Positions 1 to 64,000 of a stretch of DNA of 64,000 bases are shown here, piece by piece (position 1 is the stretch's first letter; every line of letters starts with the position of its first letter). The DNA comes from Bacteroidota bacterium. GTDB lineage: Bacteria; Bacteroidota; Bacteroidia; Bacteroidales; Paludibacteraceae. Location of the stretch: contig JAJYBB010000015.1 in NCBI GenBank assembly GCA_021779195.1, forward strand, positions 1-64,000, read 5' to 3'. The translations under genes and the position numbers were made by a program. The notes under the pieces are model-generated. The model did no database searches, was not told the DNA's origin, and saw nothing but the letters and a program-made list of their open reading frames with translations.

Positions 1-473
1 CGATCTCTCGTGCAGCTGCGTATTACTGGAAAAACCTTTTCGCATTTATCGACGATTTCCGCCGCGGACGGGATGGTGTGCCACCGAACAACTTGTTGAA
101 CTACGGTTACGCCATATTACGGGCCATTGTGGCCCGCTCGCTGGTAGCAAGCGGATTACTTCCTACCTTGGGCATCCATCACCACAACCGTTATAATGCT
201 TATTGTCTGGCCGATGACATTATGGAGCCTTACCGCCCCTTTGTGGATAAATTGGTTGTAGAAATAGTAGATTGTGAACTGGAAAGCGGACGGAATCCGG
301 ATAAAATTGAGTTGAATCAGGCAATAAAGGCAAGATTACTGAACATACCGGTGCTTGATGTTGTGATTAACGGACAGCGAAGTCCCTTGATGATAGCCGT
401 AGGACAAACCACAGCCTCGTTGGCAAAGTGCTATCAGGGCGAAATAAGAAAAGTAGTTTATCCTTCGTTTTAG
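1..473 (+). CDS. cas1: CRISPR-associated endonuclease Cas1, 3' part (5' end outside window)
   Basis: This is the C-terminal part (about 156 residues) of Cas1, the integrase subunit that joins new spacers to the array with Cas2. The reading frame is open from the first complete codon at position 3 and matches the type II Cas1 C-terminal half: AAAYYWKNLF, then FRRGRDG, PPNNLLNYGYAILRA, GIHHHNRYNAYCLADD and EPYRPFVD. The histidine and aspartate-rich stretch around HHHNRYN..LADD carries metal-ligand residues of the family. An internal ATG or GTG near position 76 is not the real start, because conserved Cas1 sequence continues upstream to the window edge. The gene ends 4 bases before cas2, so the two are certainly cotranscribed. 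Cas9 would be expected further upstream, outside this window. Confidence 0.95.
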   Translation, partial: ISRAAAYYWKNLFAFIDDFRRGRDGVPPNNLLNYGYAILRAIVARSLVASGLLPTLGIHHHNRYNAYCLADDIMEPYRPFVDKLVVEIVDCELESGRNPDKIELNQAIKARLLNIPVLDVVINGQRSPLMIAVGQTTASLAKCYQGEIRKVVYPSF

Positions 474-477
474 TTAA

Positions 478-810
<333 letters not shown>

Positions 811-872
811 AACGATGATTCAAACTTTTCCAAAGTCAAAAGAAACGTTGGAAAAATTGAGCGGACAGAAAC

Positions 873-896
873 AAAAATCCCACCTTGCGAGTGGGA
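873..896 (-). terminator. Rho-independent terminator facing out of the array (minus strand)
   Basis: A 6-bp stem TCCCAC/GTGGGA with a 7-base loop lies between cas2 and the first repeat. On the minus strand it is followed directly by TTTTTG. It would stop transcription leaving the array toward cas2, and so supports minus-strand crRNA transcription. On the plus strand the tail is CTTCGTTT, a poorer terminator for cas2. Confidence 0.55.
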
Positions 897-976
897 CTTC
901 GTTTGAATAAACAACTGAATTTTAAATTCTATTTGTCGGGATAATTTATTGACTGACTACATTTTACACCGATCGT

Positions 977-3900
977 GTTGTTTATCAAGTCAAAGATACA
1001 ATTTTTTGAAAGCAAATCACAACAAGTATATTTTGATCGAATACAATTAATTGTTGTTTATCAAGTCAAAGATACAATTTTTTGAAAGCAAATCACAACG
1101 CTGGTTGAAAATTTACCTGATGTGGAGATGTTGTTTATCAAGTCAAAGATACAATTTTTTGAAAGCAAATCACAACATAGAATCGCGTATCACATTAGAG
1201 ATCGTGTTGTTTATCAAGTCAAAGATACAATTTTTTGAAAGCAAATCACAACGAGCATGGTTTACATATAAAGCATCAAAGGTTGTTTATCAAGTCAAAG
1301 ATACAATTTTTTGAAAGCAAATCACAACTAGAAAGAATAAAAGGAAGTTTGATAATCAGTTGTTTATCAAGTCAAAGATACAATTTTTTGAAAGCAAATC
1401 ACAACTCCACAGATACGAGTTTCTTTTTCCTGAAAGTTGTTTATCAAGTCAAAGATACAATTTTTTGAAAGCAAATCACAACATTTCATCTCCCTTTAAT
1501 ACGAATTTAAAAGTTGTTTATCAAGTCAAAGATACAATTTTTTGAAAGCAAATCACAACTTGGCTTTATGTTCGGCTGCAAAATGGGCAGTTGTTTATCA
1601 AGTCAAAGATACAATTTTTTGAAAGCAAATCACAACTTGTGCTTCAAGTTCTTTAATTTGGTTTTGGTTGTTTATCAAGTCAAAGATACAATTTTTTGAA
1701 AGCAAATCACAACTGACCAGTGGGAAAATCAATTGGGCGTTGTGTTGTTTATCAAGTCAAAGATACAATTTTTTGAAAGCAAATCACAACAATGAGATCA
1801 ATAGCCCCCGTATGCTTCCAGTTGTTTATCAAGTCAAAGATACAATTTTTTGAAAGCAAATCACAACCAAGTCGTGAAACTATTGTGCAATTTCAAAGTT
1901 GTTTATCAAGTCAAAGATACAATTTTTTGAAAGCAAATCACAACTGAATGTACCTGAAACGCAACCGGTAGAATGTTGTTTATCAAGTCAAAGATACAAT
2001 TTTTTGAAAGCAAATCACAACCATAAGTACGGTGTTACTTCTAACATTTGGGTTGTTTATCAAGTCAAAGATACAATTTTTTGAAAGCAAATCACAACAA
2101 AGTTGCGCAATTAGTTGTAAACTATAGGTTGTTTATCAAGTCAAAGATACAATTTTTTGAAAGCAAATCACAACGCTACTTGCTGCATACCCAAAGTAAT
2201 AGCCGTTGTTTATCAAGTCAAAGATACAATTTTTTGAAAGCAAATCACAACCCCCTACACCCCCTTAATATCCATATCTTGTTGTTTATCAAGTCAAAGA
2301 TACAATTTTTTGAAAGCAAATCACAACGTCCGGGCCAATCGTAAGGCATTCTTATAAGTTGTTTATCAAGTCAAAGATACAATTTTTTGAAAGCAAATCA
2401 CAACAAATACATTATAATTGTCGGAATCTTTTAGTTGTTTATCAAGTCAAAGATACAATTTTTTGAAAGCAAATCACAACAACCAAGGCGGTTACTTTTT
2501 TTGCAATTTGTTGTTTATCAAGTCAAAGATACAATTTTTTGAAAGCAAATCACAACATATGTGAATTGATTTTCTTTATCAATCCTGTTGTTTATCAAGT
2601 CAAAGATACAATTTTTTGAAAGCAAATCACAACACATCTCCAGAGATGGTGAACATGCTAAAGTTGTTTATCAAGTCAAAGATACAATTTTTTGAAAGCA
2701 AATCACAACTGCCCATTTGATCTGATTTTAAAATTAAATGTTGTTTATCAAGTCAAAGATACAATTTTTTGAAAGCAAATCACAACGGACGTATTGATGA
2801 GGTGAATCGTGCAATGGTTGTTTATCAAGTCAAAGATACAATTTTTTGAAAGCAAATCACAACTCATTCAAAATGTTGAGCATATCAGGGATTGTTGTTT
2901 ATCAAGTCAAAGATACAATTTTTTGAAAGCAAATCACAACCGTGGGATGACTCGGCAACGACTCTCACTGTTGTTTATCAAGTCAAAGATACAATTTTTT
3001 GAAAGCAAATCACAACATATACTCGCTTACCTGGGCGGGCACGCGGGTTGTTTATCAAGTCAAAGATACAATTTTTTGAAAGCAAATCACAACTTACCGG
3101 CAAGGGTTGGGCATATCTTGTCTGTTGTTTATCAAGTCAAAGATACAATTTTTTGAAAGCAAATCACAACGAGAAACCAGGCACGGAGAAACTGATTATC
3201 GTTGTTTATCAAGTCAAAGATACAATTTTTTGAAAGCAAATCACAACTTTTTCAAATAGTGCCATCCGTTGGTTATTGTTGTTTATCAAGTCAAAGATAC
3301 AATTTTTTGAAAGCAAATCACAACTCACCACCACCGGCATATTGCGGGGTATCTGTTGTTTATCAAGTCAAAGATACAATTTTTTGAAAGCAAATCACAA
3401 CATATTTCCCCATTCTATTTTCGGTATCTCGGTTGTTTATCAAGTCAAAGATACAATTTTTTGAAAGCAAATCACAACCTGAGCTTTCACCTGGTGAAGC
3501 TTTACTAGTTGTTTATCAAGTCAAAGATACAATTTTTTGAAAGCAAATCACAACAGATCGTGTAAAGGTTGTCTCCAATATTAAGTTGTTTATCAAGTCA
3601 AAGATACAATTTTTTGAAAGCAAATCACAACATTTTGCGAACAGGCAAAAGAAACGCTAATGTTGTTTATCAAGTCAAAGATACAATTTTTTGAAAGCAA
3701 ATCACAACACGATAATGGTCTTGCCGTTTATTTCACAGTTGTTTATCAAGTCAAAGATACAATTTTTTGAAAGCAAATCACAACGTATCTGTCATTCCGG
3801 AAGGTAATAACATGTTGTTTATCAAGTCAAAGATACAATTTTTTGAAAGCAAATCACAACTAGGACTATATGATTCTGCTTGAAGACTACGTTGTTTATC

Positions 3901-4935
3901 AAGTCAAAGATACAATTTTTTGAAAGCAAATCACAACAGGCAGGATCATTGAATTTTTTTCTGTATGTTGTTTATCAAGTCAAAGATACAATTTTTTGAA
4001 AGCAAATCACAACGACAACATGAGCGTTAATCCAGAACAAAAGTTGTTTATCAAGTCAAAGATACAATTTTTTGAAAGCAAATCACAACAATACCGGCGG
4101 AGGATATTCTTTCTACAAAGTTGTTTATCAAGTCAAAGATACAATTTTTTGAAAGCAAATCACAACTCACGACATGCCGAAAGCAAGGTTGGAATGTTGT
4201 TTATCAAGTCAAAGATACAATTTTTTGAAAGCAAATCACAACTTTGGGCAAGATGTTCCGCGCTTGTTATCAGTTGTTTATCAAGTCAAAGATACAATTT
4301 TTTGAAAGCAAATCACAACCAGATCGGTGTTGCATTGTAAAATCTCGCTGTTGTTTATCAAGTCAAAGATACAATTTTTTGAAAGCAAATCACAACACAT
4401 ATTGAAATTAAAATTATTGCCGTATCGTTGTTTATCAAGTCAAAGATACAATTTTTTGAAAGCAAATCACAACTTATCAAGTGCGGGGCGAAGTCCTGCC
4501 CGGGTTGTTTATCAAGTCAAAGATACAATTTTTTGAAAGCAAATCACAACAGGATATGCCGTATTGATAAAATAAAAAAAGTTGTTTATCAAGTCAAAGA
4601 TACAATTTTTTGAAAGCAAATCACAACCAAAACAGCATGGTTGAACCATCGGCAGAAGTTGTTTATCAAGTCAAAGATACAATTTTTTGAAAGCAAATCA
4701 CAACATTAATCGTAACTCATAACCGGGTCGAATAGTTGTTTATCAAGTCAAAGATACAATTTTTTGAAAGCAAATCACAACTCCAATAGCCTGATTAATT
4801 GAAGTCTTATCGTTGTTTATCAAGTCAAAGATACAATTTTTTGAAAGCAAATCACAACTACTTTTACACACTAATATAAAACATTGGTGTTGTTTATCAA
4901 GTCAAAGATACAATTTTTTGAAAGCTATTCACAAT
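977..4935 (-). CRISPR. Type II-C CRISPR array: 52 repeats of 47 bp, 51 spacers of 29-30 bp
   Basis: Repeat starts run from 977, 1053, 1130 and 1206 to 4735, 4812 and 4889. Of the 51 spacers, 36 are 30 nt and 15 are 29 nt. All repeats read identically except the last (4889-4935), which differs at repeat positions 38, 40 and 47. In minus-strand orientation the repeat begins GTTGTGATTTGC and ends GATAAACAAC, the class found in Bacteroidota type II-C systems. The leader or adaptation end should be on the cas2 side (811-976), since the degenerate repeat is at the far end. The minus strand is chosen as the transcribed strand for three reasons: each repeat carries a minus-strand promoter, a terminator lies at the cas2 end, and the terminal repeat looks like a plus-strand anti-repeat. 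No two spacers appeared identical by eye. Confidence 0.97.
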
Positions 4936-5016
4936 AAACACTATAAATCAGCATGTTATGCTACATTAAGAAACGGTTTAGAACCACTTTGTGCAAAAGA
5001 GCTTTTATTTTTGTTG
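4889..5016 (+). ncRNA. Candidate tracrRNA beginning in the terminal CRISPR repeat
   Basis: The last repeat unit reads as an anti-repeat on the plus strand. Paired with the crRNA tag GUUGUGAUUUGCUUUC it gives a 7-bp lower stem whose first pair is a G-U wobble. Two U-U mismatches follow at crRNA positions 8 and 10, and then a long upper stem. This is the lower stem, bulge, upper stem layout of Cas9 guide duplexes. The sequence continues CACAATAA, as in other type II tracrRNAs, then a hairpin AGCAT-GTT-ATGCT (4950-4962), a second hairpin GGTT-TAG-AACC (4975-4985), and an AAAA-GAGC-TTTT element running into a T-rich tract (to about 5013). A possible start signal is TACTTTTA at 4859-4866, with only a poorly spaced TTG upstream. 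Exact ends are uncertain. The alternative is an ordinary decayed terminal repeat, with the real tracrRNA near cas9. Confidence 0.65.
4903..4934 (-). promoter_or_regulatory. Repeat-embedded crRNA promoter (example in terminal repeat)
   Basis: Read on the minus strand the repeat holds TTG, 21 bp, then TATCTTTG, a full match to the Bacteroidota consensus TTG-N17-23-TAnnTTTG. The start site would fall 6-9 nt before the next spacer. The same element is present in all 52 repeats. The terminal repeat keeps both promoter boxes although other bases have changed. Repeat-borne promoters are established for Neisseria type II-C arrays; here the role is inferred from sequence only. Confidence 0.6.
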
Positions 5017-5110
5017 TTGTAGCGTGTTTCTTTGCTGACATTTTCCGTTGATTTCAATTTAAAGAAACAAAAAACCGTTTCTCAACAGTTTCTTGTGAGA
5101 GCAAAAATAC

Positions 5111-5138
5111 AAAAAATCCCGCACGAAAGTGCGGGATT
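5111..5138 (-). terminator. Strong Rho-independent terminator of nrdJ
   Basis: A 10-bp perfect stem AATCCCGCAC/GTGCGGGATT closes on a GAAA tetraloop. On the minus strand it is followed by TTTTTTG and further T runs. It lies 170 bp past the nrdJ stop codon and separates nrdJ transcription from the CRISPR locus. Confidence 0.85.
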
Positions 5139-5309
5139 AAATTGGTCGGTAAATTATATCAGGATTATTTTAACTATCAATTTAAATCAATCTGAATTAA
5201 GCAATAGAAAAAACTATCTTAACTTACTGTTGAAATTGTCCTAATAAAGGAGAGTACTATAGAATGCTATTAACCTGAGCCATTGTATATTTGTTCAACA
5301 AATTCAGCA

Positions 5310-7865
5310 TCATCCGCATTTCGAATATCCGCAATTGCTGCAAGTTAAACATCCTTCCTGATAAATCAATGTTTTCTGACCACATTCGGGGCAAATCTGA
5401 CCATTGATTTGTGTTCCATCGGGAATGTATTTTTTCAGTGCACGCTCTACTCCCACTTTCCATGTATTAATTGATTCATTATCCAATTGCAATCCTGAAA
5501 CTAATTTAATTACCTGATCAATAGGCATTCCGTAGCGCAAAACTCCTGAAATTAACTTGGCATAATTCCAGAATTCTTTATCAAATTTGTAATTCAAACC
5601 TTCAACTGTTGTTTTGTAGCCACGTTTATTTACAAATTGAAAGTCATAGCGTTTGTTGCCGTTATCGTCGACTGTTTTAATGATTTTTCCATCATTTACT
5701 GTTTTTGGTAATGCAATTCCTTCTTCGTCATCAGCCAAACCGGTAAAAATTTCGTACGGACGATTATCATATAAACCGACAAAAGCAATCCATTTATCTT
5801 TGGCATTTTGGAATCGAACGACATCGCAATTCAATTCTTTGGGGCGTTTCAATTGACTTTCATCGACGCTGAAGCAATTCTCAGTTTTTGGAGTTTCCTT
5901 TTTTTCTTCTTTTTTATTATCTACCGAAAGCAAAACGCCCGACCGTGAACCATCGCGATAAACAGTTACTCCTTTACAGCCCGAACGCCACGCTTCCTCA
6001 TACAAATTACCAACTAATTCTTCCGTGGCGTCGGCAGGTAAATTAATGGTAACGCTAATGGAATGATCGACCCATTTTTGAATCCGACCTTGCATTTGTA
6101 CCTTTTTCAACCAGTCGACATCATTTGCAGTAGCTTTATAATAAGGCGATTTTGCAACAAGATCAGCCACTTCTTCTTTGCTATAATGCTTGGTTGTCGA
6201 AAACCCATTGGCAATCATCCAGGTAACAAATTTATGATGAAACACGATATATTCCTCCCAGGAATCACCATTTTCGTCAACAAAGTCGATACGAACATTT
6301 TTGTCATTCGGATTTACTTTTCTGCGACGGGTATATACGGGCATAAATATTGGTTCAATGCCCGAAGTGGTTTGAGTCATGATGCTGGTAGTTCCGGTAG
6401 GCGCAATCGTAAGACAGGCGATATTTCGTCTTCCGAATTTTACCATATCTGCATATAGTTCTGGATCGGCATCACGAAGACGGTTAATATAAGGATTATT
6501 TTCTTCGCGTTTAGCATCATAGATATCAAAAGCACCCCGCTCTTTAGCCATATTTACGGATGATCGATAGGCTGCCAGTGCAACTGTTTTATGAACTTTT
6601 TCCGAAAAATCAACCGCTTCATCTGATCCATAACGCAATCCTAAAGCAGCAAGCATATCACCTTCGGCGGTGGTACCCACACCCGTACGACGTCCTTGCA
6701 CTGTTTTCGTCTTAATTTTGTTCCAAAGTTGAAATTCGGTGTTTTTTATCGCATCATCTTCGGGATCTGCATTCACTTTCGCAATGATCTGGTCAATTTT
6801 TTCCATTTCCAGATCGATAATATCATCCATAATACGTTGAGCAAAGCCTACGTGTGTTTTGAATAATTCAAAATCAAATTCAGCCTGAGGTGTAAACGGA
6901 TTTTTAACGTAAGAGTATAAATTAATTGCCAATAACCGGCAACTGTCATATGGGCAAAGCGGAATCTCGCCACATGGATTTGTTGAAACGGTACGATACC
7001 CCAAATCAGCATAACAATCGGGTACCGATTCACGAATAATTGTATCCCAAAACAGAATTCCAGGCTCGGCAGATTGCCATGCATTATGAACGATTTTTTT
7101 CCAAAGTTCGCTTGCATTGATTTCTTTTTTGAACCATGGATTGCTCGAAAGAACAGGATATTGTTGCACAAACGATTTTTTATCAATGGCTGCTTTCATG
7201 AAATCATCATGAATTTTTACGGAAATATTGGCACCCGTAACTTTCCCCGATTCGATTTTTGCATCGATAAACGATTCTGAATCAGGATGCTTAATTGAAA
7301 CCGAAAGCATCAATGCGCCACGACGTCCATCCTGAGCAACCTCGCGCGTAGAGTTTGAATACCGTTCCATGAAAGGAACCAATCCGGTTGAAGTTAAAGC
7401 AGAATTTTTTACCGGCGAGCCTTTGGGGCGGATATGTGATAAATCATGTCCTACCCCACCCCTTCGCTTCATTAATTGAACCTGCTCTTCGTCAATTTTG
7501 ATAATGGCTCCATACGAATCGGAATCGCCGTCGAACCCGATTACAAAGCAATTAGAAAGTGATGCAACCTGATATACGTTACCGATACCGGTCATGGGAC
7601 TACCTTGCGGGATGATGTACTTGAAATCACGAAACAATTCGAAAAGTTCATCTTCCGAAATTGAGTTTGCATATTTTTTTTCAACACGGGCAATTTCGCG
7701 AGCCAATCTTCGGTGCATATCGTCGGGTGTAAGTTCATAAACATTTCCAAACGAATCTTTTAATGCATACTTATTTGCCCAAACACGTGTGGCTAAGTCA
7801 TCTCCTTTAAAATATTTAAAGGTGGCTTTCTGAATTTCATCGGGAGTAAAGTTCTTTGTTTTCAC
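5310..7865 (-). CDS. nrdJ: Adenosylcobalamin-dependent (class II) ribonucleotide reductase
   Basis: An 851-residue class II reductase that converts ribonucleotides to deoxyribonucleotides using a B12-generated thiyl radical, without oxygen or a second subunit. The active-site motif NPCGE is at residues 296-300. Early barrel motifs are present, such as SLSNCFV near residue 103 and MKRRGGVGHDLSHIRP near residues 132-147. The C-terminus ends in a four-cysteine zinc-ribbon-like tail, CPECGQK...CLTCSNCGYSKCG, which includes the redox cysteines. Translation appears to begin at a GTG codon (7863-7865), since no in-frame ATG fits better and MKTKNFT is a plausible N-terminus. The gene is single, flanked by a strong terminator downstream and a 305-bp AT-rich spacer upstream. 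No cobalamin riboswitch is visible. Confidence 0.95.
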   Translation of the reverse strand: MKTKNFTPDEIQKATFKYFKGDDLATRVWANKYALKDSFGNVYELTPDDMHRRLAREIARVEKKYANSISEDELFELFRDFKYIIPQGSPMTGIGNVYQVASLSNCFVIGFDGDSDSYGAIIKIDEEQVQLMKRRGGVGHDLSHIRPKGSPVKNSALTSTGLVPFMERYSNSTREVAQDGRRGALMLSVSIKHPDSESFIDAKIESGKVTGANISVKIHDDFMKAAIDKKSFVQQYPVLSSNPWFKKEINASELWKKIVHNAWQSAEPGILFWDTIIRESVPDCYADLGYRTVSTNPCGEIPLCPYDSCRLLAINLYSYVKNPFTPQAEFDFELFKTHVGFAQRIMDDIIDLEMEKIDQIIAKVNADPEDDAIKNTEFQLWNKIKTKTVQGRRTGVGTTAEGDMLAALGLRYGSDEAVDFSEKVHKTVALAAYRSSVNMAKERGAFDIYDAKREENNPYINRLRDADPELYADMVKFGRRNIACLTIAPTGTTSIMTQTTSGIEPIFMPVYTRRRKVNPNDKNVRIDFVDENGDSWEEYIVFHHKFVTWMIANGFSTTKHYSKEEVADLVAKSPYYKATANDVDWLKKVQMQGRIQKWVDHSISVTINLPADATEELVGNLYEEAWRSGCKGVTVYRDGSRSGVLLSVDNKKEEKKETPKTENCFSVDESQLKRPKELNCDVVRFQNAKDKWIAFVGLYDNRPYEIFTGLADDEEGIALPKTVNDGKIIKTVDDNGNKRYDFQFVNKRGYKTTVEGLNYKFDKEFWNYAKLISGVLRYGMPIDQVIKLVSGLQLDNESINTWKVGVERALKKYIPDGTQINGQICPECGQKTLIYQEGCLTCSNCGYSKCG

Positions 7866-8170
7866 GATAATTTATTTCTTAATTATATTTGAATAAGTTA
7901 TTTAATTGATTAAATTGTGTTTCAAATTTGAGACTACAATGTTAGACAATTATTTTCTGAAATACAATATTGAACATGAATATTTTTGAAAATATTTTTC
8001 ATGTTTTCCAAAATAAATTATATTACTATGAAAATCAGAATATTAAAAAATAATGAACATAGAAATGTTATCCAAAAAAAAATTCATTTTGAATTGAGAA
8101 AGGAAAATACAGAAAATAAACTTGTTGATAAAAATGAAGAAAGATAAAAAGAATCTATATTTAAAAAAAA
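7866..8170. other. AT-rich intergenic region between nrdJ and recF
   Basis: This 305-bp stretch separates the 5' end of nrdJ from the 3' end of recF. It holds one clear dyad, AACATGAA (7973-7980) and TTCATGTT (7998-8005), with an AT-rich inner palindrome. The dyad lies about 110-140 bp upstream of the nrdJ start and could be a recF transcript end or an nrdJ operator. No good TAnnTTTG box and no gene are seen. Confidence 0.4.
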
Positions 8171-9265
8171 TCAGGAATGCAATATTTTTCCATCTTCCAA
8201 TATGAAAATTATAGATTCTTTTCCGGATTGTTCTAGAATCCTGTCCAAATGTTCGCGGTTGGTATCAGTAATAAAAATTTGTCCAAAGGTATCGGACGAA
8301 ACTAATTCAACAATTTTCTTTACCCGTTCGGCATCTAATTTATCAAAAATATCATCGAGTAAAAGCAATGGTTTTTTAGTATGAATTCGATTTAAAAAAT
8401 TGAATTGAGCTAATTTCAATGATACAAGATAGGTTTTGTTTTGACCTTGCGAGCCAACTCGCTTGATCGGATAATTGCCCAGCATCATTTCTAATTCATC
8501 TTTGTGTATTCCCTGCGTGGAATATCCCAGCAAGCAGTCGCGTTGACGTGTTTCGATCATGCGTTGTTTTATATCCGATTCCTCGTGTTGCGATTTATAA
8601 GTCAGACTTACAGACTCGTTATCACCTGAAATATAACTGTAAAATTCCTGAAAAATAGGTATAAACTCATCAATAAAACTTTTTCGTTGAGTGTAAATAT
8701 AGTTTCCAAAGGTAGTCATTTGATCTTCCCAAATTTCAAGCAACGATTCGTCGGCTTGTATTTCTGATTTCAACAAAGCATTGCGTTGCTTCAGGGCGTT
8801 ATTATATTGAAGCAATTGGTGGAGGTAACTTTTGTTAAACTGCGAAATAACCCCATCGATAAATTTGCGTCTTTCCTCGCTACCTTCCGAAATTAAGGAG
8901 CTGTCATCGGGCGAAACCAATACCAACGGGAGCAATCCGATATGATCGGAAAGTCGTTCATATTCTTTTTTGTTGCGTTTAAATTGTTTTTTTTGACGGG
9001 GCTTCATTCCACAATAAATTTCCTCATCAATGTCGTCGATGGAATACCGCCCCTGCAACAAACAATAATCTGCATCATGACGTATATTCTGAGAATCTAC
9101 TGAATTTGAATGACTTTTGCAAAACGAAAGAAAATAAATTGCATCCAATACATTGGTTTTACCCATTCCGTTTTTACCAATAAAACAATTGATTTTTGCT
9201 GAAAAAACAAGTTCTGCTTCTTCAATATTCTTGTAATTAAGTATGGATAAAGAGTTGAGCCGCAT
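8171..9265 (-). CDS. recF: DNA replication and repair protein RecF
   Basis: RecF is an SMC-like ATPase that loads RecA at single-strand gaps together with RecOR. Visible motifs are the Walker A loop GKNGMGKTNVLDA near the N-terminus, the ABC-type signature VGSQGQNKTYLVSLKLAQF, and the Walker B segment PLLLLDDIFDKLD. The start MRLNSLSILNYKN at 9265 gives 364 residues, the usual length. A longer reading frame back to 9304 would begin upstream of a consensus promoter whose -7 box lies at 9291-9298, so it is rejected. The family often neighbours a DUF721 gene. Here that gene is about 50 kb away at 58485. Confidence 0.95.
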   Translation of the reverse strand: MRLNSLSILNYKNIEEAELVFSAKINCFIGKNGMGKTNVLDAIYFLSFCKSHSNSVDSQNIRHDADYCLLQGRYSIDDIDEEIYCGMKPRQKKQFKRNKKEYERLSDHIGLLPLVLVSPDDSSLISEGSEERRKFIDGVISQFNKSYLHQLLQYNNALKQRNALLKSEIQADESLLEIWEDQMTTFGNYIYTQRKSFIDEFIPIFQEFYSYISGDNESVSLTYKSQHEESDIKQRMIETRQRDCLLGYSTQGIHKDELEMMLGNYPIKRVGSQGQNKTYLVSLKLAQFNFLNRIHTKKPLLLLDDIFDKLDAERVKKIVELVSSDTFGQIFITDTNREHLDRILEQSGKESIIFILEDGKILHS

Positions 9266-9880
9266 TATGGAGTTATTGGGATGAGCTTTGCAAATATACG
9301 TCATAATTCGGTTACATGCAACGAATAAAAAGTTTCAATTCGTTAAACAAATTGCCGCATTCTAAATTATTCGGAATTTTCGAACTTATTTGCCCTGTAA
9401 ATTGTAACTTTGTAAGTGTAAAATGGATAAATATTTGCGTTTTATCATCTGTATTTTAGAAATAAACAGATCTGATACAACGAGCTATGAGTCTCCTATT
9501 GAATAATACCATATGATTATACACTTCTTTCAATGTATCAATTTCATAGTTACACAACCTCAAAATAGTTGATTTCTGTGATGTAAATATTACAATAGTT
9601 CGTTATTAAAACATATGTTGAACGTTAAGTCGCAAAGTTGCTAAGTCGCCAAGAAAAACTGTTGAGTTTTACTTTTTGCGTCCTTAGCAAATTTTTATTG
9701 ATGACCGATCAGATAGCTATTTAAACGCGGTGTCTTTGCGTTAAGATTATATTTAATAATTGGTTTTTGTATTGATCGTGGATGTTTCAAATTTATTTAT
9801 TTGATTATCAATAGATAAAGCTATTATTTAATGAACGATTGTGTTTCACTTATCAGCTTGTAATTTTTCACTACCTAAAC
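9266..9880. other. 615-bp intergenic region with a rearranged dyad repeat
   Basis: Besides the recF promoter this stretch contains an imperfect inverted element at about 9621-9747. The left part is AACGTTAAGTCGCAAAG followed by TGCTAAGTCGCCAAG, and the right part is CTTTGCGTTAAG. The wording resembles the CAC-AAG-type intercistronic repeats at 38431, 39845 and 42419. A perfect plus-strand -7 box TAACTTTG occurs at 9405-9412 but lacks a well-spaced TTG and serves no obvious gene. No protein gene is supported. Confidence 0.4.
9291..9321 (-). promoter_or_regulatory. recF promoter
   Basis: Minus-strand TTG (9321-9319), 20 bp, TATATTTG (9298-9291) fits the Bacteroidota consensus exactly. It would start transcription near 9284, about 20 nt before the recF ATG at 9265. 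Confidence 0.7.
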
Positions 9881-10531
9881 ATGTTTCGGCAAAAAAGTCA
9901 ACTTATTTTTTTAACGATATTGATTTGCTGGGGTTGTAAAAACAACTCCTCCCCTGCTTCATCAAAGCCAGGAATAAAAGAAAAATCCGACATCCAGATT
10001 ACGACCGATTGCAATTTCAGTTTTGAAGAAGCCATAGCCGGATCAAAAGCGCCTCAATCAGTTATTAATCAGCTTCAATTAATCAATGTACGTTATTATT
10101 CTACGGATCATAAAATTCATCAGGGACAAATACTGACCAACAAGAAAATTGCAAACGATCTACAACACATTTTTACCTACATGCTTCGTTTACATTTCCC
10201 AATTGCAAAAGTTATCCCGATTGTAAAATTCGGGTGGAATGATAATAAATCAATGGCAAACAACAATACCTATAGTTTTTGCTATCGCGATATTAGTTAT
10301 TCAAAACATGCCACGGGTATGGCAATAGATATAAATCCGTATTTCAACCCCGAACGTTGGAAAGATAGTTTATCCTACAGACCATCAAAACCAATAGGAG
10401 CAACGTATCATCGAACTGTACCGGGAACATTTTATGCTTCACATCCGGTAGTACTCGAATTTAAAAAATACGGGTTCAAATGGGGGCATAATTTTAGTAT
10501 GAAATGGGACGATCATCACTTCGAACAATAG
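9881..10531 (+). CDS. M15-family D-Ala-D-Ala carboxypeptidase-like lipoprotein
   Basis: A 216-residue peptidase of the M15 (VanY/DacY-like) fold that would trim peptidoglycan cross-bridges at the cell envelope. The N-terminus MFRQKSQLIFLTILICWGC is a lipoprotein signal with a plausible lipobox cysteine at residue 19. The zinc-site motifs are SKHATGMAID (HxxxGxAxD) and DDHHFE near the C-terminus. The ATG at 9881 is preferred to an upstream TTG at 9839 because it puts the signal peptide at the N-terminus. The gene stands alone in front of maeB with a 120-bp gap. The exact peptide bond cut cannot be told from the sequence. Confidence 0.8.
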   Translation: MFRQKSQLIFLTILICWGCKNNSSPASSKPGIKEKSDIQITTDCNFSFEEAIAGSKAPQSVINQLQLINVRYYSTDHKIHQGQILTNKKIANDLQHIFTYMLRLHFPIAKVIPIVKFGWNDNKSMANNNTYSFCYRDISYSKHATGMAIDINPYFNPERWKDSLSYRPSKPIGATYHRTVPGTFYASHPVVLEFKKYGFKWGHNFSMKWDDHHFEQ

Positions 10532-10586
10532 CAACAAATAGCCATTAAAATTTCTAAAATTAATAGCATATTGTTTTTAAAAGCAG

Positions 10587-10594
10587 TACTTTTG
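10587..10594 (+). promoter_or_regulatory. maeB -7 promoter element
   Basis: TACTTTTG is a perfect TAnnTTTG box about 57 bp before the maeB start. The only upstream TTG (10571) is too close (13 bp), so the -33 element is weak. Confidence 0.45.
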
Positions 10595-10651
10595 CAATAG
10601 ATTAAAATTAAACCAATATATTCAACTTACAACTTATAAATAAAAATTTTT

Positions 10652-12994
10652 ATGTCAAAATTAACAAAAGAAGATGCATTGTTGTATCATTCGCAAGGCA
10701 AGCCGGGAAAAATTGAGGTTGTACCTACGAAGCCTTACAGTTCACAACGCGATTTATCATTAGCTTATTCACCAGGAGTAGCCGAACCTTGCTTAGAGAT
10801 TGAAAAAAATCCGGAGGATGTTTATGAATACACCGCAAAAGGAAATTTGGTAGCCGTCATTTCAAATGGAACAGCCGTGTTGGGGTTGGGCGATATCGGT
10901 CCTATGGCCGGCAAGCCGGTAATGGAAGGAAAAGGGCTGTTGTTTAAAATTTTTGCAGGGATTGATGTATTTGATATTGAAGTAGATGAAAAAGACCCTG
11001 AGAAATTCATTCAAGTCGTAAAAGCCATTGCTCCTACTTTTGGTGGAATCAACTTAGAAGACATCAAAGCACCTCAATGTTTCGAAATTGAAGAACGGTT
11101 AAAAGCCGAATTAGATATTCCGCTGATGCACGATGATCAACATGGCACAGCCATTATTTCCTCAGCCGGCTTAATCAATGCCCTTGAAATTGTTGGAAAG
11201 AAAATTGAAGATGTAAAAATCGTTGTGAATGGTGCAGGAGCTGCCGCCAATTCATGTACACAACTTTACATGCTTTTAGGGGCTAAGTTGGAAAATATCG
11301 TGATGGTCGATTCGAAAGGCGTGATCAACAAACAACGCACCGATCTGAACGACCGCAAAAAACCATTTGCTACCGATAGAAAAATAACCACTTTAGCCGA
11401 AGCTGTCGAAGGAGCAGATGTGTTTTTAGGGTTATCAATTGCAGGGGTTCTCACCAAGGATATGGTACGTTCGATGAATGTAAATCCAATAGTATTTGCG
11501 TTAGCAAATCCCAATCCTGAGATTTCTTACGAAGATGCAAAGAGTGCGCGTGAAGATTTAATTTTTGCTACCGGCCGTTCCGATTATCCCAACCAAATTA
11601 ACAATGTATTGGGATTCCCCTATATTTTCCGCGGTGCGTTGGATGTAAGGTCGAAATGTATCAACGAAGAAATGAAGGTAGCTGCCGTAAAAGCCATTGC
11701 CGATTTAACAAAAAAGCCAGTTCCTGATGTTGTAAATGCAGCTTATAATCTGAAACGTATTACATTTGGACGTGAATATATCATTCCCAAACCGTTGGAT
11801 CCACGCTTATTAACCACTGTATCACCTGCTGTTGCGAAAGCCGCCATTGATTCAGGAGTTGCCCGCAAAATCATTACCGATTGGGAAGCCTATAACGAAA
11901 AGTTGCGTCAAATCATGGGAAGCGACAATAAAATGTTGCGTCATTTTTATGATACAGCCAAACAAAATCCCAAAAGGGTGGTCTTTTCCGAAGCAAATCA
12001 TATCAATATGTTGAAAGCAGCCGAATCAGCCTTGGCAGAAGGGATTTGCTATCCGATTTTACTTGGAAACGAGGAAAAAATTTCGAGTATTGCTGCCGAT
12101 AACGACATTGATTTGACCGGTATCGAAATCGTTAACCTTCGTCACGACAGAGAAGAAGAACGCAGGGTTTCTTACGCAAAGAAACTCTCTGTAAAACGGA
12201 ATCGTGAAGGAATGACTTTCGATGAAGCTTACGAAAAAATGTATGAACGCAATTATTTTGGCATGATGATGGTGGAAACCGGAGATGCCGATGCTTTAAT
12301 TACCGGCGTTTACACAAAATATGCTGATACGGTTCAGGCTGCAAAAGATGTCATTGGCATTCGACCAGGGATTCAACATATTGCAGCAATGCATATTTTG
12401 AACACCAAAAAAGGCACCTTCTTTTTAGCTGATACGCTTTTTAATCGTCACCCATGCACCGATGCTTTGATCGACATTGCCAAATTAACCCACGACACGG
12501 TAAAATTGTTTAATCATGAACCGGTTATGGCTATGCTTTCATACTCAAATTTTGGTTCTGATAAACAAGGCAGTCCGGCAAGTGTACACGAAGTAGTACG
12601 CACTCTTCAGACTGAATTCCCCGAAATGATCGTTGATGGCGAAATGCAGGTAACTTTTGCACTCAACAAAGAATTACGCGATGAAAAATATCCATTTTCA
12701 AAATTAACCGGTAAAAACGTGAATACGTTGATTTTCCCGAATTTAAGTTCAGCTAATACAGCCTATAAAATGTTGATTGAAATGGGATTAGCCGAATCAA
12801 TCGGACCAATTCAAATGGGATTAAACAAACCGGTTCATATTTTGGATGTTGAAAGTTCAGTGCGCGATATTATGAACATGACTGCCATTGCAGTGCTCGA
12901 TGCAATTATCGAAGAACAAATCAAAACCAATAATCTGGAACGTGTGGGCATCATTACCCATCAAGCTAATAAAGATGCAATTCCTGCTTGCTAA
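10652..12994 (+). CDS. maeB: NADP-dependent malic enzyme with C-terminal phosphotransacetylase-like domain
   Basis: A 780-residue MaeB-type protein catalysing oxidative decarboxylation of malate to pyruvate with NADP reduction in the cytosol. The N-terminal malic domain (to about residue 415) shows YSPGVAEPCL, GDIGPMAGKPVMEGKG and MHDDQHGTA, and a nucleotide-binding NGAGAAANSC. The remaining residues (about 430-780) match the phosphotransacetylase fold (VVFSEANHINMLKAAE, GVYTKYADTVQAAK). In MaeB proteins this part acts as an allosteric acetyl-CoA sensor and not as an enzyme. The length is slightly above the usual 750-765. It is followed by a bidirectional terminator shared with gcvT on the other strand. 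Confidence 0.95.
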   Translation: MSKLTKEDALLYHSQGKPGKIEVVPTKPYSSQRDLSLAYSPGVAEPCLEIEKNPEDVYEYTAKGNLVAVISNGTAVLGLGDIGPMAGKPVMEGKGLLFKIFAGIDVFDIEVDEKDPEKFIQVVKAIAPTFGGINLEDIKAPQCFEIEERLKAELDIPLMHDDQHGTAIISSAGLINALEIVGKKIEDVKIVVNGAGAAANSCTQLYMLLGAKLENIVMVDSKGVINKQRTDLNDRKKPFATDRKITTLAEAVEGADVFLGLSIAGVLTKDMVRSMNVNPIVFALANPNPEISYEDAKSAREDLIFATGRSDYPNQINNVLGFPYIFRGALDVRSKCINEEMKVAAVKAIADLTKKPVPDVVNAAYNLKRITFGREYIIPKPLDPRLLTTVSPAVAKAAIDSGVARKIITDWEAYNEKLRQIMGSDNKMLRHFYDTAKQNPKRVVFSEANHINMLKAAESALAEGICYPILLGNEEKISSIAADNDIDLTGIEIVNLRHDREEERRVSYAKKLSVKRNREGMTFDEAYEKMYERNYFGMMMVETGDADALITGVYTKYADTVQAAKDVIGIRPGIQHIAAMHILNTKKGTFFLADTLFNRHPCTDALIDIAKLTHDTVKLFNHEPVMAMLSYSNFGSDKQGSPASVHEVVRTLQTEFPEMIVDGEMQVTFALNKELRDEKYPFSKLTGKNVNTLIFPNLSSANTAYKMLIEMGLAESIGPIQMGLNKPVHILDVESSVRDIMNMTAIAVLDAIIEEQIKTNNLERVGIITHQANKDAIPAC

Positions 12995-13010
12995 TAACTT
13001 TCTATATTGA

Positions 13011-13047
13011 AAAAAGGTTCTATTCCTAAAGAGTAGAACCTTTTTTT
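13011..13047. terminator. Bidirectional terminator between maeB and gcvT
   Basis: AAAAAGGTTCTA (13011-13022) pairs with TAGAACCTTTTT (13034-13045) around an 11-base loop. The stem ends in A/T tracts on both sides, so it can serve the convergent maeB and gcvT transcripts. Confidence 0.85.
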
Positions 13048-13069
13048 ATATCACACAACCATAATTAAT

Positions 13070-14140
13070 CTATTTAATTACAACTGCTTCAAGCTGATTA
13101 GCCCTTATTTTTACATAAATAACCGAATCGGGTCTGCTATACTCAATTTTCACATATCCCATACCTATTCCTTTCTTGCTATCGGGTAACATGATTCCAG
13201 AAGTTACATCTCCGATCTTATTTCCAACTTTATCAATAATTTCGTACCCATGCCGTGGAATTCCTCGTTCTTTTAATTCAAATCGAACTAATTTACGGGT
13301 TATCCCTTCGGCTAGTTGTTTTTCGAGATACGGTCGATCGATAAAGTTTTTATGATCAACGAATTTGGTGATCCATCCCAACCCTGCTTCAATGGGAGAA
13401 GTTGTATCGTCAATATCATTCCCGTAAAGGCAATATCCCATTTCGAGACGTAATGAATCTCGTGCTCCAAGTCCGATGGGTTTTATTCCATATTCAGCTC
13501 CTGTGCTAAAAAGTGCTTCCCAGATTTTCAGGGCATGCGCAGGATAAAAATATAGTTCAAAACCTCCTGCACCGGTATAACCGGTGTTTGAAAGAATTAC
13601 GTTATCTATACCGGCAAAATCGCCCACTGCAAAACCATAATAAGGAATTTGAGATAAATCCACTGTTGTAAGCTTTTGGAGCATTTCAGTAGCTTTTGGA
13701 CCTTGCACGGCTAACTGAGCCATCCAATCCGAAGCATTTTCGAGTTCGGCTTTTTCCGAATTATTTGTCATACACCAGTTCCAATCCTTTTCAATATTTG
13801 AAGCATTTACAACCAATAGGTATTTTTCCGGTTCGAAATAATATACCAATAAATCATCAACTATTCCACCTTTTCCATTGGGGAAACAGGAATATTGAGC
13901 TTTGCCAACGGTCAATGCAGCAACATCGTTCGATGTGATTTTTTGTAAAAATGCAAGCGCATTCGGACCTTTCACCCAGAATTCACCCATGTGCGACACA
14001 TCGAAAACTCCGACTGCACGTCGTACGGTTAAATGTTCGTTATTGATCCCACTGTATTCAATTGGCATGTTGTAACCGGCAAATTCGTGCATTTTTGCAC
14101 CGAGTGAAATGTGAATTTCAGTAAATGGAGTAGTTTTCAT
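13070..14140 (-). CDS. gcvT: Glycine cleavage system T protein (aminomethyltransferase)
   Basis: A 356-residue T protein that transfers the methylene group from the aminomethyl-lipoyl H protein to tetrahydrofolate, releasing ammonia. The folate-binding features of the family are seen: [12 protein letters not shown] and the acidic active-site stretch [14 protein letters not shown]. Further on are the [13 protein letters not shown] motif and a C-terminal barrel with GIPRHGYEI. It lies downstream of pepT on the same strand with a 93-bp gap. No gcvH or gcvP is nearby, which is common in Bacteroidota. An inverted repeat that includes an AGGAGG sequence precedes it. Confidence 0.95.
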
Positions 14141-14153
14141 ACACTTAATTTCA

Positions 14154-14190
14154 GCCTCCTGAATTACGCAAGGGTAATATCTAAGGAGGC
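14154..14190 (-). promoter_or_regulatory. Inverted repeat covering an SD-like sequence before gcvT
   Basis: On the minus strand GCCTCCT (14190-14184) can pair with AGGAGGC (14160-14154), 13 nt before the gcvT ATG, with a 23-base loop. It could be a pepT read-through hairpin or could hide the ribosome site. It does not match the glycine riboswitch. Confidence 0.35.
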
Positions 14191-14233
14191 ATATTTATTT
14201 AATTGATAATTGATTAAATTAATTTTAAAGCAT

Positions 14234-15463
14234 TCAGTAAGCTTTAGTCGGAAGCAATTCCACAATCTTAACCACCACTTGCATGGCTTTTTCCAACGAT
14301 TGAATAGGTACAAATTCAAATCGACCGTGAAAATTGTGCCCACCTGCGAAAATATTGGGACACGGAAGTCCCATGTACGAAAGTCGGGCACCATCCGTTC
14401 CACCTCGAATTGGTTGAACTTTGGGTTTAACACCGGTTTCAATCATTGCTTGGATGGCTAAATCTACGACATACATTACGGGTTCAACTTTTTCGCGCAT
14501 ATTGAAATACTGATCCTTAATTTCAATGACAGCCGTTCCTTCGCCAAATTCAGCATTAATTTTATGAACTAAATGCTCCATTTCTTTTTTACGTCGTTCA
14601 AATCTATCACGGTCATGATCGCGGATAATGTAACTTAAAATCGTTTTTTCGACCGTACCCTCTACATTCGTTAAGTGATAAAAACCCTCGTATCCTTCTG
14701 TGTGTTCAGGGGTTTCGTGGCGCGGAATCATACCAATGAATTGTTGAGCTATTCGCATGGAATTCACCATTTTATGATATGCATATCCAGGATGTACATT
14801 CACTCCGTTGAATTGAATTTTTGCTCCGGCAGCATTAAAATTTTCATATTCAAGCTCACCTATTTCGCCGCCATCCATCGTGTATGCCCATTCTGCATCG
14901 AATTTTTCTACATCAAAATGATCAGCTCCCTGACCTATTTCCTCATCGGGAGTAAAACCAACACGTATTTTTCCATGTTTAATTTCGGGATGAACCAGCA
15001 GATATTCCATCGCAGTAACTATTTCGGCAATACCGGCTTTATCATCGGCTCCCAACAGTGTTGTTCCATCGGTTAGGATAATATCCTGGCCAATGTATTG
15101 TTTAATTTCAGGATATTTTGAAGTTTCAAAGATGATATTTTTAGTTTCGTTGAGTACAATGTCTTTTCCATCGTAATTTTTCAATACTTTAGCTTTCACG
15201 TTTTTCCCACTCATATCGGGGCTGGTGTCGATATGAGCAATAAATCCGATTGTTGGTATTGGTTTATCGATGTTGGCTGCTAACGTAGCCATGATGTAAC
15301 CATTTCTATCTAATTCAACCTCAGTCAGTCCTATCGATTTTAATTCTTCAACTAAAAAATGGGCAAAAATCATTTGGCCGGGTGTACTGGGCGTCAAATT
15401 GGTTTTTTCATCGGAAGTTGTCGTGAAACTTACGTATTTTAAAAATCGTTCGGTTATGTTCAT
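14234..15463 (-). CDS. pepT: Peptidase T (tripeptide aminopeptidase)
   Basis: A 409-residue M20B di-zinc aminopeptidase that removes the N-terminal residue of tripeptides in the cytosol. Metal and catalytic motifs are in order: [13 protein letters not shown] (His, Asp), [12 protein letters not shown] (bridging Asp), [14 protein letters not shown] (catalytic Glu pair), [10 protein letters not shown] and a late GHNFHGRFE (His). The ATG at 15463 gives [13 protein letters not shown], matching the family N-terminus and the 408-residue length of the E. coli enzyme. A longer frame from 15499 adds only unconserved residues. Confidence 0.95.
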
Positions 15464-16185
15464 AATGATACGGATTTTAGATTTTAAGAAGAAAGACAAA
15501 TTAATAATTCTGATCCAAAGTATTGCATTAATAAGACATTTTGAGCTGTAAATTCTGTAAATCTTAGTTTTCTTTTTTATAAAACAAAATAATCAGATAT
15601 TCTAAAAAGTCAGAATTTTAATCTATCAAAGTCAAATTACAAAATTACAGAAAAAAACAAAGAAAGTCTTTTTTTCGGGCGGTTTTTTCTGATAAATTAT
15701 TGAATCAGTTAAACTGGGTTTGTTGAAATACTATAATATTATTGATATCCAATAAAATAATGTAAGTGTATGCTGAAAAGGAAAAATTGTCATCATAAAG
15801 CCCAAAACTCAAATCATTTTTCAGCAGATTCAAAAAATTCAGTTATGATTTGCATATCACTTTCATTTTAAAAGTATTATGAAATTCCATAATTTATAAA
15901 TTCTATTTTAAGGCTATTTCATTAAATATAATTAGATTTCGTCCCTTCAACCCTTCAATAAATGCAATTTTATACGAAAAAATAATTACTTTTGTATAAC
16001 GAAACAACAAAATCAGAAGACAGCTTACATATTAAAACACTTTTTTCTGATTTAATTTACTGCTTAATAAATGCTATAAAACTTTAAATTTCAAAGTATT
16101 ATACTGATTCAATGCTTCAGATGAAAGCATATCAGTCCAAAAATCGAACGAAATCCGATAAAAATAACTATAATAAGGAGCTAAA
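15464..16185. other. 722-bp AT-rich divergent intergenic region between pepT and tdh
   Basis: The two genes diverge here. A perfect plus-strand TACTTTTG (15987-15994) could start the tdh transcript with a leader of about 185 nt, but no TTG is well spaced upstream. A good ribosome site AAGGAG (16175-16180) stands 5 nt before the tdh ATG, unusual among these genes. The rest is low-complexity A/T sequence without a credible gene. Confidence 0.4.
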
Positions 16186-17211
16186 ATGAAAGCACTGGTA
16201 AAATTACGTCCCGAAAAGGGAATTTGGATGGAGAATGTTCCCATGCCTCATTTAGGAATAAATGATGTATTGATTAAAATTAAAAAAACAGCCATTTGTG
16301 GTACCGATTTACATATTTACAAATGGAATGAATGGGCGCAGCAAACCATTAAAACGCCTATGACCATTGGACATGAATATGTTGGAATTGTGGTTGACAA
16401 AGGTAAAGGTGTTCGCAATATTCATCTTGGCGACAGGGTTACCGGCGAAGGTCATATTGCTTGCGGTCATTGCCGAAACTGCCGACGCGGTAAACTACAC
16501 GTGTGTGAAAATTCGATTGGTGTTGGTGTAAACCGAGATGGGGCTTTTGCTGAATATCTTTCGTTACCTGCTCAAAATGTGGTTCATCTCGATCCTCGCA
16601 TTACTGATGATATTGCCTCTATTATGGATCCGTTTGGAAATGCCACACATACAGCACTTTCGTTTCCAATGATTGGCGAAGATGTTTTAATTACCGGAGC
16701 CGGTCTCATTGGCACTATGGCAACAGCAATTTGCAAATTTGCCGGTGCCCGGAATATTGTTGTTACCGATTTAAGCGATTATCGGCTTGAGATTGCCAAA
16801 AAAATGGGAGCTACGCTCACGATTAATCCTACCAAAGCAGAAACTATTGAAGATGCCATAGGGAAGCTACACATGCATGGTTTCGATATTGGGCTCGAAA
16901 TGTCCGGTTCTCCGATTGCTTTCGAAAGTATGATCGAAAACATGTACAACGGTTCGAAAATTGCATTACTTGGAATTCTTCCGAATTCGACTACGGTAAA
17001 ATGGGATAAAATTATTTTTAAAGCATTGACATTAAAAGGAATATATGGTCGCGAAATGTGGGAAACCTGGTATCAAATGGAACAAATGCTGATTACGGGA
17101 ATTGATTTGAATCCGGTGATAACCCATCGATTTGAAATTGATGATTTTCAAAAAGGATTTGATGTGATGGAAAGCGGTCAATGTGGAAAAGTCATTTTGA
17201 ATTGGGAATAA
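16186..17211 (+). CDS. tdh: L-threonine 3-dehydrogenase
   Basis: A 341-residue zinc alcohol dehydrogenase-type enzyme that oxidises L-threonine to 2-amino-3-oxobutyrate with NAD. Catalytic zinc ligands are in [12 protein letters not shown] and GHEYVG. The structural zinc site has four cysteines in [15 protein letters not shown]. The NAD fold shows [18 protein letters not shown]. The length equals that of E. coli Tdh. A classical AAGGAG site precedes the ATG. The partner glycine C-acetyltransferase gene (kbl) is not adjacent. The next gene is an unrelated secreted nuclease. Confidence 0.95.
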
Positions 17212-17272
17212 GGCTGTTGAATCAGTTTAATTTTCCTTCGTTCAAAAAATATTAATTCAAAATGCCACTTTT

Positions 17273-18340
17273 ATGCAAAATAAAGTCTTGCCCTTTTTTT
17301 TGTTGTTATTTTTGAGTTTCTTCCTTGTAAATTGGGGTTATACGGGTCATAAAACCATCAATGGCAAAAGCACTTTATCTTTTCCGGCTTCAATGAGAGG
17401 CTTTGGGATTTGGACTGATTCGTTGTCGATTAACGGTACGAATGCTGATTACCGTAAAAGTTCAGATTCTACTGAAAGCGCCAAGCATTTTATTGATATT
17501 GATTCTTACAACGAGTTTAAATCTACCGGTCGCATCGCCTCAACTTATGATTCGGTGGTGGCTCTACATGGTGAAACCTGGGTTATAAACAAAGGAATAT
17601 TACCATGGGCTACGATAAATGCTTACAAAACTCTAAAAGATGCATTCGGTCAACGTCAATGGCATACCGCCATGCTTGTAGCTTCCGATTTGGGACATTA
17701 TGTTGGTGATGGGCACATGCCTTTGCATTTATCAAGCAATTATGACGGACAACTTACCGGACAAAGAGGATTACACTCGCGATACGAGACTAAAATGGTG
17801 AGTAATTACATTCCACAATTGAGCAATTATGGAGGTGAACCGATTCATTTTGTAGATAATGTAACTAATTACGTTTTTAAATATATTTACCTGAATACGC
17901 ATTATATCGACAGTTTGTTGGAAGCCGACCTGTATGCCCGAAAGCTTGCCGGAAATACAACTGATTCCATTTATTATTCAGCATTATGGAGCAAAACCAA
18001 ATTTACAACCACATTATTTTACAATGCATCAAATGCTTTAAGCGAATTGATTTATTCGGCATGGGTCGAAGCCGGAAGTCCTGATTATGGTTCGAAGACT
18101 ACTTTATCAACCGTTCACGAATTGCAGGTAGTTGTATATCCAAATCCCACCAACGGAATAGTAAATCTTGTGGGCAACAAAGCCAATCTATCAGAATTGC
18201 GCGACAGAACAGGTAAATTAATTGGAATTTATAATGGTAATAAATTTGATATCAGTAATTTACACAGTGGAATGTATATTTTGAATATTATTGGAGAAAA
18301 TGGATTTTCAAAAAAACAAAAAATTTTGCTGACTGAATGA
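17273..18340 (+). CDS. Secreted S1/P1-type nuclease (or phospholipase C-like) with type 9 secretion tail
   Basis: A 355-residue exported tri-zinc hydrolase of the S1/P1 nuclease and phospholipase C fold. A signal peptide is followed by NWGYTGHKTIN, where the tryptophan would be the mature N-terminus that coordinates zinc. Other ligand motifs are HFIDID, DLGHYVGDGHMPLHL and GLHSRYE. The last 80 residues form a C-terminal sorting domain (VVYPNPTNGIVNL, ending with basic residues before ILLTE), the tag for the type 9 secretion system. It should therefore be secreted or anchored at the surface, and may scavenge nucleic acid or phospholipid. Substrate class cannot be decided from the sequence. Confidence 0.8.
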   Translation: MQNKVLPFFLLLFLSFFLVNWGYTGHKTINGKSTLSFPASMRGFGIWTDSLSINGTNADYRKSSDSTESAKHFIDIDSYNEFKSTGRIASTYDSVVALHGETWVINKGILPWATINAYKTLKDAFGQRQWHTAMLVASDLGHYVGDGHMPLHLSSNYDGQLTGQRGLHSRYETKMVSNYIPQLSNYGGEPIHFVDNVTNYVFKYIYLNTHYIDSLLEADLYARKLAGNTTDSIYYSALWSKTKFTTTLFYNASNALSELIYSAWVEAGSPDYGSKTTLSTVHELQVVVYPNPTNGIVNLVGNKANLSELRDRTGKLIGIYNGNKFDISNLHSGMYILNIIGENGFSKKQKILLTE

Positions 18341-18377
18341 TCCCCAATGTTGAATTTTTTTTTTAAAATGACACAAA

Positions 18378-18406
18378 TTGAATTCAAAAAAAATGTTGTA
18401 CTTTTA
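18378..18406 (+). promoter_or_regulatory. Promoter of the phosphohexomutase gene
   Basis: TTG (18378-18380), 18 bp, TACTTTTA (18399-18406) matches the consensus except the final G. The predicted start lies about 30 nt before the ATG at 18445. Confidence 0.55.
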
Positions 18407-18444
18407 AGCCCGCAATCGAAAATTATTATTAAAACTAAAATTGT

Positions 18445-20205
18445 ATGGATAACAATAGTTTACTGAACGAAGTCATGACCAAAGCACAACGATGGTTAGA
18501 CGAAAATTATGATGATGAAACCAAAATAGAGGTAAAACGCTTGATGAATGCCGAGGATAAAACCGAGCTGATTGATTCATTCTACCGCGATTTGGAATTC
18601 GGAACAGGAGGTTTACGCGGCATTATGGGCGTTGGAACGAATCGAATGAATATCTATACGGTAGGAGCTGCCACACAAGGATTGAGCAATTATCTGAATG
18701 CACAATTTAAGGATATTCCTCAAATTTCAGTCGTAATCGGACACGATTGTCGCAACAACAGCCGTCGTTTTGCCGAAATTTCGGCAAATATTTTTTCAGC
18801 CAATGGCATTAAAGTCTTTCTATTTGATGAGTTAAGACCAACACCCGAAGTATCATTTGCCATTCGGCATTTGGGTTGCCAGAGTGGTATAATACTTACT
18901 GCATCGCATAACCCGAAAGAATATAACGGCTACAAAGCTTATTGGAACGATGGTGCACAAATGGTTACCCCTCATGATGAAAATGTAATAACCGAAGTAA
19001 ATAAAATTTCACAAATTGATCATATCAAATTTGAAGGAAATTCGGCATTAGTTCAATTTATCGGCGAAGAAATCGATAAAGCATTTACAGATGCCATCAA
19101 AACTTTATCTTTATCGCCAGAATCCATTCGACGACACAGCGACATGAAAATTGTTTACACTCCAATTCATGGAACTGGAGTGAAATTGATTCCTCGTGCA
19201 TTAAAAGCATATGGATTTACCAATATTATTGCCGTTCCTGAACAAAATGTGGTAAGCGGCGATTTCCCTACAGTGGTTTCGCCTAATCCCGAAGAACCGG
19301 CTGCATTGGATTTAGCTGTAAAAAAAGCAATTGAAACCAATGCTGATTTGGTAATGGCTTCTGATCCTGATGGCGACCGATTGGGCATTGCCGTGAAAAA
19401 TGATAAAAACGAATGGATTTTAGTCAATGGAAACCAAACAGCCTTGTTGTTTATCTATTATTTAATTCGTCGCTGGAAAGAAACAGGAAGAATAAAGGGA
19501 AACGAATACATTGTCAAAACAATAGTTACTACAGAGATTATCAAACAAATAGCCGATCGTAACCAAATAGAAATGTTTGACTGTTTCACCGGGTTCAAAT
19601 GGATTGCAGCCGTGATCCGCGAAAATGAAGGTAAAAAAACGTATATTGGCGGCGGAGAAGAAAGTTACGGATTTTTACCAGAAGATTTTGCACGCGACAA
19701 AGATGCCGTTTCATCGTGTACGATGATGGCCGAAATCGCTGCATGGGCAAAAGATAACGGAAAATCATTATTTGAATTGTTGCAGGATATATATATTGAA
19801 TATGGTTTTGGCAAAGAAAAAGGCATTTCTGTGGTACGCAAGGGCAAAACCGGTGCTGAAGAAATTGCACAAATGATGGCAGATTTCCGCCAGTTTCCGC
19901 CAAAAGAAATTGCAGGATCGCGGGTAATTCTGATTAAAGATTATGCATCGCTACAAATGACAAATGTGTTAACTTCAACCGTATCTGATTTAATCATGCC
20001 GACTACTTCAAATGTATTACAATACTTTACTGAAGATGGCACCAAAATTTCTGTTCGACCATCGGGTACCGAACCTAAAATTAAATTTTACATTGAAGTG
20101 CGGGGTGAAATGAAAAATCGCAGTGATTATGACAAAGTTGATGCTGCAGCGCTGGATAAAATTGAAGCAGTTCGTATTTTCTTTAAAAATATAATTTTAT
20201 TTTAA
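18445..20205 (+). CDS. Phosphoglucomutase / phosphomannomutase (alpha-D-phosphohexomutase)
   Basis: A 586-residue cytosolic phosphohexomutase interconverting hexose 1- and 6-phosphates through a phosphoserine. The four family signatures are present in order: the catalytic serine loop TASHNPKEYNGYK, the metal loop DPDGDR, the sugar-specificity loop GGGEESYG and the phosphate-binding loop RPSGTEPKIKFY. The length fits the long form in Bacteroidota and Firmicutes (PgcA type), not the 450-residue GlmM or ManB forms. Preference for glucose or mannose phosphate is unresolved. It is monocistronic with its own promoter. Confidence 0.92.
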   Translation: MDNNSLLNEVMTKAQRWLDENYDDETKIEVKRLMNAEDKTELIDSFYRDLEFGTGGLRGIMGVGTNRMNIYTVGAATQGLSNYLNAQFKDIPQISVVIGHDCRNNSRRFAEISANIFSANGIKVFLFDELRPTPEVSFAIRHLGCQSGIILTASHNPKEYNGYKAYWNDGAQMVTPHDENVITEVNKISQIDHIKFEGNSALVQFIGEEIDKAFTDAIKTLSLSPESIRRHSDMKIVYTPIHGTGVKLIPRALKAYGFTNIIAVPEQNVVSGDFPTVVSPNPEEPAALDLAVKKAIETNADLVMASDPDGDRLGIAVKNDKNEWILVNGNQTALLFIYYLIRRWKETGRIKGNEYIVKTIVTTEIIKQIADRNQIEMFDCFTGFKWIAAVIRENEGKKTYIGGGEESYGFLPEDFARDKDAVSSCTMMAEIAAWAKDNGKSLFELLQDIYIEYGFGKEKGISVVRKGKTGAEEIAQMMADFRQFPPKEIAGSRVILIKDYASLQMTNVLTSTVSDLIMPTTSNVLQYFTEDGTKISVRPSGTEPKIKFYIEVRGEMKNRSDYDKVDAAALDKIEAVRIFFKNIILF

Positions 20206-20255
20206 TTCGATTCCAAATGGTATGAATTTTATGAACTGAAATTATCGGGTAAAAT

Positions 20256-21095
20256 CTACTCGATAATTTCAGCTTGAAATAAAATTTGTTCCATTTCCAT
20301 TTGAATCTTTTCAGCTTCAAGACGGGCAGCTTTTGCAAAATCAGGCTCCGATGAAGCATAAATAATTTGACGTGACGAATTCACCAACAGTCCGCAATCG
20401 GCTGTCAAACCATATTTAGCTACTTCGTGTAAACTTCCTCCTTGAGCTCCAACACCCGGAACCAACAAAAAATTATTGGGCACAATGTTTCGTATTTCTG
20501 TCAACATTTCTGCTTTCGTTGCGCCAACCACATACATCATATTTTCATCCGTTCCCCAATTCAGCGAAGTTTTCAGCACTTTTTCAAACAATCGTTCCCC
20601 TGTTTCTTCATCTTTCATAAATTGAAAATCAAAAGCACCTTGATTCGACGTTAAGGCAAGCAATGTAACCCATTTACCCTCATAAGTGAAGAAAGGAGTT
20701 ACTGAGTCCTCGCCCATGTAGGGCGCAACAGTAACTGAATCCACATCCAAATTTCCAAAAAATGTACGGGCATACATAGCAGATGTATTGCCAATGTCAC
20801 CCCGTTTAGCATCGGCTATTATAAACTGATCGGGATATTTTTCACGTATATAATCAATCGTTTGTTCAAGCACTTCCCAACCGGTAATGCCCAGGCTTTC
20901 GTAAAAAGCCAGATTTGGTTTGTAAGCTACGCATAAATCGGCAGTGGCATCAATAATAGCTTTGTTAAATTCAAACATTGCATGATCCGATTTGTCAAAC
21001 AGGAACTCGGGTATTTTATCAATATCAGTATCTAAACCCACGCAAAGAAATGATTTCTTACGTTTAATATTTTCAATTAATTCTTGCTTAGTCAT
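20256..21095 (-). CDS. pyrF: Orotidine 5'-phosphate decarboxylase
   Basis: A 279-residue type 2 OMP decarboxylase that makes UMP in the last step of pyrimidine synthesis. The catalytic motif [12 protein letters not shown] is complete. The first strand [15 protein letters not shown] and the phosphate loop [11 protein letters not shown] are typical. It is on the same strand as prfA, which lies 341 bp upstream, so the two may or may not share a transcript. Confidence 0.95.
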
Positions 21096-21436
21096 ATTAT
21101 AAAGTATATTTAAATCTGTTCATTAAAAATTAGATCAAAAAATCCAGTTCATTTTTACGTATATATTTTTCCAGTGGTATAGGCGCTTAAGCCACCCTAA
21201 TTATTTAGCATTACCTATTCTATTTTTTCATTGTACTATTATCTGCAATATCGAATATCTTCATTATCAACTTGTTCGAAAACCTGCGTAATTCCAAACT
21301 CGGTTTTTGCATCAAAGTCGGGTGTTTTAAAAATTGACAACCCAGCATATCAGTTTATTAAATACAGGTTTCATATTCTTGATTTCTCACATAAAGAAAG
21401 TGTTTTTCTATAGAACAAACAAATTAACTTGCATTT
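21096..21436. other. Intergenic region between prfA and pyrF
   Basis: A 341-bp AT-rich gap between two minus-strand genes. It contains a weak GTGG/CCAC dyad near 21173-21197, TGGTATAGGCG against CGCTTAAGCCACC, that could be a prfA transcript end. No consensus pyrF promoter and no gene were recognised. Confidence 0.3.
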
Positions 21437-22522
21437 TTACAATTCACTTTCTTTTAATCGTTCAGCATTTTCAGCTACGATCAGATTATCGATAACCAAT
21501 TGAATATCACCATTCATAAATGCTGAAAGATTGTAAATGGTAAAATTGATGCGATGATCGGTAATGCGACCTTGCGGGTAATTATAGGTTCTGATTTTAG
21601 CCGAGCGATCGCCGGTAGAAACCATGGTTTTGCGTTTAGAACCTATCTCGTCAAGGTATTTTTGATGTTCGATGGCATAAATTCGCGAGCGAAGCTCAAT
21701 CATGGCTTTTGCTTTGTTTTTATGCTGTGATTTTTCGTCCTGACATTGAACGGTAATTCCGGTTGGAATATGTACCAATCGAATCGCTGAATAAGTAGTG
21801 TTTACCGATTGTCCACCGGCACCCGATGAACAAAACGTATCAACCCGCACATCCGATTCTTTCAATTCAATATCAAATTCTTCTGCTTCGGGCAAAACCG
21901 CCACAGTGGCAGCCGAAGTGTGAACGCGTCCTTGTGTTTCAGTTTGTGGAACGCGTTGAACACGATGAACGCCCGATTCATATTTCAATGTTCCATACAC
22001 ATTATCGCCCGAAACAGTGAAAATAATTTCTTTATAACCGCCGGATGTTCCTTCACTTATATTTGTAATTTCGGTTTTCCATCCGTTGGTTTCACAGTAT
22101 TTCTGGTACATTTTAAATAAATCACCGGCAAAAATGGCAGCTTCGTCACCGCCTGTTCCTCCTCTGATTTCGACAATGGCATTTTTATTATCTTCCGGAT
22201 CGGCAGGAATCAACAATAACTTTATATTTTCTTCCATCTCCGGAATTCTCGGTTCAATTTGTTCCACTTCTCCTTTTGCCATTTCACGCATTTCAGGATC
22301 AGTCTCGCTATCAAGCAATTCTTTGGCTTCAGATAAATGAGATAACGCCAGTTCGTATTCGCTTTTAGCCGTAAGAATACGTTCCAAATCGTGGTATTCT
22401 TTATTTAGTTTGACAAATCGTTTTTGATCTGTAATTACTGCGGGATCGGTTATCAAGGTCGAAATCTCGTCGAACTTATGTTGTAATCCTTCTAATTTTT
22501 CTAAAAGTGTTGTTTCAGCCAT
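21437..22522 (-). CDS. prfA: Peptide chain release factor 1
   Basis: A 361-residue class I release factor that reads UAA and UAG. The catalytic loop [10 protein letters not shown] and the stop-codon tripeptide region [17 protein letters not shown] (PxT as PQT) identify it as RF1. The N-terminal helical domain and the [12 protein letters not shown]-terminus are complete. It is followed at a distance by pyrF on the same strand. Confidence 0.96.
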
Positions 22523-22709
22523 ATTGGATATTGAATCGTTGAATTTTTATTTTTATGTTTCTCAATGGTTCGTAATAAAATTATAGGTTTCTACATTGAG
22601 TCGCTAAATTGTATTGCAGTTTTGAAAAAGATTTTACGGTTTTTCATTGTGCTCGTTGTGCATATAAGGGCAACTATAATGTCGAATAAAAACGACTCGA
22701 TCTCATTAT

Positions 22710-23396
22710 TTATTGCTTAAAATTAATCGATTGAAGCTTTTCTCTCCGTTCAGCTTCGTTTTTGATATTATTCACAAATCGTTTTAATCGCCATTCCATA
22801 ATGCTCTTAAAACGATTTTGGGTAATAAATAGATCAAAAAACCAGCCAAACTGAATGTGTGATTCCAATACAAGCCAAGTTCTTTGATTAATGTCGGGAA
22901 TCACACGGAAACCTGTATCCATTTTTTTAATAAATCCACTGGCATTTACTAAATTCAAATTGACTGCTCTAATACCATGAGCACTTTGCAGCACGGATAA
23001 CCGGCTGTCGACATAAATATCCGGAATGGTGATAATGCCCGGCACAATTACATCCCCCACTCCCCTTAAAATATGATTTTGAGTATTATACGAAGTTGAT
23101 TTAAAATAAAACATCATTAATTCTTTATGTTCTTTGCGTAAATTCATGCCCTTCAATGCCCATCCAAATAGTTTATCTAACTGAAAACACATCCCATGAA
23201 CGAAATAGCGCGAAACGGCTAAGCAAATACTATCAGAAGCTTTTACCTGTACTTTGTAATAGGTTATAAATTCACCATTAACATAATGAGTCGATATCGA
23301 ATCGGTAACTGAGGCTCGAGCTTGATTTGAAACAAAAATGCCCAACATTACCAAGAAAATCCATCTTTGTACATGATTGATGTATGTTCCATTCAT
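22710..23396 (-). CDS. Unrecognised secreted protein, paralogue of the upstream gene
   Basis: I do not recognise this 228-residue protein. It has a hydrophobic N-terminal segment ending QARAS, a likely signal peptide. It then has the same pattern as its neighbour: SIST-YVNGEF-TYY, a WALKGMNL segment, YNTQNHILRGVGDVIVPG, and a C-terminal block FGWFFDLFITQNRFKSIMEWRLKRF followed by charged helix. The alternating strands and long last helix loosely recall SRPBCC/START folds, but this is a guess. Its ATG shares one base with the upstream stop codon (TAATG), so the two are translationally coupled. Confidence 0.75.
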   Translation of the reverse strand: MNGTYINHVQRWIFLVMLGIFVSNQARASVTDSISTHYVNGEFITYYKVQVKASDSICLAVSRYFVHGMCFQLDKLFGWALKGMNLRKEHKELMMFYFKSTSYNTQNHILRGVGDVIVPGIITIPDIYVDSRLSVLQSAHGIRAVNLNLVNASGFIKKMDTGFRVIPDINQRTWLVLESHIQFGWFFDLFITQNRFKSIMEWRLKRFVNNIKNEAERREKLQSINFKQ

Positions 23397-24040
23397 TATT
23401 TTAATTCAAATTTATCTCGTCTTTCACATTCATCTCTAATATTTTCGGCAAATTTCTTAATCCGCCATTCCACGATACTTTTATAACGCTTTTGCGTGAT
23501 AAATAAATTAAAAAACCACCCAAAATTAATTTCAACATTCGTTACCACCCGAAATTTGTAATGATCAAGGGGAATAAAATAGAATGAACCAATGGCATTT
23601 TTAAGTAATAAACTGGAATATATAATATTAGCCCTAACTTCATTTATACCCGAAGGATAACTTATTTTGGTAACAATGGCATTAACTTTTACATCGTGAA
23701 AAGTTATAAAACCGGGTACCACTATATCGAAAACACCATGAGCAATTCCGGTTTGAGTGTTGTAATGCGAATCTTTAAAAATAATAATGAGTTCATTCTT
23801 CTTATTTTTAAGTCCTAAATCTTTCAATGCCCATGCAAATAAATGCCCGGGAGCATGATGAAAATCGGATACTAAATAATCAGTCACATCCGAAGTAATT
23901 TTATTGTTCGATATGATCGTATTTCGATAATAAGTCTGAAATCTGCCATTTTTATAAACCGTAGATATACTATCAATTTCACCGGCAAACAGCGAAAAAG
24001 AAAACGCCCATAAAACGATGAAACAAAAAAAATACTTCAT
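23396..24040 (-). CDS. Unrecognised secreted protein, first of a tandem paralogous pair
   Basis: An unrecognised 214-residue protein with a cleavable signal peptide (MKYFFCFIVLWAFSFSLFAG). It aligns over its whole length with the next gene: SISTVYKNGRFQTYY, HLFAWALKDLGLKNKKNELI, YNTQTGIAHGVFDIVVPGFITFHDVKV, FGWFFNLFITQKRYKSIVEWRIKKF. The pair arose by tandem duplication and is cotranscribed. A perfect -7 box TAATTTTG on the minus strand (24069-24062) precedes it, although the nearest TTG is 25 bp away. It probably acts in the periplasm or at the outer membrane. No catalytic motif is evident. Confidence 0.75.
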   Translation of the reverse strand: MKYFFCFIVLWAFSFSLFAGEIDSISTVYKNGRFQTYYRNTIISNNKITSDVTDYLVSDFHHAPGHLFAWALKDLGLKNKKNELIIIFKDSHYNTQTGIAHGVFDIVVPGFITFHDVKVNAIVTKISYPSGINEVRANIIYSSLLLKNAIGSFYFIPLDHYKFRVVTNVEINFGWFFNLFITQKRYKSIVEWRIKKFAENIRDECERRDKFELK

Positions 24041-24297
24041 GATGACGTATAGTAAAGCCTACAAAATTACCAATTATTAAGCTAAGATAAAAATCAATAT
24101 CAAAAATAAAATGCAATAACTTAAATATGAATGAGTTGATAAATATTTCAAGCCAGTTTTTTTTCGAATCGATTAACAAATTACTAATACGGAGTTATGT
24201 TCACATAATTTAAATCTGTTTAATTTAATGATTAATTCAACAATCGAATTAAACCGTTCGAAACAATTGAAAAAATGTATATGAAACTGGTCGATAA

Positions 24298-24495
24298 ATA
24301 TACAATGTATATAACCGTCAGAACGCATTCGACGTTTATTATGTAAAAAATAATGATGGAAACATTAAACTATATCAACGAAGTTTTTTCTCATTTGTAT
24401 TAAACCCTGAATATAGTTATGTATGGTATAAGGACGGCTCCTTTTTTATGAAGAACATGGGATTATTGAGTAGTAGATTTGTCGAAGTTTATTGA
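24298..24495 (+). pseudogene. Relic of a TonB-dependent receptor C-terminus
   Basis: An open stretch of about 65 codons without a start reads YNVYNRQNAFDVYY, then GNIKLYQRSFFSFV, then NPEYSYVWYKD, and ends with a stop at 24493-24495. This is the wording of the last beta-strands of Bacteroidota TonB-dependent receptors (VYNRKNAFDVYY followed by a final aromatic strand). Upstream codons in the same frame are closed by a stop and no receptor body is present, so it is a fragment. It converges on the GH43 gene and overlaps its last 7 bases. It may be what is left of a xylan-utilisation receptor. Confidence 0.5.
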
Positions 24496-25460
24496 ACTCC
24501 TTCGGTTGTCATTCGGACTCTTTTCATCGTTCCATCGGGGTTGTAATACAGACGATCAATACACACCGAACGATGAAAACTGCTTCCTCCGGGATTGATT
24601 CCACCGGTATGATATATAAAATACCATTTCCCTTTAAATTCAACCAATGCTTGATGATTCGTATTTGAATTGCCTGCCAGTTCATTCAGAATACCTTTGT
24701 ATTGCCATGGTCCTGTGATTTTACGGCTCATGGCATAAACGATTTTTTCGGGAAACTCTGAAGCATATGAAAGATAATACCAGCCTTTATATTTGTGAAT
24801 CCAGGGGGCTTCGGTGTAACGGGGAAGATTTTTAACTGCCACAATCGGTCCAATAGTGTCAATCATATTTTCTTTGAGTTTTACATAATAACATTGGGTG
24901 TTTCCCCAAAAAAGATATGCCTGTCCATCGTCATCAATCAGTACGGTAGGATCAATATCATCCCAACTGATTTTAGTGTATTTAGTTGTCAGGTCGTTCG
25001 TGATAATTGCTGAACCTTTGGCATCTTTAAACGGTCCGACAGGAGTATCCGAAATGGCTACTCCGATAGCTTTACCATGAATTTTAGCATGTTCAACAGC
25101 CACATACCAGTAAAATTTACCATTTCGTTCAATTACTTGCGAAGCCCAAGCATCTCCTTTTGCCCAGGTAAAATCTTTTACGCTTAAAGGAGTGGGATAT
25201 TCAGTCCATGTTTTCATATCATCCGTTGAAAACACACACCAGTCTTTCATGACATACCTTTCCTGATTTGGAGGACAAACATCGTGGCCTGTATACAAAT
25301 AAAACCTGTTTTTGTAAACCATGGCAGCTGGATCGGCTGTGTATTTATATCGAATCAACGGATTGCCTTCGTTTCTGAAAGTTGTATCACGTGTAACTTC
25401 CTGAGCAAAGATCAAGGAAGTGCTAAAAATACCAAGTAAAATAAGAAGTGTTTTCTTCAT
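24489..25460 (-). CDS. Secreted glycoside hydrolase family 43 (arabinofuranosidase / beta-xylosidase)
   Basis: A 323-residue five-bladed propeller enzyme of family GH43 that removes arabinose or xylose from xylan side chains or oligosaccharides. The signal peptide MKKTLLILLGIFSTSLIFAQ precedes the catalytic domain. The three acidic residues sit in YTADPAAMVY (general base), SWDDIDPTVLIDDDG (pKa-modulating Asp) and YTEAPWIHK (general acid). The ATG at 25460 is preferred over a TTG two codons upstream. It is the last gene of the minus-strand xylose cluster, although 440 bp with two strong hairpins separate it from xylE. It may therefore have its own promoter. Confidence 0.88.
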   Translation of the reverse strand: MKKTLLILLGIFSTSLIFAQEVTRDTTFRNEGNPLIRYKYTADPAAMVYKNRFYLYTGHDVCPPNQERYVMKDWCVFSTDDMKTWTEYPTPLSVKDFTWAKGDAWASQVIERNGKFYWYVAVEHAKIHGKAIGVAISDTPVGPFKDAKGSAIITNDLTTKYTKISWDDIDPTVLIDDDGQAYLFWGNTQCYYVKLKENMIDTIGPIVAVKNLPRYTEAPWIHKYKGWYYLSYASEFPEKIVYAMSRKITGPWQYKGILNELAGNSNTNHQALVEFKGKWYFIYHTGGINPGGSSFHRSVCIDRLYYNPDGTMKRVRMTTEGVQ

Positions 25461-25902
25461 GATCAATGTGTTTTTTGAGACTTCAAAGATAAGTCAAAAC
25501 AAACATTTATCAAAGGATCGGGATGAAAACCGGATTTTTGTCCAACGAATTGAAAAAATAGTTCACGAACACGTGTTGGAATTCAGTATTAAAAGTTTAA
25601 AACTCCATTTCACCCATTGGAAATATTAACGGAACAGCTCTAAGTACAACACGAAATTTAGTTTATATTATTCAAAATATTTAACAGGTTTCAAAAACCT
25701 GTTAAATGAGATTCAGATTAGAAAATGGAGTGTTTCGTTTTATATAAACGAATTAAAAGAATATATTTAAATAGAATATATAAGCATTAATATCATGAAC
25801 GGCTTTAGCCAGATGGTTGGCTAAAGCCTTGTATTTTCTAATTATGCTCAGGATAACATTCAATTCATGATTCGATGATAGTGCGCTACAAGCATCTTGA
25901 TG
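25461..25902. other. 442-bp spacer with two long perfect hairpins and a possible regulator scrap
   Basis: Between xylE and GH43 lie two 11-bp perfect stems, TTAACAGGTTT/AAACCTGTTAA (25681-25705) and GGCTTTAGCCA/TGGCTAAAGCC (25801-25828). Either could end the xylE transcript. A plus-strand stretch around 25513-25615 reads DENRIFVQRIEKIVHEHV, which faintly recalls the region before the AraC helix-turn-helix of hybrid two-component regulators. It is short and has no helix-turn-helix of its own. Confidence 0.4.
25801..25828. terminator. Perfect 11-bp hairpin downstream of xylE
   Basis: GGCTTTAGCCA and TGGCTAAAGCC enclose a 6-base loop, 75 bp beyond the xylE stop codon. T-rich tracts are weak on the minus side, so this may be a mobile intergenic palindrome and not a simple terminator. 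Confidence 0.45.
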
Positions 25903-27300
25903 CTATTTTCTCCACAATTTTGTGATATTTTCCAGTGTTTTTCCTTTGGTTTCGGGAACCATTTTCCAAACAAAGAGTGCCGACAGCACCGACATTACCC
26001 CATAAAGCACATAGGTAAAGGTAATGCTGAACGCTTCCAGCGATGGGAAAGTGGCCGATACGATAAAGTTGGAAATCCATTGAGCTGCCACGGCAATGGC
26101 AATGGCTTTTCCACGAATGGTATTCGGAAAGATTTCAGAAATCAGAACCCAGGTGATTGGTCCCCACGACATCATGAATGAAGCCGAATAGATGACAATG
26201 AAAATCAGCGTGCTGACGCCGATAATGTGTGAATAGGCCAATAAACCGATGGCAAACATGCCAATAGCCATACCCACTGAACCGATCATTAACAGCGGTT
26301 TACGTCCGAACTTATCCACCGTAAAAATGGCTACCAATGTAAATATAATGTTAATGAAGCCCATGATTACGGTTTGATACATGGCTGCATCGTTGCCAAA
26401 TCCAAGTCCTTTGAAAATAGTGGGCGCATAATAAAGCACGACGTTGATACCTACCGCTTGCTGAAATATTGATAAAAGAATACCGATAATCAATACTTTC
26501 CACCCGTAAGCCAACACTTTTTCTACTTTTTCGTGAGCCGAATCTTTAATCTCCTGTAAAATTTCACTCGCTTTCAATGAACCATTGATTTTGCCAAGCA
26601 CAAACAATGCTTTATCTTCCTGACCCACCAATGCCAAATGGCGCGGAGTTTCGGGAACAAAAAACAACAAGATTCCGAACAATGCTGCCGGGACTGCATT
26701 GGAAGCAAACATATACCGCCATCCTTCGGCATCGATCCACTGCTGCGGTTCGCCTTTGGTAATGAAATAGTTGACGAAATACACAATCAGCATACCGAAA
26801 ATGATGGCAAACTGATTCCATGATACTAGTTTACCACGAATATCAGCCGGTGCAATTTCGGCAATATACATGGGGCTGATAGCCGAAGCCAACCCAACTC
26901 CAATTCCACCAATGACGCGATAAATATTGAAGGCAATCAGCACCGGAACTGATCCATCTCCTTTTTGAAAGAAAAAGAATTCGGGATAAGATGCTCCCAA
27001 CGCCGATAAAAGGAACATGACGGCTGCAAAAAGCAGTGAATTTTTACGTCCTATTTTCTCTGCAAAAATACCAGAAATGGCACTACCGATAATACAACCG
27101 ATTAATGCACTTGAAACTGTGGCTCCATGATAAAATGTAGCCATATTGCCAAACGTGGCTTCGTTCAGGTGAAAAACTGTTTTCAAGGAATCGACAGCTC
27201 CAGAGATGACGGCTGTGTCGTATCCGAAAAGCAAACCGCCAAGCGTGGCTACCAAGGTGATACCGAAAATATAGATTTTACTTCCGCTGTGTGTGTTCAT
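25903..27300 (-). CDS. xylE: D-xylose:proton symporter (sugar porter MFS)
   Basis: A 465-residue twelve-helix sugar porter in the inner membrane. Family signatures are GGLLFGYDTAVISGA in helix 1, the IGRK loop, RVIGGIGVGLASAISPMYIAEIAPADIRG (PESPR-region equivalent), VPETPRHLA before the central loop, QQAVGINVVLYYAPTIF in helix 7 and a terminal VPETKGKTLE. Placement after xylA makes xylose the likely substrate. The QQ-GIN helix 7 motif agrees with XylE and other aldose carriers. It is 91 bp from xylA, a gap filled by a dyad repeat. Confidence 0.9.
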   Translation of the reverse strand: MNTHSGSKIYIFGITLVATLGGLLFGYDTAVISGAVDSLKTVFHLNEATFGNMATFYHGATVSSALIGCIIGSAISGIFAEKIGRKNSLLFAAVMFLLSALGASYPEFFFFQKGDGSVPVLIAFNIYRVIGGIGVGLASAISPMYIAEIAPADIRGKLVSWNQFAIIFGMLIVYFVNYFITKGEPQQWIDAEGWRYMFASNAVPAALFGILLFFVPETPRHLALVGQEDKALFVLGKINGSLKASEILQEIKDSAHEKVEKVLAYGWKVLIIGILLSIFQQAVGINVVLYYAPTIFKGLGFGNDAAMYQTVIMGFINIIFTLVAIFTVDKFGRKPLLMIGSVGMAIGMFAIGLLAYSHIIGVSTLIFIVIYSASFMMSWGPITWVLISEIFPNTIRGKAIAIAVAAQWISNFIVSATFPSLEAFSITFTYVLYGVMSVLSALFVWKMVPETKGKTLENITKLWRK

Positions 27301-27309
27301 AATTATTTG

Positions 27310-27383
27310 ATTTTAGAACAAAAAGCCAAGAGCCAAGACTCAGACATGTACATTTTTGTCTTGGTTCTTGATTCCTGGCTCTA
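27310..27383. repeat. Intercistronic dyad repeat between xylA and xylE
   Basis: The gap holds AGCCAAGAGCCAAGACTCAG against GTCTTGGTTCTTGATTCCTGGCTCT, an imperfect inverted repeat able to form a long hairpin in the xylA-xylE message. It resembles in style the other intercistronic dyads of this window and could adjust relative expression or mRNA ends. Confidence 0.45.
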
Positions 27384-27391
27384 ATGTCTGA

Positions 27392-28711
27392 TTAAATATA
27401 CATATTTACAATCGCTTCATACAATTCCTGTTTGCCGCTGATAATTGCAGGTTCTTCGTTTTTGGTTTTGGCATATTCCACCACATCTTCCAACGAAAGC
27501 TTGCCTTCTTCGAATTCTTTTCCTTTTCCGGCATCGAACGACTCATATCGTTCAGCAATCATTTTCGAAAAAGGCGATTGCTCCAAGATAGCTGCAGCAG
27601 CTTCCAATGCATGCGCAAAAGCATCCATGCCGGCAATGTGCGCAATGAAAATATCTTCCAGATCGGTAGAGTTACGGCGGGTTTTAGCGTCGAAATTGGT
27701 ACCACCGCCTTGCAATCCTCCACCTTGCAGAATGACCATCATGGCTTGGGTCAATTCGAAGGTATCAATCGGGAACTGATCGGTATCCCAACCGTTTTGA
27801 ACATCACCGCGATTGGCATCAATCGATCCCAACATGCCTGCATCTACGGCACATTGCAATTCGTGTTCGAATGTATGACCTGCCAATGTTGCATGATTCA
27901 CTTCGATATTTACTTTAAAATCCTGATCTAACCCGTATGCTTTCAGAAATCCGATAACCGTTTCGGTATCCACATCGTATTGGTGTTTCATGGGTTCCAT
28001 AGGTTTTGGTTCAATCAGGAAATTTCCTTTAAAACCCTTTGAACGTGCATAATCGCGGGCTTTGGTCAACATCATGGCTAAATGGTCTTTTTCGCGTTTC
28101 ATGCTGGTGTTCAATAATGACATATACCCTTCGCGTCCACCCCAGAAAACGTAGTTTTCACCTCCTAAAGCAATTGTTGCATCCAAAGCATTTTTGATTT
28201 GTACGGCTGCACGGGCAACGCTATCGAAGTTAGGATTGGTTGCAGCACCGTTCATATACCGTTTGTGGCTAAATACATTGGCGGTTCCCCAAAGCAATTT
28301 TATACCTGTTTCGGCTTGCTTTTGTTTGGCATATGTAACGATTGATTTCAGGTTTGATTCATATTCTTCAATTGAATTTCCTTCGGCAATGGTATCAATA
28401 TCATGAAAACAATAGTAATTAATTCCGATTTTGGTCATAAATTCAAAACCTGCATCCATTTTTTCCTTTGCGGCATCCAATGCTGTTGGTGCCCCGTTCC
28501 ATGGGAAAATTTTTGTAGGTCCGCCAAATGGATCGGCAGAGTCACCACACAAGGTATGCCAATAAGCCATGGAGAATTTGAACCAGTCTTTCATTTTGCG
28601 ACCATACACTACTTTTTCGGCATCGTAAAAACGGAATGCTAACGGATTTTTGCTGTTTTTGCCTTCGAATTTAATTTTTTCGATAGAGGGGAAATACACT
28701 TTTGTTGCCAT
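27392..28711 (-). CDS. xylA: Xylose isomerase
   Basis: A 439-residue class II xylose isomerase that converts D-xylose to D-xylulose with two divalent metals. Active-site motifs are YCFHDIDTI (catalytic His), [32 protein letters not shown] and GSIDANRGD. The length and N-terminus ([19 protein letters not shown]) match the Bacteroides type that is also used in engineered yeast. It sits between the GH3 gene and xylE in the operon. Confidence 0.97.
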
Positions 28712-28751
28712 AATTTTAATGAATTATTAATTTATTTGAATTTTGATTGAT

Positions 28752-30947
28752 TTATAATGTTACATTGAAAATCTTAGATACGGGTTCAGCTGAACCCAAT
28801 CGACGCGAAAGTTCAGACGGTGAACTTCCCGAAATATAAACTTTGAAATCGCCCGGTTCAATTACCCTGTCGCCGTTTTCGGTTACCAGTTCCATCATCG
28901 AAGGGGTAACTTCAAACGAAACTTCTTTGGATTCACCCGGGTTGAGTTTAACCCGTTTCATTCCTTTAAGGGCAAAAATCGGGCTTGGGACACTGGTTTT
29001 CAAATCGGTAATATAAAGTTGGGCAACTTCTTCGCCAGGTGTTTTACCCGTGTTTGTAATGGTTGCTGTAACGTTTACCGACTGTCCCTTTTTGATTTTA
29101 TCCTTATCCATTTTCATATTGCTGTACGAGTAAGTTGTATAACTCAGTCCGAAACCAAAAGGATAAAGCGGTTCTTCGGTCATATAGCGGTATGTACGTC
29201 CTTTCATACTATAATCTTCAAAAGCAGGCAATTGACTGACTGATTTCGGGAATGTGATGGGTAAACGTCCTGAAGGATTAACATCGCCGAAAATGACATC
29301 GGCCACGGCTCTTCCGCCTTCCTGTCCAGGATACCAAACAAAAATGATGGCATCGGCAATGGTTTTGAGTTCTTCGGTACAAATCGGGCTCCCGCCGGTC
29401 AGAACAAGGATGATGGGTTTCTTGCAATTTGCTTTCAGCTTGCGCAGGTATTCCAATTGATTTGAAGGTAAATTAAGATCGAGCCGGTCGCCATTGGTCG
29501 ATGATGCAATTGATTCCCCTTCTTCGCCTTCGAAAACGCCCGAAACACCAAAAACAGCAATCACAGCATCGGCATTATGAACTTCACCAAGTGAATAATT
29601 CATCTTATTTTTATACGCAACACTGGGTTCAACCCCTTCGCGATAACTAACTGTTGTCCCGGCACTTACTCTACCAACAACCGATTGTAATATCGTAAAC
29701 AACCGGTCATTTAATCCATTGTAATTTCCAAGAAGAACATCCTGATTTGCCGCATAGGGTCCTACAATAAAGATGGATTTAAGGTCTTTTTTGATTGGAA
29801 GCGTATGGTTATTGTTTTGAAGTAAAACAATCGATTTAGCCGCCGCTTCGTAAGCCAAATCAATATGTTGCTGATTTCCAATGACATCTTCCTTTATTTT
29901 TGAATAAGGATTTTGATTTATTGGATCGAATAAACCTAATTTGAATCGGGTTCTTAATAGTAGGCTTAATGCAGCGTCAACTTCTTTTTCAGAAACAAGT
30001 TCCCGTTTGACTGCATCGGGCAAACTATTAAACTCATTTCCGCAATTCAAATTTACGCCACTTTTAATAGCCAACGCACATGCTTCGGCGGCATCTTTGG
30101 CAGCCCCGTGCGATTTGTAAAAGTCCTGTATTGCCCAACAGTCCGTCGTTACATATCCTTTAAAACCCCATTGTTTTCGCAATAAATCGTTCAACAAATA
30201 AGAACTTCCACAACAAGGTTTTCCAAAAGTACTGTTATAGGCACACATCACGCTTTCCACTTTTCCTTCTGTCACTAATGCTTTAAAAGCCGGAACGTAA
30301 GTTTCCATAAAGTCTTTCATTGACGGTTCCGCGTCGAAAGAATGACGCAACGCTTCGGGACCGGAATGTACCACATAATGTTTGGCACAAGCCGCAGTCT
30401 TTAAATACTTCGGATCATTGCCCTGCATTCCCTTAACATAGGCAACTCCCATTCGTGAAGTCAAATAAGGATCTTCTCCATACGTTTCCTGCCCTCTTCC
30501 CCACCGTGGATCACGAAAAATATTGATGTTGGGAGCGTAAAAAGTAATGCCGGTATATTGTCCATAATTTTCGAGCCGTTGTGCGATGTTGTATTTAGCC
30601 CAGGCTTCATCCGAAATGGCTTCACCAATCCGATAAACCAAATCGGGATCAAAAGTCGCTGCCAATCCGATGTTTTCAGGAAAAACAGTTGCTCTTCCTG
30701 TTCGGGCAACCCCGTGCAATGCTTCATTCCACCAACTGTATGGAAGTATGCCCAGCCGCTTGATGGCAGGTGCATCGTGTAACATCTGCGTTGCTTTTTC
30801 TTCTAAAGTCAATCGTGAAACCAAATCGGCTACCCGCTCATCAATCGTTTTATTTGTATCCTGAAAAGGATATTTTACGGTCGTTTGAGCAGTAGTATAC
30901 CCGCAAACCATTAGCGTGATCAGTAAAATAGCATAGAACCTTTTCAT
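28752..30947 (-). CDS. Secreted glycoside hydrolase family 3 (beta-xylosidase-like)
   Basis: A 731-residue exported GH3 enzyme. After a signal peptide (to about residue 20) comes the TIM-barrel domain with ILPYSWWNEALHGVAR, the hallmark of the plant-like beta-xylosidase branch. The nucleophile motif is GYVTTDCWAI. The second alpha/beta domain carries the acid/base region FEGEEGES. A fibronectin III-like domain ends the protein (about residue 620 on). The WNEALHGV wording and the setting between xylB and xylA point to xylo-oligosaccharides as substrate, although GH3 specificity is not certain from sequence. Gaps to both neighbours are short, so it is part of the operon. Confidence 0.9.
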   Translation of the reverse strand: MKRFYAILLITLMVCGYTTAQTTVKYPFQDTNKTIDERVADLVSRLTLEEKATQMLHDAPAIKRLGILPYSWWNEALHGVARTGRATVFPENIGLAATFDPDLVYRIGEAISDEAWAKYNIAQRLENYGQYTGITFYAPNINIFRDPRWGRGQETYGEDPYLTSRMGVAYVKGMQGNDPKYLKTAACAKHYVVHSGPEALRHSFDAEPSMKDFMETYVPAFKALVTEGKVESVMCAYNSTFGKPCCGSSYLLNDLLRKQWGFKGYVTTDCWAIQDFYKSHGAAKDAAEACALAIKSGVNLNCGNEFNSLPDAVKRELVSEKEVDAALSLLLRTRFKLGLFDPINQNPYSKIKEDVIGNQQHIDLAYEAAAKSIVLLQNNNHTLPIKKDLKSIFIVGPYAANQDVLLGNYNGLNDRLFTILQSVVGRVSAGTTVSYREGVEPSVAYKNKMNYSLGEVHNADAVIAVFGVSGVFEGEEGESIASSTNGDRLDLNLPSNQLEYLRKLKANCKKPIILVLTGGSPICTEELKTIADAIIFVWYPGQEGGRAVADVIFGDVNPSGRLPITFPKSVSQLPAFEDYSMKGRTYRYMTEEPLYPFGFGLSYTTYSYSNMKMDKDKIKKGQSVNVTATITNTGKTPGEEVAQLYITDLKTSVPSPIFALKGMKRVKLNPGESKEVSFEVTPSMMELVTENGDRVIEPGDFKVYISGSSPSELSRRLGSAEPVSKIFNVTL

Positions 30948-30974
30948 AAAAAAATGAGTTATTAGATTAATTTT

Positions 30975-32447
30975 TCAGACTAATTTCAACCATTTTGCAT
31001 ACGCTTCTTGCGTAGCTTCAATATTTTCCTTTTCGGGTGTAATCACCATTATTTTTTTCAACGTGGCAAACGCTTCTTCGGCAGTAGCATAAATTCCGGC
31101 ACCAATACCTGCTCCACGGGCAGCACCAATCGAACCATCGGTATTGTACAATTCAATGGTTGCTCCGCTGATATTGGCTACTGTTTGGCGGAATATCGGG
31201 CTCAGGAACAGGTTGGCATGTCCGGCACGAATCGTTTTCGTTTCAATGCCCATTTCATTCATAATATCCATTCCATATTTAAACGAAAATGCAATTCCTT
31301 CGTGGGCGGCCCGAATTAAATGGGCTTTCGAATGACGATTGAAGTTTATGCCATGAACAGAGCAATTCGGTTCACGATTTCCCAATACACGTTCGGCACC
31401 ATTTCCAAACGGAATTATGCTAATGCCGTCGCTTCCAACAGGAATTTGAGCTGCAAGTTCATTCATTTCGGCATAACTGATACCTTCGGGAGCCACATTA
31501 TTCTTTATCCAGGTATTTAAAATAGCAGTACCGTTGATACAAAGTAAAACTCCTACTCGTGCATCATTTTTCGTATGATTCACGTGAGCAAACGAATTAA
31601 CACGCGATAACGGATCATATTTTGAATCGCTGTTAACCCCGTACACCACTCCCGAAGTTCCTGCCGTAGCTGCAATTTCGCCGGGATTCAGCACGTTGAG
31701 CGACAGGGCATTGTTCGGTTGGTCCCCGGCACGATACGTTACGGGAGTTCCGACAGCTAAACCAAGTTCTGCCGCAATATCTGCTTTTAAATATCCCTGA
31801 ATGCCAAAAGTGGAGACAATTTCAGGAATTAAATTGGTTTTAAATCCAAAATAATCATACAGAAATTTAGCAGGGACTTCATTTTTAAAATCCCACGCTA
31901 TTCCCTCCGATAAACCCGATGCAGTGGTGCAGGCATTGCCGGTCATACGCATGGCAATGTAATCGCCGGGCAACATATAATATTTGGTTTTTGCAAAATT
32001 TGCCGGTTCATTTTCCTTTACCCAAGCCAATTTAGCCAAAGTAAAATTGCCGGGAGAATTTAGTAAATTCGTCAAACACATTTCAGAACCAATCTCTTCA
32101 AACGCTTTTTGTCCGTAAGGCACAGCGCGTGAGTCGCACCAGATAATGGCGTCGCGAATGGCTTTCTGGGCTTCGTCCACCAGCACTAATCCATGCATTT
32201 GGTAGGAGATGCCGATGGCTTTTATGTCCGAAGAATCAGTTCCAGACTCAGCCAATACAGCTTCTGTCGCCAATTTCAGATTTTTCCACCATGTTTCGGT
32301 ATTTTGTTCAGCCCATCCGGTTTTTACCGACTTAATTCCCATTTCATTTTTAGGAAAAAATGCACTCGAAACGCATTCGCCTGTGGTGGCATTCACCAAA
32401 CTCGCCTTAATTGACGAACTTCCTAAATCATAACCTAATAAGTACAT
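30975..32447 (-). CDS. xylB: Xylulokinase
   Basis: A 490-residue FGGY-family kinase phosphorylating D-xylulose at O5. The N-terminal ATPase loop MYLLGYDLGSSSIKASL, the substrate-binding GISYQMHGLVLVD and WCDSRA segments, and the second domain AGTSGVVYG and GNGAERVLGNREP are all present. It follows the regulator xylR by 60 bp and precedes the GH3 gene by 27 bp. Together with XylA it feeds the pentose phosphate pathway. Confidence 0.93.
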   Translation of the reverse strand: MYLLGYDLGSSSIKASLVNATTGECVSSAFFPKNEMGIKSVKTGWAEQNTETWWKNLKLATEAVLAESGTDSSDIKAIGISYQMHGLVLVDEAQKAIRDAIIWCDSRAVPYGQKAFEEIGSEMCLTNLLNSPGNFTLAKLAWVKENEPANFAKTKYYMLPGDYIAMRMTGNACTTASGLSEGIAWDFKNEVPAKFLYDYFGFKTNLIPEIVSTFGIQGYLKADIAAELGLAVGTPVTYRAGDQPNNALSLNVLNPGEIAATAGTSGVVYGVNSDSKYDPLSRVNSFAHVNHTKNDARVGVLLCINGTAILNTWIKNNVAPEGISYAEMNELAAQIPVGSDGISIIPFGNGAERVLGNREPNCSVHGINFNRHSKAHLIRAAHEGIAFSFKYGMDIMNEMGIETKTIRAGHANLFLSPIFRQTVANISGATIELYNTDGSIGAARGAGIGAGIYATAEEAFATLKKIMVITPEKENIEATQEAYAKWLKLV

Positions 32448-32507
32448 AATTTTTTATATTTACAATTTATATCACATTCCGAGTGATTAATTTCACACTT
32501 GGAAATA

Positions 32508-33218
32508 TCACTTATTCTTAATATCAAATTTATATAACCTTGCTGCACGATGTGGAACCCCAATTTCAATTTCGTCGAGTGCAACAACATAGGACCATTG
32601 TGTAATTTTTTTTTGAAAATTTCTAACATCCGAGCGGGTTTGATGCACAGTATCGTATAATGAACGCAACTGTGATATGGTGAATTTGCGAGGTAACAAT
32701 TCAAAAAGTAAGTTTGGCTCAATATCAAATCTATGTCGGATATAGGCTAATCCTTTTTTTATAATTTCAGCATGATCAAATGCTAAATTCATGCCGGCTA
32801 CATCTTTAATATCATACCAATTGACACTCGTGCCATCTGCATTGAAAACCAATTTCCGATTTATTTTAATTAATGCCACATATGCCACTGTAACAATTCG
32901 TCCGATTTTCAATTGTGTTGTTCGTTCTAACCAAAGTACATCCCGTGGGTTTGACGTTCGTTTAGGATTACCAAAACTTTGAAACTGACTTAAATATATA
33001 TTTTTAAGTCCAGTTAATTCAGTCAAAACACGAGAAGCAGCTTCATCCAAATCTTCAGAATTAAAAATGATACTTCCAGGAAGTTTTTTATCGTTGTAAA
33101 GTTCATTCTGTTCTTGAATATTTCGTTCAATCAACAAAACTTTGAGTGCTTCGCCATCAAAACCAAATACAACGCAATCGACTGAAATATGCGGATTATA
33201 AATTTTATCGTCAGACAT
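32508..33218 (-). CDS. xylR: Nudix-family transcriptional regulator of xylose use (XylR type)
   Basis: A 236-residue regulator with an N-terminal Nudix-like ligand domain (about residues 8-150) and a C-terminal winged-helix segment (about 160-235, LPRKFTISQLRSLYDTVHQ). Proteins of this build control arabinose and xylose genes in Bacteroides. The Nudix box is broken: in GSIIFNSEDLDEAASRVLTE the REUxEExGU glutamates are missing, so it should bind a sugar or sugar phosphate and not hydrolyse. As first gene of the operon it is probably autoregulated. The specific effector is inferred from the neighbours. Confidence 0.85.
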   Translation of the reverse strand: MSDDKIYNPHISVDCVVFGFDGEALKVLLIERNIQEQNELYNDKKLPGSIIFNSEDLDEAASRVLTELTGLKNIYLSQFQSFGNPKRTSNPRDVLWLERTTQLKIGRIVTVAYVALIKINRKLVFNADGTSVNWYDIKDVAGMNLAFDHAEIIKKGLAYIRHRFDIEPNLLFELLPRKFTISQLRSLYDTVHQTRSDVRNFQKKITQWSYVVALDEIEIGVPHRAARLYKFDIKNK

Positions 33219-33244
33219 TTGGAGATATAATTGAATTTTAGATG

Positions 33245-33276
33245 CAAAAGTACAGGTTTATATTAAATAATTGCAA
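33245..33276 (-). promoter_or_regulatory. Promoter of the xyl operon
   Basis: Minus-strand TTG (33276-33274), 21 bp, TACTTTTG (33252-33245) is a perfect consensus promoter 27 bp before the xylR ATG. It would drive the whole xylR-xylB-GH3-xylA-xylE unit. Confidence 0.75.
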
Positions 33277-33283
33277 TCAAAAT

Positions 33284-33305
33284 TATATGTTATAAAACAC
33301 ATATA
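33284..33305. promoter_or_regulatory. Candidate XylR operator
   Basis: TATATGT (33284-33290) and ACATATA (33299-33305) form a 7-8-7 inverted repeat just upstream of the -33 box. The location suits a regulator site, but AT-rich palindromes arise easily by chance. Confidence 0.35.
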
Positions 33306-33639
33306 CAATAATTTAAATAGAGTAATAAACACAATAAGTAATTCATTTAAACTGTATTTTATACAATAAGATTTTATTTTGAAGAAACATAAACTAAAAG
33401 AAATGAATGTATTTAAAAATATAAGAACATTCGGTCAAATTTTGACAATTTACAATAAGAAAGTCGAATTCAAAAATAAATATGAATTTGTTACACTTTC
33501 TCATTTTTACTGCATTCGATTATTGATGATCCTTTAATTGGCGGGTAAGGAATATAGAATCAGCAAGCAAGACGATTTAAATGTAAACGTTTCGGAGTGG
33601 AAGATATTACTGGATATTTCGAAAATTTACATACCATTT
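33306..33639. other. AT-rich gap between xyl and deoxyhexose clusters
   Basis: No gene is supported here. A 39-codon frame at 33538-33657 (ending FKSKNG) lacks an ATG and runs into the terminator hairpin. No consensus promoter was identified. Confidence 0.3.
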
Positions 33640-33690
33640 AAATCTAAAAACGGCTAATGAATTATACATTCATCAGCCGTTTTTAGATTT
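33640..33690. terminator. Terminator at the end of the deoxyhexose cluster
   Basis: AAATCTAAAAACGGCT-ATGAAT pairs with ATTCAT-AGCCGTTTTTAGATTT around a 5-base loop, with one unpaired base. The stem is over 20 bp with A/T tracts on both arms. It lies 20 bp after the last gene of the cluster on the minus strand. Confidence 0.85.
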
Positions 33691-33710
33691 AGAATATTAT
33701 TGATAGGTTC

Positions 33711-35009
33711 TTATTTCACATTAAACGCCACCCGTAACTCATCAATTTCCGTATCACCCATTGGTTGAAGCGGTCCGATTGATGAAGCCATTACCAACGA
33801 GTTAGCCGAAAATTCCGCAACTTCCAAATAATCGAAGGTATTGATAAGCTTATTGCCGGTTACAATCACCGAATCGTTTTCAACAATTACCACGCGGTTT
33901 TTCGAAAACATTTGAGCGATTTCTTCCGTGTCGTTATATAAGCTTTCGAATGGAATAGAAGGCACATCCTGCAGAAAAATCCAGCTTTCGGGAATGGTGC
34001 GCACATCAAATTTCTGATGACTTACCGCATGAGCCATAAGGTTCGTTGGCTGAGTTGTTATGATAGAATTAATATGTGGATTCAGTTGGTAAATGCGTTG
34101 ATGTAAAGCTACTGAACGGCTTGGAACTTTACCTGCTTCTGCCATTCCATTTTTAATCTGGACAATATTCTTTGGTAAAATATCCCAACGTGCAACGTCA
34201 CGTGGTGTAATCAGAAAATCATTTTCTTTCCAACGTACAGATACCGTCCCGTAAGTAGAAATCATCAATCCCTGATCACAGGCACGACGAATGATATTCA
34301 CCATATCGGTACGAATTTCACGTTCATCCGATGGATATTCAACATCCATAAACGGAGTGCTATTCTTTGGAAAATGAGTTGTGTATTTTGAAATCTGTTC
34401 ATCGGTCAGGGTGTTAACATTTCCTATTCTACCTGCATTTACAATGGTTCGACAGCAAAATTCCAATGTTTCAAAACGTTGATAAGCATCCATCATATCC
34501 GTACCACCAAGCACAACTCCGTGATTTTCCATTATCACAGCTTTGAATTTTTTATTTTTAAATTCATTGGCTATCTTTTCTCCAAGTTCAACACTCCCTG
34601 GACACCCATAGGGTGCAAAACCTATTTCGCCACAGATTGTACGGGCTTGTGGAACAATACTGGTATCAGGAACCTGACGTGCAATACTGAAAGCTACTAA
34701 TCCGGGTGGATGAGCGTGGATAATAGCAGTCAATTCAGGACGGGATTCGTAAATTGCTTTATGAAATGGATATTCTGAAGATGGTTTATGTAATCCAACG
34801 ATTGTGCCATCTTTTTTTACACACACAATGTCTTTTACGGTCAACGAACCTTTATCAACTGCGGACGGAGTAATCCATATATCCCCATTTCCATCTTTTA
34901 TGGAAATATTTCCTCCTGAAGTGGTTGTCATTCCACTCCTGTAAATACGTCCGATAATCACATTAATTTGTTCTACCGGATGCATTAAGTTAACATCTAA
35001 CTGTTTCAT
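33711..35009 (-). CDS. Double-domain class II aldolase/adducin-like protein
   Basis: A 432-residue protein made of two class II aldolase domains in tandem. The first (about residues 5-215) keeps the zinc site HAHPPG plus the later ENHGVVLGG histidine and the SSEYPFHK acidic residue, as in L-fuculose-1-phosphate aldolase. The second (about 225-432) has lost them: ITTQPTNLMAH replaces HAH, and IVENDSVIVTG lacks the histidine. Only one active site per chain is expected. The ATG at 35009 is used, because the frame extends to 35030 only through a TTG. It is the last gene of the deoxyhexose island. Its probable job is cleavage of a ketose 1-phosphate to DHAP and L-lactaldehyde, or decarboxylation of a related acid. 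Confidence 0.8.
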   Translation of the reverse strand: MKQLDVNLMHPVEQINVIIGRIYRSGMTTTSGGNISIKDGNGDIWITPSAVDKGSLTVKDIVCVKKDGTIVGLHKPSSEYPFHKAIYESRPELTAIIHAHPPGLVAFSIARQVPDTSIVPQARTICGEIGFAPYGCPGSVELGEKIANEFKNKKFKAVIMENHGVVLGGTDMMDAYQRFETLEFCCRTIVNAGRIGNVNTLTDEQISKYTTHFPKNSTPFMDVEYPSDEREIRTDMVNIIRRACDQGLMISTYGTVSVRWKENDFLITPRDVARWDILPKNIVQIKNGMAEAGKVPSRSVALHQRIYQLNPHINSIITTQPTNLMAHAVSHQKFDVRTIPESWIFLQDVPSIPFESLYNDTEEIAQMFSKNRVVIVENDSVIVTGNKLINTFDYLEVAEFSANSLVMASSIGPLQPMGDTEIDELRVAFNVK

Positions 35010-35086
35010 CTTATTTTGATTAAAGAGCAAAGAACAAAGACATTAGACTAAATATTCTCGTTCAAAACTCATTTTAAAATTTACTT

Positions 35087-36361
35087 TTACAATTTATCGG
35101 CATTCGCCAATAAATAACTTTCAGCTTCCACGCTCCACAACCCCATATTTTTATCACAAATTTCTGCGAGCGTTTTGTAAATCGCATTTGATTCTCCCAA
35201 TTTAGCAAAATCCGAAATTGGAGTCAATGGCATTTCGACATGTGTATAAATCAATTTTTTCCCTCCCGGAATTTCCGGTAAATGATTGGTGGCTTCAATC
35301 ACCGAATTCAAACCGCCGATATGAGTTATCAATCCAGCAGGGTCAAGACCTTTGCTCATCATCATGAGTGCTTCGACCATATCATCATTATTTCCTCCAC
35401 TGGTACCGGCAACGTGGGTATAGCCATAATGAACATTGTAGAAGTTGAATGTTGCACTAAAGTTCGGATCACCAGGACCTGCAAAGAAATTCAGGCAACC
35501 GTCAAATCCCAAAATAGCATCAGCTTGTTCCACCACCGGTTTTACGGGAGCAAACACAAACACATCGTTGAATCCTTCGCCATATGTGATTGCTTTCAGT
35601 TCTTCCACCGGATTTTGCATCTTGGCTGTGTTGACATACAATAATTCGATACCCCGTGAAGCTGCAAATTGAACGGTATAAAGTGAAGCAGCACGGTCGA
35701 GACGAGTTTGATCCACATCAGTTACCACGCAAAGTGCAGGTCGACGATCGTCGCGATGCAACACATAATTAATGGCTGCCAGTCCCATTGGGCCAACACC
35801 AGCCAGAATCGCCATTTTACCTCTGTCAACGATTTCCATTTTGTGAACATAACTTCCCGGAGAAAGATGATAATTGGCATGCATGGCACCAATTACGCAC
35901 GAAAGTGGTTCGGCTAAAGAGGCAGGATAAAAACCTTCGCCATGATAAGCCAGCAAACAATCTTTTTCCATTACTTCGTTCGGAATAATCACGTAAGTGG
36001 CATCGCCACCAATGTATTGATAGCTATATCCAGGTGCACTTAAAACGCCCACAGGACCAGCTTCGTAATTCAACGCAGGTTGAATAGAAAACTTATCACC
36101 TACTTTGAATTTGTGTGCCCATTTTGTTCCTACTTCAACCAATTCACCGGCAAACTCATGACCAATAATGATGGGATTTTGAGCCACATCATTGGGGATG
36201 CGTTTGTGATCAGTTCCCTGTGTAGAAGCTTTATAGGACGACATACACAACGAATCGGAAATTACTTTCGCCAATATTTCATTGTCTTTAATCTGTGGCA
36301 ATTCGAACTCTTCCAACCGAAGGTCTTTTTTGCCATATAAACGGATTGCTTTTGTTTTCAT
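35087..36361 (-). CDS. Zinc-type dehydrogenase, L-sorbose-1-phosphate reductase-like
   Basis: A 424-residue medium-chain dehydrogenase. ISDSLCMSSYKASTQG, HKRIPND and IIGHEFAGELVEVG resemble SorE, which interconverts L-sorbose 1-phosphate and glucitol 6-phosphate. The NAD fold carries ILAGVGPMGLAAINYVLH. The usual GCGxC structural zinc cluster is absent. The ATG at 36361 gives MKTKAIRLYG. A longer frame to 36400 is encoded by a short GAGTAAAC direct repeat and is unlikely. In this cluster the substrate may be a 6-deoxyketose or its phosphate, or lactaldehyde. This is inferred from position only. Confidence 0.8.
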   Translation of the reverse strand: MKTKAIRLYGKKDLRLEEFELPQIKDNEILAKVISDSLCMSSYKASTQGTDHKRIPNDVAQNPIIIGHEFAGELVEVGTKWAHKFKVGDKFSIQPALNYEAGPVGVLSAPGYSYQYIGGDATYVIIPNEVMEKDCLLAYHGEGFYPASLAEPLSCVIGAMHANYHLSPGSYVHKMEIVDRGKMAILAGVGPMGLAAINYVLHRDDRRPALCVVTDVDQTRLDRAASLYTVQFAASRGIELLYVNTAKMQNPVEELKAITYGEGFNDVFVFAPVKPVVEQADAILGFDGCLNFFAGPGDPNFSATFNFYNVHYGYTHVAGTSGGNNDDMVEALMMMSKGLDPAGLITHIGGLNSVIEATNHLPEIPGGKKLIYTHVEMPLTPISDFAKLGESNAIYKTLAEICDKNMGLWSVEAESYLLANADKL

Positions 36362-36455
36362 ATCTTTAGTTGACGAGTAAACAAGTAAACGAGTAAACAT
36401 CGAATATCAGGTTCCCGTAATTATTAATTGTAAATTATTAATTATCAATTATCAA

Positions 36456-38417
36456 TTAAGAAAGCATCACTTGCCCACCGGTAATTGGCAATGCCTGTCC
36501 GGTTTCACCACATTGCTCCATCAGGTACAGCGCACCTTTGGTAACATCCTCGGGCGAGCATCCTTTTTGCAACGGAACCTGTGCTAAGTAAAACTCTTTT
36601 ACGTCTTCAATTGTTTTGGCGCCGGGCACTTTTCCTGCATTTAAGTACTGCACAAAAAGTCCGTTTTCCGGATCACTCCAAAGCGGGCCTTCGTAAAAAT
36701 TACCCGGACAAATAGAGTTCACTTTAATACGGAACGGAGCCAATTCCAATGCAAAAGATTGAGTCAGACCAATGCCACCAAATTTACCACCGGCATAGGC
36801 AAAATTCGCCTTGCTACCACGCAAACCCGATTTAGAATTTACCTGAATAATATCAGCATAATAATCAGCGGTAGCGAATTTGGTTTGCAGCTTCATCACT
36901 TTGCTTACAACTTTTGTACAATAGAAATAAGCGTTATAGTTGATTTTCGTTACAAATTCGAAATCTTCCGGTGTCATGTCGTCCAGTCCACCCGCGCGAA
37001 GCACACCTGCATTGCTGATAAAGGTATCGATAGCTCCAAAGTTACAAATGGTTTCGTGAACTAGGTTTTCGATGCTTGGAATTTCGCTTACGTTGGTTTT
37101 CACAAAGATGGTACGGTTACTTTTTGCCAATCCGTTGAAACGCTCCACCGTAGCACGTCCAACTACTTCGTTCATGTCGGCAACAACAATATTTGCACCT
37201 TGTTGCAACAAGCAACGGGCAATTCCTTCGCCAAAGCCCTGTGCAGCTCCGGTAACAATGATGGTTTTATTCTCAGCACGACCGGCTGCTCCTCCAGCCG
37301 CCACACTGCGACGGTAGTTTTCCACTTCCCAATTGTCGATAAAGTCAATTTGCGCTTGCGTCATTGGGTGAGGACCACCAAACGATTCGGCATAATAAGC
37401 AATCTTCATGGCATCTTCGAATACATCAAGAATGATGTCGCACTGAGCAGCATTATCACCTACAGCCACCAATCCGATTCCTTTGATAAGAATTACCTTT
37501 GGCTGATAACCAAACTTGGCTGTGAAAACCGGAATTTGTTTCGCAGCCTCGGCCAATACGGCTTCCGGCTCTTCGTTGTTGAGGAAAATATAGTTCGATT
37601 TGCAATAAACAATCGCGTCCGGAGTAAATGGTTTTGCAATTTTAGCTTGCGCTTCTTCGGTGTCGTAGAAATGTTTTACCAAAGCGTTTTTGCGTACTTT
37701 CAGGGTTTTCAAACCATCTTTTGAAAGAATCATACGAATGCCCGGAAGAACTTTTTCGGTGCAACTGCAAGTAGCACGTTCTTCGGTTGGAATAGGAAAT
37801 TTCACGGCTTTTTCAAGTGTATCGAGCACCTTGGTATAAAGCACTTTCACTTCTTCAATGCTGTTGGCAGCCACGAATATTCCATGGTTTTGCAACCAGA
37901 TAACCTGAGGCTCTTCTCCGAATTGCTGACGATAAGCTTTGATAGCGTCTTCTACTTTCTTGAACAATACATAGCCCGGATCGGTGTATTCGATGTACAA
38001 TGCTTTGGTGCCAAACAGCTTCTGCAAGTCAGCCTGAGCATTATTCGCGCACATTAAACCGTTTACCAGCGTTGGGTGCATGTGTACTACAAAGGCAAAG
38101 TCAATTACATTGTGCATCGATGTTTCCACCGATGGGCGTTTGCCTTTGGTGATGGTAGCATCGGCCAAATCATTTTTTACTTGTTCTTCGCGTTCAGCCG
38201 CATTGGCACTGTACACTTTGTCGGACATGAGGTTCAGTTTGGCACGGTCGAGCACCGCAAAACCGTCTTCGGTAATGGTTGCCAACGACGAACCACTGGC
38301 TTTTACCCAAATTTTTTCTTCGTTTTTGTACGATGTATTTCCACCGCCTGCAATCACAAAACGGTTATCACGACCGTAGAATTGCGATATTTCAATTAAT
38401 TGTTGTATTTCTTTCAT
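36456..38417 (-). CDS. Bifunctional class II aldolase / short-chain dehydrogenase (RhaEW-like)
   Basis: A 653-residue fusion. The N-terminal half is a class II aldolase with the zinc ligands HMHPTLVNGL and LQNHGIFVA, and an ASGSSLATI phosphate-site loop. The C-terminal part (from about residue 390) is an NAD-binding SDR with VTGAAQGFGEGIA, NAGVLRAGG and the YAGGK active-site motif. The same order occurs in RhaEW, which splits L-rhamnulose 1-phosphate and oxidises the L-lactaldehyde formed. The ATG at 38417 (MKEIQQLIEIS) is chosen over one 24 bases upstream. It lies in the deoxyhexose island between the PHP and SorE-like genes. Substrate is inferred. Confidence 0.85.
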   Translation of the reverse strand: MKEIQQLIEISQFYGRDNRFVIAGGGNTSYKNEEKIWVKASGSSLATITEDGFAVLDRAKLNLMSDKVYSANAAEREEQVKNDLADATITKGKRPSVETSMHNVIDFAFVVHMHPTLVNGLMCANNAQADLQKLFGTKALYIEYTDPGYVLFKKVEDAIKAYRQQFGEEPQVIWLQNHGIFVAANSIEEVKVLYTKVLDTLEKAVKFPIPTEERATCSCTEKVLPGIRMILSKDGLKTLKVRKNALVKHFYDTEEAQAKIAKPFTPDAIVYCKSNYIFLNNEEPEAVLAEAAKQIPVFTAKFGYQPKVILIKGIGLVAVGDNAAQCDIILDVFEDAMKIAYYAESFGGPHPMTQAQIDFIDNWEVENYRRSVAAGGAAGRAENKTIIVTGAAQGFGEGIARCLLQQGANIVVADMNEVVGRATVERFNGLAKSNRTIFVKTNVSEIPSIENLVHETICNFGAIDTFISNAGVLRAGGLDDMTPEDFEFVTKINYNAYFYCTKVVSKVMKLQTKFATADYYADIIQVNSKSGLRGSKANFAYAGGKFGGIGLTQSFALELAPFRIKVNSICPGNFYEGPLWSDPENGLFVQYLNAGKVPGAKTIEDVKEFYLAQVPLQKGCSPEDVTKGALYLMEQCGETGQALPITGGQVMLS

Positions 38418-38430
38418 TTTTTCAAGACAC

Positions 38431-38493
38431 TTTTTCAACACGAAGACACAAAAACATGAATTTCTTTGAGTCTTGGTGACTTTGTGTTTAAAT
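38431..38493. repeat. Intercistronic dyad repeat, copy 1
   Basis: TTTTTCAACACGAAGACAC and CTTGGTGACTTTGTGTTTAA are the conserved ends of a 63-bp imperfect inverted repeat. It is nearly repeated at 42419-42484. Its right end supplies the stop codon of the PHP gene. Confidence 0.7.
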
Positions 38494-39639
38494 ATTTTCG
38501 ATTAGTTCTTTTCCCAGTTTAATAAACTCAGCTCGTTTGCTACGATCGGCTTGTCCGTTGGCATCCACGTAACCGCGGAGACCTTGTGCTACCAAATGCT
38601 GGTGAGCCGCTACCACGCAAACACCTTCGTAGTTGATTTGCAACAAACGATCGGTAAGAGGTGTGCTGTTACGTGCAAAAAGCTCAATCGGTTCCATTGC
38701 CGGCGTGTTGTGCTCGCTGCCGAATGTTACTACAAAACCCAGATTGTGAAGATAGGAGGCATATTTCTCCAACAATTCCACTCCATTGCGGGTAGTGATA
38801 AATTCCACTGAATGAAAACCACGCTCGGTCAATTGCTGAGCTACACGTTCCAAATCACCTTCGAAATCGGTGTAACCTCCTTTGGCATCATCAGCCAGAA
38901 ACGGATAGGTTGGGATACCGCCACCCGCCACGATAATATCGCAAACGGTTTGCATAGGCAAAAATGCCTTTGGATCTTCGGAAACGAAAGCGCCACCACC
39001 AGCTTTGAGCAGATTGCCACGGATTTCGTTTTCCACTCCCGCAATGTCGTTGATGCCCGATTTCAATTTTTTTCCGGCAAATAGTTTTCCGAAAAGTTGA
39101 TGAATCTGTGCTTCGTCGTTTCCGCAAGCTTCATACACTTTCAAGCGCAAAGCTTTGGCCAAATGGCGTTCGCGAATGGAACCTTTAGTCAGATCGTTTT
39201 TAATCCATTCAAAATCCAATGAGAAACCGGCATTATTCGCAGCCAGAATTTCATTTAGCTTGCCACACATGGCTTCCACCTGTGCATTGGCTTCGGCTCG
39301 CACATCGGCCAATTGCGTAGCAAAAGGCTCTGGCAAAACGAACGGATACGAAAGTCCTTTACCACTCAGGTAGGTGCGACCGGGATTTCCCGGGTCGTTC
39401 ACACGCAAACCGGCTTTTTGGTCTGCTTCGTTCAGACTGATAAATTCTATATTGAACAACGGATACAAGCCGCGTTCCTTGCAACCAACTGCCCAGGCTT
39501 CGTAGCCGGCAGTGGTATAAAAATCATTGATACCAACCACTTTTACGCCTTCGGCAACAGCCATGTCGAGCGCCTCGTCCACGTTTTTGAATGCACTGAA
39601 CGAGTAAGGTGTGTGGAGGTGTGCGTTTACTTTTTTCAT
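38488..39639 (-). CDS. PHP-domain metal-dependent hydrolase
   Basis: A 383-residue protein of the polymerase and histidinol phosphatase (PHP) superfamily. The first metal motif is AHLHTPYSFS (His7, His9). Later ligands include GINDFYTTAGY, the GGIPTYPFLADD segment and the GSEHNTPAMEP motif near the C-terminus. PHP enzymes hydrolyse phosphate esters, sometimes other bonds. The natural substrate here is unknown. It is cotranscribed with the E1 gene upstream and the aldolase-SDR gene downstream, so a sugar-phosphate-like intermediate is plausible. It is longer than histidinol phosphatases (about 270 residues), with an inserted helical part at about 105-215. Confidence 0.8.
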   Translation of the reverse strand: MKKVNAHLHTPYSFSAFKNVDEALDMAVAEGVKVVGINDFYTTAGYEAWAVGCKERGLYPLFNIEFISLNEADQKAGLRVNDPGNPGRTYLSGKGLSYPFVLPEPFATQLADVRAEANAQVEAMCGKLNEILAANNAGFSLDFEWIKNDLTKGSIRERHLAKALRLKVYEACGNDEAQIHQLFGKLFAGKKLKSGINDIAGVENEIRGNLLKAGGGAFVSEDPKAFLPMQTVCDIIVAGGGIPTYPFLADDAKGGYTDFEGDLERVAQQLTERGFHSVEFITTRNGVELLEKYASYLHNLGFVVTFGSEHNTPAMEPIELFARNSTPLTDRLLQINYEGVCVVAAHQHLVAQGLRGYVDANGQADRSKRAEFIKLGKELIENI

Positions 39640-39648
39640 ATTGTTTTT

Positions 39649-39691
39649 ACCACTAAGGCACTCAGGACACTATGTATCACTAAGTTTCTTT
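39649..39691. repeat. CACTAAGG-type repeat, single arm
   Basis: ACCACTAAGGCACTCAGGAC followed by ACTATGTATCACTAAG matches the left arm of the element at 39845-39920. It stands just before the PHP gene start, in the same 290-bp gap. Confidence 0.6.
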
Positions 39692-39844
39692 GTTTTATAT
39701 TGTGTTTTTGTATTAAAATCTTATCAATTTATTTGTCTGCAATCTGCAGAATCATCAACAGAACTCTTTTTATTATTTTGCAACTTGTACAAGCTTCAAC
39801 GGTGCATTGTTGGATAATCTACATAAAAAAACCTACTTAAATCA

Positions 39845-39920
39845 ACCACTAAGGCACTAAGGACACAAAGAAACACTAAAAAAAGATTGTGAATCTAAAT
39901 GGTCTCAGTGCCTTAGTGGT
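39845..39920. repeat. CACTAAGG-type palindromic element
   Basis: Fourteen-bp perfect arms ACCACTAAGGCACT (39845-39858) and AGTGCCTTAGTGGT (39907-39920) bound a 76-bp hairpin. It lies 12 bp after the E1 stop codon, inside the operon. It belongs to a widespread style of Bacteroidota intergenic repeat. Confidence 0.75.
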
Positions 39921-39931
39921 TAAATATTAAA

Positions 39932-42391
39932 TTATACTCCTAATTTCGATCTTCTGATAAACTCAGCATCCGTAAAGTTTTGACCCGGAACATAGCCTGC
40001 CAACGGTTGGATGCGTTCGTTAATCATATCGAGGAACCAGCTCGGCTGTGCAAAGAATGAACTTTCCAACTCATAAGCAGGAGTAATCCAGTTGCGCGAG
40101 CCCAAAACAGCCACGGGTGCATCTAAATAATCGAAGCAAAGGGTACTGACATTGGCTGCAAAATCGTTGAGGAACGAACCACGAGTAGTGGCATCGCTTG
40201 CCACAATGATTTTTCCAGTTTTTTTCACTGATTCCACGACTTGTTCATAGTTGAATGGCACCAACGATCGGGCATCAATCACTTCAGCCGACATACCGTA
40301 TTTTTCTTCCAATTCTTTGGCTGCAGCTAAAGCTGGGTATAAAGTATGTCCAATGGTAAGGAAGGTAATATCGTTGCCTTCTTTTTTGATATCGGGCTCG
40401 CCGAATGGAATTTCGTAGTAACCTTCAGGAACGCCGCCTTTGTGGAATTGTTCGCCAATTTCGTAGATGCGTTGACTTTCGAAGTAAACCACAGGGTCAG
40501 TTCCTTGCAAGGCTGAGTTCATCAATCCTTTTGCATCGTAAGGAGTTACCGGAAAACAAACTTTCAAGCCGGGAATATGAGCCACAAGCGAAGTCCAATC
40601 CTGCGAATGTTGAGCGCCATATTTTGAACCAACTGATACACGAAGTGTGATAGGCATTTTCAACACGTTGCCACTCATGGCTTGCCATTTAGGCATTTGG
40701 TTAAACACTTCATCACCACTACGTCCGAGAAAGTCGCAATACATAATTTCAGGAACCACACGTCCGCCGCACATGGCATATCCAATGGCTGTACCAACAA
40801 TTGAAGCTTCAGCAATAGGTGAATTGAATAAACGATGATACGGCAATGCTTCGGTCATGCCACCATAAACAGCAAATGCTCCACCCCAGTCGCGGTTTTC
40901 TTCGCCATAAGCAATCAGGGAAGCGTCCTGATAAAAGCGATGCATCAACGCTTCGAAAATACCATCACGCAACTGAAATTGTTTCATTTTGCTGAATGGT
41001 TTTCCATCCGCATCAAAAGCAAAACGTTCTTTGGCAGCAATTTTTTTGACACGCGAATTTTCTTCTAATGGTATCAACACTTCGGGTTTAGCCGTAGAAA
41101 AAGAATCAACTGAGCCGTTTGAAAAAATCATATCGCTAATAATTTCTGGATTTTTCATTCGGGGCGAAACTTCATCATCAATTGCTTTCAATAATATTTC
41201 ATGAATAAGTAGTTTCACATCATTCCATGTTGCATCCAAATCAACTTGAGAAGAAATACCGGCATCAATCAGCTGCTTTCCAAACGAAACGATGCAATCT
41301 TGATTTTCCCAAGCTTCCACTTCTTCTTTCGAGCGGTATGAAGATGCATCCGAAGGCGAGTGTCCGCTGTAACGGTAGGTTAGAACGTCTAATAAAACCG
41401 GACCTCTTTTCTCTTCAATGATAATGCGTTTGCGTTTGTAAGCATCAATCACAGCCAACGGATTGTATCCATCTACTCGCTCAGCATGCATTTGCTCAGG
41501 ATTTACACCCGCACCAATACGAGCCGCAATATCATATCCCATTGTTTCTCCTTTGGTTTGTCCGCCCATACCGTATTGGTTATTCATAATATTGATTATC
41601 ACGGGCAATCCACCTTTCATATCACCTTCCCAAAGTTGGTTAAACTGATCCATTGAGGCAAAATTAATACCTTCCCACACCGGACCGCAAGCCATTGAAG
41701 CATCTCCAATATTTGCAACAACCAACCCTTTTTGACGATTAACTTTTTTGTATAAGGCAGCTCCAACAGCAATATCAGCCGAACCTCCTACAATTGCATT
41801 GTTAGGAAACACACCAAATGGTGTGAAGAATGCATGCATCGATCCACCCAAACCACGGTTGAAACCGGTTTCGCGAGCAAATATTTCGGCTAGAGTACCG
41901 TAAACAAGGAAACGGCGCGCCAATTCTTTCGTAGTGCCTGTAAAATCTTTCTTAACTACCTTGAGAACTGCACCATCGAAAAACGATTCCATAATGTCCA
42001 TCAACTGTTTGTCATCCAATTTGTGAATGGCTGACATACCTTTGGCAAGAATTTCGCCATGTGAACGGTGACTCCCGAAAATATAATCGTCAACGGTTAA
42101 TGTCCACGCCATACCGACAGCTGCCGATTCCTGTCCGATAGACAAGTGTGCCGGACCGGGGTGATTGTAGGGAGTGCCGTTATATTCACCTTTGGTTTTG
42201 ATCAAATTGATCATGGTTTCAAATTCCCGAATCAACACCATGTCGTGATAAATGGCTATAAATTCGTCGTTGGTAAAATTACCTTTTTCGTCTTTTACGG
42301 TTTTCTGATATTGGTTGACAGGAATTGGTTGAAATTCTATAAATCCTGCATTCCGTGCTTCTGATGGATCAATAAATTGTACTTTTGGCAT
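39932..42391 (-). CDS. Fused alpha-beta E1 component of a 2-oxoacid or acyloin dehydrogenase complex
   Basis: An 819-residue thiamine diphosphate enzyme with E1-alpha (to about 410) and E1-beta (about 460-800) joined in one chain. The ThDP motif is GDAS (residues 229-231) with NN at 270-271, where the usual second glycine is alanine. The beta part has the catalytic-type AYGEENRDWGG, the potassium and interface segments, and FDYLDAPVAVLGS. It decarboxylates or cleaves a keto substrate and passes the acyl group to lipoyl-E2. Pyruvate, a branched 2-oxoacid and an acyloin are all possible. E2 and E3 genes lie directly upstream in the same orientation. The chain is longer than usual fused E1 proteins (about 660-680), with an N-terminal extension. 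Confidence 0.85.
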   Translation of the reverse strand: MPKVQFIDPSEARNAGFIEFQPIPVNQYQKTVKDEKGNFTNDEFIAIYHDMVLIREFETMINLIKTKGEYNGTPYNHPGPAHLSIGQESAAVGMAWTLTVDDYIFGSHRSHGEILAKGMSAIHKLDDKQLMDIMESFFDGAVLKVVKKDFTGTTKELARRFLVYGTLAEIFARETGFNRGLGGSMHAFFTPFGVFPNNAIVGGSADIAVGAALYKKVNRQKGLVVANIGDASMACGPVWEGINFASMDQFNQLWEGDMKGGLPVIINIMNNQYGMGGQTKGETMGYDIAARIGAGVNPEQMHAERVDGYNPLAVIDAYKRKRIIIEEKRGPVLLDVLTYRYSGHSPSDASSYRSKEEVEAWENQDCIVSFGKQLIDAGISSQVDLDATWNDVKLLIHEILLKAIDDEVSPRMKNPEIISDMIFSNGSVDSFSTAKPEVLIPLEENSRVKKIAAKERFAFDADGKPFSKMKQFQLRDGIFEALMHRFYQDASLIAYGEENRDWGGAFAVYGGMTEALPYHRLFNSPIAEASIVGTAIGYAMCGGRVVPEIMYCDFLGRSGDEVFNQMPKWQAMSGNVLKMPITLRVSVGSKYGAQHSQDWTSLVAHIPGLKVCFPVTPYDAKGLMNSALQGTDPVVYFESQRIYEIGEQFHKGGVPEGYYEIPFGEPDIKKEGNDITFLTIGHTLYPALAAAKELEEKYGMSAEVIDARSLVPFNYEQVVESVKKTGKIIVASDATTRGSFLNDFAANVSTLCFDYLDAPVAVLGSRNWITPAYELESSFFAQPSWFLDMINERIQPLAGYVPGQNFTDAEFIRRSKLGV

Positions 42392-42418
42392 TGTATAATT
42401 GGTTTATTTGTTTGTTAT

Positions 42419-42484
42419 TTTTTCAACACGAAGACATTGAGACACAAAAAACATGTTCTTTTCTTGGTGACTTTGTGTTTAAAT
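42419..42484. repeat. Intercistronic dyad repeat, copy 2
   Basis: This 66-bp element repeats copy 1 at 38431-38493: TTTTTCAACACGAAGACA at the left and CTTGGTGACTTTGTGTTTAA at the right, with a slightly different centre. It fills the gap between the E3 and E1 genes. Confidence 0.7.
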
Positions 42485-42485
42485 C

Positions 42486-43841
42486 TTAAAACGCAAAAAT
42501 CGTTTCTTTAAATATTTCACTCACGGTTGGATGTGGAAAAACTACTTCCTGCATTTCTGTTAATGTCATTTCTTGTTCAATAGCCATGCATGCTCCATAA
42601 ATGATTTCACTGCCGGGATTTCCCAGCATGTGAACGCCGATTATTTCGTTATACCTTTCACCAACAAGCACTTTGCATAATCCAGTTCCTCCTTCGTTTT
42701 CAGCTACAAAACGTCCGGCATACGCCATTGGCAGTTTAGCAACTTTATAGGCAATTCCTTTCGCTTTAGCAGATTCTTCTGTTTCGCCAACTGCAGCGAC
42801 TTCAGGGTTGGTGTAAACTACACCCGGAATGGCATTATAACGCATTACGTCAGTTCTTCCGGTCAAGTTATTTACCACTACTTCACCTTCGCGGGAAGCA
42901 GTGTGAGCCAACAATGAAAATCCGGTTACGTCGCCTGCTGCAAATACATTGGGCACATTGGTTCGCATTTTTTCATCCACTTTGATACCGCCTTTAAACA
43001 ATTCCACATTCAAATTTTCCAATCCGAATCCTTTTGTAATCGCACGGCGACCAACGCTTACCAATATTTTATCTCCTTCAATTGTTTCTATTTTACCGTC
43101 TTTTTCGAAGATCACATTTTTGCCATCTACTTTTACAACTTTAGCATTCAGATTAAATTCGATGCCTTTCTTTCCGTAAATATCGCGAAGCATGGCAGAA
43201 ATTTCAAAATCATTGTTCCCCAAAATTTCAGGAAGCATTTCAATAACGGTTACTTTTGAACCCAGGCTATTATAAATACTGGCAAACTCCATCCCGATAA
43301 CACCTCCGCCAATGATTACCAGAGAAGCCGGTTGCTCTTTCAAGTCCAGAATTTCACGGTTGGTCAGGATAATGTCGCCTGCTTCGTCCAATCCCGGAAT
43401 AGGTGGAACAAATGCTTCTGAACCGGTACAAATCAATAAATTCGTTCCAAGGTAAGTCTCACCTTCACAAGTCACCTCCACACCTTTCGGGCTACGTCCC
43501 ACGATCATGGCTTCGCCTTTTACCACAGTAACATGGTTTATTTTCATAGCGCTTTCAACGCCTGCAACCAGCTTGCGAACCACTTTATTTTTACGGGCAA
43601 CAATTTTACTGTAATCAAAACGGATATTTTCGCCAAAAACTCCATATTTATCTCCATGTACAGCATTTTCGTACGTTTTGGCACTGTAAAGCATGGTTTT
43701 GGTCGGGATGCAACCTTCGTTGAGACATACACCGCCCATGGCTTTCTTTTCGAATAAAATGACTGAAAGTCCTTTATGTCCTGCACGTTCAGCAGCAACA
43801 TATCCGGCAGGTCCACCGCCAATTATAATTAAGTCAAACAT
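42486..43841 (-). CDS. lpdA: Dihydrolipoyl dehydrogenase (E3)
   Basis: A 451-residue flavoprotein that reoxidises the dihydrolipoyl arm with NAD. It has the FAD fold IIGGGPAGYVAAERAG, the redox disulfide GGVCLNEGCIPTK, the NAD fold VIIGGGVIGMEFASIY, the second FAD motif NVFAAGDVTG and the catalytic HPTVSE near the C-terminus. It lies between the E2 and E1 genes and so serves this dedicated complex. Confidence 0.95.
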   Translation of the reverse strand: MFDLIIIGGGPAGYVAAERAGHKGLSVILFEKKAMGGVCLNEGCIPTKTMLYSAKTYENAVHGDKYGVFGENIRFDYSKIVARKNKVVRKLVAGVESAMKINHVTVVKGEAMIVGRSPKGVEVTCEGETYLGTNLLICTGSEAFVPPIPGLDEAGDIILTNREILDLKEQPASLVIIGGGVIGMEFASIYNSLGSKVTVIEMLPEILGNNDFEISAMLRDIYGKKGIEFNLNAKVVKVDGKNVIFEKDGKIETIEGDKILVSVGRRAITKGFGLENLNVELFKGGIKVDEKMRTNVPNVFAAGDVTGFSLLAHTASREGEVVVNNLTGRTDVMRYNAIPGVVYTNPEVAAVGETEESAKAKGIAYKVAKLPMAYAGRFVAENEGGTGLCKVLVGERYNEIIGVHMLGNPGSEIIYGACMAIEQEMTLTEMQEVVFPHPTVSEIFKETIFAF

Positions 43842-43953
43842 TTTTTTTTGTTATTAAAAGATTTATTATTTAGGATTGAATAGAAGGCTCAAATTTACAA
43901 TAATTATTACGATTATAACAAATTACGGATTCCTTGCATCTTACATCTTATTC

Positions 43954-45294
43954 CTAAAAAATATCAAACTCTAATGTTTCAATCTCTATTGCAATTTGTT
44001 TCAAAAAACGCGTTGCTTCGCCACCATCCAAAGCACGGTGATCGTATGTAAGGCTAAGACCGATATAGGGAACAAATGCAAAAACTCCATCACCCAAATC
44101 CTTCGGACGTGGAACAATGGTGTTCACACCCAAGATGGCTGATTGAGGCAAATTGATAACCGGCGTAAACATTTCAACGCCGTAAGCTCCAAGGTTTGAA
44201 ACGGTGAATGTAGCTGCTTCGGCAGCTAACAATTCAGGTGAAATAGCACCTTTTTTGCAGCTGTTAGCTACTTCTTTTAATTGATTGGACAAACCTATAA
44301 TCGACAAATCGTCGGCATTGCGCACAGCGGGAACCATCAAACCTCGTTCAGTATCAACAGCCAATCCGAGATGAACTTTGTTGAATAAACGCATCGAATC
44401 CCCCAGGAAGTGTGAGTTAACATTCGGGAATTTCTTCAATGCTTTTACTACTGCAAAACAAACGAAATCGTTTATGGTCAGATTGGTCGACAACGTTCCT
44501 GCTTCGAATGCTTTTTTGGCTTTCTTGCGCAAGTTTTGGATATTTCGTGCATCGGCTCCCAAATGGTGGGTAAGTTGTGCTGAATTTTGTAACGAAGAGT
44601 GCATTGCTTTTGCAATCAACTTGCGCATGTTCGATAACTTTTGATCTTCGTAATCCAGTCCATAAACTGCATTTACTGGAGTAATTAAATCAGTTGATTT
44701 TGCTGTTCCGGCGAGACCTGAGCCTGAACCTTGGGGCTGAACACCTTCTTCGGCAGCAATTTTCTTAGCCAACGAGGTCAATCTTGGACGGTTTTCCAAG
44801 ACAGTCCGTACGTCTTTTTCAATTACACGCCCTTTTGGACCAGTACCAGTTAACGTTTTAAAGTCCAGGGCTTCTTTTTCGGCAAGATTTTTTGCCCGTG
44901 GAGAAACGAAAGGAGAATTTGCAGTTTGCAGTTTATTATTTGCAGTTTCGAATTCCAGGTTTTGGGTTTCAGGTTTTGATTCCACGATTGGTTCAGCATC
45001 TTGGCTCTTCGTTTCAACCGGTGAACCACCTTGTAATAAACCGGCATAATCCTCACCATGCTGACCGATAACCATCATGTCGAGAAGAACAGGCACTTCG
45101 TCGCTTTCGTTGTAAAAACATTCAAGCACAACACCATCAGCAGGTGATTCTTCTTCAAACGAGGCTTTATCTGTTTCGTAGGCAAATAAAATATCTCCTT
45201 TTTTTACGGTATCTCCTTTTTTCTTTTTGATTTCGGTAATGATACAACTTTCCACCGATTGCCCTTGTTTAGGCAGAATAACTACTACAGCCAT
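43954..45294 (-). CDS. Dihydrolipoamide acyltransferase (E2)
   Basis: A 446-residue E2 core protein with three parts. The N-terminal lipoyl domain carries ETDKASFE with the lipoylated Lys43. The peripheral-subunit-binding domain is about residues 130-168 (VSPRAKNLAEKEALD, GTGPKGRVIEKDV). The catalytic domain has the active histidine in YDHRALDGGEA. The linker before the binding domain (ETANNKLQTANSP) is encoded by near-direct TTTGCAGT repeats (44918-44948). The acyl group carried is unknown. It is the first gene of the E2-E3-E1 set, 72 bp after the kinase gene. Confidence 0.9.
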   Translation of the reverse strand: MAVVVILPKQGQSVESCIITEIKKKKGDTVKKGDILFAYETDKASFEEESPADGVVLECFYNESDEVPVLLDMMVIGQHGEDYAGLLQGGSPVETKSQDAEPIVESKPETQNLEFETANNKLQTANSPFVSPRAKNLAEKEALDFKTLTGTGPKGRVIEKDVRTVLENRPRLTSLAKKIAAEEGVQPQGSGSGLAGTAKSTDLITPVNAVYGLDYEDQKLSNMRKLIAKAMHSSLQNSAQLTHHLGADARNIQNLRKKAKKAFEAGTLSTNLTINDFVCFAVVKALKKFPNVNSHFLGDSMRLFNKVHLGLAVDTERGLMVPAVRNADDLSIIGLSNQLKEVANSCKKGAISPELLAAEAATFTVSNLGAYGVEMFTPVINLPQSAILGVNTIVPRPKDLGDGVFAFVPYIGLSLTYDHRALDGGEATRFLKQIAIEIETLEFDIF

Positions 45295-45366
45295 ATATTT
45301 ATTAACTATTTTTTCATTTACAATATATTATTGATTGATAATCAACCAATCTAAAATTCAGCAATA

Positions 45367-46845
45367 TTATTTTAATCCGGTTACAGCAATAAATTTATTA
45401 TATGCTTCTGTCCAAATTTCGGAATTTTGCGGAAGGAATTCATCAATCTGTACCGATTCGGCGATAATTCTGCGCATTTCCGGTAAAGATTTTACAAACC
45501 CCGCTGCTTTCGCCTGAATCATGATATTTCCAATTGCTGTAGCTTCGGAAGGACCGGCAGCCACGGGAATTCCAATTGCATTGGCAGTCCACTGATTAAG
45601 TAAGGGATTTTTAGACCCTCCGCCTATAACATGGAGTTTTTCAATCGGGAATGGTGCTAACCCTTTCAGTTTTCCCAAAACATAATTATATTTCAACGAT
45701 AGACTTTCGAAAATACAGCGAACGAATTCGGCATGCGTTGAAGGCACAATTTGCTTTGTGGCAACACAAAAATCAGCAATTGCAGAGGTCATTTTATCGG
45801 GATTTGCAAATGACACATCATCAGGGTCAATAACTGACTGAAAAGCATGAACAGTTTCGGCCATGTGCACTAATTTTTCATAATCGTAACTAATTCCTTC
45901 TTTTTTCCATTCTTTCAAACATTGTTCAAGCAACCACATTCCGGTGATATTTTTGAGAAAACGAGTCGTGCCTTCTACCCCACCCTCATTGGTGAAATTC
46001 AGTTCTGAAGTTTCTTTGTTAATAATGGCATCATTTACTTCAATGCCCATTAATGACCAGGTTCCCGAACTCAGGTAGGCAAAGTTTTTATTGTCAGCCG
46101 GAACTGCCGCAACAGCTGAACCCGTATCATGTCCGGCAACGGTAACCACAGGTACATTACCTAATTCACATTCATCGGCAATATCATTGCGCAATATACC
46201 GATTTTATGTCCCGGCATAACGATATCGCCCAAAATTGAAGGTAAAACGCCTGCTCCTTCGAGTAATTCAGGTTCGAATTTTTTTGTACGAGGATTTAAA
46301 ATTTGTGAAGTAGAAGCAATGGTATATTCCACTACTTTGTTCCCTGTCAGCATATAAGCCAATGCATCAGGCATAAATAAAATTTCTTTGGTTGCTTTCA
46401 GCAATGAATTGCCAGCTTGGCTCAGTGCAAAAAGTTGATATAAACTATTGAAATTCATCACCTGAATTCCAGTCAAATCATATACTTTCTCTCGGGGTAT
46501 AATTTCAAAAAATTTTTCAGGAGCACCAATGGTATGCGGATCACGATAAGCATAAGGAGCACCCAGAATAGAACCGTCATCGGCTAACAGGACAAAATCA
46601 ACACCCCAAGTATCAATTCCGATGGATGTAATTTCTACACCTTCTTTTTTGGCAGCAACTAATCCTTCTTTTAAATGTTCAAAAAGAGAATAGATATTCC
46701 AATGAAAATGATTTCCGATTTGAAGAATTTGGTTTGGGAATCGGGTAAGTTCCTTTAATTCAATTCGATTATTTTCGATTGTTCCCAAAATTGTACGACC
46801 ACTGGTTGCTCCCAAATCGAAAGCTAAAAACGATTTTCTTTCCAT
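45367..46845 (-). CDS. rhaB: Rhamnulokinase-like FGGY carbohydrate kinase
   Basis: A 492-residue FGGY kinase of the RhaB subgroup, predicted to phosphorylate L-rhamnulose and perhaps L-fuculose at O1. Motifs are AFDLGATSGRTILG, the substrate region GIDTWGVDFVLL with AYRDPHT, AGHDTGSAVAAVP, SSGTWSLMG and VIGGGSKNPLLNQWTANA. It follows fucI after 265 bp and is the only sugar kinase in the deoxyhexose island. One kinase may therefore serve both sugars. Assignment to rhamnulose is by family resemblance. Confidence 0.85.
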   Translation of the reverse strand: MERKSFLAFDLGATSGRTILGTIENNRIELKELTRFPNQILQIGNHFHWNIYSLFEHLKEGLVAAKKEGVEITSIGIDTWGVDFVLLADDGSILGAPYAYRDPHTIGAPEKFFEIIPREKVYDLTGIQVMNFNSLYQLFALSQAGNSLLKATKEILFMPDALAYMLTGNKVVEYTIASTSQILNPRTKKFEPELLEGAGVLPSILGDIVMPGHKIGILRNDIADECELGNVPVVTVAGHDTGSAVAAVPADNKNFAYLSSGTWSLMGIEVNDAIINKETSELNFTNEGGVEGTTRFLKNITGMWLLEQCLKEWKKEGISYDYEKLVHMAETVHAFQSVIDPDDVSFANPDKMTSAIADFCVATKQIVPSTHAEFVRCIFESLSLKYNYVLGKLKGLAPFPIEKLHVIGGGSKNPLLNQWTANAIGIPVAAGPSEATAIGNIMIQAKAAGFVKSLPEMRRIIAESVQIDEFLPQNSEIWTEAYNKFIAVTGLK

Positions 46846-47040
46846 TTTTTATTAGATTTTACAGGTAATAAATATGTAATACATAGACTTCTATCTATTT
46901 ATAAAATGCAATTAAAGTTTTACTGCATTATACACTAAATTTCGGATACAAAGTTATTCATTAACCGATTAAAAATCCTAAGAAAATTGACTAAATAACT
47001 TCTTTTTTTGATAAAGATATAAAGCCGGAACAATGATAAC

Positions 47041-47076
47041 AAGAATGAATATCAACTTTCGTCAATATTCATTCTT
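47041..47076. terminator. 12-bp perfect inverted repeat after fucI
   Basis: AAGAATGAATAT (47041-47052) and ATATTCATTCTT (47065-47076) enclose a 12-base loop, 35 bp past the fucI stop. No T tract follows on the minus strand, so it may protect mRNA 3' ends or be an operator before the kinase gene. Confidence 0.45.
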
Positions 47077-47110
47077 AATAATTAACAAATTTCATTCTAT
47101 TATTCTGAAA

Positions 47111-48901
47111 TTATTTGTAAAGAGCTCCATAAGTTTGACATGCACGATAATCCGAACCTTCAGCATCCATTCCAAAAGCGCCCCATGCACTTGGACGGAA
47201 AATTTTTTCGTCAGGAACATTATGCATACAAACCGGAATGCGCAACATGGAAGCCAACGTTATCAGATCTGCACCAATATGTCCATAGCTGATTGCCCCA
47301 TGGTTTGCACCCCAGTTATTCATTACGCTGAACACATCTTTAAACTGTTGTGTTTTGTTTAAACGCGGTGCGAACCAAGTAGTTGGCCATGTTTTATCAG
47401 TACGGATATTTATAATATGGTGTACATTTTCAGGTAAATCAACCGTCCATCCTTCGGCAATTTGCAACACAGGACCAAGTCCTTTAATTCGATTCAACCG
47501 GAGCATTGTTACAGGCATTTCTCCTTTGGAAAGAAAGTTTGATGAAAAACCACCACCTCGAAAATAACCTTGATCGGCAGGATACCAGGTAGTTGCATCT
47601 AGACATTTCAGAACTTCTTCTTCAGTGATATCCCAAAATGGCTTCATTGTTGGTTTTCCATTTGTATCAGTTTGTTGTCCGGTAGCATCGAGACAGGTCG
47701 CACCTGAATTAATCAGATGAATAATTCCGTTTGCAGCAGCCCCTTCAAGCTGATAACCGGTAACCCGTTTTACAGCTTCAGGACTCCAGAATGTACGTAC
47801 ATCTGAAAAAATGGAGGCAGTATTTGTTAACAAGTGTCCGAACATCATGGATACGCCATTTAACGAATCGTTTTCGGTTGCCAACACGAAAGCTTCGCGG
47901 ATGCCGTTCCAGTCGAAAGAAGAACAAAGCAGTGCTTCGCTGAAATCTCCGTTGACCATAAAATCGGTCCACTGACGCTGCCCTTGAAAACCAGCCACAA
48001 TTGCATTATGGCCGAGGGCTTCTTCTGCAAATCCTAACGCTTTAAGTTTTGGATTACCAATCATCAGGTCGCGTATAATCAATGTCATTTTAACCACATA
48101 TTCCCAATCTTTTGACTTTTGTTCGGCTGTGCTTTTCTTTTCTGGAGCATTGAAGTCGTTTCCCTCGTTTACTTTACATAATTTTTCAGTCCAATCCATT
48201 GCTTTTCTAAATTCTTCAGGATCATAGATACCTTTCTCAACACGACGGATAATCTCAACTTCGTCGACTGCTTCAACGCGAATACCCAGATAATCCTGAA
48301 AAAAGTCGGGATCGACAACAGAACCTGCAATGCCCATACACTGACCACCAATGCCTAAATATGATTTACCGCGCATCATAGCCACTGCTAAACCCGACTT
48401 TACAAAACGAACAATTTTTTCTTTAACATCGGATGGAATACTGGTATCGGTACTATCCTGAACATGCTGCCCATAAATACCGAAAGCAGGAATCCCTTTT
48501 TGATTATGACCGGCCAATGCTGCTGCCAGATAAACAGCTCCCGGACGCTCGGTGCCATTAAAACCCCAAATGGCTTTCGGATAATATGGATTTACATCGA
48601 TGGTTTCAGTTCCGTAAGCCCAACAGGGAGTAACCGACAATGTTAAACCAACACCTTCTTTTTCAAATTTTTCAGCACAAGCAGCAGCTTCGGGTACACG
48701 TCCAATGGTACTGTCGGCAATGACGCATTGAACCGGCGTTCCATCTGGATAAAATAGTGTTGAGGAAATCAAAGTTGCTGCACTTTTAGCCATATTCATG
48801 GTTTGCTCTTCTAAACTTTCGCGAACGCCTCCTTGACGACCATCGATAATGGGACGAATCCCTACTTTGGGATATTCTCCCTGTAATCTTTTAGTTTTCA
48901 T
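47111..48901 (-). CDS. fucI: L-fucose isomerase
   Basis: A 596-residue manganese-dependent ketol isomerase converting L-fucose to L-fuculose, also known to accept D-arabinose. Conserved segments are [20 protein letters not shown] at the N-terminus, [54 protein letters not shown] and [18 protein letters not shown]. Length and sequence match the E. coli and Bacteroides enzymes (about 591 residues). It is preceded by a candidate FucR site and a terminator-like hairpin. Confidence 0.96.
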
Positions 48902-48912
48902 ATTCTTGTCAG

Positions 48913-48942
48913 AAAAAAACCCTAACCTTTTAACGAATAGGG
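48913..48942 (-). terminator. Terminator-like hairpin in the fucI leader
   Basis: On the minus strand CCCTA (48942-48938) pairs with TAGGG (48924-48920), followed at once by seven T residues (48919-48913), 12 bp before the fucI ATG. It could be the fucR terminator or an attenuator of fucI. Confidence 0.5.
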
Positions 48943-48993
48943 ATTGGTTGATATTAATAAGTCTTAAAAATTAATTTTGATAAAAGTTTAATA

Positions 48994-49010
48994 TATGCTG
49001 ATCTGTGCTG
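48994..49010. promoter_or_regulatory. Candidate FucR operator before fucI
   Basis: TATGCTGATCTGTGCTG differs at only 2 of 17 positions from TATGCTGAACTATGCTG upstream of fucP. It contains two direct TGCTG half-sites spaced 10 bp apart, one helical turn. Confidence 0.55.
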
Positions 49011-49063
49011 AAATAACATTGAAAACACAAATATATTATTTTCAAAAAAAAATAGGGTCAAGT

Positions 49064-50050
49064 TTATAAAGAATTTCTGATTATCAATTCTGTAGGTATA
49101 TACTCCTGAATCGATTTTTTAGCGGTTACAAAATAAGCCGCCTTTTCACCCATTAATCCAAAATCAATACTAATCGATGAAATTCCGTTTTTAATAACTT
49201 CGAGCACAGATTCATTGTTATAAGCGATTAAACCATAATCCTGACCAATAATCAATCCGGCAGAATCTGCTTCTTTAATTAATTTAACAAGATCTTCAGA
49301 CAGGATACACAGATAGGCGGTTCCAACTTCAACTCCTATTTTATCAGACTCTTTGCGTAAAATTTCGTACTCAAAATTCTGCAACACACAGAATTTTTTA
49401 AAATATTCAATTGCGCTGATTGGATGGCAGATTTCTTCAGGGAAAACGAAGGAAATTTTCTTGTATTTTTTGAATAAATCAAGGCTTTGATTTAAACAAT
49501 TGTAAAACGATTCATCAAAATCCTGGCAAATATATGAAAAGGATGACTTTTCAAAATTACCAAAATCTAACAGCAGTAATTTGCTTGGCGGAATCAGCTT
49601 CAATGCATCTGAAAGTTGTTCGTTTGAAAAATTCATCACCACGTACATGCTGTAATTACCAATACTTTCGCGAATTATGGTGTCGAACAATCGTTCATTA
49701 TACTGATGAAAAATCAGATCAACTTTGTAATTATCAGGCAAATTAGCCACAAACCGGTGAAAAAGATTTTGTTTGAACGACGAATAAGTATCCAGAAGCA
49801 ACAAGACATGATTCACATCGGCTTTTACATAATAGCCTTTCATCGGATTTGAATCAATAATACCTCTATTTTTAAGAATTTTATATGCCTTAAATACTGT
49901 ATCCCGTGAAACTTTATAACGCGAACTTGCCTCGTTGATGGACGACAAATTATCGCCTACCTTTAAATCACCTTGCATAATGGAAAGACTGATTCCATCA
50001 ACAAGCGATTTTATTTTAGAAGATGAATTTGAAAATTTTATGTTCGACAT
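49064..50050 (-). CDS. fucR: GntR/LacI-hybrid regulator of fucose genes
   Basis: A 328-residue regulator. Residues 1-75 form a GntR winged helix (SSINEASSRYKVSRDTVFKAYKIL with wing MKGYYV). Residues 85-325 form a periplasmic-binding-like sensor, ending FGLMGEKAAYFVTAKKS as in LacI family proteins. This architecture is that of FucR of Bacteroides, which represses fucose genes until L-fucose binds. It is 15 bp after fucP in one operon. Candidate operator sites precede both fucP and fucI, so autoregulation is likely. Confidence 0.85.
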   Translation of the reverse strand: MSNIKFSNSSSKIKSLVDGISLSIMQGDLKVGDNLSSINEASSRYKVSRDTVFKAYKILKNRGIIDSNPMKGYYVKADVNHVLLLLDTYSSFKQNLFHRFVANLPDNYKVDLIFHQYNERLFDTIIRESIGNYSMYVVMNFSNEQLSDALKLIPPSKLLLLDFGNFEKSSFSYICQDFDESFYNCLNQSLDLFKKYKKISFVFPEEICHPISAIEYFKKFCVLQNFEYEILRKESDKIGVEVGTAYLCILSEDLVKLIKEADSAGLIIGQDYGLIAYNNESVLEVIKNGISSISIDFGLMGEKAAYFVTAKKSIQEYIPTELIIRNSL

Positions 50051-50065
50051 GTTAAATTCTATAAA

Positions 50066-51388
50066 TCAATGGGTAGCAACTACCTTATATTCAGTACCTT
50101 CATAAACTGGACCAGAAGGTTTAGAGCCCACAAACGAATAATACATTACATATAGATATCCTATCAAAGGAATAATCATCGCTATTGCCATGCTTCCGGT
50201 TTTATCAGAAATAAGTCCCATAATCGGTGTCCAAACTGCTCCACCGATAATAGCCATAATTATCATTGAACCGCCGATTTTGGTATTCGGACCAAGTCCT
50301 TTAACTCCCAGTGCAAAAATTGTAGGAAACATCAGTGACATGAAAAAGCTGGAAATAACCAATGCATAACCACCTATTATGCCGGGAAATGTTACAGCAA
50401 TGGTTACTAGAATCACATTTACAATGCTGTAAATACCCATCAATTTTCCAGGATCAAACCGGCGCATTAAAGCTGTAGCAATAAACCGTCCAATACCAAA
50501 AGCCAACAAAGAGGCAAAAAGATAAGTACCGGCTTCTTTATCGGGTTTATTTAGATAATCTTTAATATAGGCAATCATAAAACTCCAGGTTCCAACCTGT
50601 GCTCCTACATAAAAAAACTGGGCAATAATACCTTTGATAAAATGAGGATATTGAAATAATTGGGAGAAATGGCCATGGTTACTTTTATTGGTAGCATCCA
50701 TTTTGTTTCGTGTCCCGGTTTCTGTTTCGGCAGGAAACTTTACTTTCCAAATCAAAAATGCCCAAACTAAGATTACTACCCCAATGATCATATAAGGTGG
50801 AATTACGCGTAAAGTTTCGGCGTGCAGATAACCCTGATACTGACCCGAGGCTTTCAACGCATTAATTTCCGTTTGTGAATGTTCAATGCCGGAAAAAATG
50901 AAAATTTTTCCGATTAAAACTCCACTCATGGCTCCAAGCGGGTTAAATGCCTGCGAAAAGTTTAAGCGTTGAGCAGAAGTATCGGGATCGCCTAACACAG
51001 AGATGAATGAATTTGCACCGGTTTCAAGAAAGGCTAATCCACTGGCAATTATGAATAATGCCAACAGAAAAATTTCGTATTTGCTTGTAATTGCAGCAGG
51101 ATAGAATATGAAACATCCGGTAGCAAAAAGCAATAGCCCAATAATCATCCCTGTTTTGTAATGAAAACGATCCATAATATAAGCTGCCGGCATTGCCAAC
51201 AAAAAATAACCCATATAAAATGCAAATTGAACCAAACCTGCTTGTAAACGATTCAACTCAAATGATTTCATGAACTGAGGTATTAATATGTCATTCAGAT
51301 TATTAGGAATAGCCCACAAATAAAAAAGAGCTGTAACTAAAATAAATGGAAGTAAATTTTTTTGTTCGACAATTTTGTGGTTTGACAT
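50066..51388 (-). CDS. fucP: L-fucose:proton symporter
   Basis: A 440-residue MFS transporter of the FucP family with twelve helices. Signatures are FYLWAIPNNLNDILIPQFMKSFEL at the N-terminus (wording of FucP, glucose/galactose GluP), FLETGANSFISVLGDP, LNFSQAFNPLGAMSGVLIG and GGAVWTPIMGLISDKTGS. It imports L-fucose across the inner membrane. The setting with fucR and fucI makes fucose the best substrate. Confidence 0.92.
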   Translation of the reverse strand: MSNHKIVEQKNLLPFILVTALFYLWAIPNNLNDILIPQFMKSFELNRLQAGLVQFAFYMGYFLLAMPAAYIMDRFHYKTGMIIGLLLFATGCFIFYPAAITSKYEIFLLALFIIASGLAFLETGANSFISVLGDPDTSAQRLNFSQAFNPLGAMSGVLIGKIFIFSGIEHSQTEINALKASGQYQGYLHAETLRVIPPYMIIGVVILVWAFLIWKVKFPAETETGTRNKMDATNKSNHGHFSQLFQYPHFIKGIIAQFFYVGAQVGTWSFMIAYIKDYLNKPDKEAGTYLFASLLAFGIGRFIATALMRRFDPGKLMGIYSIVNVILVTIAVTFPGIIGGYALVISSFFMSLMFPTIFALGVKGLGPNTKIGGSMIIMAIIGGAVWTPIMGLISDKTGSMAIAMIIPLIGYLYVMYYSFVGSKPSGPVYEGTEYKVVATH

Positions 51389-51420
51389 ACTCTATACATT
51401 TTTTTAATTTAAATATTTGC

Positions 51421-51437
51421 TATGCTGAACTATGCTG
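51421..51437. promoter_or_regulatory. Candidate FucR operator before fucP
   Basis: TATGCTGAACTATGCTG lies 32-49 bp upstream of the fucP ATG and matches the motif before fucI (15 of 17). The position suits repression or activation of fucPR. Confidence 0.55.
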
Positions 51438-51504
51438 CAAATTAATTACAATTATTCATTTCATACAATTTAGATTTCATGTTTTAAAACATTAAATTTT
51501 AAAA

Positions 51505-52395
51505 TTAATCTTTTATTTCGACATTATTCCGATATTCGAGAGGAGAAATTCCAACACGTTTCTTAAAAAATACAGGAAAATAGTCGGGATTTTCAAAATT
51601 CAAGGTGTATGCTATTTCTTTTACTGAGTGGGATGAAGTAGATAGTAATAATTTGGCTTCGTTGAGTTTAAGTTCAATCATATACTTTGAAGGGGAAGTC
51701 CCTACAAATTCTTTAAATGCCCTGCGAAACCCTGAATAGCTGATATGTAGTGTTTTAGCAATTTCTTCGGGTGTCATATCTTTATAAACCGATTCACGCA
51801 TAATCACTTTCGCTTTATTCATTTTCTGAATCAATTCTTCATCTTCAAAATCGCGGGTTTTATCGCGATAATACATCAATCCCAAAATATGCATCACGAT
51901 ACCGGACAAAGCTTGCTGATATCCAGCCCGTTCTTCGTTTGCAATCTCAATTGCCTTTAAATATAAATCGACAATTCTTTCGTTATAGCCAATATTAAAT
52001 ACAGGTGGAGTATTAATAAAAAACCCATCGGACACGATATTGTCAATAATTCTACCTTTAAAACCAATCCAGTATTCAGTCCATCCCGAGTTTTCGAGAG
52101 GTTTATAGGTATGCCAAATTCCAGGCATAAGAAAAAACATACGACCTTCGTTTATCAAGCAAGATTGTTTGCTTGTTCCAAAAGTAAAGACTCCATTTCC
52201 TTCCGAAATGTATAATAATTGAAATTCATTTAAAATGCGTCCTTTATTCACATCAAAATAATATCCTGTTGGATGGTCTTTGGGTGGATAATTTTCATTC
52301 TCGGCAATGGTTTGATGTCCCACCGTTGTAACTGTTAATCCCCAAAGATCATCTTCTTCAGAAGAAACCATGTAATTAAAACTTCGTTGTTGCAT
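51505..52395 (-). CDS. AraC-family transcriptional regulator (rhamnose-type)
   Basis: A 296-residue regulator with an N-terminal cupin sugar-binding domain (about 30-160, QLLYISEGNGVFTF, GRMFFLMPGIWHTY) and a C-terminal double helix-turn-helix (about 195-292, MTPEEIAKTLHISYSGFRRAFKEF, VKEIAYTLNFENPDYFPVFFKKR). It stands between rhaT and fucP and is likely the rhamnose-responsive activator, as in other Bacteroidota. Its own minus-strand -7 box TATTTTTG is at 52453-52446. It could instead respond to fucose. Confidence 0.85.
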   Translation of the reverse strand: MQQRSFNYMVSSEEDDLWGLTVTTVGHQTIAENENYPPKDHPTGYYFDVNKGRILNEFQLLYISEGNGVFTFGTSKQSCLINEGRMFFLMPGIWHTYKPLENSGWTEYWIGFKGRIIDNIVSDGFFINTPPVFNIGYNERIVDLYLKAIEIANEERAGYQQALSGIVMHILGLMYYRDKTRDFEDEELIQKMNKAKVIMRESVYKDMTPEEIAKTLHISYSGFRRAFKEFVGTSPSKYMIELKLNEAKLLLSTSSHSVKEIAYTLNFENPDYFPVFFKKRVGISPLEYRNNVEIKD

Positions 52396-52477
52396 AATTG
52401 ATTTTATTCATTGGTAATAAAATTTCAAATAGATATAAGTTTGTACAAAAATAGGAAATTAAATCGTAGCATGAATA

Positions 52478-52514
52478 AAAAAAGAGAAGACTGATAAACA
52501 ATCTTCTCTTTTTT
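52478..52514. terminator. Terminator between rhaT and the AraC gene
   Basis: AAAAAAGAGAAGA (52478-52490) pairs with TCTTCTCTTTTTT (52502-52514) around an 11-base loop. It ends the rhaA-rhaT transcript on the minus strand. Confidence 0.85.
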
Positions 52515-52538
52515 AAAACATAATTGAATTTTCCAGAT

Positions 52539-53573
52539 TTAATTTAGTAAATTTGGAAGGATAAGTGAAAAAATTAGAATTGCCATACCCAGAACTAAAA
52601 CTGCAATCGTTTTTGATCCCGCACCTTTCCATTCCTTCAAAATAATGCCCCAAACATTGCTAAACGTAACATTAAGCGACATGAGAATACTCCACGAGAA
52701 AGCCATCATAACACTTCCTTCGGCAAAGAAGCTTTTTCCCATTGTTAGCCCAAAAAATTGTGAATACCATAGAATTCCGGCTAATGCACAAAATAACACG
52801 TTATTTATAAACACACCGGCCGATACACCGAAATAATCTTTAATCGTTTTATTTTTAATATTTTGAAATAAGCAATAAACGGCATTTGTAACAAATCCGC
52901 CTACAGTAATGATTAAAATAGCTGGTAAGCCGGCAAACAATGCTTTTGCTCCAAATTGAATGGCGGCAGCTTTAATAGGCTCGGCAGCTTCAAGTCCAAG
53001 ACTGAAACAAGCACTCATAATACCTGCAAGGAGAGCAACCAAAAGACCTTTTCCCAAGGCAAAATCCTTCACGGCCGCTTTTTTTTGCTCGGCAGTCATA
53101 TTTTTTGAACGAAGGCTTCCTGCAAATCCAATAACGGCAATTCCTGCAATGGCTACACTGACTCCAATCAACAAAATCAACCCTTTTCCACTAAATAAAT
53201 CGGTGCCCAGCATTAATGCAGGAATCAAAGTACCAAAAGCTGAACAAGTGCCCAACGCGATAGATTGTCCAAGTGCCACGCCTAAATAGCGCATGCTTAA
53301 ACCAAAAGTTAAGCCTCCTACACCCCACAAAGCTCCATAAATCAAGGCTTTCCAGACTGACCCTTGACCAGCTGAAATTAACTCAATGAGTGAATGTCCT
53401 TCCGGAACAGCAAGTAAAGCTCCAAGATACGGAAAAATAAGCCATGCAAAAATGCCCTGAATAAGCCAAAAACTTTCCCAAGCCCAGTTTTTTACTTTTT
53501 TGATTGGGACATAAGAGCTGGATTGTCCCATAGCACCCACTGCAATAATCAATAATCCAATGAATATATTCAT
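52539..53573 (-). CDS. rhaT: L-rhamnose:proton symporter
   Basis: A 344-residue ten-helix RhaT-family permease. Conserved stretches include the N-terminal GLLIIAVGAMGQSSSYVPIKKVKNWAWES split over two segments, WGVGGLTFGLSMRYLGVALG, and FGTLIPALM. Late helices GSVMMAFSWSILMSLNVTFSNVWG are typical. It follows rhaA by 111 bp and is cotranscribed with it. Confidence 0.93.
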   Translation of the reverse strand: MNIFIGLLIIAVGAMGQSSSYVPIKKVKNWAWESFWLIQGIFAWLIFPYLGALLAVPEGHSLIELISAGQGSVWKALIYGALWGVGGLTFGLSMRYLGVALGQSIALGTCSAFGTLIPALMLGTDLFSGKGLILLIGVSVAIAGIAVIGFAGSLRSKNMTAEQKKAAVKDFALGKGLLVALLAGIMSACFSLGLEAAEPIKAAAIQFGAKALFAGLPAILIITVGGFVTNAVYCLFQNIKNKTIKDYFGVSAGVFINNVLFCALAGILWYSQFFGLTMGKSFFAEGSVMMAFSWSILMSLNVTFSNVWGIILKEWKGAGSKTIAVLVLGMAILIFSLILPNLLN

Positions 53574-53684
53574 AATATCTTTTTACAATTTAACATTAAA
53601 AAAAGCGTGATTTAAGATATAAGTTAACCACATAAAATTTCATCGGATTTTTATTTCTGAGATAATTCTATGTGGTTCAAATTT

Positions 53685-54947
53685 TTATCGTTTTGAAGTT
53701 ACTTCCTGTTCGTATTTTTCAATATTTGCAATATACGATTCGCCGGCAATAACGCCTTTTTGCATACAATAATAGTTGTATACATCAGTCCATGGCATTG
53801 ACTTTGCTTCTTCGAGTAGCGCTAAACGTTCGAAGTTTTGACCCTTGGCTTCATAAGCTCGCAATTGAATGATAGGTTCGAGTAATGCCTGCAAAAAGGC
53901 TTTTTGAGTGGCACGTACACCAACTACATAAGCTCCAATACGATTGATGGAGGCATCGAAATAATCTAAGCCAACATGCACGCGATCAATGGCGTTTGCT
54001 CTGGTTATTTCTTGTGCGATAGCCTGCAGTTCGTCGCTCAAAATGACCACGTGGTCACTATCCCAGCGTATACCTCTGGAAACATGCAACATAACTTCTG
54101 GTAAAAATAGTAACAATGAAGAAATTTTATCAGAAATTACTTCTGTGGGGTGAAAATGACCCGAGTCAAGAGTAACGACAACGTTATTTTTAACGCCGTA
54201 ACCCATATAAAACTCATGAGAACCAACTGTATAACTTTCAGCACCTATGCCGAACAATTTACTTTCAATACAATCCTTCATGTATTCATCGTTGGTTTTA
54301 TATTCAAAGATTTTGTCTAATGAATCTTTCAGATTTTGACGATATTGCAAGCGATTCACGGTCAAATCTTTTGAACCATCTGGAATCCAGATATTGTGCA
54401 TACATTTTGAACCCAATTGGCGACCCATTTCTTCGGCTATTTTACGACTGCGAATGACATGTTCAATCCAAAAATTGCGGATTTCAGGGTCAGGAGAAGA
54501 AAGTGTAAAGCCATCAGCTGATTTATCATGAGAGAAGCAAGTGCAGTTGAAATCCAGTTTATAATCTTTTTCTTTTGCCCAATCAATCCAGCTTTGGAAA
54601 TGTTTTGGTTCAATTTGATCACGGTCAACAAATTTTCCGCCAAAATCGCCATAAAAAGCATGTAAATTTACACGATGTTTGCCTGGAATCAATGACATGG
54701 CTTTGTCAATATCGGCACGAACCTGATCAATAGTATGTGCTTTGCCTGGATAATTACCGGTTGCCTGAATTCCACCAGTCAGATTTCCATCGGGGTTTTC
54801 AAAACCGATTACATCGTCTGTTTGCCAGCAGTGTAATGAAATTGGAAGTTTATCTAACTCTACTACAGCTTTTTCCACATCTACACCTATTTCGGCATAA
54901 CGTTCTTTGGCAGCCTGAAATGCTTGAATAATTTTTTGGTCATTCAT
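53685..54947 (-). CDS. rhaA: L-rhamnose isomerase
   Basis: A 420-residue (beta/alpha)8 isomerase making L-rhamnulose with manganese. Motifs: SLHCWQTDDVIGFENPD, HAFYGDFGGKFVDRD, CFSHDKSADGFTLS, SKCMHNIWIPDGSKD, VTLDSGHFHPTEVISDK and RGIRWDSDHVV. The length matches the E. coli enzyme (419). It is the most upstream gene of the deoxyhexose island. Confidence 0.96.
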   Translation of the reverse strand: MNDQKIIQAFQAAKERYAEIGVDVEKAVVELDKLPISLHCWQTDDVIGFENPDGNLTGGIQATGNYPGKAHTIDQVRADIDKAMSLIPGKHRVNLHAFYGDFGGKFVDRDQIEPKHFQSWIDWAKEKDYKLDFNCTCFSHDKSADGFTLSSPDPEIRNFWIEHVIRSRKIAEEMGRQLGSKCMHNIWIPDGSKDLTVNRLQYRQNLKDSLDKIFEYKTNDEYMKDCIESKLFGIGAESYTVGSHEFYMGYGVKNNVVVTLDSGHFHPTEVISDKISSLLLFLPEVMLHVSRGIRWDSDHVVILSDELQAIAQEITRANAIDRVHVGLDYFDASINRIGAYVVGVRATQKAFLQALLEPIIQLRAYEAKGQNFERLALLEEAKSMPWTDVYNYYCMQKGVIAGESYIANIEKYEQEVTSKR

Positions 54948-54979
54948 GATATTAAAATTTTAAATTTGTTTTTTGATGA

Positions 54980-55009
54980 CAAAAATAGAGTTTCAACTTA
55001 TTATGTTGA
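54980..55009 (-). promoter_or_regulatory. rhaA promoter and adjacent inverted repeat
   Basis: Minus-strand TATTTTTG (54987-54980) is a perfect -7 box, 33 bp before the rhaA ATG. No TTG is at the -33 distance. Instead TCAAC-TTATTAT-GTTGA (54993-55009) sits there, fitting an activator-dependent promoter such as one served by the AraC protein. Confidence 0.45.
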
Positions 55010-55072
55010 TATGATAATTGATATTAAAGCTTTACTTTTTGATAAAATTTTAAATATTTGAAATTTTGAAAT

Positions 55073-55093
55073 CAACCCTATCGGATAGAGTTG
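55073..55093. terminator. 21-bp palindrome after the acyltransferase gene
   Basis: CAACCCTATC and GATAGAGTTG flank a single central base (9 of 10 pairs). It is 65 bp past the acyltransferase stop and 126 bp upstream of rhaA, so it may be a transcript end or an operator. Confidence 0.4.
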
Positions 55094-55157
55094 TTTCTTA
55101 TATTATGTCATTTTGTTTACTGATCACTTCTTTAACTGGTGAATTACGATTTTGAAC

Positions 55158-56216
55158 TTATCCGGAGATATATTTTCCAAACGGTATTTTATTGATTGCT
55201 CCTACGATGGACAGAGTGATGATCAGGCATAATAAGGAAGTGAACGGAATGCCGATTATGGGGTTGATAAAATTCCAACGAATATTGAAATTATCCAATA
55301 AATTGAGAATCAACACATGTCCCAGAAATATCCCGTAACTGTACCGACAAATCAGAGTACGAATCCGACCTAAAATTGGTAATCGAATATCTTTGTTCTT
55401 AAAATATAAAAATAACCCAGTTGCATAAAGAAAAATATTAGGACTAAGCGGTTCGTAAAATATAGAGCTATACTGATTACTGAAATAATGGTCCAAATAA
55501 GTTCCCAATACGGTAATGATTATTCCAACACTCATTAATATAATCGCTAATCGGTTTGTTTTTAATTGATTATCATTTTTTACAATAACTGTAAGATAAT
55601 AACCCAATATTAAATAACCTAAGAATCCACTAAAATAGGAAAGATCTACATCGGGCTTCAGATTTTCGACATAAGGAAGATTAAAAATTAACGTAAACAG
55701 CCAGATAAATAAAAAATACCGAATTTCAGTTGGTTTACTGTTTCGAATCCATTTACCGATAATCGGTACGAAAAGGTATAATCCGAAAATCATGTAAATG
55801 TACCAAAAATGAAGTGAGCTGCCGTCTCTTAAACTGATTAAAACAATTCGCAGGGTTTCAGTTACCGACAGTTTCAAATCAGCATTATCACCGTAGGCAA
55901 AAGAATAAATTATGTATAGACAACTCCAGAATAAAAATGGGAATATCAGACGAACGATCCGTTTTTTCAGGTAGATATCCAATAGTTCATTTTTGGGTAA
56001 TAACAATGCTCCAGACAGCATCACAAAAATCGGGACGCTGAAACGGGAAAAGCTATCGAAAATATTTCCTATCCAAAAAGTATAGTCCGAAATTGTACCC
56101 GATGACGGAACATAATCCGATGAAACATGGATGAAAATTACGCCAATGGTTGCAATAACTCTTAAATTGTCGTACCAGGCGGTATTGTTGATGGGTTTAC
56201 TGATTGGTGTTGTCAT
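55158..56216 (-). CDS. Membrane acyltransferase (acyltransferase 3 family)
   Basis: A 352-residue integral membrane protein with about ten helices. WYDNLRVIATIGVIFIHVSS carries the family's catalytic-type histidine in IH, and RFSVPIFVMLSGALLLPKN is the second signature. Such proteins O-acylate sugars of surface polysaccharide, lipid A or peptidoglycan, using cytosolic acyl-CoA. The substrate cannot be told. It stands between the carboxylase genes and rhaA, separated from both by hairpins, so it is probably monocistronic. Confidence 0.85.
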   Translation of the reverse strand: MTTPISKPINNTAWYDNLRVIATIGVIFIHVSSDYVPSSGTISDYTFWIGNIFDSFSRFSVPIFVMLSGALLLPKNELLDIYLKKRIVRLIFPFLFWSCLYIIYSFAYGDNADLKLSVTETLRIVLISLRDGSSLHFWYIYMIFGLYLFVPIIGKWIRNSKPTEIRYFLFIWLFTLIFNLPYVENLKPDVDLSYFSGFLGYLILGYYLTVIVKNDNQLKTNRLAIILMSVGIIITVLGTYLDHYFSNQYSSIFYEPLSPNIFLYATGLFLYFKNKDIRLPILGRIRTLICRYSYGIFLGHVLILNLLDNFNIRWNFINPIIGIPFTSLLCLIITLSIVGAINKIPFGKYISG

Positions 56217-56228
56217 TTCGTTTAAAAT

Positions 56229-56292
56229 AAAAAAAAACTATGGTATCCATAACGTAAAAATTTTTTTACGCCTGTTCACCATAGTTTTTTTA
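56229..56292. terminator. Nested terminator after the biotin carrier gene
   Basis: AAAAAACTATGGT (56232-56244) pairs with ACCATAGTTTTTT (56278-56290). Inside, CGTAAAAA pairs with TTTTTACG. It ends the carboxylase transcript on the minus strand. Confidence 0.8.
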
Positions 56293-56309
56293 TTTATTCA
56301 GTGAATTGA

Positions 56310-56642
56310 TCATTCGATGACTTCTTCCAATTCAATCATAAGTTCATCTTTGGGTATTTTCACGCCAATTTTCACATTAATTTTTTTGATACGTGCTGTA
56401 AAAGGCATTTGAATCCGATTTTGCATTTTCATTGCTTCAAGGATTAAAAGAGGCTCACCTTCTTTAATGATTTGACCTTCTTTTACAAAAATACTTAAAA
56501 CGGTTCCAGGAATGATCGATTGAATTTCGAACGGACTCGGATTATTCCATATTTTGCGATTCATGTATTTTTTGGTAAGCAGTGTTTTATATTTTCTTGC
56601 TGTTACGGCAAAATCTACATATTCAGGATTATCTATCGGCAT
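56310..56642 (-). CDS. Biotin carboxyl carrier protein
   Basis: A 110-residue biotinyl-domain protein. The biotinylation motif EAMKMQN places biotin on Lys72, and the flat beta-barrel wording IPGTVLSIFVKEGQIIKEGE surrounds it. It lies 107 bp after the carboxyltransferase gene, with which it would form a carboxylase or decarboxylase. Residues 1-40 resemble the linker of carriers that are separate in some complexes and fused to biotin carboxylase in others. No biotin carboxylase gene is adjacent. Confidence 0.88.
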   Translation of the reverse strand: MPIDNPEYVDFAVTARKYKTLLTKKYMNRKIWNNPSPFEIQSIIPGTVLSIFVKEGQIIKEGEPLLILEAMKMQNRIQMPFTARIKKINVKIGVKIPKDELMIELEEVIE

Positions 56643-56748
56643 AATTAAAAATATTTAATTTCAAATTCATATTTGAGTTTATCCTTTCGATTAAGGGGAA
56701 AAACGTTGCATATTTAAAATAAAAAATAGTAGTATGGAATTCCATGAA

Positions 56749-58293
56749 TCAAAATGGAGGAATTCCATGCTTTTTAGCCGGACGATAATCGTCTTTGTTT
56801 TGAGAAACTTCGAGCGCGTGAAGCAACATGTCGAGTGTTTCAGAAGGTTCGATAACTGCATCGATATAGCCTTTTGAAGCAGCCACAAAGGGATTAGCAA
56901 ATTTTTCAACATATTCTTTCACTTTTTGTTGACGCATGGCATCTTCATCCTCTGCTTCCATAATTTCTTTTCTGAAAATAATATTGGCAGCACCTTCAGG
57001 ACCCATTACGGCAATCTCGGCGCTTGGCCATGCCATCATAAAATCGGCGCCCAAATGGCGTGAATTCATGGCAATATAACCTCCGCCATACGCTTTACGC
57101 AAAATTACGGTGATTTTTGGAACGGTTGCTTCTGAATAAGCATAAAGCATTTTAGCTCCATGACGAATTACACCGGCATGTTCCTGATCAACACCAGGCA
57201 AATATCCCGGCATATCTTCCAATGTGATTATTGGTATATTAAATGCATCACAGAAACGAATAAATCGAGCTGCTTTATCCGAAGCATCACAATCAAGAAC
57301 TCCGGCAAGATAAAGAGGTTGATTAGCTACAAAACCCACAGTTTCGCCACTTAATCGACCGAAACCAATAACAATATTGGCCGCCCATAACTCATGTACT
57401 TCTAAAAATTTGGAATCATCTACTAGTGCCAGAATTACATCGCGAACATCATAAGGTTGCTTTGGATCGGCAGGGATAATATCGTCAATTTTTTTACTGA
57501 ATTTGGGTTTTTTAGGAGTAATACGTTTTGCTTTGACCTGATTGCTATGCGGAATCATATCAATTAAATCCTTTATCTGCTGGAAGCATTCCAATTCACT
57601 TTGTGCATAAAAATGGGCATTCCCAGTAATTTCAGCATGTACACGTGCACCACCCAGATCTTCCTGAGAAATTTTTTCGCCTAAAACGGTTTCGATCACA
57701 TTGGGTCCGGTGATAAACATTTTGGAGATATTTTCGACAACGAAAACAAAATCAGTCAAAGCAGGTGAATATACGGCACCTCCAGCGCAAGGTCCTAAAA
57801 TAACCGAAATTTGAGGAATTACGCCTGAAGCCAACGTATTGCGATAAAAAATTTCTCCATATCCGGCTAAAGCCCCGATACCTTCCTGAATTCGAGCACC
57901 ACCCGAGTCATTAATTCCAATACAGGGCATTTTCATTCGCAGTGCATGATCCATAATTTTAGTGATTTTCCGGGCATGCTTCAATCCCAATGAACCTCCC
58001 ATTACGGTGAAATCCTGTGCATAAATACATACCGGAGCACCACTGATAGTTCCTGTACCGGTAATCACACCATCGCCGGCAAGTTCCTTGCCTTCCATGC
58101 CGAAGTTCCGTTCTTCGTGTTCGACGAACATGTCATATTCGTGAAACGAACCGGCATCCAACAACGCAAGAATACGATCGCGGGCAGTCATTTTTCCCAT
58201 TGCCATTTGTTTTTGGATGGCTTTTTCGCCTCCTCCTTTTTCAACAATGGCTTTTTTCTGTCGTAAGGCAAGAATGTTTTTCTTTAAAGTCAT
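56749..58293 (-). CDS. Acyl-CoA carboxylase carboxyltransferase subunit (propionyl-CoA / methylmalonyl-CoA type)
   Basis: A 514-residue carboxyltransferase with two crotonase-fold halves. The CoA and biotin oxyanion sites appear as INDSGGARIQEGIGALAGYGEIF and GPCAGGAVYSPALTDF in the first half, and MPGYLPGVDQEHAGVIRHGAK and KAYGGGYIAMNSRHLGAD with MGPEGAANII in the second. It could act in propionyl-CoA carboxylase or be the alpha subunit of methylmalonyl-CoA decarboxylase, both found in propionate-making Bacteroidales. The absence of both biotin carboxylase and membrane subunit genes next door leaves this open. Confidence 0.88.
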   Translation of the reverse strand: MTLKKNILALRQKKAIVEKGGGEKAIQKQMAMGKMTARDRILALLDAGSFHEYDMFVEHEERNFGMEGKELAGDGVITGTGTISGAPVCIYAQDFTVMGGSLGLKHARKITKIMDHALRMKMPCIGINDSGGARIQEGIGALAGYGEIFYRNTLASGVIPQISVILGPCAGGAVYSPALTDFVFVVENISKMFITGPNVIETVLGEKISQEDLGGARVHAEITGNAHFYAQSELECFQQIKDLIDMIPHSNQVKAKRITPKKPKFSKKIDDIIPADPKQPYDVRDVILALVDDSKFLEVHELWAANIVIGFGRLSGETVGFVANQPLYLAGVLDCDASDKAARFIRFCDAFNIPIITLEDMPGYLPGVDQEHAGVIRHGAKMLYAYSEATVPKITVILRKAYGGGYIAMNSRHLGADFMMAWPSAEIAVMGPEGAANIIFRKEIMEAEDEDAMRQQKVKEYVEKFANPFVAASKGYIDAVIEPSETLDMLLHALEVSQNKDDYRPAKKHGIPPF

Positions 58294-58332
58294 AAGAAAT
58301 TGATTTAATTAAACTTAAAAAAATATAGACTT

Positions 58333-58390
58333 CGACAAAACATGATTTTGTCGGGCACAAAAATAACACTTTTATTGTTAAAGTGTGCAA
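58333..58390 (-). promoter_or_regulatory. Promoter and palindrome upstream of the carboxyltransferase gene
   Basis: Minus-strand TTG (58390-58388), 22 bp, TATTTTTG (58365-58358) is a full consensus promoter. A perfect palindrome CGACAAAA-CATGA-TTTTGTCG (58333-58353) covers the predicted start site, a natural place for a repressor or a leader hairpin. Confidence 0.55.
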
Positions 58391-58484
58391 TTTTAGGAAC
58401 GGTTACAATTCCGATGACATTAAGTAATTGATGTTCAAATAAAGAGATAGAAAAAAATTAAAGAAAAATTTCTTTAAAAGTATT

Positions 58485-58775
58485 TCAACCAAAAATAATG
58501 TCGTCAATTATTTCAAAACCGACCTGATGATTGAGTGATTTAACAATTTCAGCCCGCGATAAAAATAAATCATGTCGAAGTACTGCGGAAGTTATCGTAA
58601 CATATAAAACCCTTTTTTTGATACTGAGAGTTGAAGTGTATTGCATAATGTTATTTCCTAAAACCAATGGCCAGGCATCTATCAATCGCTTTTCGTACAA
58701 AGGTTTATCCAATTTTTGTTGTTTTAAAAATTGATTGATTACATCGCGTAATTGTTCTGTATTTTTTTTTCGCAC
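58485..58775 (-). CDS. DUF721 protein (DciA-like)
   Basis: A 96-residue DUF721 protein, a family related to the helicase-loading factor DciA. The text DVINQFLKQQKLDKPLYEKR, IDAWPLVLG, KKRVLYVTITSAVLRHDLFLSR and VGFEIIDDIIFG is characteristic. A GTG start at 58775 gives MRKKNTEQLRD, which resembles the usual family N-terminus. An ATG at 58838 is possible but adds 21 atypical residues and overlaps the upstream gene by 35 bases. It is cotranscribed with the glucosaminidase gene. Confidence 0.8.
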   Translation of the reverse strand: MRKKNTEQLRDVINQFLKQQKLDKPLYEKRLIDAWPLVLGNNIMQYTSTLSIKKRVLYVTITSAVLRHDLFLSRAEIVKSLNHQVGFEIIDDIIFG

Positions 58776-58803
58776 GGTAGGTAGAGGTTTACAATCAATT
58801 AAA

Positions 58804-59742
58804 TTAACGTAATTTGAGAACTTGTCCCACTTGAGCACCTTCGGTATAGGACATTCGATTCATATCATATAAACTTTTAGTTTGAATACCATAATTCTGA
58901 GCGATGTTGTGCATGGTTTCGCCAGCCTCAACAATATGGGTGGCAATGGTTTTATCGGCTTTTTGTCTCTTTTTTGAAAGATATACTACATCTCCGTTCT
59001 GTAGCGGAGTATCGGCACTTACTTCATTAAATTCACGCAACCGTTTTTCCTTAATATTGAAAATATCGGCAATAACAGCATAAGAATCACCTGGTAATGC
59101 ATTAATACATCGCACTTTATTAATTTTATAAACTTGATGATCGGGGATAGCCTGGATGGTACCCATATTCCCGAAAGAATAATTATCAGGTACTGAATTG
59201 TTATTTTTATTGTTATCGGCATAATTTAATCCCAGATCAAATCGATGCAAATTATAATTTTCAATAATTGAAATTAGTTTATAAGCATAGGAAGGATCAG
59301 TTGCATAGCCCGCTTTTTTAAGTCCAAATGCCCATGATTCATAATCGGTTGGCTTCAGATTAAATAAAAAAGCATAGCGTTTCCGTGTTTTTAAGAAATT
59401 AACATGATCTTCATAAGAATCGATTGCTCGATCGTATTTTCGAAAGCAATCTCCTTTAATATCGTCATCATGATAAACTTTTGGACCTGTCCAGTCGCTA
59501 CATTTAATCCCAAAATGATTATTGGACATCCGTGTCAATTCACTTTCACCTGCACCCGATTCAAGTAATCCTTGCGCCAGAATGATACTGGCTGGTATAC
59601 CGTGTTCTTTTTGTTGCTTTTCGGCAATTTCATGATATTGACTTATATATAAAAGGTAAGATTTCTGAAGTGATTGCGCACCGGCCAACATGGTAATTGA
59701 CAAAAATATGAGCAGAAACCGAAACGAAAAATTTAAATTCAT
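58804..59742 (-). CDS. Secreted glucosaminidase with LysM repeats
   Basis: A 312-residue exported peptidoglycan hydrolase of family GH73. The signal peptide (to about residue 22) is followed by the catalytic domain: IPASIILAQGLLESGAGES with the catalytic glutamate, NHFGIKCSDW, CFRKYDRAIDSYEDHVNFL and the YATDPSYAYKLISIIENYNL end. Two LysM-like segments follow, an imperfect one near 215-255 (INALPGDSYAVIADIFNIKE, LQNGDVVYL) and a clear one at the end (HIVEAGETMHNIAQNYGI). It likely splits the glycan for cell division or growth. It has its own promoter, divergent from cdd. Confidence 0.9.
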   Translation of the reverse strand: MNLNFSFRFLLIFLSITMLAGAQSLQKSYLLYISQYHEIAEKQQKEHGIPASIILAQGLLESGAGESELTRMSNNHFGIKCSDWTGPKVYHDDDIKGDCFRKYDRAIDSYEDHVNFLKTRKRYAFLFNLKPTDYESWAFGLKKAGYATDPSYAYKLISIIENYNLHRFDLGLNYADNNKNNNSVPDNYSFGNMGTIQAIPDHQVYKINKVRCINALPGDSYAVIADIFNIKEKRLREFNEVSADTPLQNGDVVYLSKKRQKADKTIATHIVEAGETMHNIAQNYGIQTKSLYDMNRMSYTEGAQVGQVLKLR

Positions 59743-59770
59743 AAGATCAGTACTATACTTTATTTTGCTA

Positions 59771-59841
59771 CAAAATTAAAACTATTTCGATTAATCAACG
59801 GGTTTAATTAGATAATTTTATATTTTTGCAGCCCGTTGATT
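59771..59841. promoter_or_regulatory. Divergent promoters sharing a 10-bp inverted repeat
   Basis: Minus-strand TTG (59798-59796), 17 bp, TAATTTTG (59778-59771) serves the glucosaminidase gene. Plus-strand TATTTTTG (59821-59828) serves cdd. AATCAACGGG (59793-59802) and CCCGTTGATT (59832-59841) form a perfect inverted repeat. One arm covers the first promoter's -33 box and the other covers the predicted cdd start. Confidence 0.55.
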
Positions 59842-59898
59842 ATTTTTGACAAAATTTTAAAATCAACGAATTTTTCAAATAATTAAATTTTTTCGTTC

Positions 59899-60381
59899 AT
59901 GCAACAGAAAATAATTGAGACAAAAGTTGGAGTTTTTAATTTTGATGAATTAAATTTTGAATACCAACAACTTATTAAAACAGCCAAGGAACAAGTGTAT
60001 AAAGCATACGCACCCTATTCGGGTTTTCAGGTTGGTGCTTCGGTTCTTTTAGAGAACGGCGAAATTTTAGGAGGAAGCAATCAAGAAAATTCTGCTTATC
60101 CCTCCGGGCTCTGTGCCGAACGGGTAGTCATGTTTTATGCTAATGCTCAGTATCCTGATATTGCCGTACGTGCCTTAGCAATAGCTGCATTTACGCATGG
60201 AAAATTTTTAAAAGATCCTGTTACCCCCTGTGGTTCGTGCAGGCAAGTTTTGCTTGAAACTGAAACCAGATTCGAAAATAACATTACAATTCTACTTTAT
60301 GGTACAGAGCAGGTATACGTACTAGAAAATGTAAAACAATTATTGCCATTATGTTTTGAAAAGAGCAGTTTGAATGGTTAA
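59899..60381 (+). CDS. cdd: Cytidine deaminase
   Basis: A 160-residue zinc deaminase that converts cytidine and deoxycytidine to uridines in pyrimidine salvage. The zinc motif SGLCAERVVMF (Cys, Glu) and PCGSCRQVL (two Cys) are complete. AYAPYSGFQVGASVLLENG and NQENSAYPSG form the substrate pocket. The length is that of the homotetrameric class with a short N-terminal extension. Confidence 0.95.
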   Translation: MQQKIIETKVGVFNFDELNFEYQQLIKTAKEQVYKAYAPYSGFQVGASVLLENGEILGGSNQENSAYPSGLCAERVVMFYANAQYPDIAVRALAIAAFTHGKFLKDPVTPCGSCRQVLLETETRFENNITILLYGTEQVYVLENVKQLLPLCFEKSSLNG

Positions 60382-60511
60382 ACTATTTATATTTCCTATT
60401 TATTTCCTAAAAATTTGTATCTGTCAAAAAATATATATAACTTGCGAACGCAATGTAAAAAATTAAATAATGAGCCGTTGCATTAAATTTTTTGATCAGA
60501 AATTATGAATT

Positions 60512-60898
60512 ATGAATAAAACGTTATTTACTCTTGAATATCCTTTAAAATCTGCATCAATCAACATATTGTGGAACTTGATCAGTACACCAATGGGACT
60601 TTCCGAGTGGTTTGCCGATGGGATAACAGTGAAAGATGATCGTGAATTCACTTTTTTGTGGGAAAAAAATGAAGAAACTGCTTTTTTAATCGAATCAAAA
60701 CAAAATGTCAGCATACGTTTTCAGTGGGAAGAAGATACAAATACCGATTATTTTTTTGAAATTCGCATAGTTGTTTTTGAAGTTACCGGCGATTTATCGT
60801 TATTAATAACCGACTTTGCCGAACCGGATGAAAAAGCAGATGCAATCTTTTTGTGGAATCATTTAATCGAAATTTTATGTAGAAAAGCAGGAATGTAA
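60512..60898 (+). CDS. START-like domain protein
   Basis: A 128-residue soluble protein of the START-like group common in Bacteroidota. The helix-grip pattern is visible: SASINILWNLISTPMGLSEWFADGI near the N-terminus, alternating strands (FTFLWE, VSIRFQWEED, YFFEIRIVVFEVT) and a final helix AIFLWNHLIEILCRKAGM. These proteins are related to SRPBCC/AHSA1 folds and probably bind a small hydrophobic ligand. No function is established from the sequence. It is followed by a terminator. Confidence 0.8.
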   Translation: MNKTLFTLEYPLKSASINILWNLISTPMGLSEWFADGITVKDDREFTFLWEKNEETAFLIESKQNVSIRFQWEEDTNTDYFFEIRIVVFEVTGDLSLLITDFAEPDEKADAIFLWNHLIEILCRKAGM

Positions 60899-60924
60899 CT
60901 GTTTTTGAATAAATTATATTTTAA

Positions 60925-60960
60925 AGTCATTCCGGATTTTCCGTTGAATGGCTTTTTTTT
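60925..60960 (+). terminator. Terminator after the START-like gene
   Basis: AGTCATTC pairs with GAATGGCT (one G-U) enclosing a smaller CGGA/TCCG stem. It is followed by eight T residues. Confidence 0.85.
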
Positions 60961-61070
60961 GTTTACGAAATTATATTTTCCCCCATTTTCTTAAATTTAA
61001 TTTCAGTTGTTTATTTACAGGATATTTCTTAAATTTGTCAAACTAAAACCCATTTTCGGATTTTAGAAAA

Positions 61071-61100
61071 TTGATTATTGAACTTTTTGCAGTAATTTTG
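61071..61100 (+). promoter_or_regulatory. Promoter of the LptF/LptG gene
   Basis: TTG (61071-61073), 19 bp, TAATTTTG (61093-61100) is a perfect consensus promoter. The predicted start is about 14 nt before the ATG at 61121. Confidence 0.75.
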
Positions 61101-61120
61101 TTGCACTTAAAAAAATCGGC

Positions 61121-62608
61121 ATGTTTCGACTTAAAAAAATTGATATTTATCTATTAAAAAGGTTCTTTTCACTATTTTTGATGACATTTTTGATCGTCAT
61201 TTTTATCCTCTTAATGCAATTCTTGTGGAAACACTTTGCTGAATTAGTTGGAAAAGGAATTGGTATTTCGGTAATTGCAGAATTTTTTGAATATTCCGTT
61301 TTTTCGCTGGTTCCTATGGCTTTACCATTAGCCATTTTACTTGCTTCACTTATGACTTTTGGAAATTTGGGCGAAAATTTTGAACTCACGGCTATGAAAG
61401 CAGCCGGCATTTCTCTTTTCAGAATTATACGCCCACTGATCATTCTCATTTCTTTTGTCAGTGTAGGAGCTTTTTTCTTTTCAAACGATGTACTTCCAAA
61501 AGCTCAAACCAAACTTTGGACATTAATACTTTCACTTCGCCAAAAATCGCCTGAACTTGATATTCCGGTTGGTGAATTTTATTCAGGAATAAACGGCGTA
61601 AATCTTTACGTTAGAAGCAAAAAAGATCATTTGATGAAAGACTTAATGATTTACGATTTTTCTGGTGGTTTTGAAAATGCTACAGTTATGGTGGCCGATT
61701 CCGGTCGTGTTCAGTTCACTGCCGACAAAAAATACCTCTTACTTTCGCTTTACAGCGGTGAAAGTTTTGAAAACCTTAAGAATCAGCAAATCAGCAATTC
61801 GCCTACCAGTATTCCATATCGAAGAGAAACATTTGCTTCGAAAGAAATTTTACTTGATTTCGATTCCGAATTCAACCGTTTCGATGAATCGATACTCAAA
61901 GATCAACATGTGAGTAAAAACATGAAAGAACTCACCCAATCCATTGACTCAGTGAGTAAAATTGCTGATGCTCGCAGCTTCACACAAGCGAGGGAAATGA
62001 TTCAAATGCACTATTTAGATCGTGAAGAAAATTATGGACGAAAACTAATTCCTGATAAAGCAAAAAACGACAAAATTAAATATAATGCCGATTCACTCTT
62101 TCTTTCGTTGAATCAGCAACAAATGATTCAAGCCACAAACAGAGCCATTGATAGGGCAAAATCGATGAAAGACTTAATTGACTATAACAAGATGATGCTC
62201 GACGATGCAGTGAATTATGTATTGCGACATGAAATTGAGCGACATCGCAAATTTACACTTTCATTTGCCTGTCTAATATTTTTCTTTATTGGGGCACCGT
62301 TGGGGGCAATTATCCGAAAAGGTGGATTAGGGATGCCTGTTGTAATTTCTGTAGTGTTGTTCATTATTTATTACATCATCGACAATACTGGTTACAAAAT
62401 GGCACGTGAAGGTATGTGGCCTTCATTTGAAGGTATGTGGCTCAGCTCGGCGGTTTTACTACCTATTGGCATATTTTTAACATACAAAGCCGTTGTTGAT
62501 GCCATGCTGTTTAATCCTGAACATTACAGAAAAATATGGAATATAGGGAAACGATTCATATACAAGATATTGAACATTTCGACAGATAGTATTGTTGATG
62601 AAGAATAA
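61121..62608 (+). CDS. LptF/LptG-family lipopolysaccharide export permease
   Basis: A 495-residue permease of the YjgP/YjgQ family that, with LptB, extracts lipopolysaccharide from the inner membrane. Three N-terminal helices (about 10-35, 55-85, 100-125) precede a long periplasmic beta-jellyroll with inserted coiled-coil-like sequence (about 130-385). Three C-terminal helices follow (about 385-470, LSFACLIFFFIGAPLGAIIRKGG). The coupling segment ENFELTAMKAAGISLFRIIRP is conserved. The periplasmic part is longer than in E. coli LptF, as usual in Bacteroidota. ribBA follows after 92 bp. Confidence 0.92.
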   Translation: MFRLKKIDIYLLKRFFSLFLMTFLIVIFILLMQFLWKHFAELVGKGIGISVIAEFFEYSVFSLVPMALPLAILLASLMTFGNLGENFELTAMKAAGISLFRIIRPLIILISFVSVGAFFFSNDVLPKAQTKLWTLILSLRQKSPELDIPVGEFYSGINGVNLYVRSKKDHLMKDLMIYDFSGGFENATVMVADSGRVQFTADKKYLLLSLYSGESFENLKNQQISNSPTSIPYRRETFASKEILLDFDSEFNRFDESILKDQHVSKNMKELTQSIDSVSKIADARSFTQAREMIQMHYLDREENYGRKLIPDKAKNDKIKYNADSLFLSLNQQQMIQATNRAIDRAKSMKDLIDYNKMMLDDAVNYVLRHEIERHRKFTLSFACLIFFFIGAPLGAIIRKGGLGMPVVISVVLFIIYYIIDNTGYKMAREGMWPSFEGMWLSSAVLLPIGIFLTYKAVVDAMLFNPEHYRKIWNIGKRFIYKILNISTDSIVDEE

Positions 62609-62665
62609 AATCAAAAATAAAAACCAAGCCATTTCTAAATCCTAACGAGAAAGTAAATCAAATAA

Positions 62666-62684
62666 ACTATTGAATTTCAATAGT
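62666..62684. promoter_or_regulatory. 19-bp palindrome before ribBA
   Basis: ACTATTGAA-T-TTCAATAGT is a perfect 9-1-9 palindrome, 16 bp before the ribBA ATG. The short centre suits a protein operator more than a hairpin. No FMN riboswitch is present. Confidence 0.35.
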
Positions 62685-62700
62685 ATAAATTAAAATAATA

Positions 62701-63936
62701 ATGAAAACTAAATTAGATAAAATTAACGAGGCTTTAGATGATATAAATGCAGGAAAATTTGTAATCGTTGTTGATGACGAAGATCGTGAAAACGAAGGAG
62801 ATTTTGTATGTGCTGCCGAGAAAATTACACCCGAAATGGTAAATTTCATGATTACTGAAGGTCGTGGCGTAGTATGTGCTGCTCTGACCGAGGAACGTTG
62901 CGATGAATTAGATTTAAATCTGCAGGTTGAAGTCAATACTTCAATTCATTCCACACCTTTCACCGTTAGTGTAGATAAATTAGAAGGTTGCACAACAGGA
63001 GTTTCGGCAGCTGATAGGGCAGCAACTTTTTTAGCCCTGACCGACACTACTTCTACCCCTGATTCTTTTGGACGTCCGGGACATGTGTTTCCACTTCGTG
63101 CGCGCTCAAAAGGTGTGATTCGTCGTGCTGGGCACACCGAAGCAGCAGTTGATTTAGCTCGTTTAGCCGGTTTATATCCTGCCGGAGCCTTGATTGAAAT
63201 TATGAATGAAGATGGCACGATGGCACGATTGCCTCAACTATTTAAAATTGCCGAAAAATTCAACCTAAAAGTAATTTCAATTGAAGAATTGATCGCTTAT
63301 CGATTGCGCAGCGAATCGTTAGTCGAAAAAGGAGTAAAAGTACAATTACCAACAAAATATGGTTATTTTCAATTAATCCCCTTTCGGCAGATTTCAAATG
63401 GATTAGAACACGTGGCACTGATAAAAGGCGAATGGAAAGAAGATGAACCGGTTTTGGTACGTGTTCATTCTTCCTGTATTACCGGTGATATTTTCGGTTC
63501 AATGCGATGTGAGTGTGGAGAACAATTGCATAAAGCCATGGAAATGATTGAAAAAGAGGGAAAAGGTGCACTCGTCTACATGAATCAGGAAGGCAGGGGA
63601 ATCGGATTGATGAATAAAATTAAAGCCTATAAACTGCAAGAAGAAGGATTAGATACGGTTGATGCCAACATTCATCTTGGCTTTAATCCCGATGAACGCG
63701 ATTATGGCGTTGGAGCCCAGATCTTACGCGAAATTGGAATCAGTAAAATACGTTTAATGTCGAATAACCCTGTTAAACGTATTGGTTTAGAGGCTTATGG
63801 ATTATCAATAATCGAAAATGTACCCATCGAAGTGGAACCCAATCAATATAATAAATTCTACATGGAAACCAAAAAATTGCGCATGGGTCATGATTTGAAA
63901 TATGTGAAAGAAAATCGGAAAGATCAACAGAAATGA
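62701..63936 (+). CDS. ribBA: Bifunctional 3,4-dihydroxy-2-butanone-4-phosphate synthase / GTP cyclohydrolase II
   Basis: A 411-residue fusion catalysing both entry reactions of riboflavin synthesis. The RibB half (1-205) has [16 protein letters not shown], the [11 protein letters not shown] segment and [16 protein letters not shown]. The RibA half has the zinc cysteines in [17 protein letters not shown] and the GTP site [21 protein letters not shown] with [14 protein letters not shown]. All residues expected for both activities are visible, so the protein is likely fully bifunctional. No other rib gene is adjacent. Confidence 0.97.
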
Positions 63937-63970
63937 CTTAAAACCAAAAATTATACATTTTGATCAAGAA

Positions 63971-64000
63971 ATGAAAACAGCATTAATTACTGGAACCACC
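63971..64000 (+). CDS. Start of a short-chain dehydrogenase gene (cut by window end)
   Basis: The last ten codons read MKTALITGTT, the typical first strand and glycine-loop start of an SDR Rossmann fold. It lies 34 bp after ribBA, so it may be cotranscribed. The rest is outside the window. Confidence 0.5.
   Translation, partial: MKTALITGTT

Follow-up and report, generated by a model that had tools for sequence, protein, structure and literature searches.

A putative acetoin dehydrogenase-type complex in a fucose/rhamnose gene island of a Paludibacteraceae bacterium

Here, we analysed a stretch of 64,000 nucleotides (the window) from a Bacteroidota bacterium of the family Paludibacteraceae (assembly GCA_021779195.1, contig JAJYBB010000015.1, positions 1-64,000, forward strand). 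Between positions 33,711 and 48,901, all on the minus strand, lie genes for L-fucose isomerase, a sugar kinase, the E2, E3 and fused E1 components of a thiamine/lipoate complex, a PHP-fold protein, an aldolase/short-chain dehydrogenase (SDR), a Zn-dependent dehydrogenase (ZnADH) and a doubled class II aldolase. Gaps between them measure 46-112 bp, except for 265 bp between FucI and kinase and 292 bp between E1 and PHP. RhaA and RhaT are encoded in the same island.

33711-35030, minus: doubled class II aldolase (two PF00596 stretches)
35087-36400, minus: Zn-dependent medium-chain dehydrogenase (ZnADH), distantly sorbitol-dehydrogenase/IolM-like (PF08240, PF00107)
36456-38441, minus: class II aldolase fused to SDR, RhaEW-like (PF00596 + PF00106)
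38488-39639, minus: PHP-fold hydrolase, probable phosphoesterase (PF02811, 24.6 bits, just below the cut-off of 26.4)
39932-42391, minus: fused alpha/beta E1, 819 aa, acetoin-like by motif and best tree (PF00676, PF02779, PF02780)
41699-41707, minus: GDA of E1 (residues 229-231), thiamine-diphosphate motif (sequence, alignment)
42056-42070, minus: HRSHG motif of E1 (residues 108-112; alignment)
42486-43841, minus: E3, dihydrolipoyl dehydrogenase (TIGR01350, 491 bits, cut-off 409)
43954-45294, minus: E2 with lipoyl, E3-binding and acyltransferase domains (PF00364, PF02817, PF00198)
45367-46845, minus: FGGY kinase, rhamnulokinase-like (TIGR02627, 504.2 bits, narrowly missing the cut-off of 527.95; fuculokinase model, 155 bits)
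47111-48901, minus: L-fucose isomerase FucI (TIGR01089, 1064.2 bits, above the cut-off of 850)
49064-50050, minus: GntR-type regulator with sugar-binding domain (PF00392, PF13377)
50066-51388, minus: MFS transporter (PF07690)
51505-52395, minus: AraC regulator adjoining RhaT (PF12833, PF02311)
52539-53573, minus: L-rhamnose transporter RhaT (PF06379)
53685-54947, minus: L-rhamnose isomerase RhaA (TIGR01748, 638 bits, cut-off 585)

A preceding sequence-only reading had placed the complex, the PHP protein and the Zn-dehydrogenase in one orientation between fucI with its kinase and the aldolases, and both the coordinates and the expected families agree with this arrangement. Its assignment of FucI is confirmed, while the kinase resembles rhamnulokinases rather than fuculokinases.

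As in acetoin dehydrogenase complexes, thiamine-binding E1, E2 and E3 domains are present, and E1 residues E528, H595 and H344, which we take to be the catalytic Glu and His known from pyruvate dehydrogenase (PDH) structures, are invariant across 18 homologues. The length of E1 had been considered unusual, but other E1-type open frames in Bacteroidota span 782-845 aa. GDA in place of GDG is indeed present; it is a lineage trait rather than a peculiarity of this protein, as 112 of 125 distinct family members carry GDA and nine GDG, with four unread. The motif HRSHG occurs in 123 of the same 125 proteins and HRSHA in the other two, so that His-Arg is found throughout. At this site of our own alignment, from which the marker was taken rather than from any curated source, His-Arg is shared by all three acetoin dehydrogenase rows and all six sugar-linked or AcoC-linked rows, whereas four PDH_y, four PDH_x/BCKDH and one fused row among those displayed have Tyr/Phe-Arg.

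Models for PDH are the best NCBIfam matches of E1, though far under the cut-offs of TIGR03181/TIGR03182 (131.4 of 411.35 and 194.9 of 393.85 bits), and another E1-alpha in the same genome exceeds NCBI's PDH cut-off. We also looked at whether E1 falls inside ordinary PDH or BCKDH clades with deoxyhexose linkage absent: in the best tree, the E1 family branches off as a separate clade on a long stem, outside both PDH_y and PDH_x/BCKDH. Its nearest neighbours there are acetoin-type E1s and E1s linked to sugar kinases (FGGY/SorC/PTS), with support of 86/77 for the join to acetoin plus sugar-linked rows and 90/91 for that to the nearest row. In this tree, the acetoin rows by themselves are not its sister group, an arrangement neither supported nor rejected by the AU test (p = 0.128), and AU tests rejected neither a grouping with PDH_y (p = 0.123) nor one with PDH_x/BCKDH (p = 0.192).

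Among the partner enzymes, the PHP protein gave a predicted model with pLDDT 90, whose closest PDB folds are RNase AM (9etk), 2yb1 and 3o0f/3e0f (TM 0.52-0.57); it is probably a phosphoesterase acting on some phosphorylated intermediate. The aldolase/SDR protein reaches 225.8 of the 567.75 bits required by the RhaEW model TIGR02632 and 200 bits against the sorbitol-6-phosphate dehydrogenase model (cut-off 307), the top PDB match of its SDR part being sorbitol-6-phosphate dehydrogenase 5o3z. The Zn-dehydrogenase scores 65.6 bits against the IolM model (cut-off 450), with sorbitol dehydrogenase 3qe3 as top PDB match. The doubled aldolase best matches 3-oxo-tetronate-4-phosphate decarboxylase (162 bits, cut-off 250) in NCBIfam; read by eye, HxHP and NHG motifs are present in its first half and absent from its second.

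Among 78 distinct E1 loci with sufficient flanking sequence, 59 carry all of E2, PHP, SDR and ZnADH. Singly, E2 is found in 76, PHP in 67 and E3 in 58 of these loci; the gene order is mostly preserved, and a lipoate ligase gene lies close by in 18. In genomes of the same order, FucI or RhaA occurs in 49 of 54 with E1 compared to 79 of 339 without. Given the conserved partner set and this co-occurrence, the association of E1 with its partner genes exceeds chance. RhaA or FucI lies within range at only 23 of the 66 loci whose flanks reach 7 kb in both directions. Three genomes whose E1s are close or related to this one (those behind loci L052 and L071, and G219) have neither isomerase, so the substrate of E1 is not necessarily deoxyhexose-specific. 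Cleavage of an acyloin or diketone by E1, as suggested earlier, is a reasonable idea and a fair guess in view of the separate clade with its partners, the other PDH-type E1-alpha, the isomerase co-occurrence and the proximity to acetoin-type E1s in the best tree, although the AU tests leave a PDH placement unrejected.

Fucose and rhamnose are common constituents of mucins, algae and pectin. By the textbook routes, they are degraded via lactaldehyde, which is toxic, with propanediol or lactate as end products. Judging from gene content and relationships, we see an even chance that the island encodes a separate acetoin-dehydrogenase-type thiamine/lipoate complex dedicated mainly to 6-deoxyhexose breakdown; the complex probably turns part of the fucose or rhamnose into acetyl-CoA. 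FucI or RhaA and the kinase would yield a 6-deoxyketose 1-phosphate. By analogy with butanediol dehydrogenase beside acetoin dehydrogenase, the Zn-dehydrogenase may oxidise a CH3-CHOH-R substrate to the methyl ketone CH3-CO-R, which E1 with thiamine diphosphate would attack, cutting the adjoining C-C bond, before E2 and E3 pass the acetyl group to CoA and NADH is made. R might be the remnant of L-lactaldehyde after aldolase and SDR, or the uncleaved sugar chain, so that the complex would act either after the aldolase or in its place. Since L-fuculose and L-rhamnulose differ solely at C4, either R would let one cassette handle both sugars.

If the chain is uncleaved, the Zn-dehydrogenase would introduce a keto group at C5 of the sugar phosphate, and E1-E2-E3 would break the C4-C5 bond to yield acetyl-CoA directly and a C4 sugar phosphate, in a route free of lactaldehyde and aldolase. 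The C4 stereocentre would be lost in this cut, which could explain one cassette for fucose and rhamnose. This specific route is rather unlikely. The wider reading of a dedicated acetoin-type complex is backed by genome G688 (99% complete): FucI, FucK, FucU and FucP, all above cut-off, share a single locus with the cassette, and no class II aldolase was found genome-wide. Of nine loci lacking PHP and SDR, five (L052, L058, L115, L118, L162) retain ZnADH beside E1, a pairing also in favour of the wider reading that resembles that of butanediol and acetoin dehydrogenases in loci L195 and L202, but the other four (L071, L163, L168, L180) lack ZnADH too. The wider reading also leaves PHP and HAD phosphatases unaccounted for, and it is opposed by class II aldolase-family genes in 60 of 63 examined E1-positive genomes and by Rhizobium/Agrobacterium E1-family members in sugar loci without deoxyhexose isomerase annotation, where a CH3-CHOH end is not evident. 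Caldicellulosiruptor saccharolyticus is reported, in the accessible part of the source, to form 1,2-propanediol and acetate from rhamnose at 1:1 (PMC4187192), which implies reduction of lactaldehyde in this relative of Caldicellulosiruptor bescii and likewise counts against the wider reading.

Possible, though on the unlikely side, is a route with the aldolase first, in which ZnADH/SDR would convert lactaldehyde to methylglyoxal or hydroxyacetone for cleavage by E1 to acetyl-CoA and a C1 unit, or E1 would oxidise lactaldehyde to an acyl-CoA. The SDR is fused to the aldolase in 49 of 67 SDR-bearing loci and stands alone in 18; of 12 genomes examined that have this SDR-only form, 11 retain a separate class II aldolase frame of 350-390 aa. 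Moreover, the predicted three-subunit dehydrogenase Athe_0702-4 of C. bescii, an acetoin dehydrogenase homologue inside a rhamnose cluster (RhaR2 regulon), has been proposed for the lactaldehyde step (PMC8579813); it is likened here by description, not sequence, and the accessible text presents it as a prediction without a PHP/ZnADH/SDR set. Such a route would need an FSA-family protein to substitute for the aldolase in G688, and formate/formaldehyde enzymes are absent among annotated neighbour families, many neighbours being without annotation.

Unlikely as well is a private, sugar-induced PDH, in which a RhaEW-type enzyme would convert lactaldehyde to L-lactate, oxidised further to pyruvate, and E1-E2-E3 would form acetyl-CoA. 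RhaEW of Chloroflexus and Bacillus subtilis, likewise class II aldolase-SDR fusions by rhamnose genes, are described as validated aldolase/lactaldehyde dehydrogenases in the accessible part of PMC3870299. Pyruvate, common to all sugars, would account for loci without deoxyhexose genes, and the best model matches of E1 and the AU tests are compatible with PDH; however, the E1 scores lie far below cut-off, His-Arg replaces Tyr/Phe-Arg and the genome already has a PDH-type E1-alpha. The window aldolase/SDR also falls well short of RhaEW (226 vs 568 bits), its SDR part is closest to sorbitol-6-phosphate dehydrogenase, 18 of 67 homologous loci retain this part alone, and a private PDH offers no role for Zn-dehydrogenase, PHP or transaldolase neighbours.

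Improbable is an oxidative transketolase, in which E1 would remove two carbons of a ketose phosphate in the form of glycoloyl-CoA (or acetyl-CoA with deoxy sugars) and leave tetrose phosphate to transaldolase: TalAB equivalogs occur in L063, L064, L080 and L102, FSA/TalC-like genes in seven of 120 loci, and mannitol-1-phosphate-dehydrogenase-like, PfkB, lyxose-isomerase and triose-phosphate-isomerase-family genes in e.g. L052, L071, L175 and L192, but either transaldolase type is present in only 11 of the 120, and cleavage between C2 and C3 works poorly on ketoses phosphorylated at C1.

If a dedicated complex ending in acetyl-CoA exists as proposed, predicted fermentation products and energy yields would change for many Bacteroidales carrying the cassette. 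A rhamnose-linked acetoin dehydrogenase homologue, which speaks for such a complex, has already been predicted in Caldicellulosiruptor (PMC8579813, as far as accessible). In several phyla, sugar loci repeatedly contain acetoin-type E1 complexes labelled as pyruvate or alpha-ketoacid dehydrogenase. Compared to the acetoin dehydrogenases of plasmid loci L195, L198 and L202, the window complex has the same E1-E2 domain families (E3 in L195 and L202), the His-Arg motif and an adjoining branch in the best tree. It differs in its fused E1 (29-31% identity), 12 additional residues ahead of the NN motif and the accompanying sugar isomerases and kinase, and no acoX-type or sigma-54 gene was found among annotated neighbours in the window. 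Butanediol dehydrogenase genes lie beside acetoin dehydrogenase in two of the three plasmid loci (L195, L202). Closer in sequence are the 'alpha-ketoacid dehydrogenase subunit alpha/beta' proteins on Rhizobium/Agrobacterium/Pleomorphomonas plasmids (L116, L120, L121, L122), which belong to the same E1 family (51.7-53.5% identical and 96-97% as long) and lie by sugar transporters and kinases. Instead of a single E2, these loci encode a small lipoyl protein and a separate alpha/beta hydrolase, and PHP, SDR and ZnADH annotations are absent directly beside E1, while a mannitol-dehydrogenase-family gene is located nearby in L120.

The gene anatomy previously read from the sequence for the fucose-rhamnose island proved correct, since the gene set and order can be read on the minus strand as follows, in the order of transcription:

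53685-54947, minus strand: L-rhamnose isomerase RhaA, first in the island
47111-48901, minus strand: FucI, after RhaA, RhaT, an AraC regulator, an MFS transporter and a GntR regulator
39932-42391, minus strand: fused E1, after FucI, a rhamnulokinase-like kinase, E2 and E3
3' of the E1, minus strand: a PHP protein, a class II aldolase-SDR fusion, a Zn-dependent dehydrogenase and a doubled class II aldolase

A sugar kinase is indeed present beside FucI, but its profile scores are rhamnulokinase-like and not those of a fuculokinase. The host genome comprises 3.12 Mb, and its nearest named relatives in the GTDB scan are Paludibacter and other Bacteroidales assemblies. In the doubled class II aldolase (33711-35030), reading by eye shows the HxHP and NHG motifs in the first half but not in the second, which is likely a dead or structural domain.

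GTDB species genomes were scanned with an alignment of eight E1s, which yielded at least 561 relatives; the 80 best matches (76-91% identity) were retained with flanks of up to 10 kb. Together with one locus from elsewhere in the phylum (L118, 57% identity) and a further 44 stretches taken from the sample of the order, the set amounted to 125 loci, 120 of them distinct. Neighbours were counted in the 78 of these 120 loci having at least 2.5 kb upstream and at least 5.5 kb downstream. We found E2 in 76 of the 78, the PHP protein, the SDR (aldolase-fused or not) and the Zn-dehydrogenase in 67 each, and E3 in 58, while E2, PHP, SDR and Zn-dehydrogenase occurred all together in 59. The order E2-(E3)-E1-PHP-SDR-Zn-dehydrogenase is mostly conserved across 66-91% E1 identity. 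Cultured organisms among the carriers include Proteiniphilum acetatigenes DSM 18083 (L063) and Natronoflexus pectinivorans DSM 24179 (L098). A GntR-UTRA regulator was present in 35 of the 78 loci (divergent in those displayed), and 18 had a lipoate-protein ligase nearby. FSA-like genes (7/120 loci), mannitol-1-phosphate-dehydrogenase-like genes (8/120), TalAB equivalogs (L063, L064, L080 and L102) and HAD phosphatases are confined to minorities of loci. The E1 family is scarce in the phylum: at E 1e-130 it was detected in only the window's genome and G219 among 395 evenly sampled genomes, compared with 54 of 393 genomes of the order sample. As an aside, a HAD phosphatase lies immediately before the Zn-dehydrogenase in L157, L158, L159, L162, L171 and L176; that of L159 reaches 158 of 225 bits against the phosphoglycolate phosphatase model, under its cut-off.

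In profile scores, the window E1 stays far under the cut-offs of both PDH E1-alpha models, while another E1-alpha of the same genome clears one of these cut-offs (448.8 of 411.35), and we thus rejected the idea that the window E1 is the PDH of the cell. A careful tree, built on 41 rows, unites the E1 family in one clade (support 100/100, stem 1.96) with plasmid E1s of Rhizobium, Agrobacterium and Pleomorphomonas. The plasmid E1s show 51.7-53.5% identity, and any match at all was seen in 16 of 721 plasmid records. Both the PDH_y clade and the PDH_x/BCKDH group lie apart from this clade. Its closest row, joined at 90/91, is an Arthrobacter E1 whose neighbour is an FGGY kinase; the wider grouping (86/77) takes in acetoin dehydrogenases together with E1s that adjoin sugar regulators, kinases or a glucitol PTS. 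A quicker tree, with 52 rows and none from PDH_y, likewise put the family on the acetoin side (SH-aLRT 99). Placements with PDH_y (p = 0.123) or with PDH_x/BCKDH (p = 0.192) are nevertheless not rejected by AU tests. At the HRxHG site, His-Arg occurs in all 125 distinct proteins of the family (123 HRSHG, 2 HRSHA), in 3/3 acetoin rows and in 6/6 sugar-linked or AcoC-linked rows; Tyr/Phe-Arg occurs in all nine PDH, BCKDH and fused rows displayed. Among 14 additional E1-alpha loci, nine likewise have Tyr/Phe-Arg and five are unread. As a sequence marker, His-Arg agrees with the best tree on the probable placement of the E1. Glu528, His595 and His344, which we take to be catalytic residues from their roles in PDH structures, are invariant among the homologues aligned. 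The GDA motif had been suspected to be a special active-site change, a view that did not hold as relatives have GDG, nor is the length of the protein unusual. The AlphaFold model of the E1 was poor (mean pLDDT 50) and nothing is based on it.

Linkage to deoxyhexose genes is not exclusive. Where flanks of 7 kb were available on each side (66 loci), RhaA or FucI was in range in 23, and any of RhaA, FucI, RhaT or a RhaB-like kinase in 27. Genome-wide, raw counts uncorrected for kinship or genome size gave FucI or RhaA in 49 of 54 E1-positive genomes (the window's included) versus 79 of 339 E1-negative genomes of the order, and RhaA alone in 46/54 versus 42/339. Genome searches found neither isomerase in the E1-positive genomes behind loci L052 and L071, nor in G219, which counts against exclusivity. 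So do two loci in the complete genome of Petrimonas sp. IBARAKI (AP018040.2), which encode identical E1 proteins: L092 is a rhamnose-type cassette, and in L058 the E1 adjoins an FSA-like gene and genes of family GH92. In L071, an FGGY kinase, a SIS-domain isomerase and a triose-phosphate-isomerase-family protein (3725-6545) lie upstream of E2-E3-E1-FSA.

Among the partner enzymes, the Zn-dehydrogenase is distant kin of sorbitol dehydrogenase and IolM by profile and PDB matches. Nine loci have neither PHP nor SDR; it stands beside the E1 in five of them (L052, L058, L115, L118, L162) and is missing in four (L071, L163, L168, L180). This pairing resembles that of butanediol dehydrogenase with acetoin dehydrogenase in loci L195 and L202. 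The aldolase/SDR of the window scores best with the RhaEW model, well under its cut-off; its SDR part finds its top PDB match in sorbitol-6-phosphate dehydrogenase, whose model also scores highest with the SDR-only form. The predicted fold of the PHP protein is of high confidence (pLDDT 90), with RNase AM and metal-dependent phosphoesterases as closest solved folds.

Of 67 loci, 18 have the SDR alone, its aldolase domain cleanly cut away. Reading this as a sign of a dispensable aldolase was dropped, because 11 of 12 SDR-only genomes examined retain a separate class II aldolase frame of 350-390 aa, and only genome G688 thus supports aldolase-free breakdown. A class II aldolase-family match, which takes in epimerases and relatives, was found in 60 of 63 E1-positive genomes examined and was absent in G688 (99% complete), G698 (76%) and G847, the last also being without FucI and RhaA. 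The most telling locus, albeit in a single genome, is that of G688: FucI is followed by L-fuculokinase, L-fucose mutarotase and FucP (these three above cut-offs), two divergent regulators and E2-E3-E1-PHP-SDR-HAD-ZnADH-FSA, and the genome has neither RhaA nor any class II aldolase-family match. The fuculose-1-phosphate of this organism would therefore be cleaved by the FSA-family protein, by some aldolase from a different family, or through the E1 route.

We propose that the Zn-dehydrogenase would oxidise a CH3-CHOH end to a methyl ketone, which the acetoin-type complex would convert to acetyl-CoA and an aldehyde or acid, with NADH. Judged from sequence, this general statement has an even chance of being right. 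Regarding the substrate, a lactaldehyde-derived compound is a tentative option. For the lactaldehyde step in Caldicellulosiruptor bescii, a three-subunit acetoin-dehydrogenase homologue in a RhaR2-regulated cluster has been put forward; elsewhere in the portions of that paper available, it is given no assigned function (PMC8579813). Its relative C. saccharolyticus converts rhamnose to propanediol and acetate 1:1, as excerpted from PMC4187192, a ratio that does not require such oxidation. Pyruvate is a rather doubtful substrate, an uncleaved 6-deoxy sugar phosphate would be an unlikely one, and ketose phosphates in general are quite improbable. These four readings partly overlap with the general statement, and comparative genomics cannot choose among them.

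RhaEW itself has been validated in Chloroflexus and B. subtilis as an aldolase/lactaldehyde dehydrogenase, and its presence in Bacteroidetes has also been reported, according to extracts of PMC3870299. The titles listed by the literature searches included none on the Bacteroidales cassette, and the text consulted from PMC12872454 had no bearing on it. Given this and the one earlier prediction in the C. bescii text consulted, the cassette is a wider, richer form of a kind predicted once, with a putative reaction.

In other phyla, acetoin-type E1 complexes occur in L215 (Priestia plasmid), L194 (Arthrobacter), L216 (Tritonibacter) and L196 (Clostridioides difficile plasmid), with glucitol PTS, FGGY kinases, sugar ABC transporters or sugar-binding regulators among their neighbours; their annotations are pyruvate dehydrogenase, alpha-ketoacid dehydrogenase or a generic E1. 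In the Rhizobium, Agrobacterium and Pleomorphomonas plasmids (L116 15001-18532, L120, L122), the E1 of this family has a split E2 behind it, made up of a separate small lipoyl protein plus an alpha/beta hydrolase; the hydrolase is named AcoC in L122, and lipA lies close by in L120. In the window, a carboxyltransferase subunit like methylmalonyl-CoA decarboxylase alpha (56749-58293; 762 bits, cut-off 999) lies near the rhamnose genes, and a xylose cluster adjoins the island (24489-33218) with GH43, a sugar MFS transporter, xylose isomerase (697 bits, cut-off 459), GH3, a xylulokinase-like kinase and a NUDIX/NrtR-AraR-type regulator.
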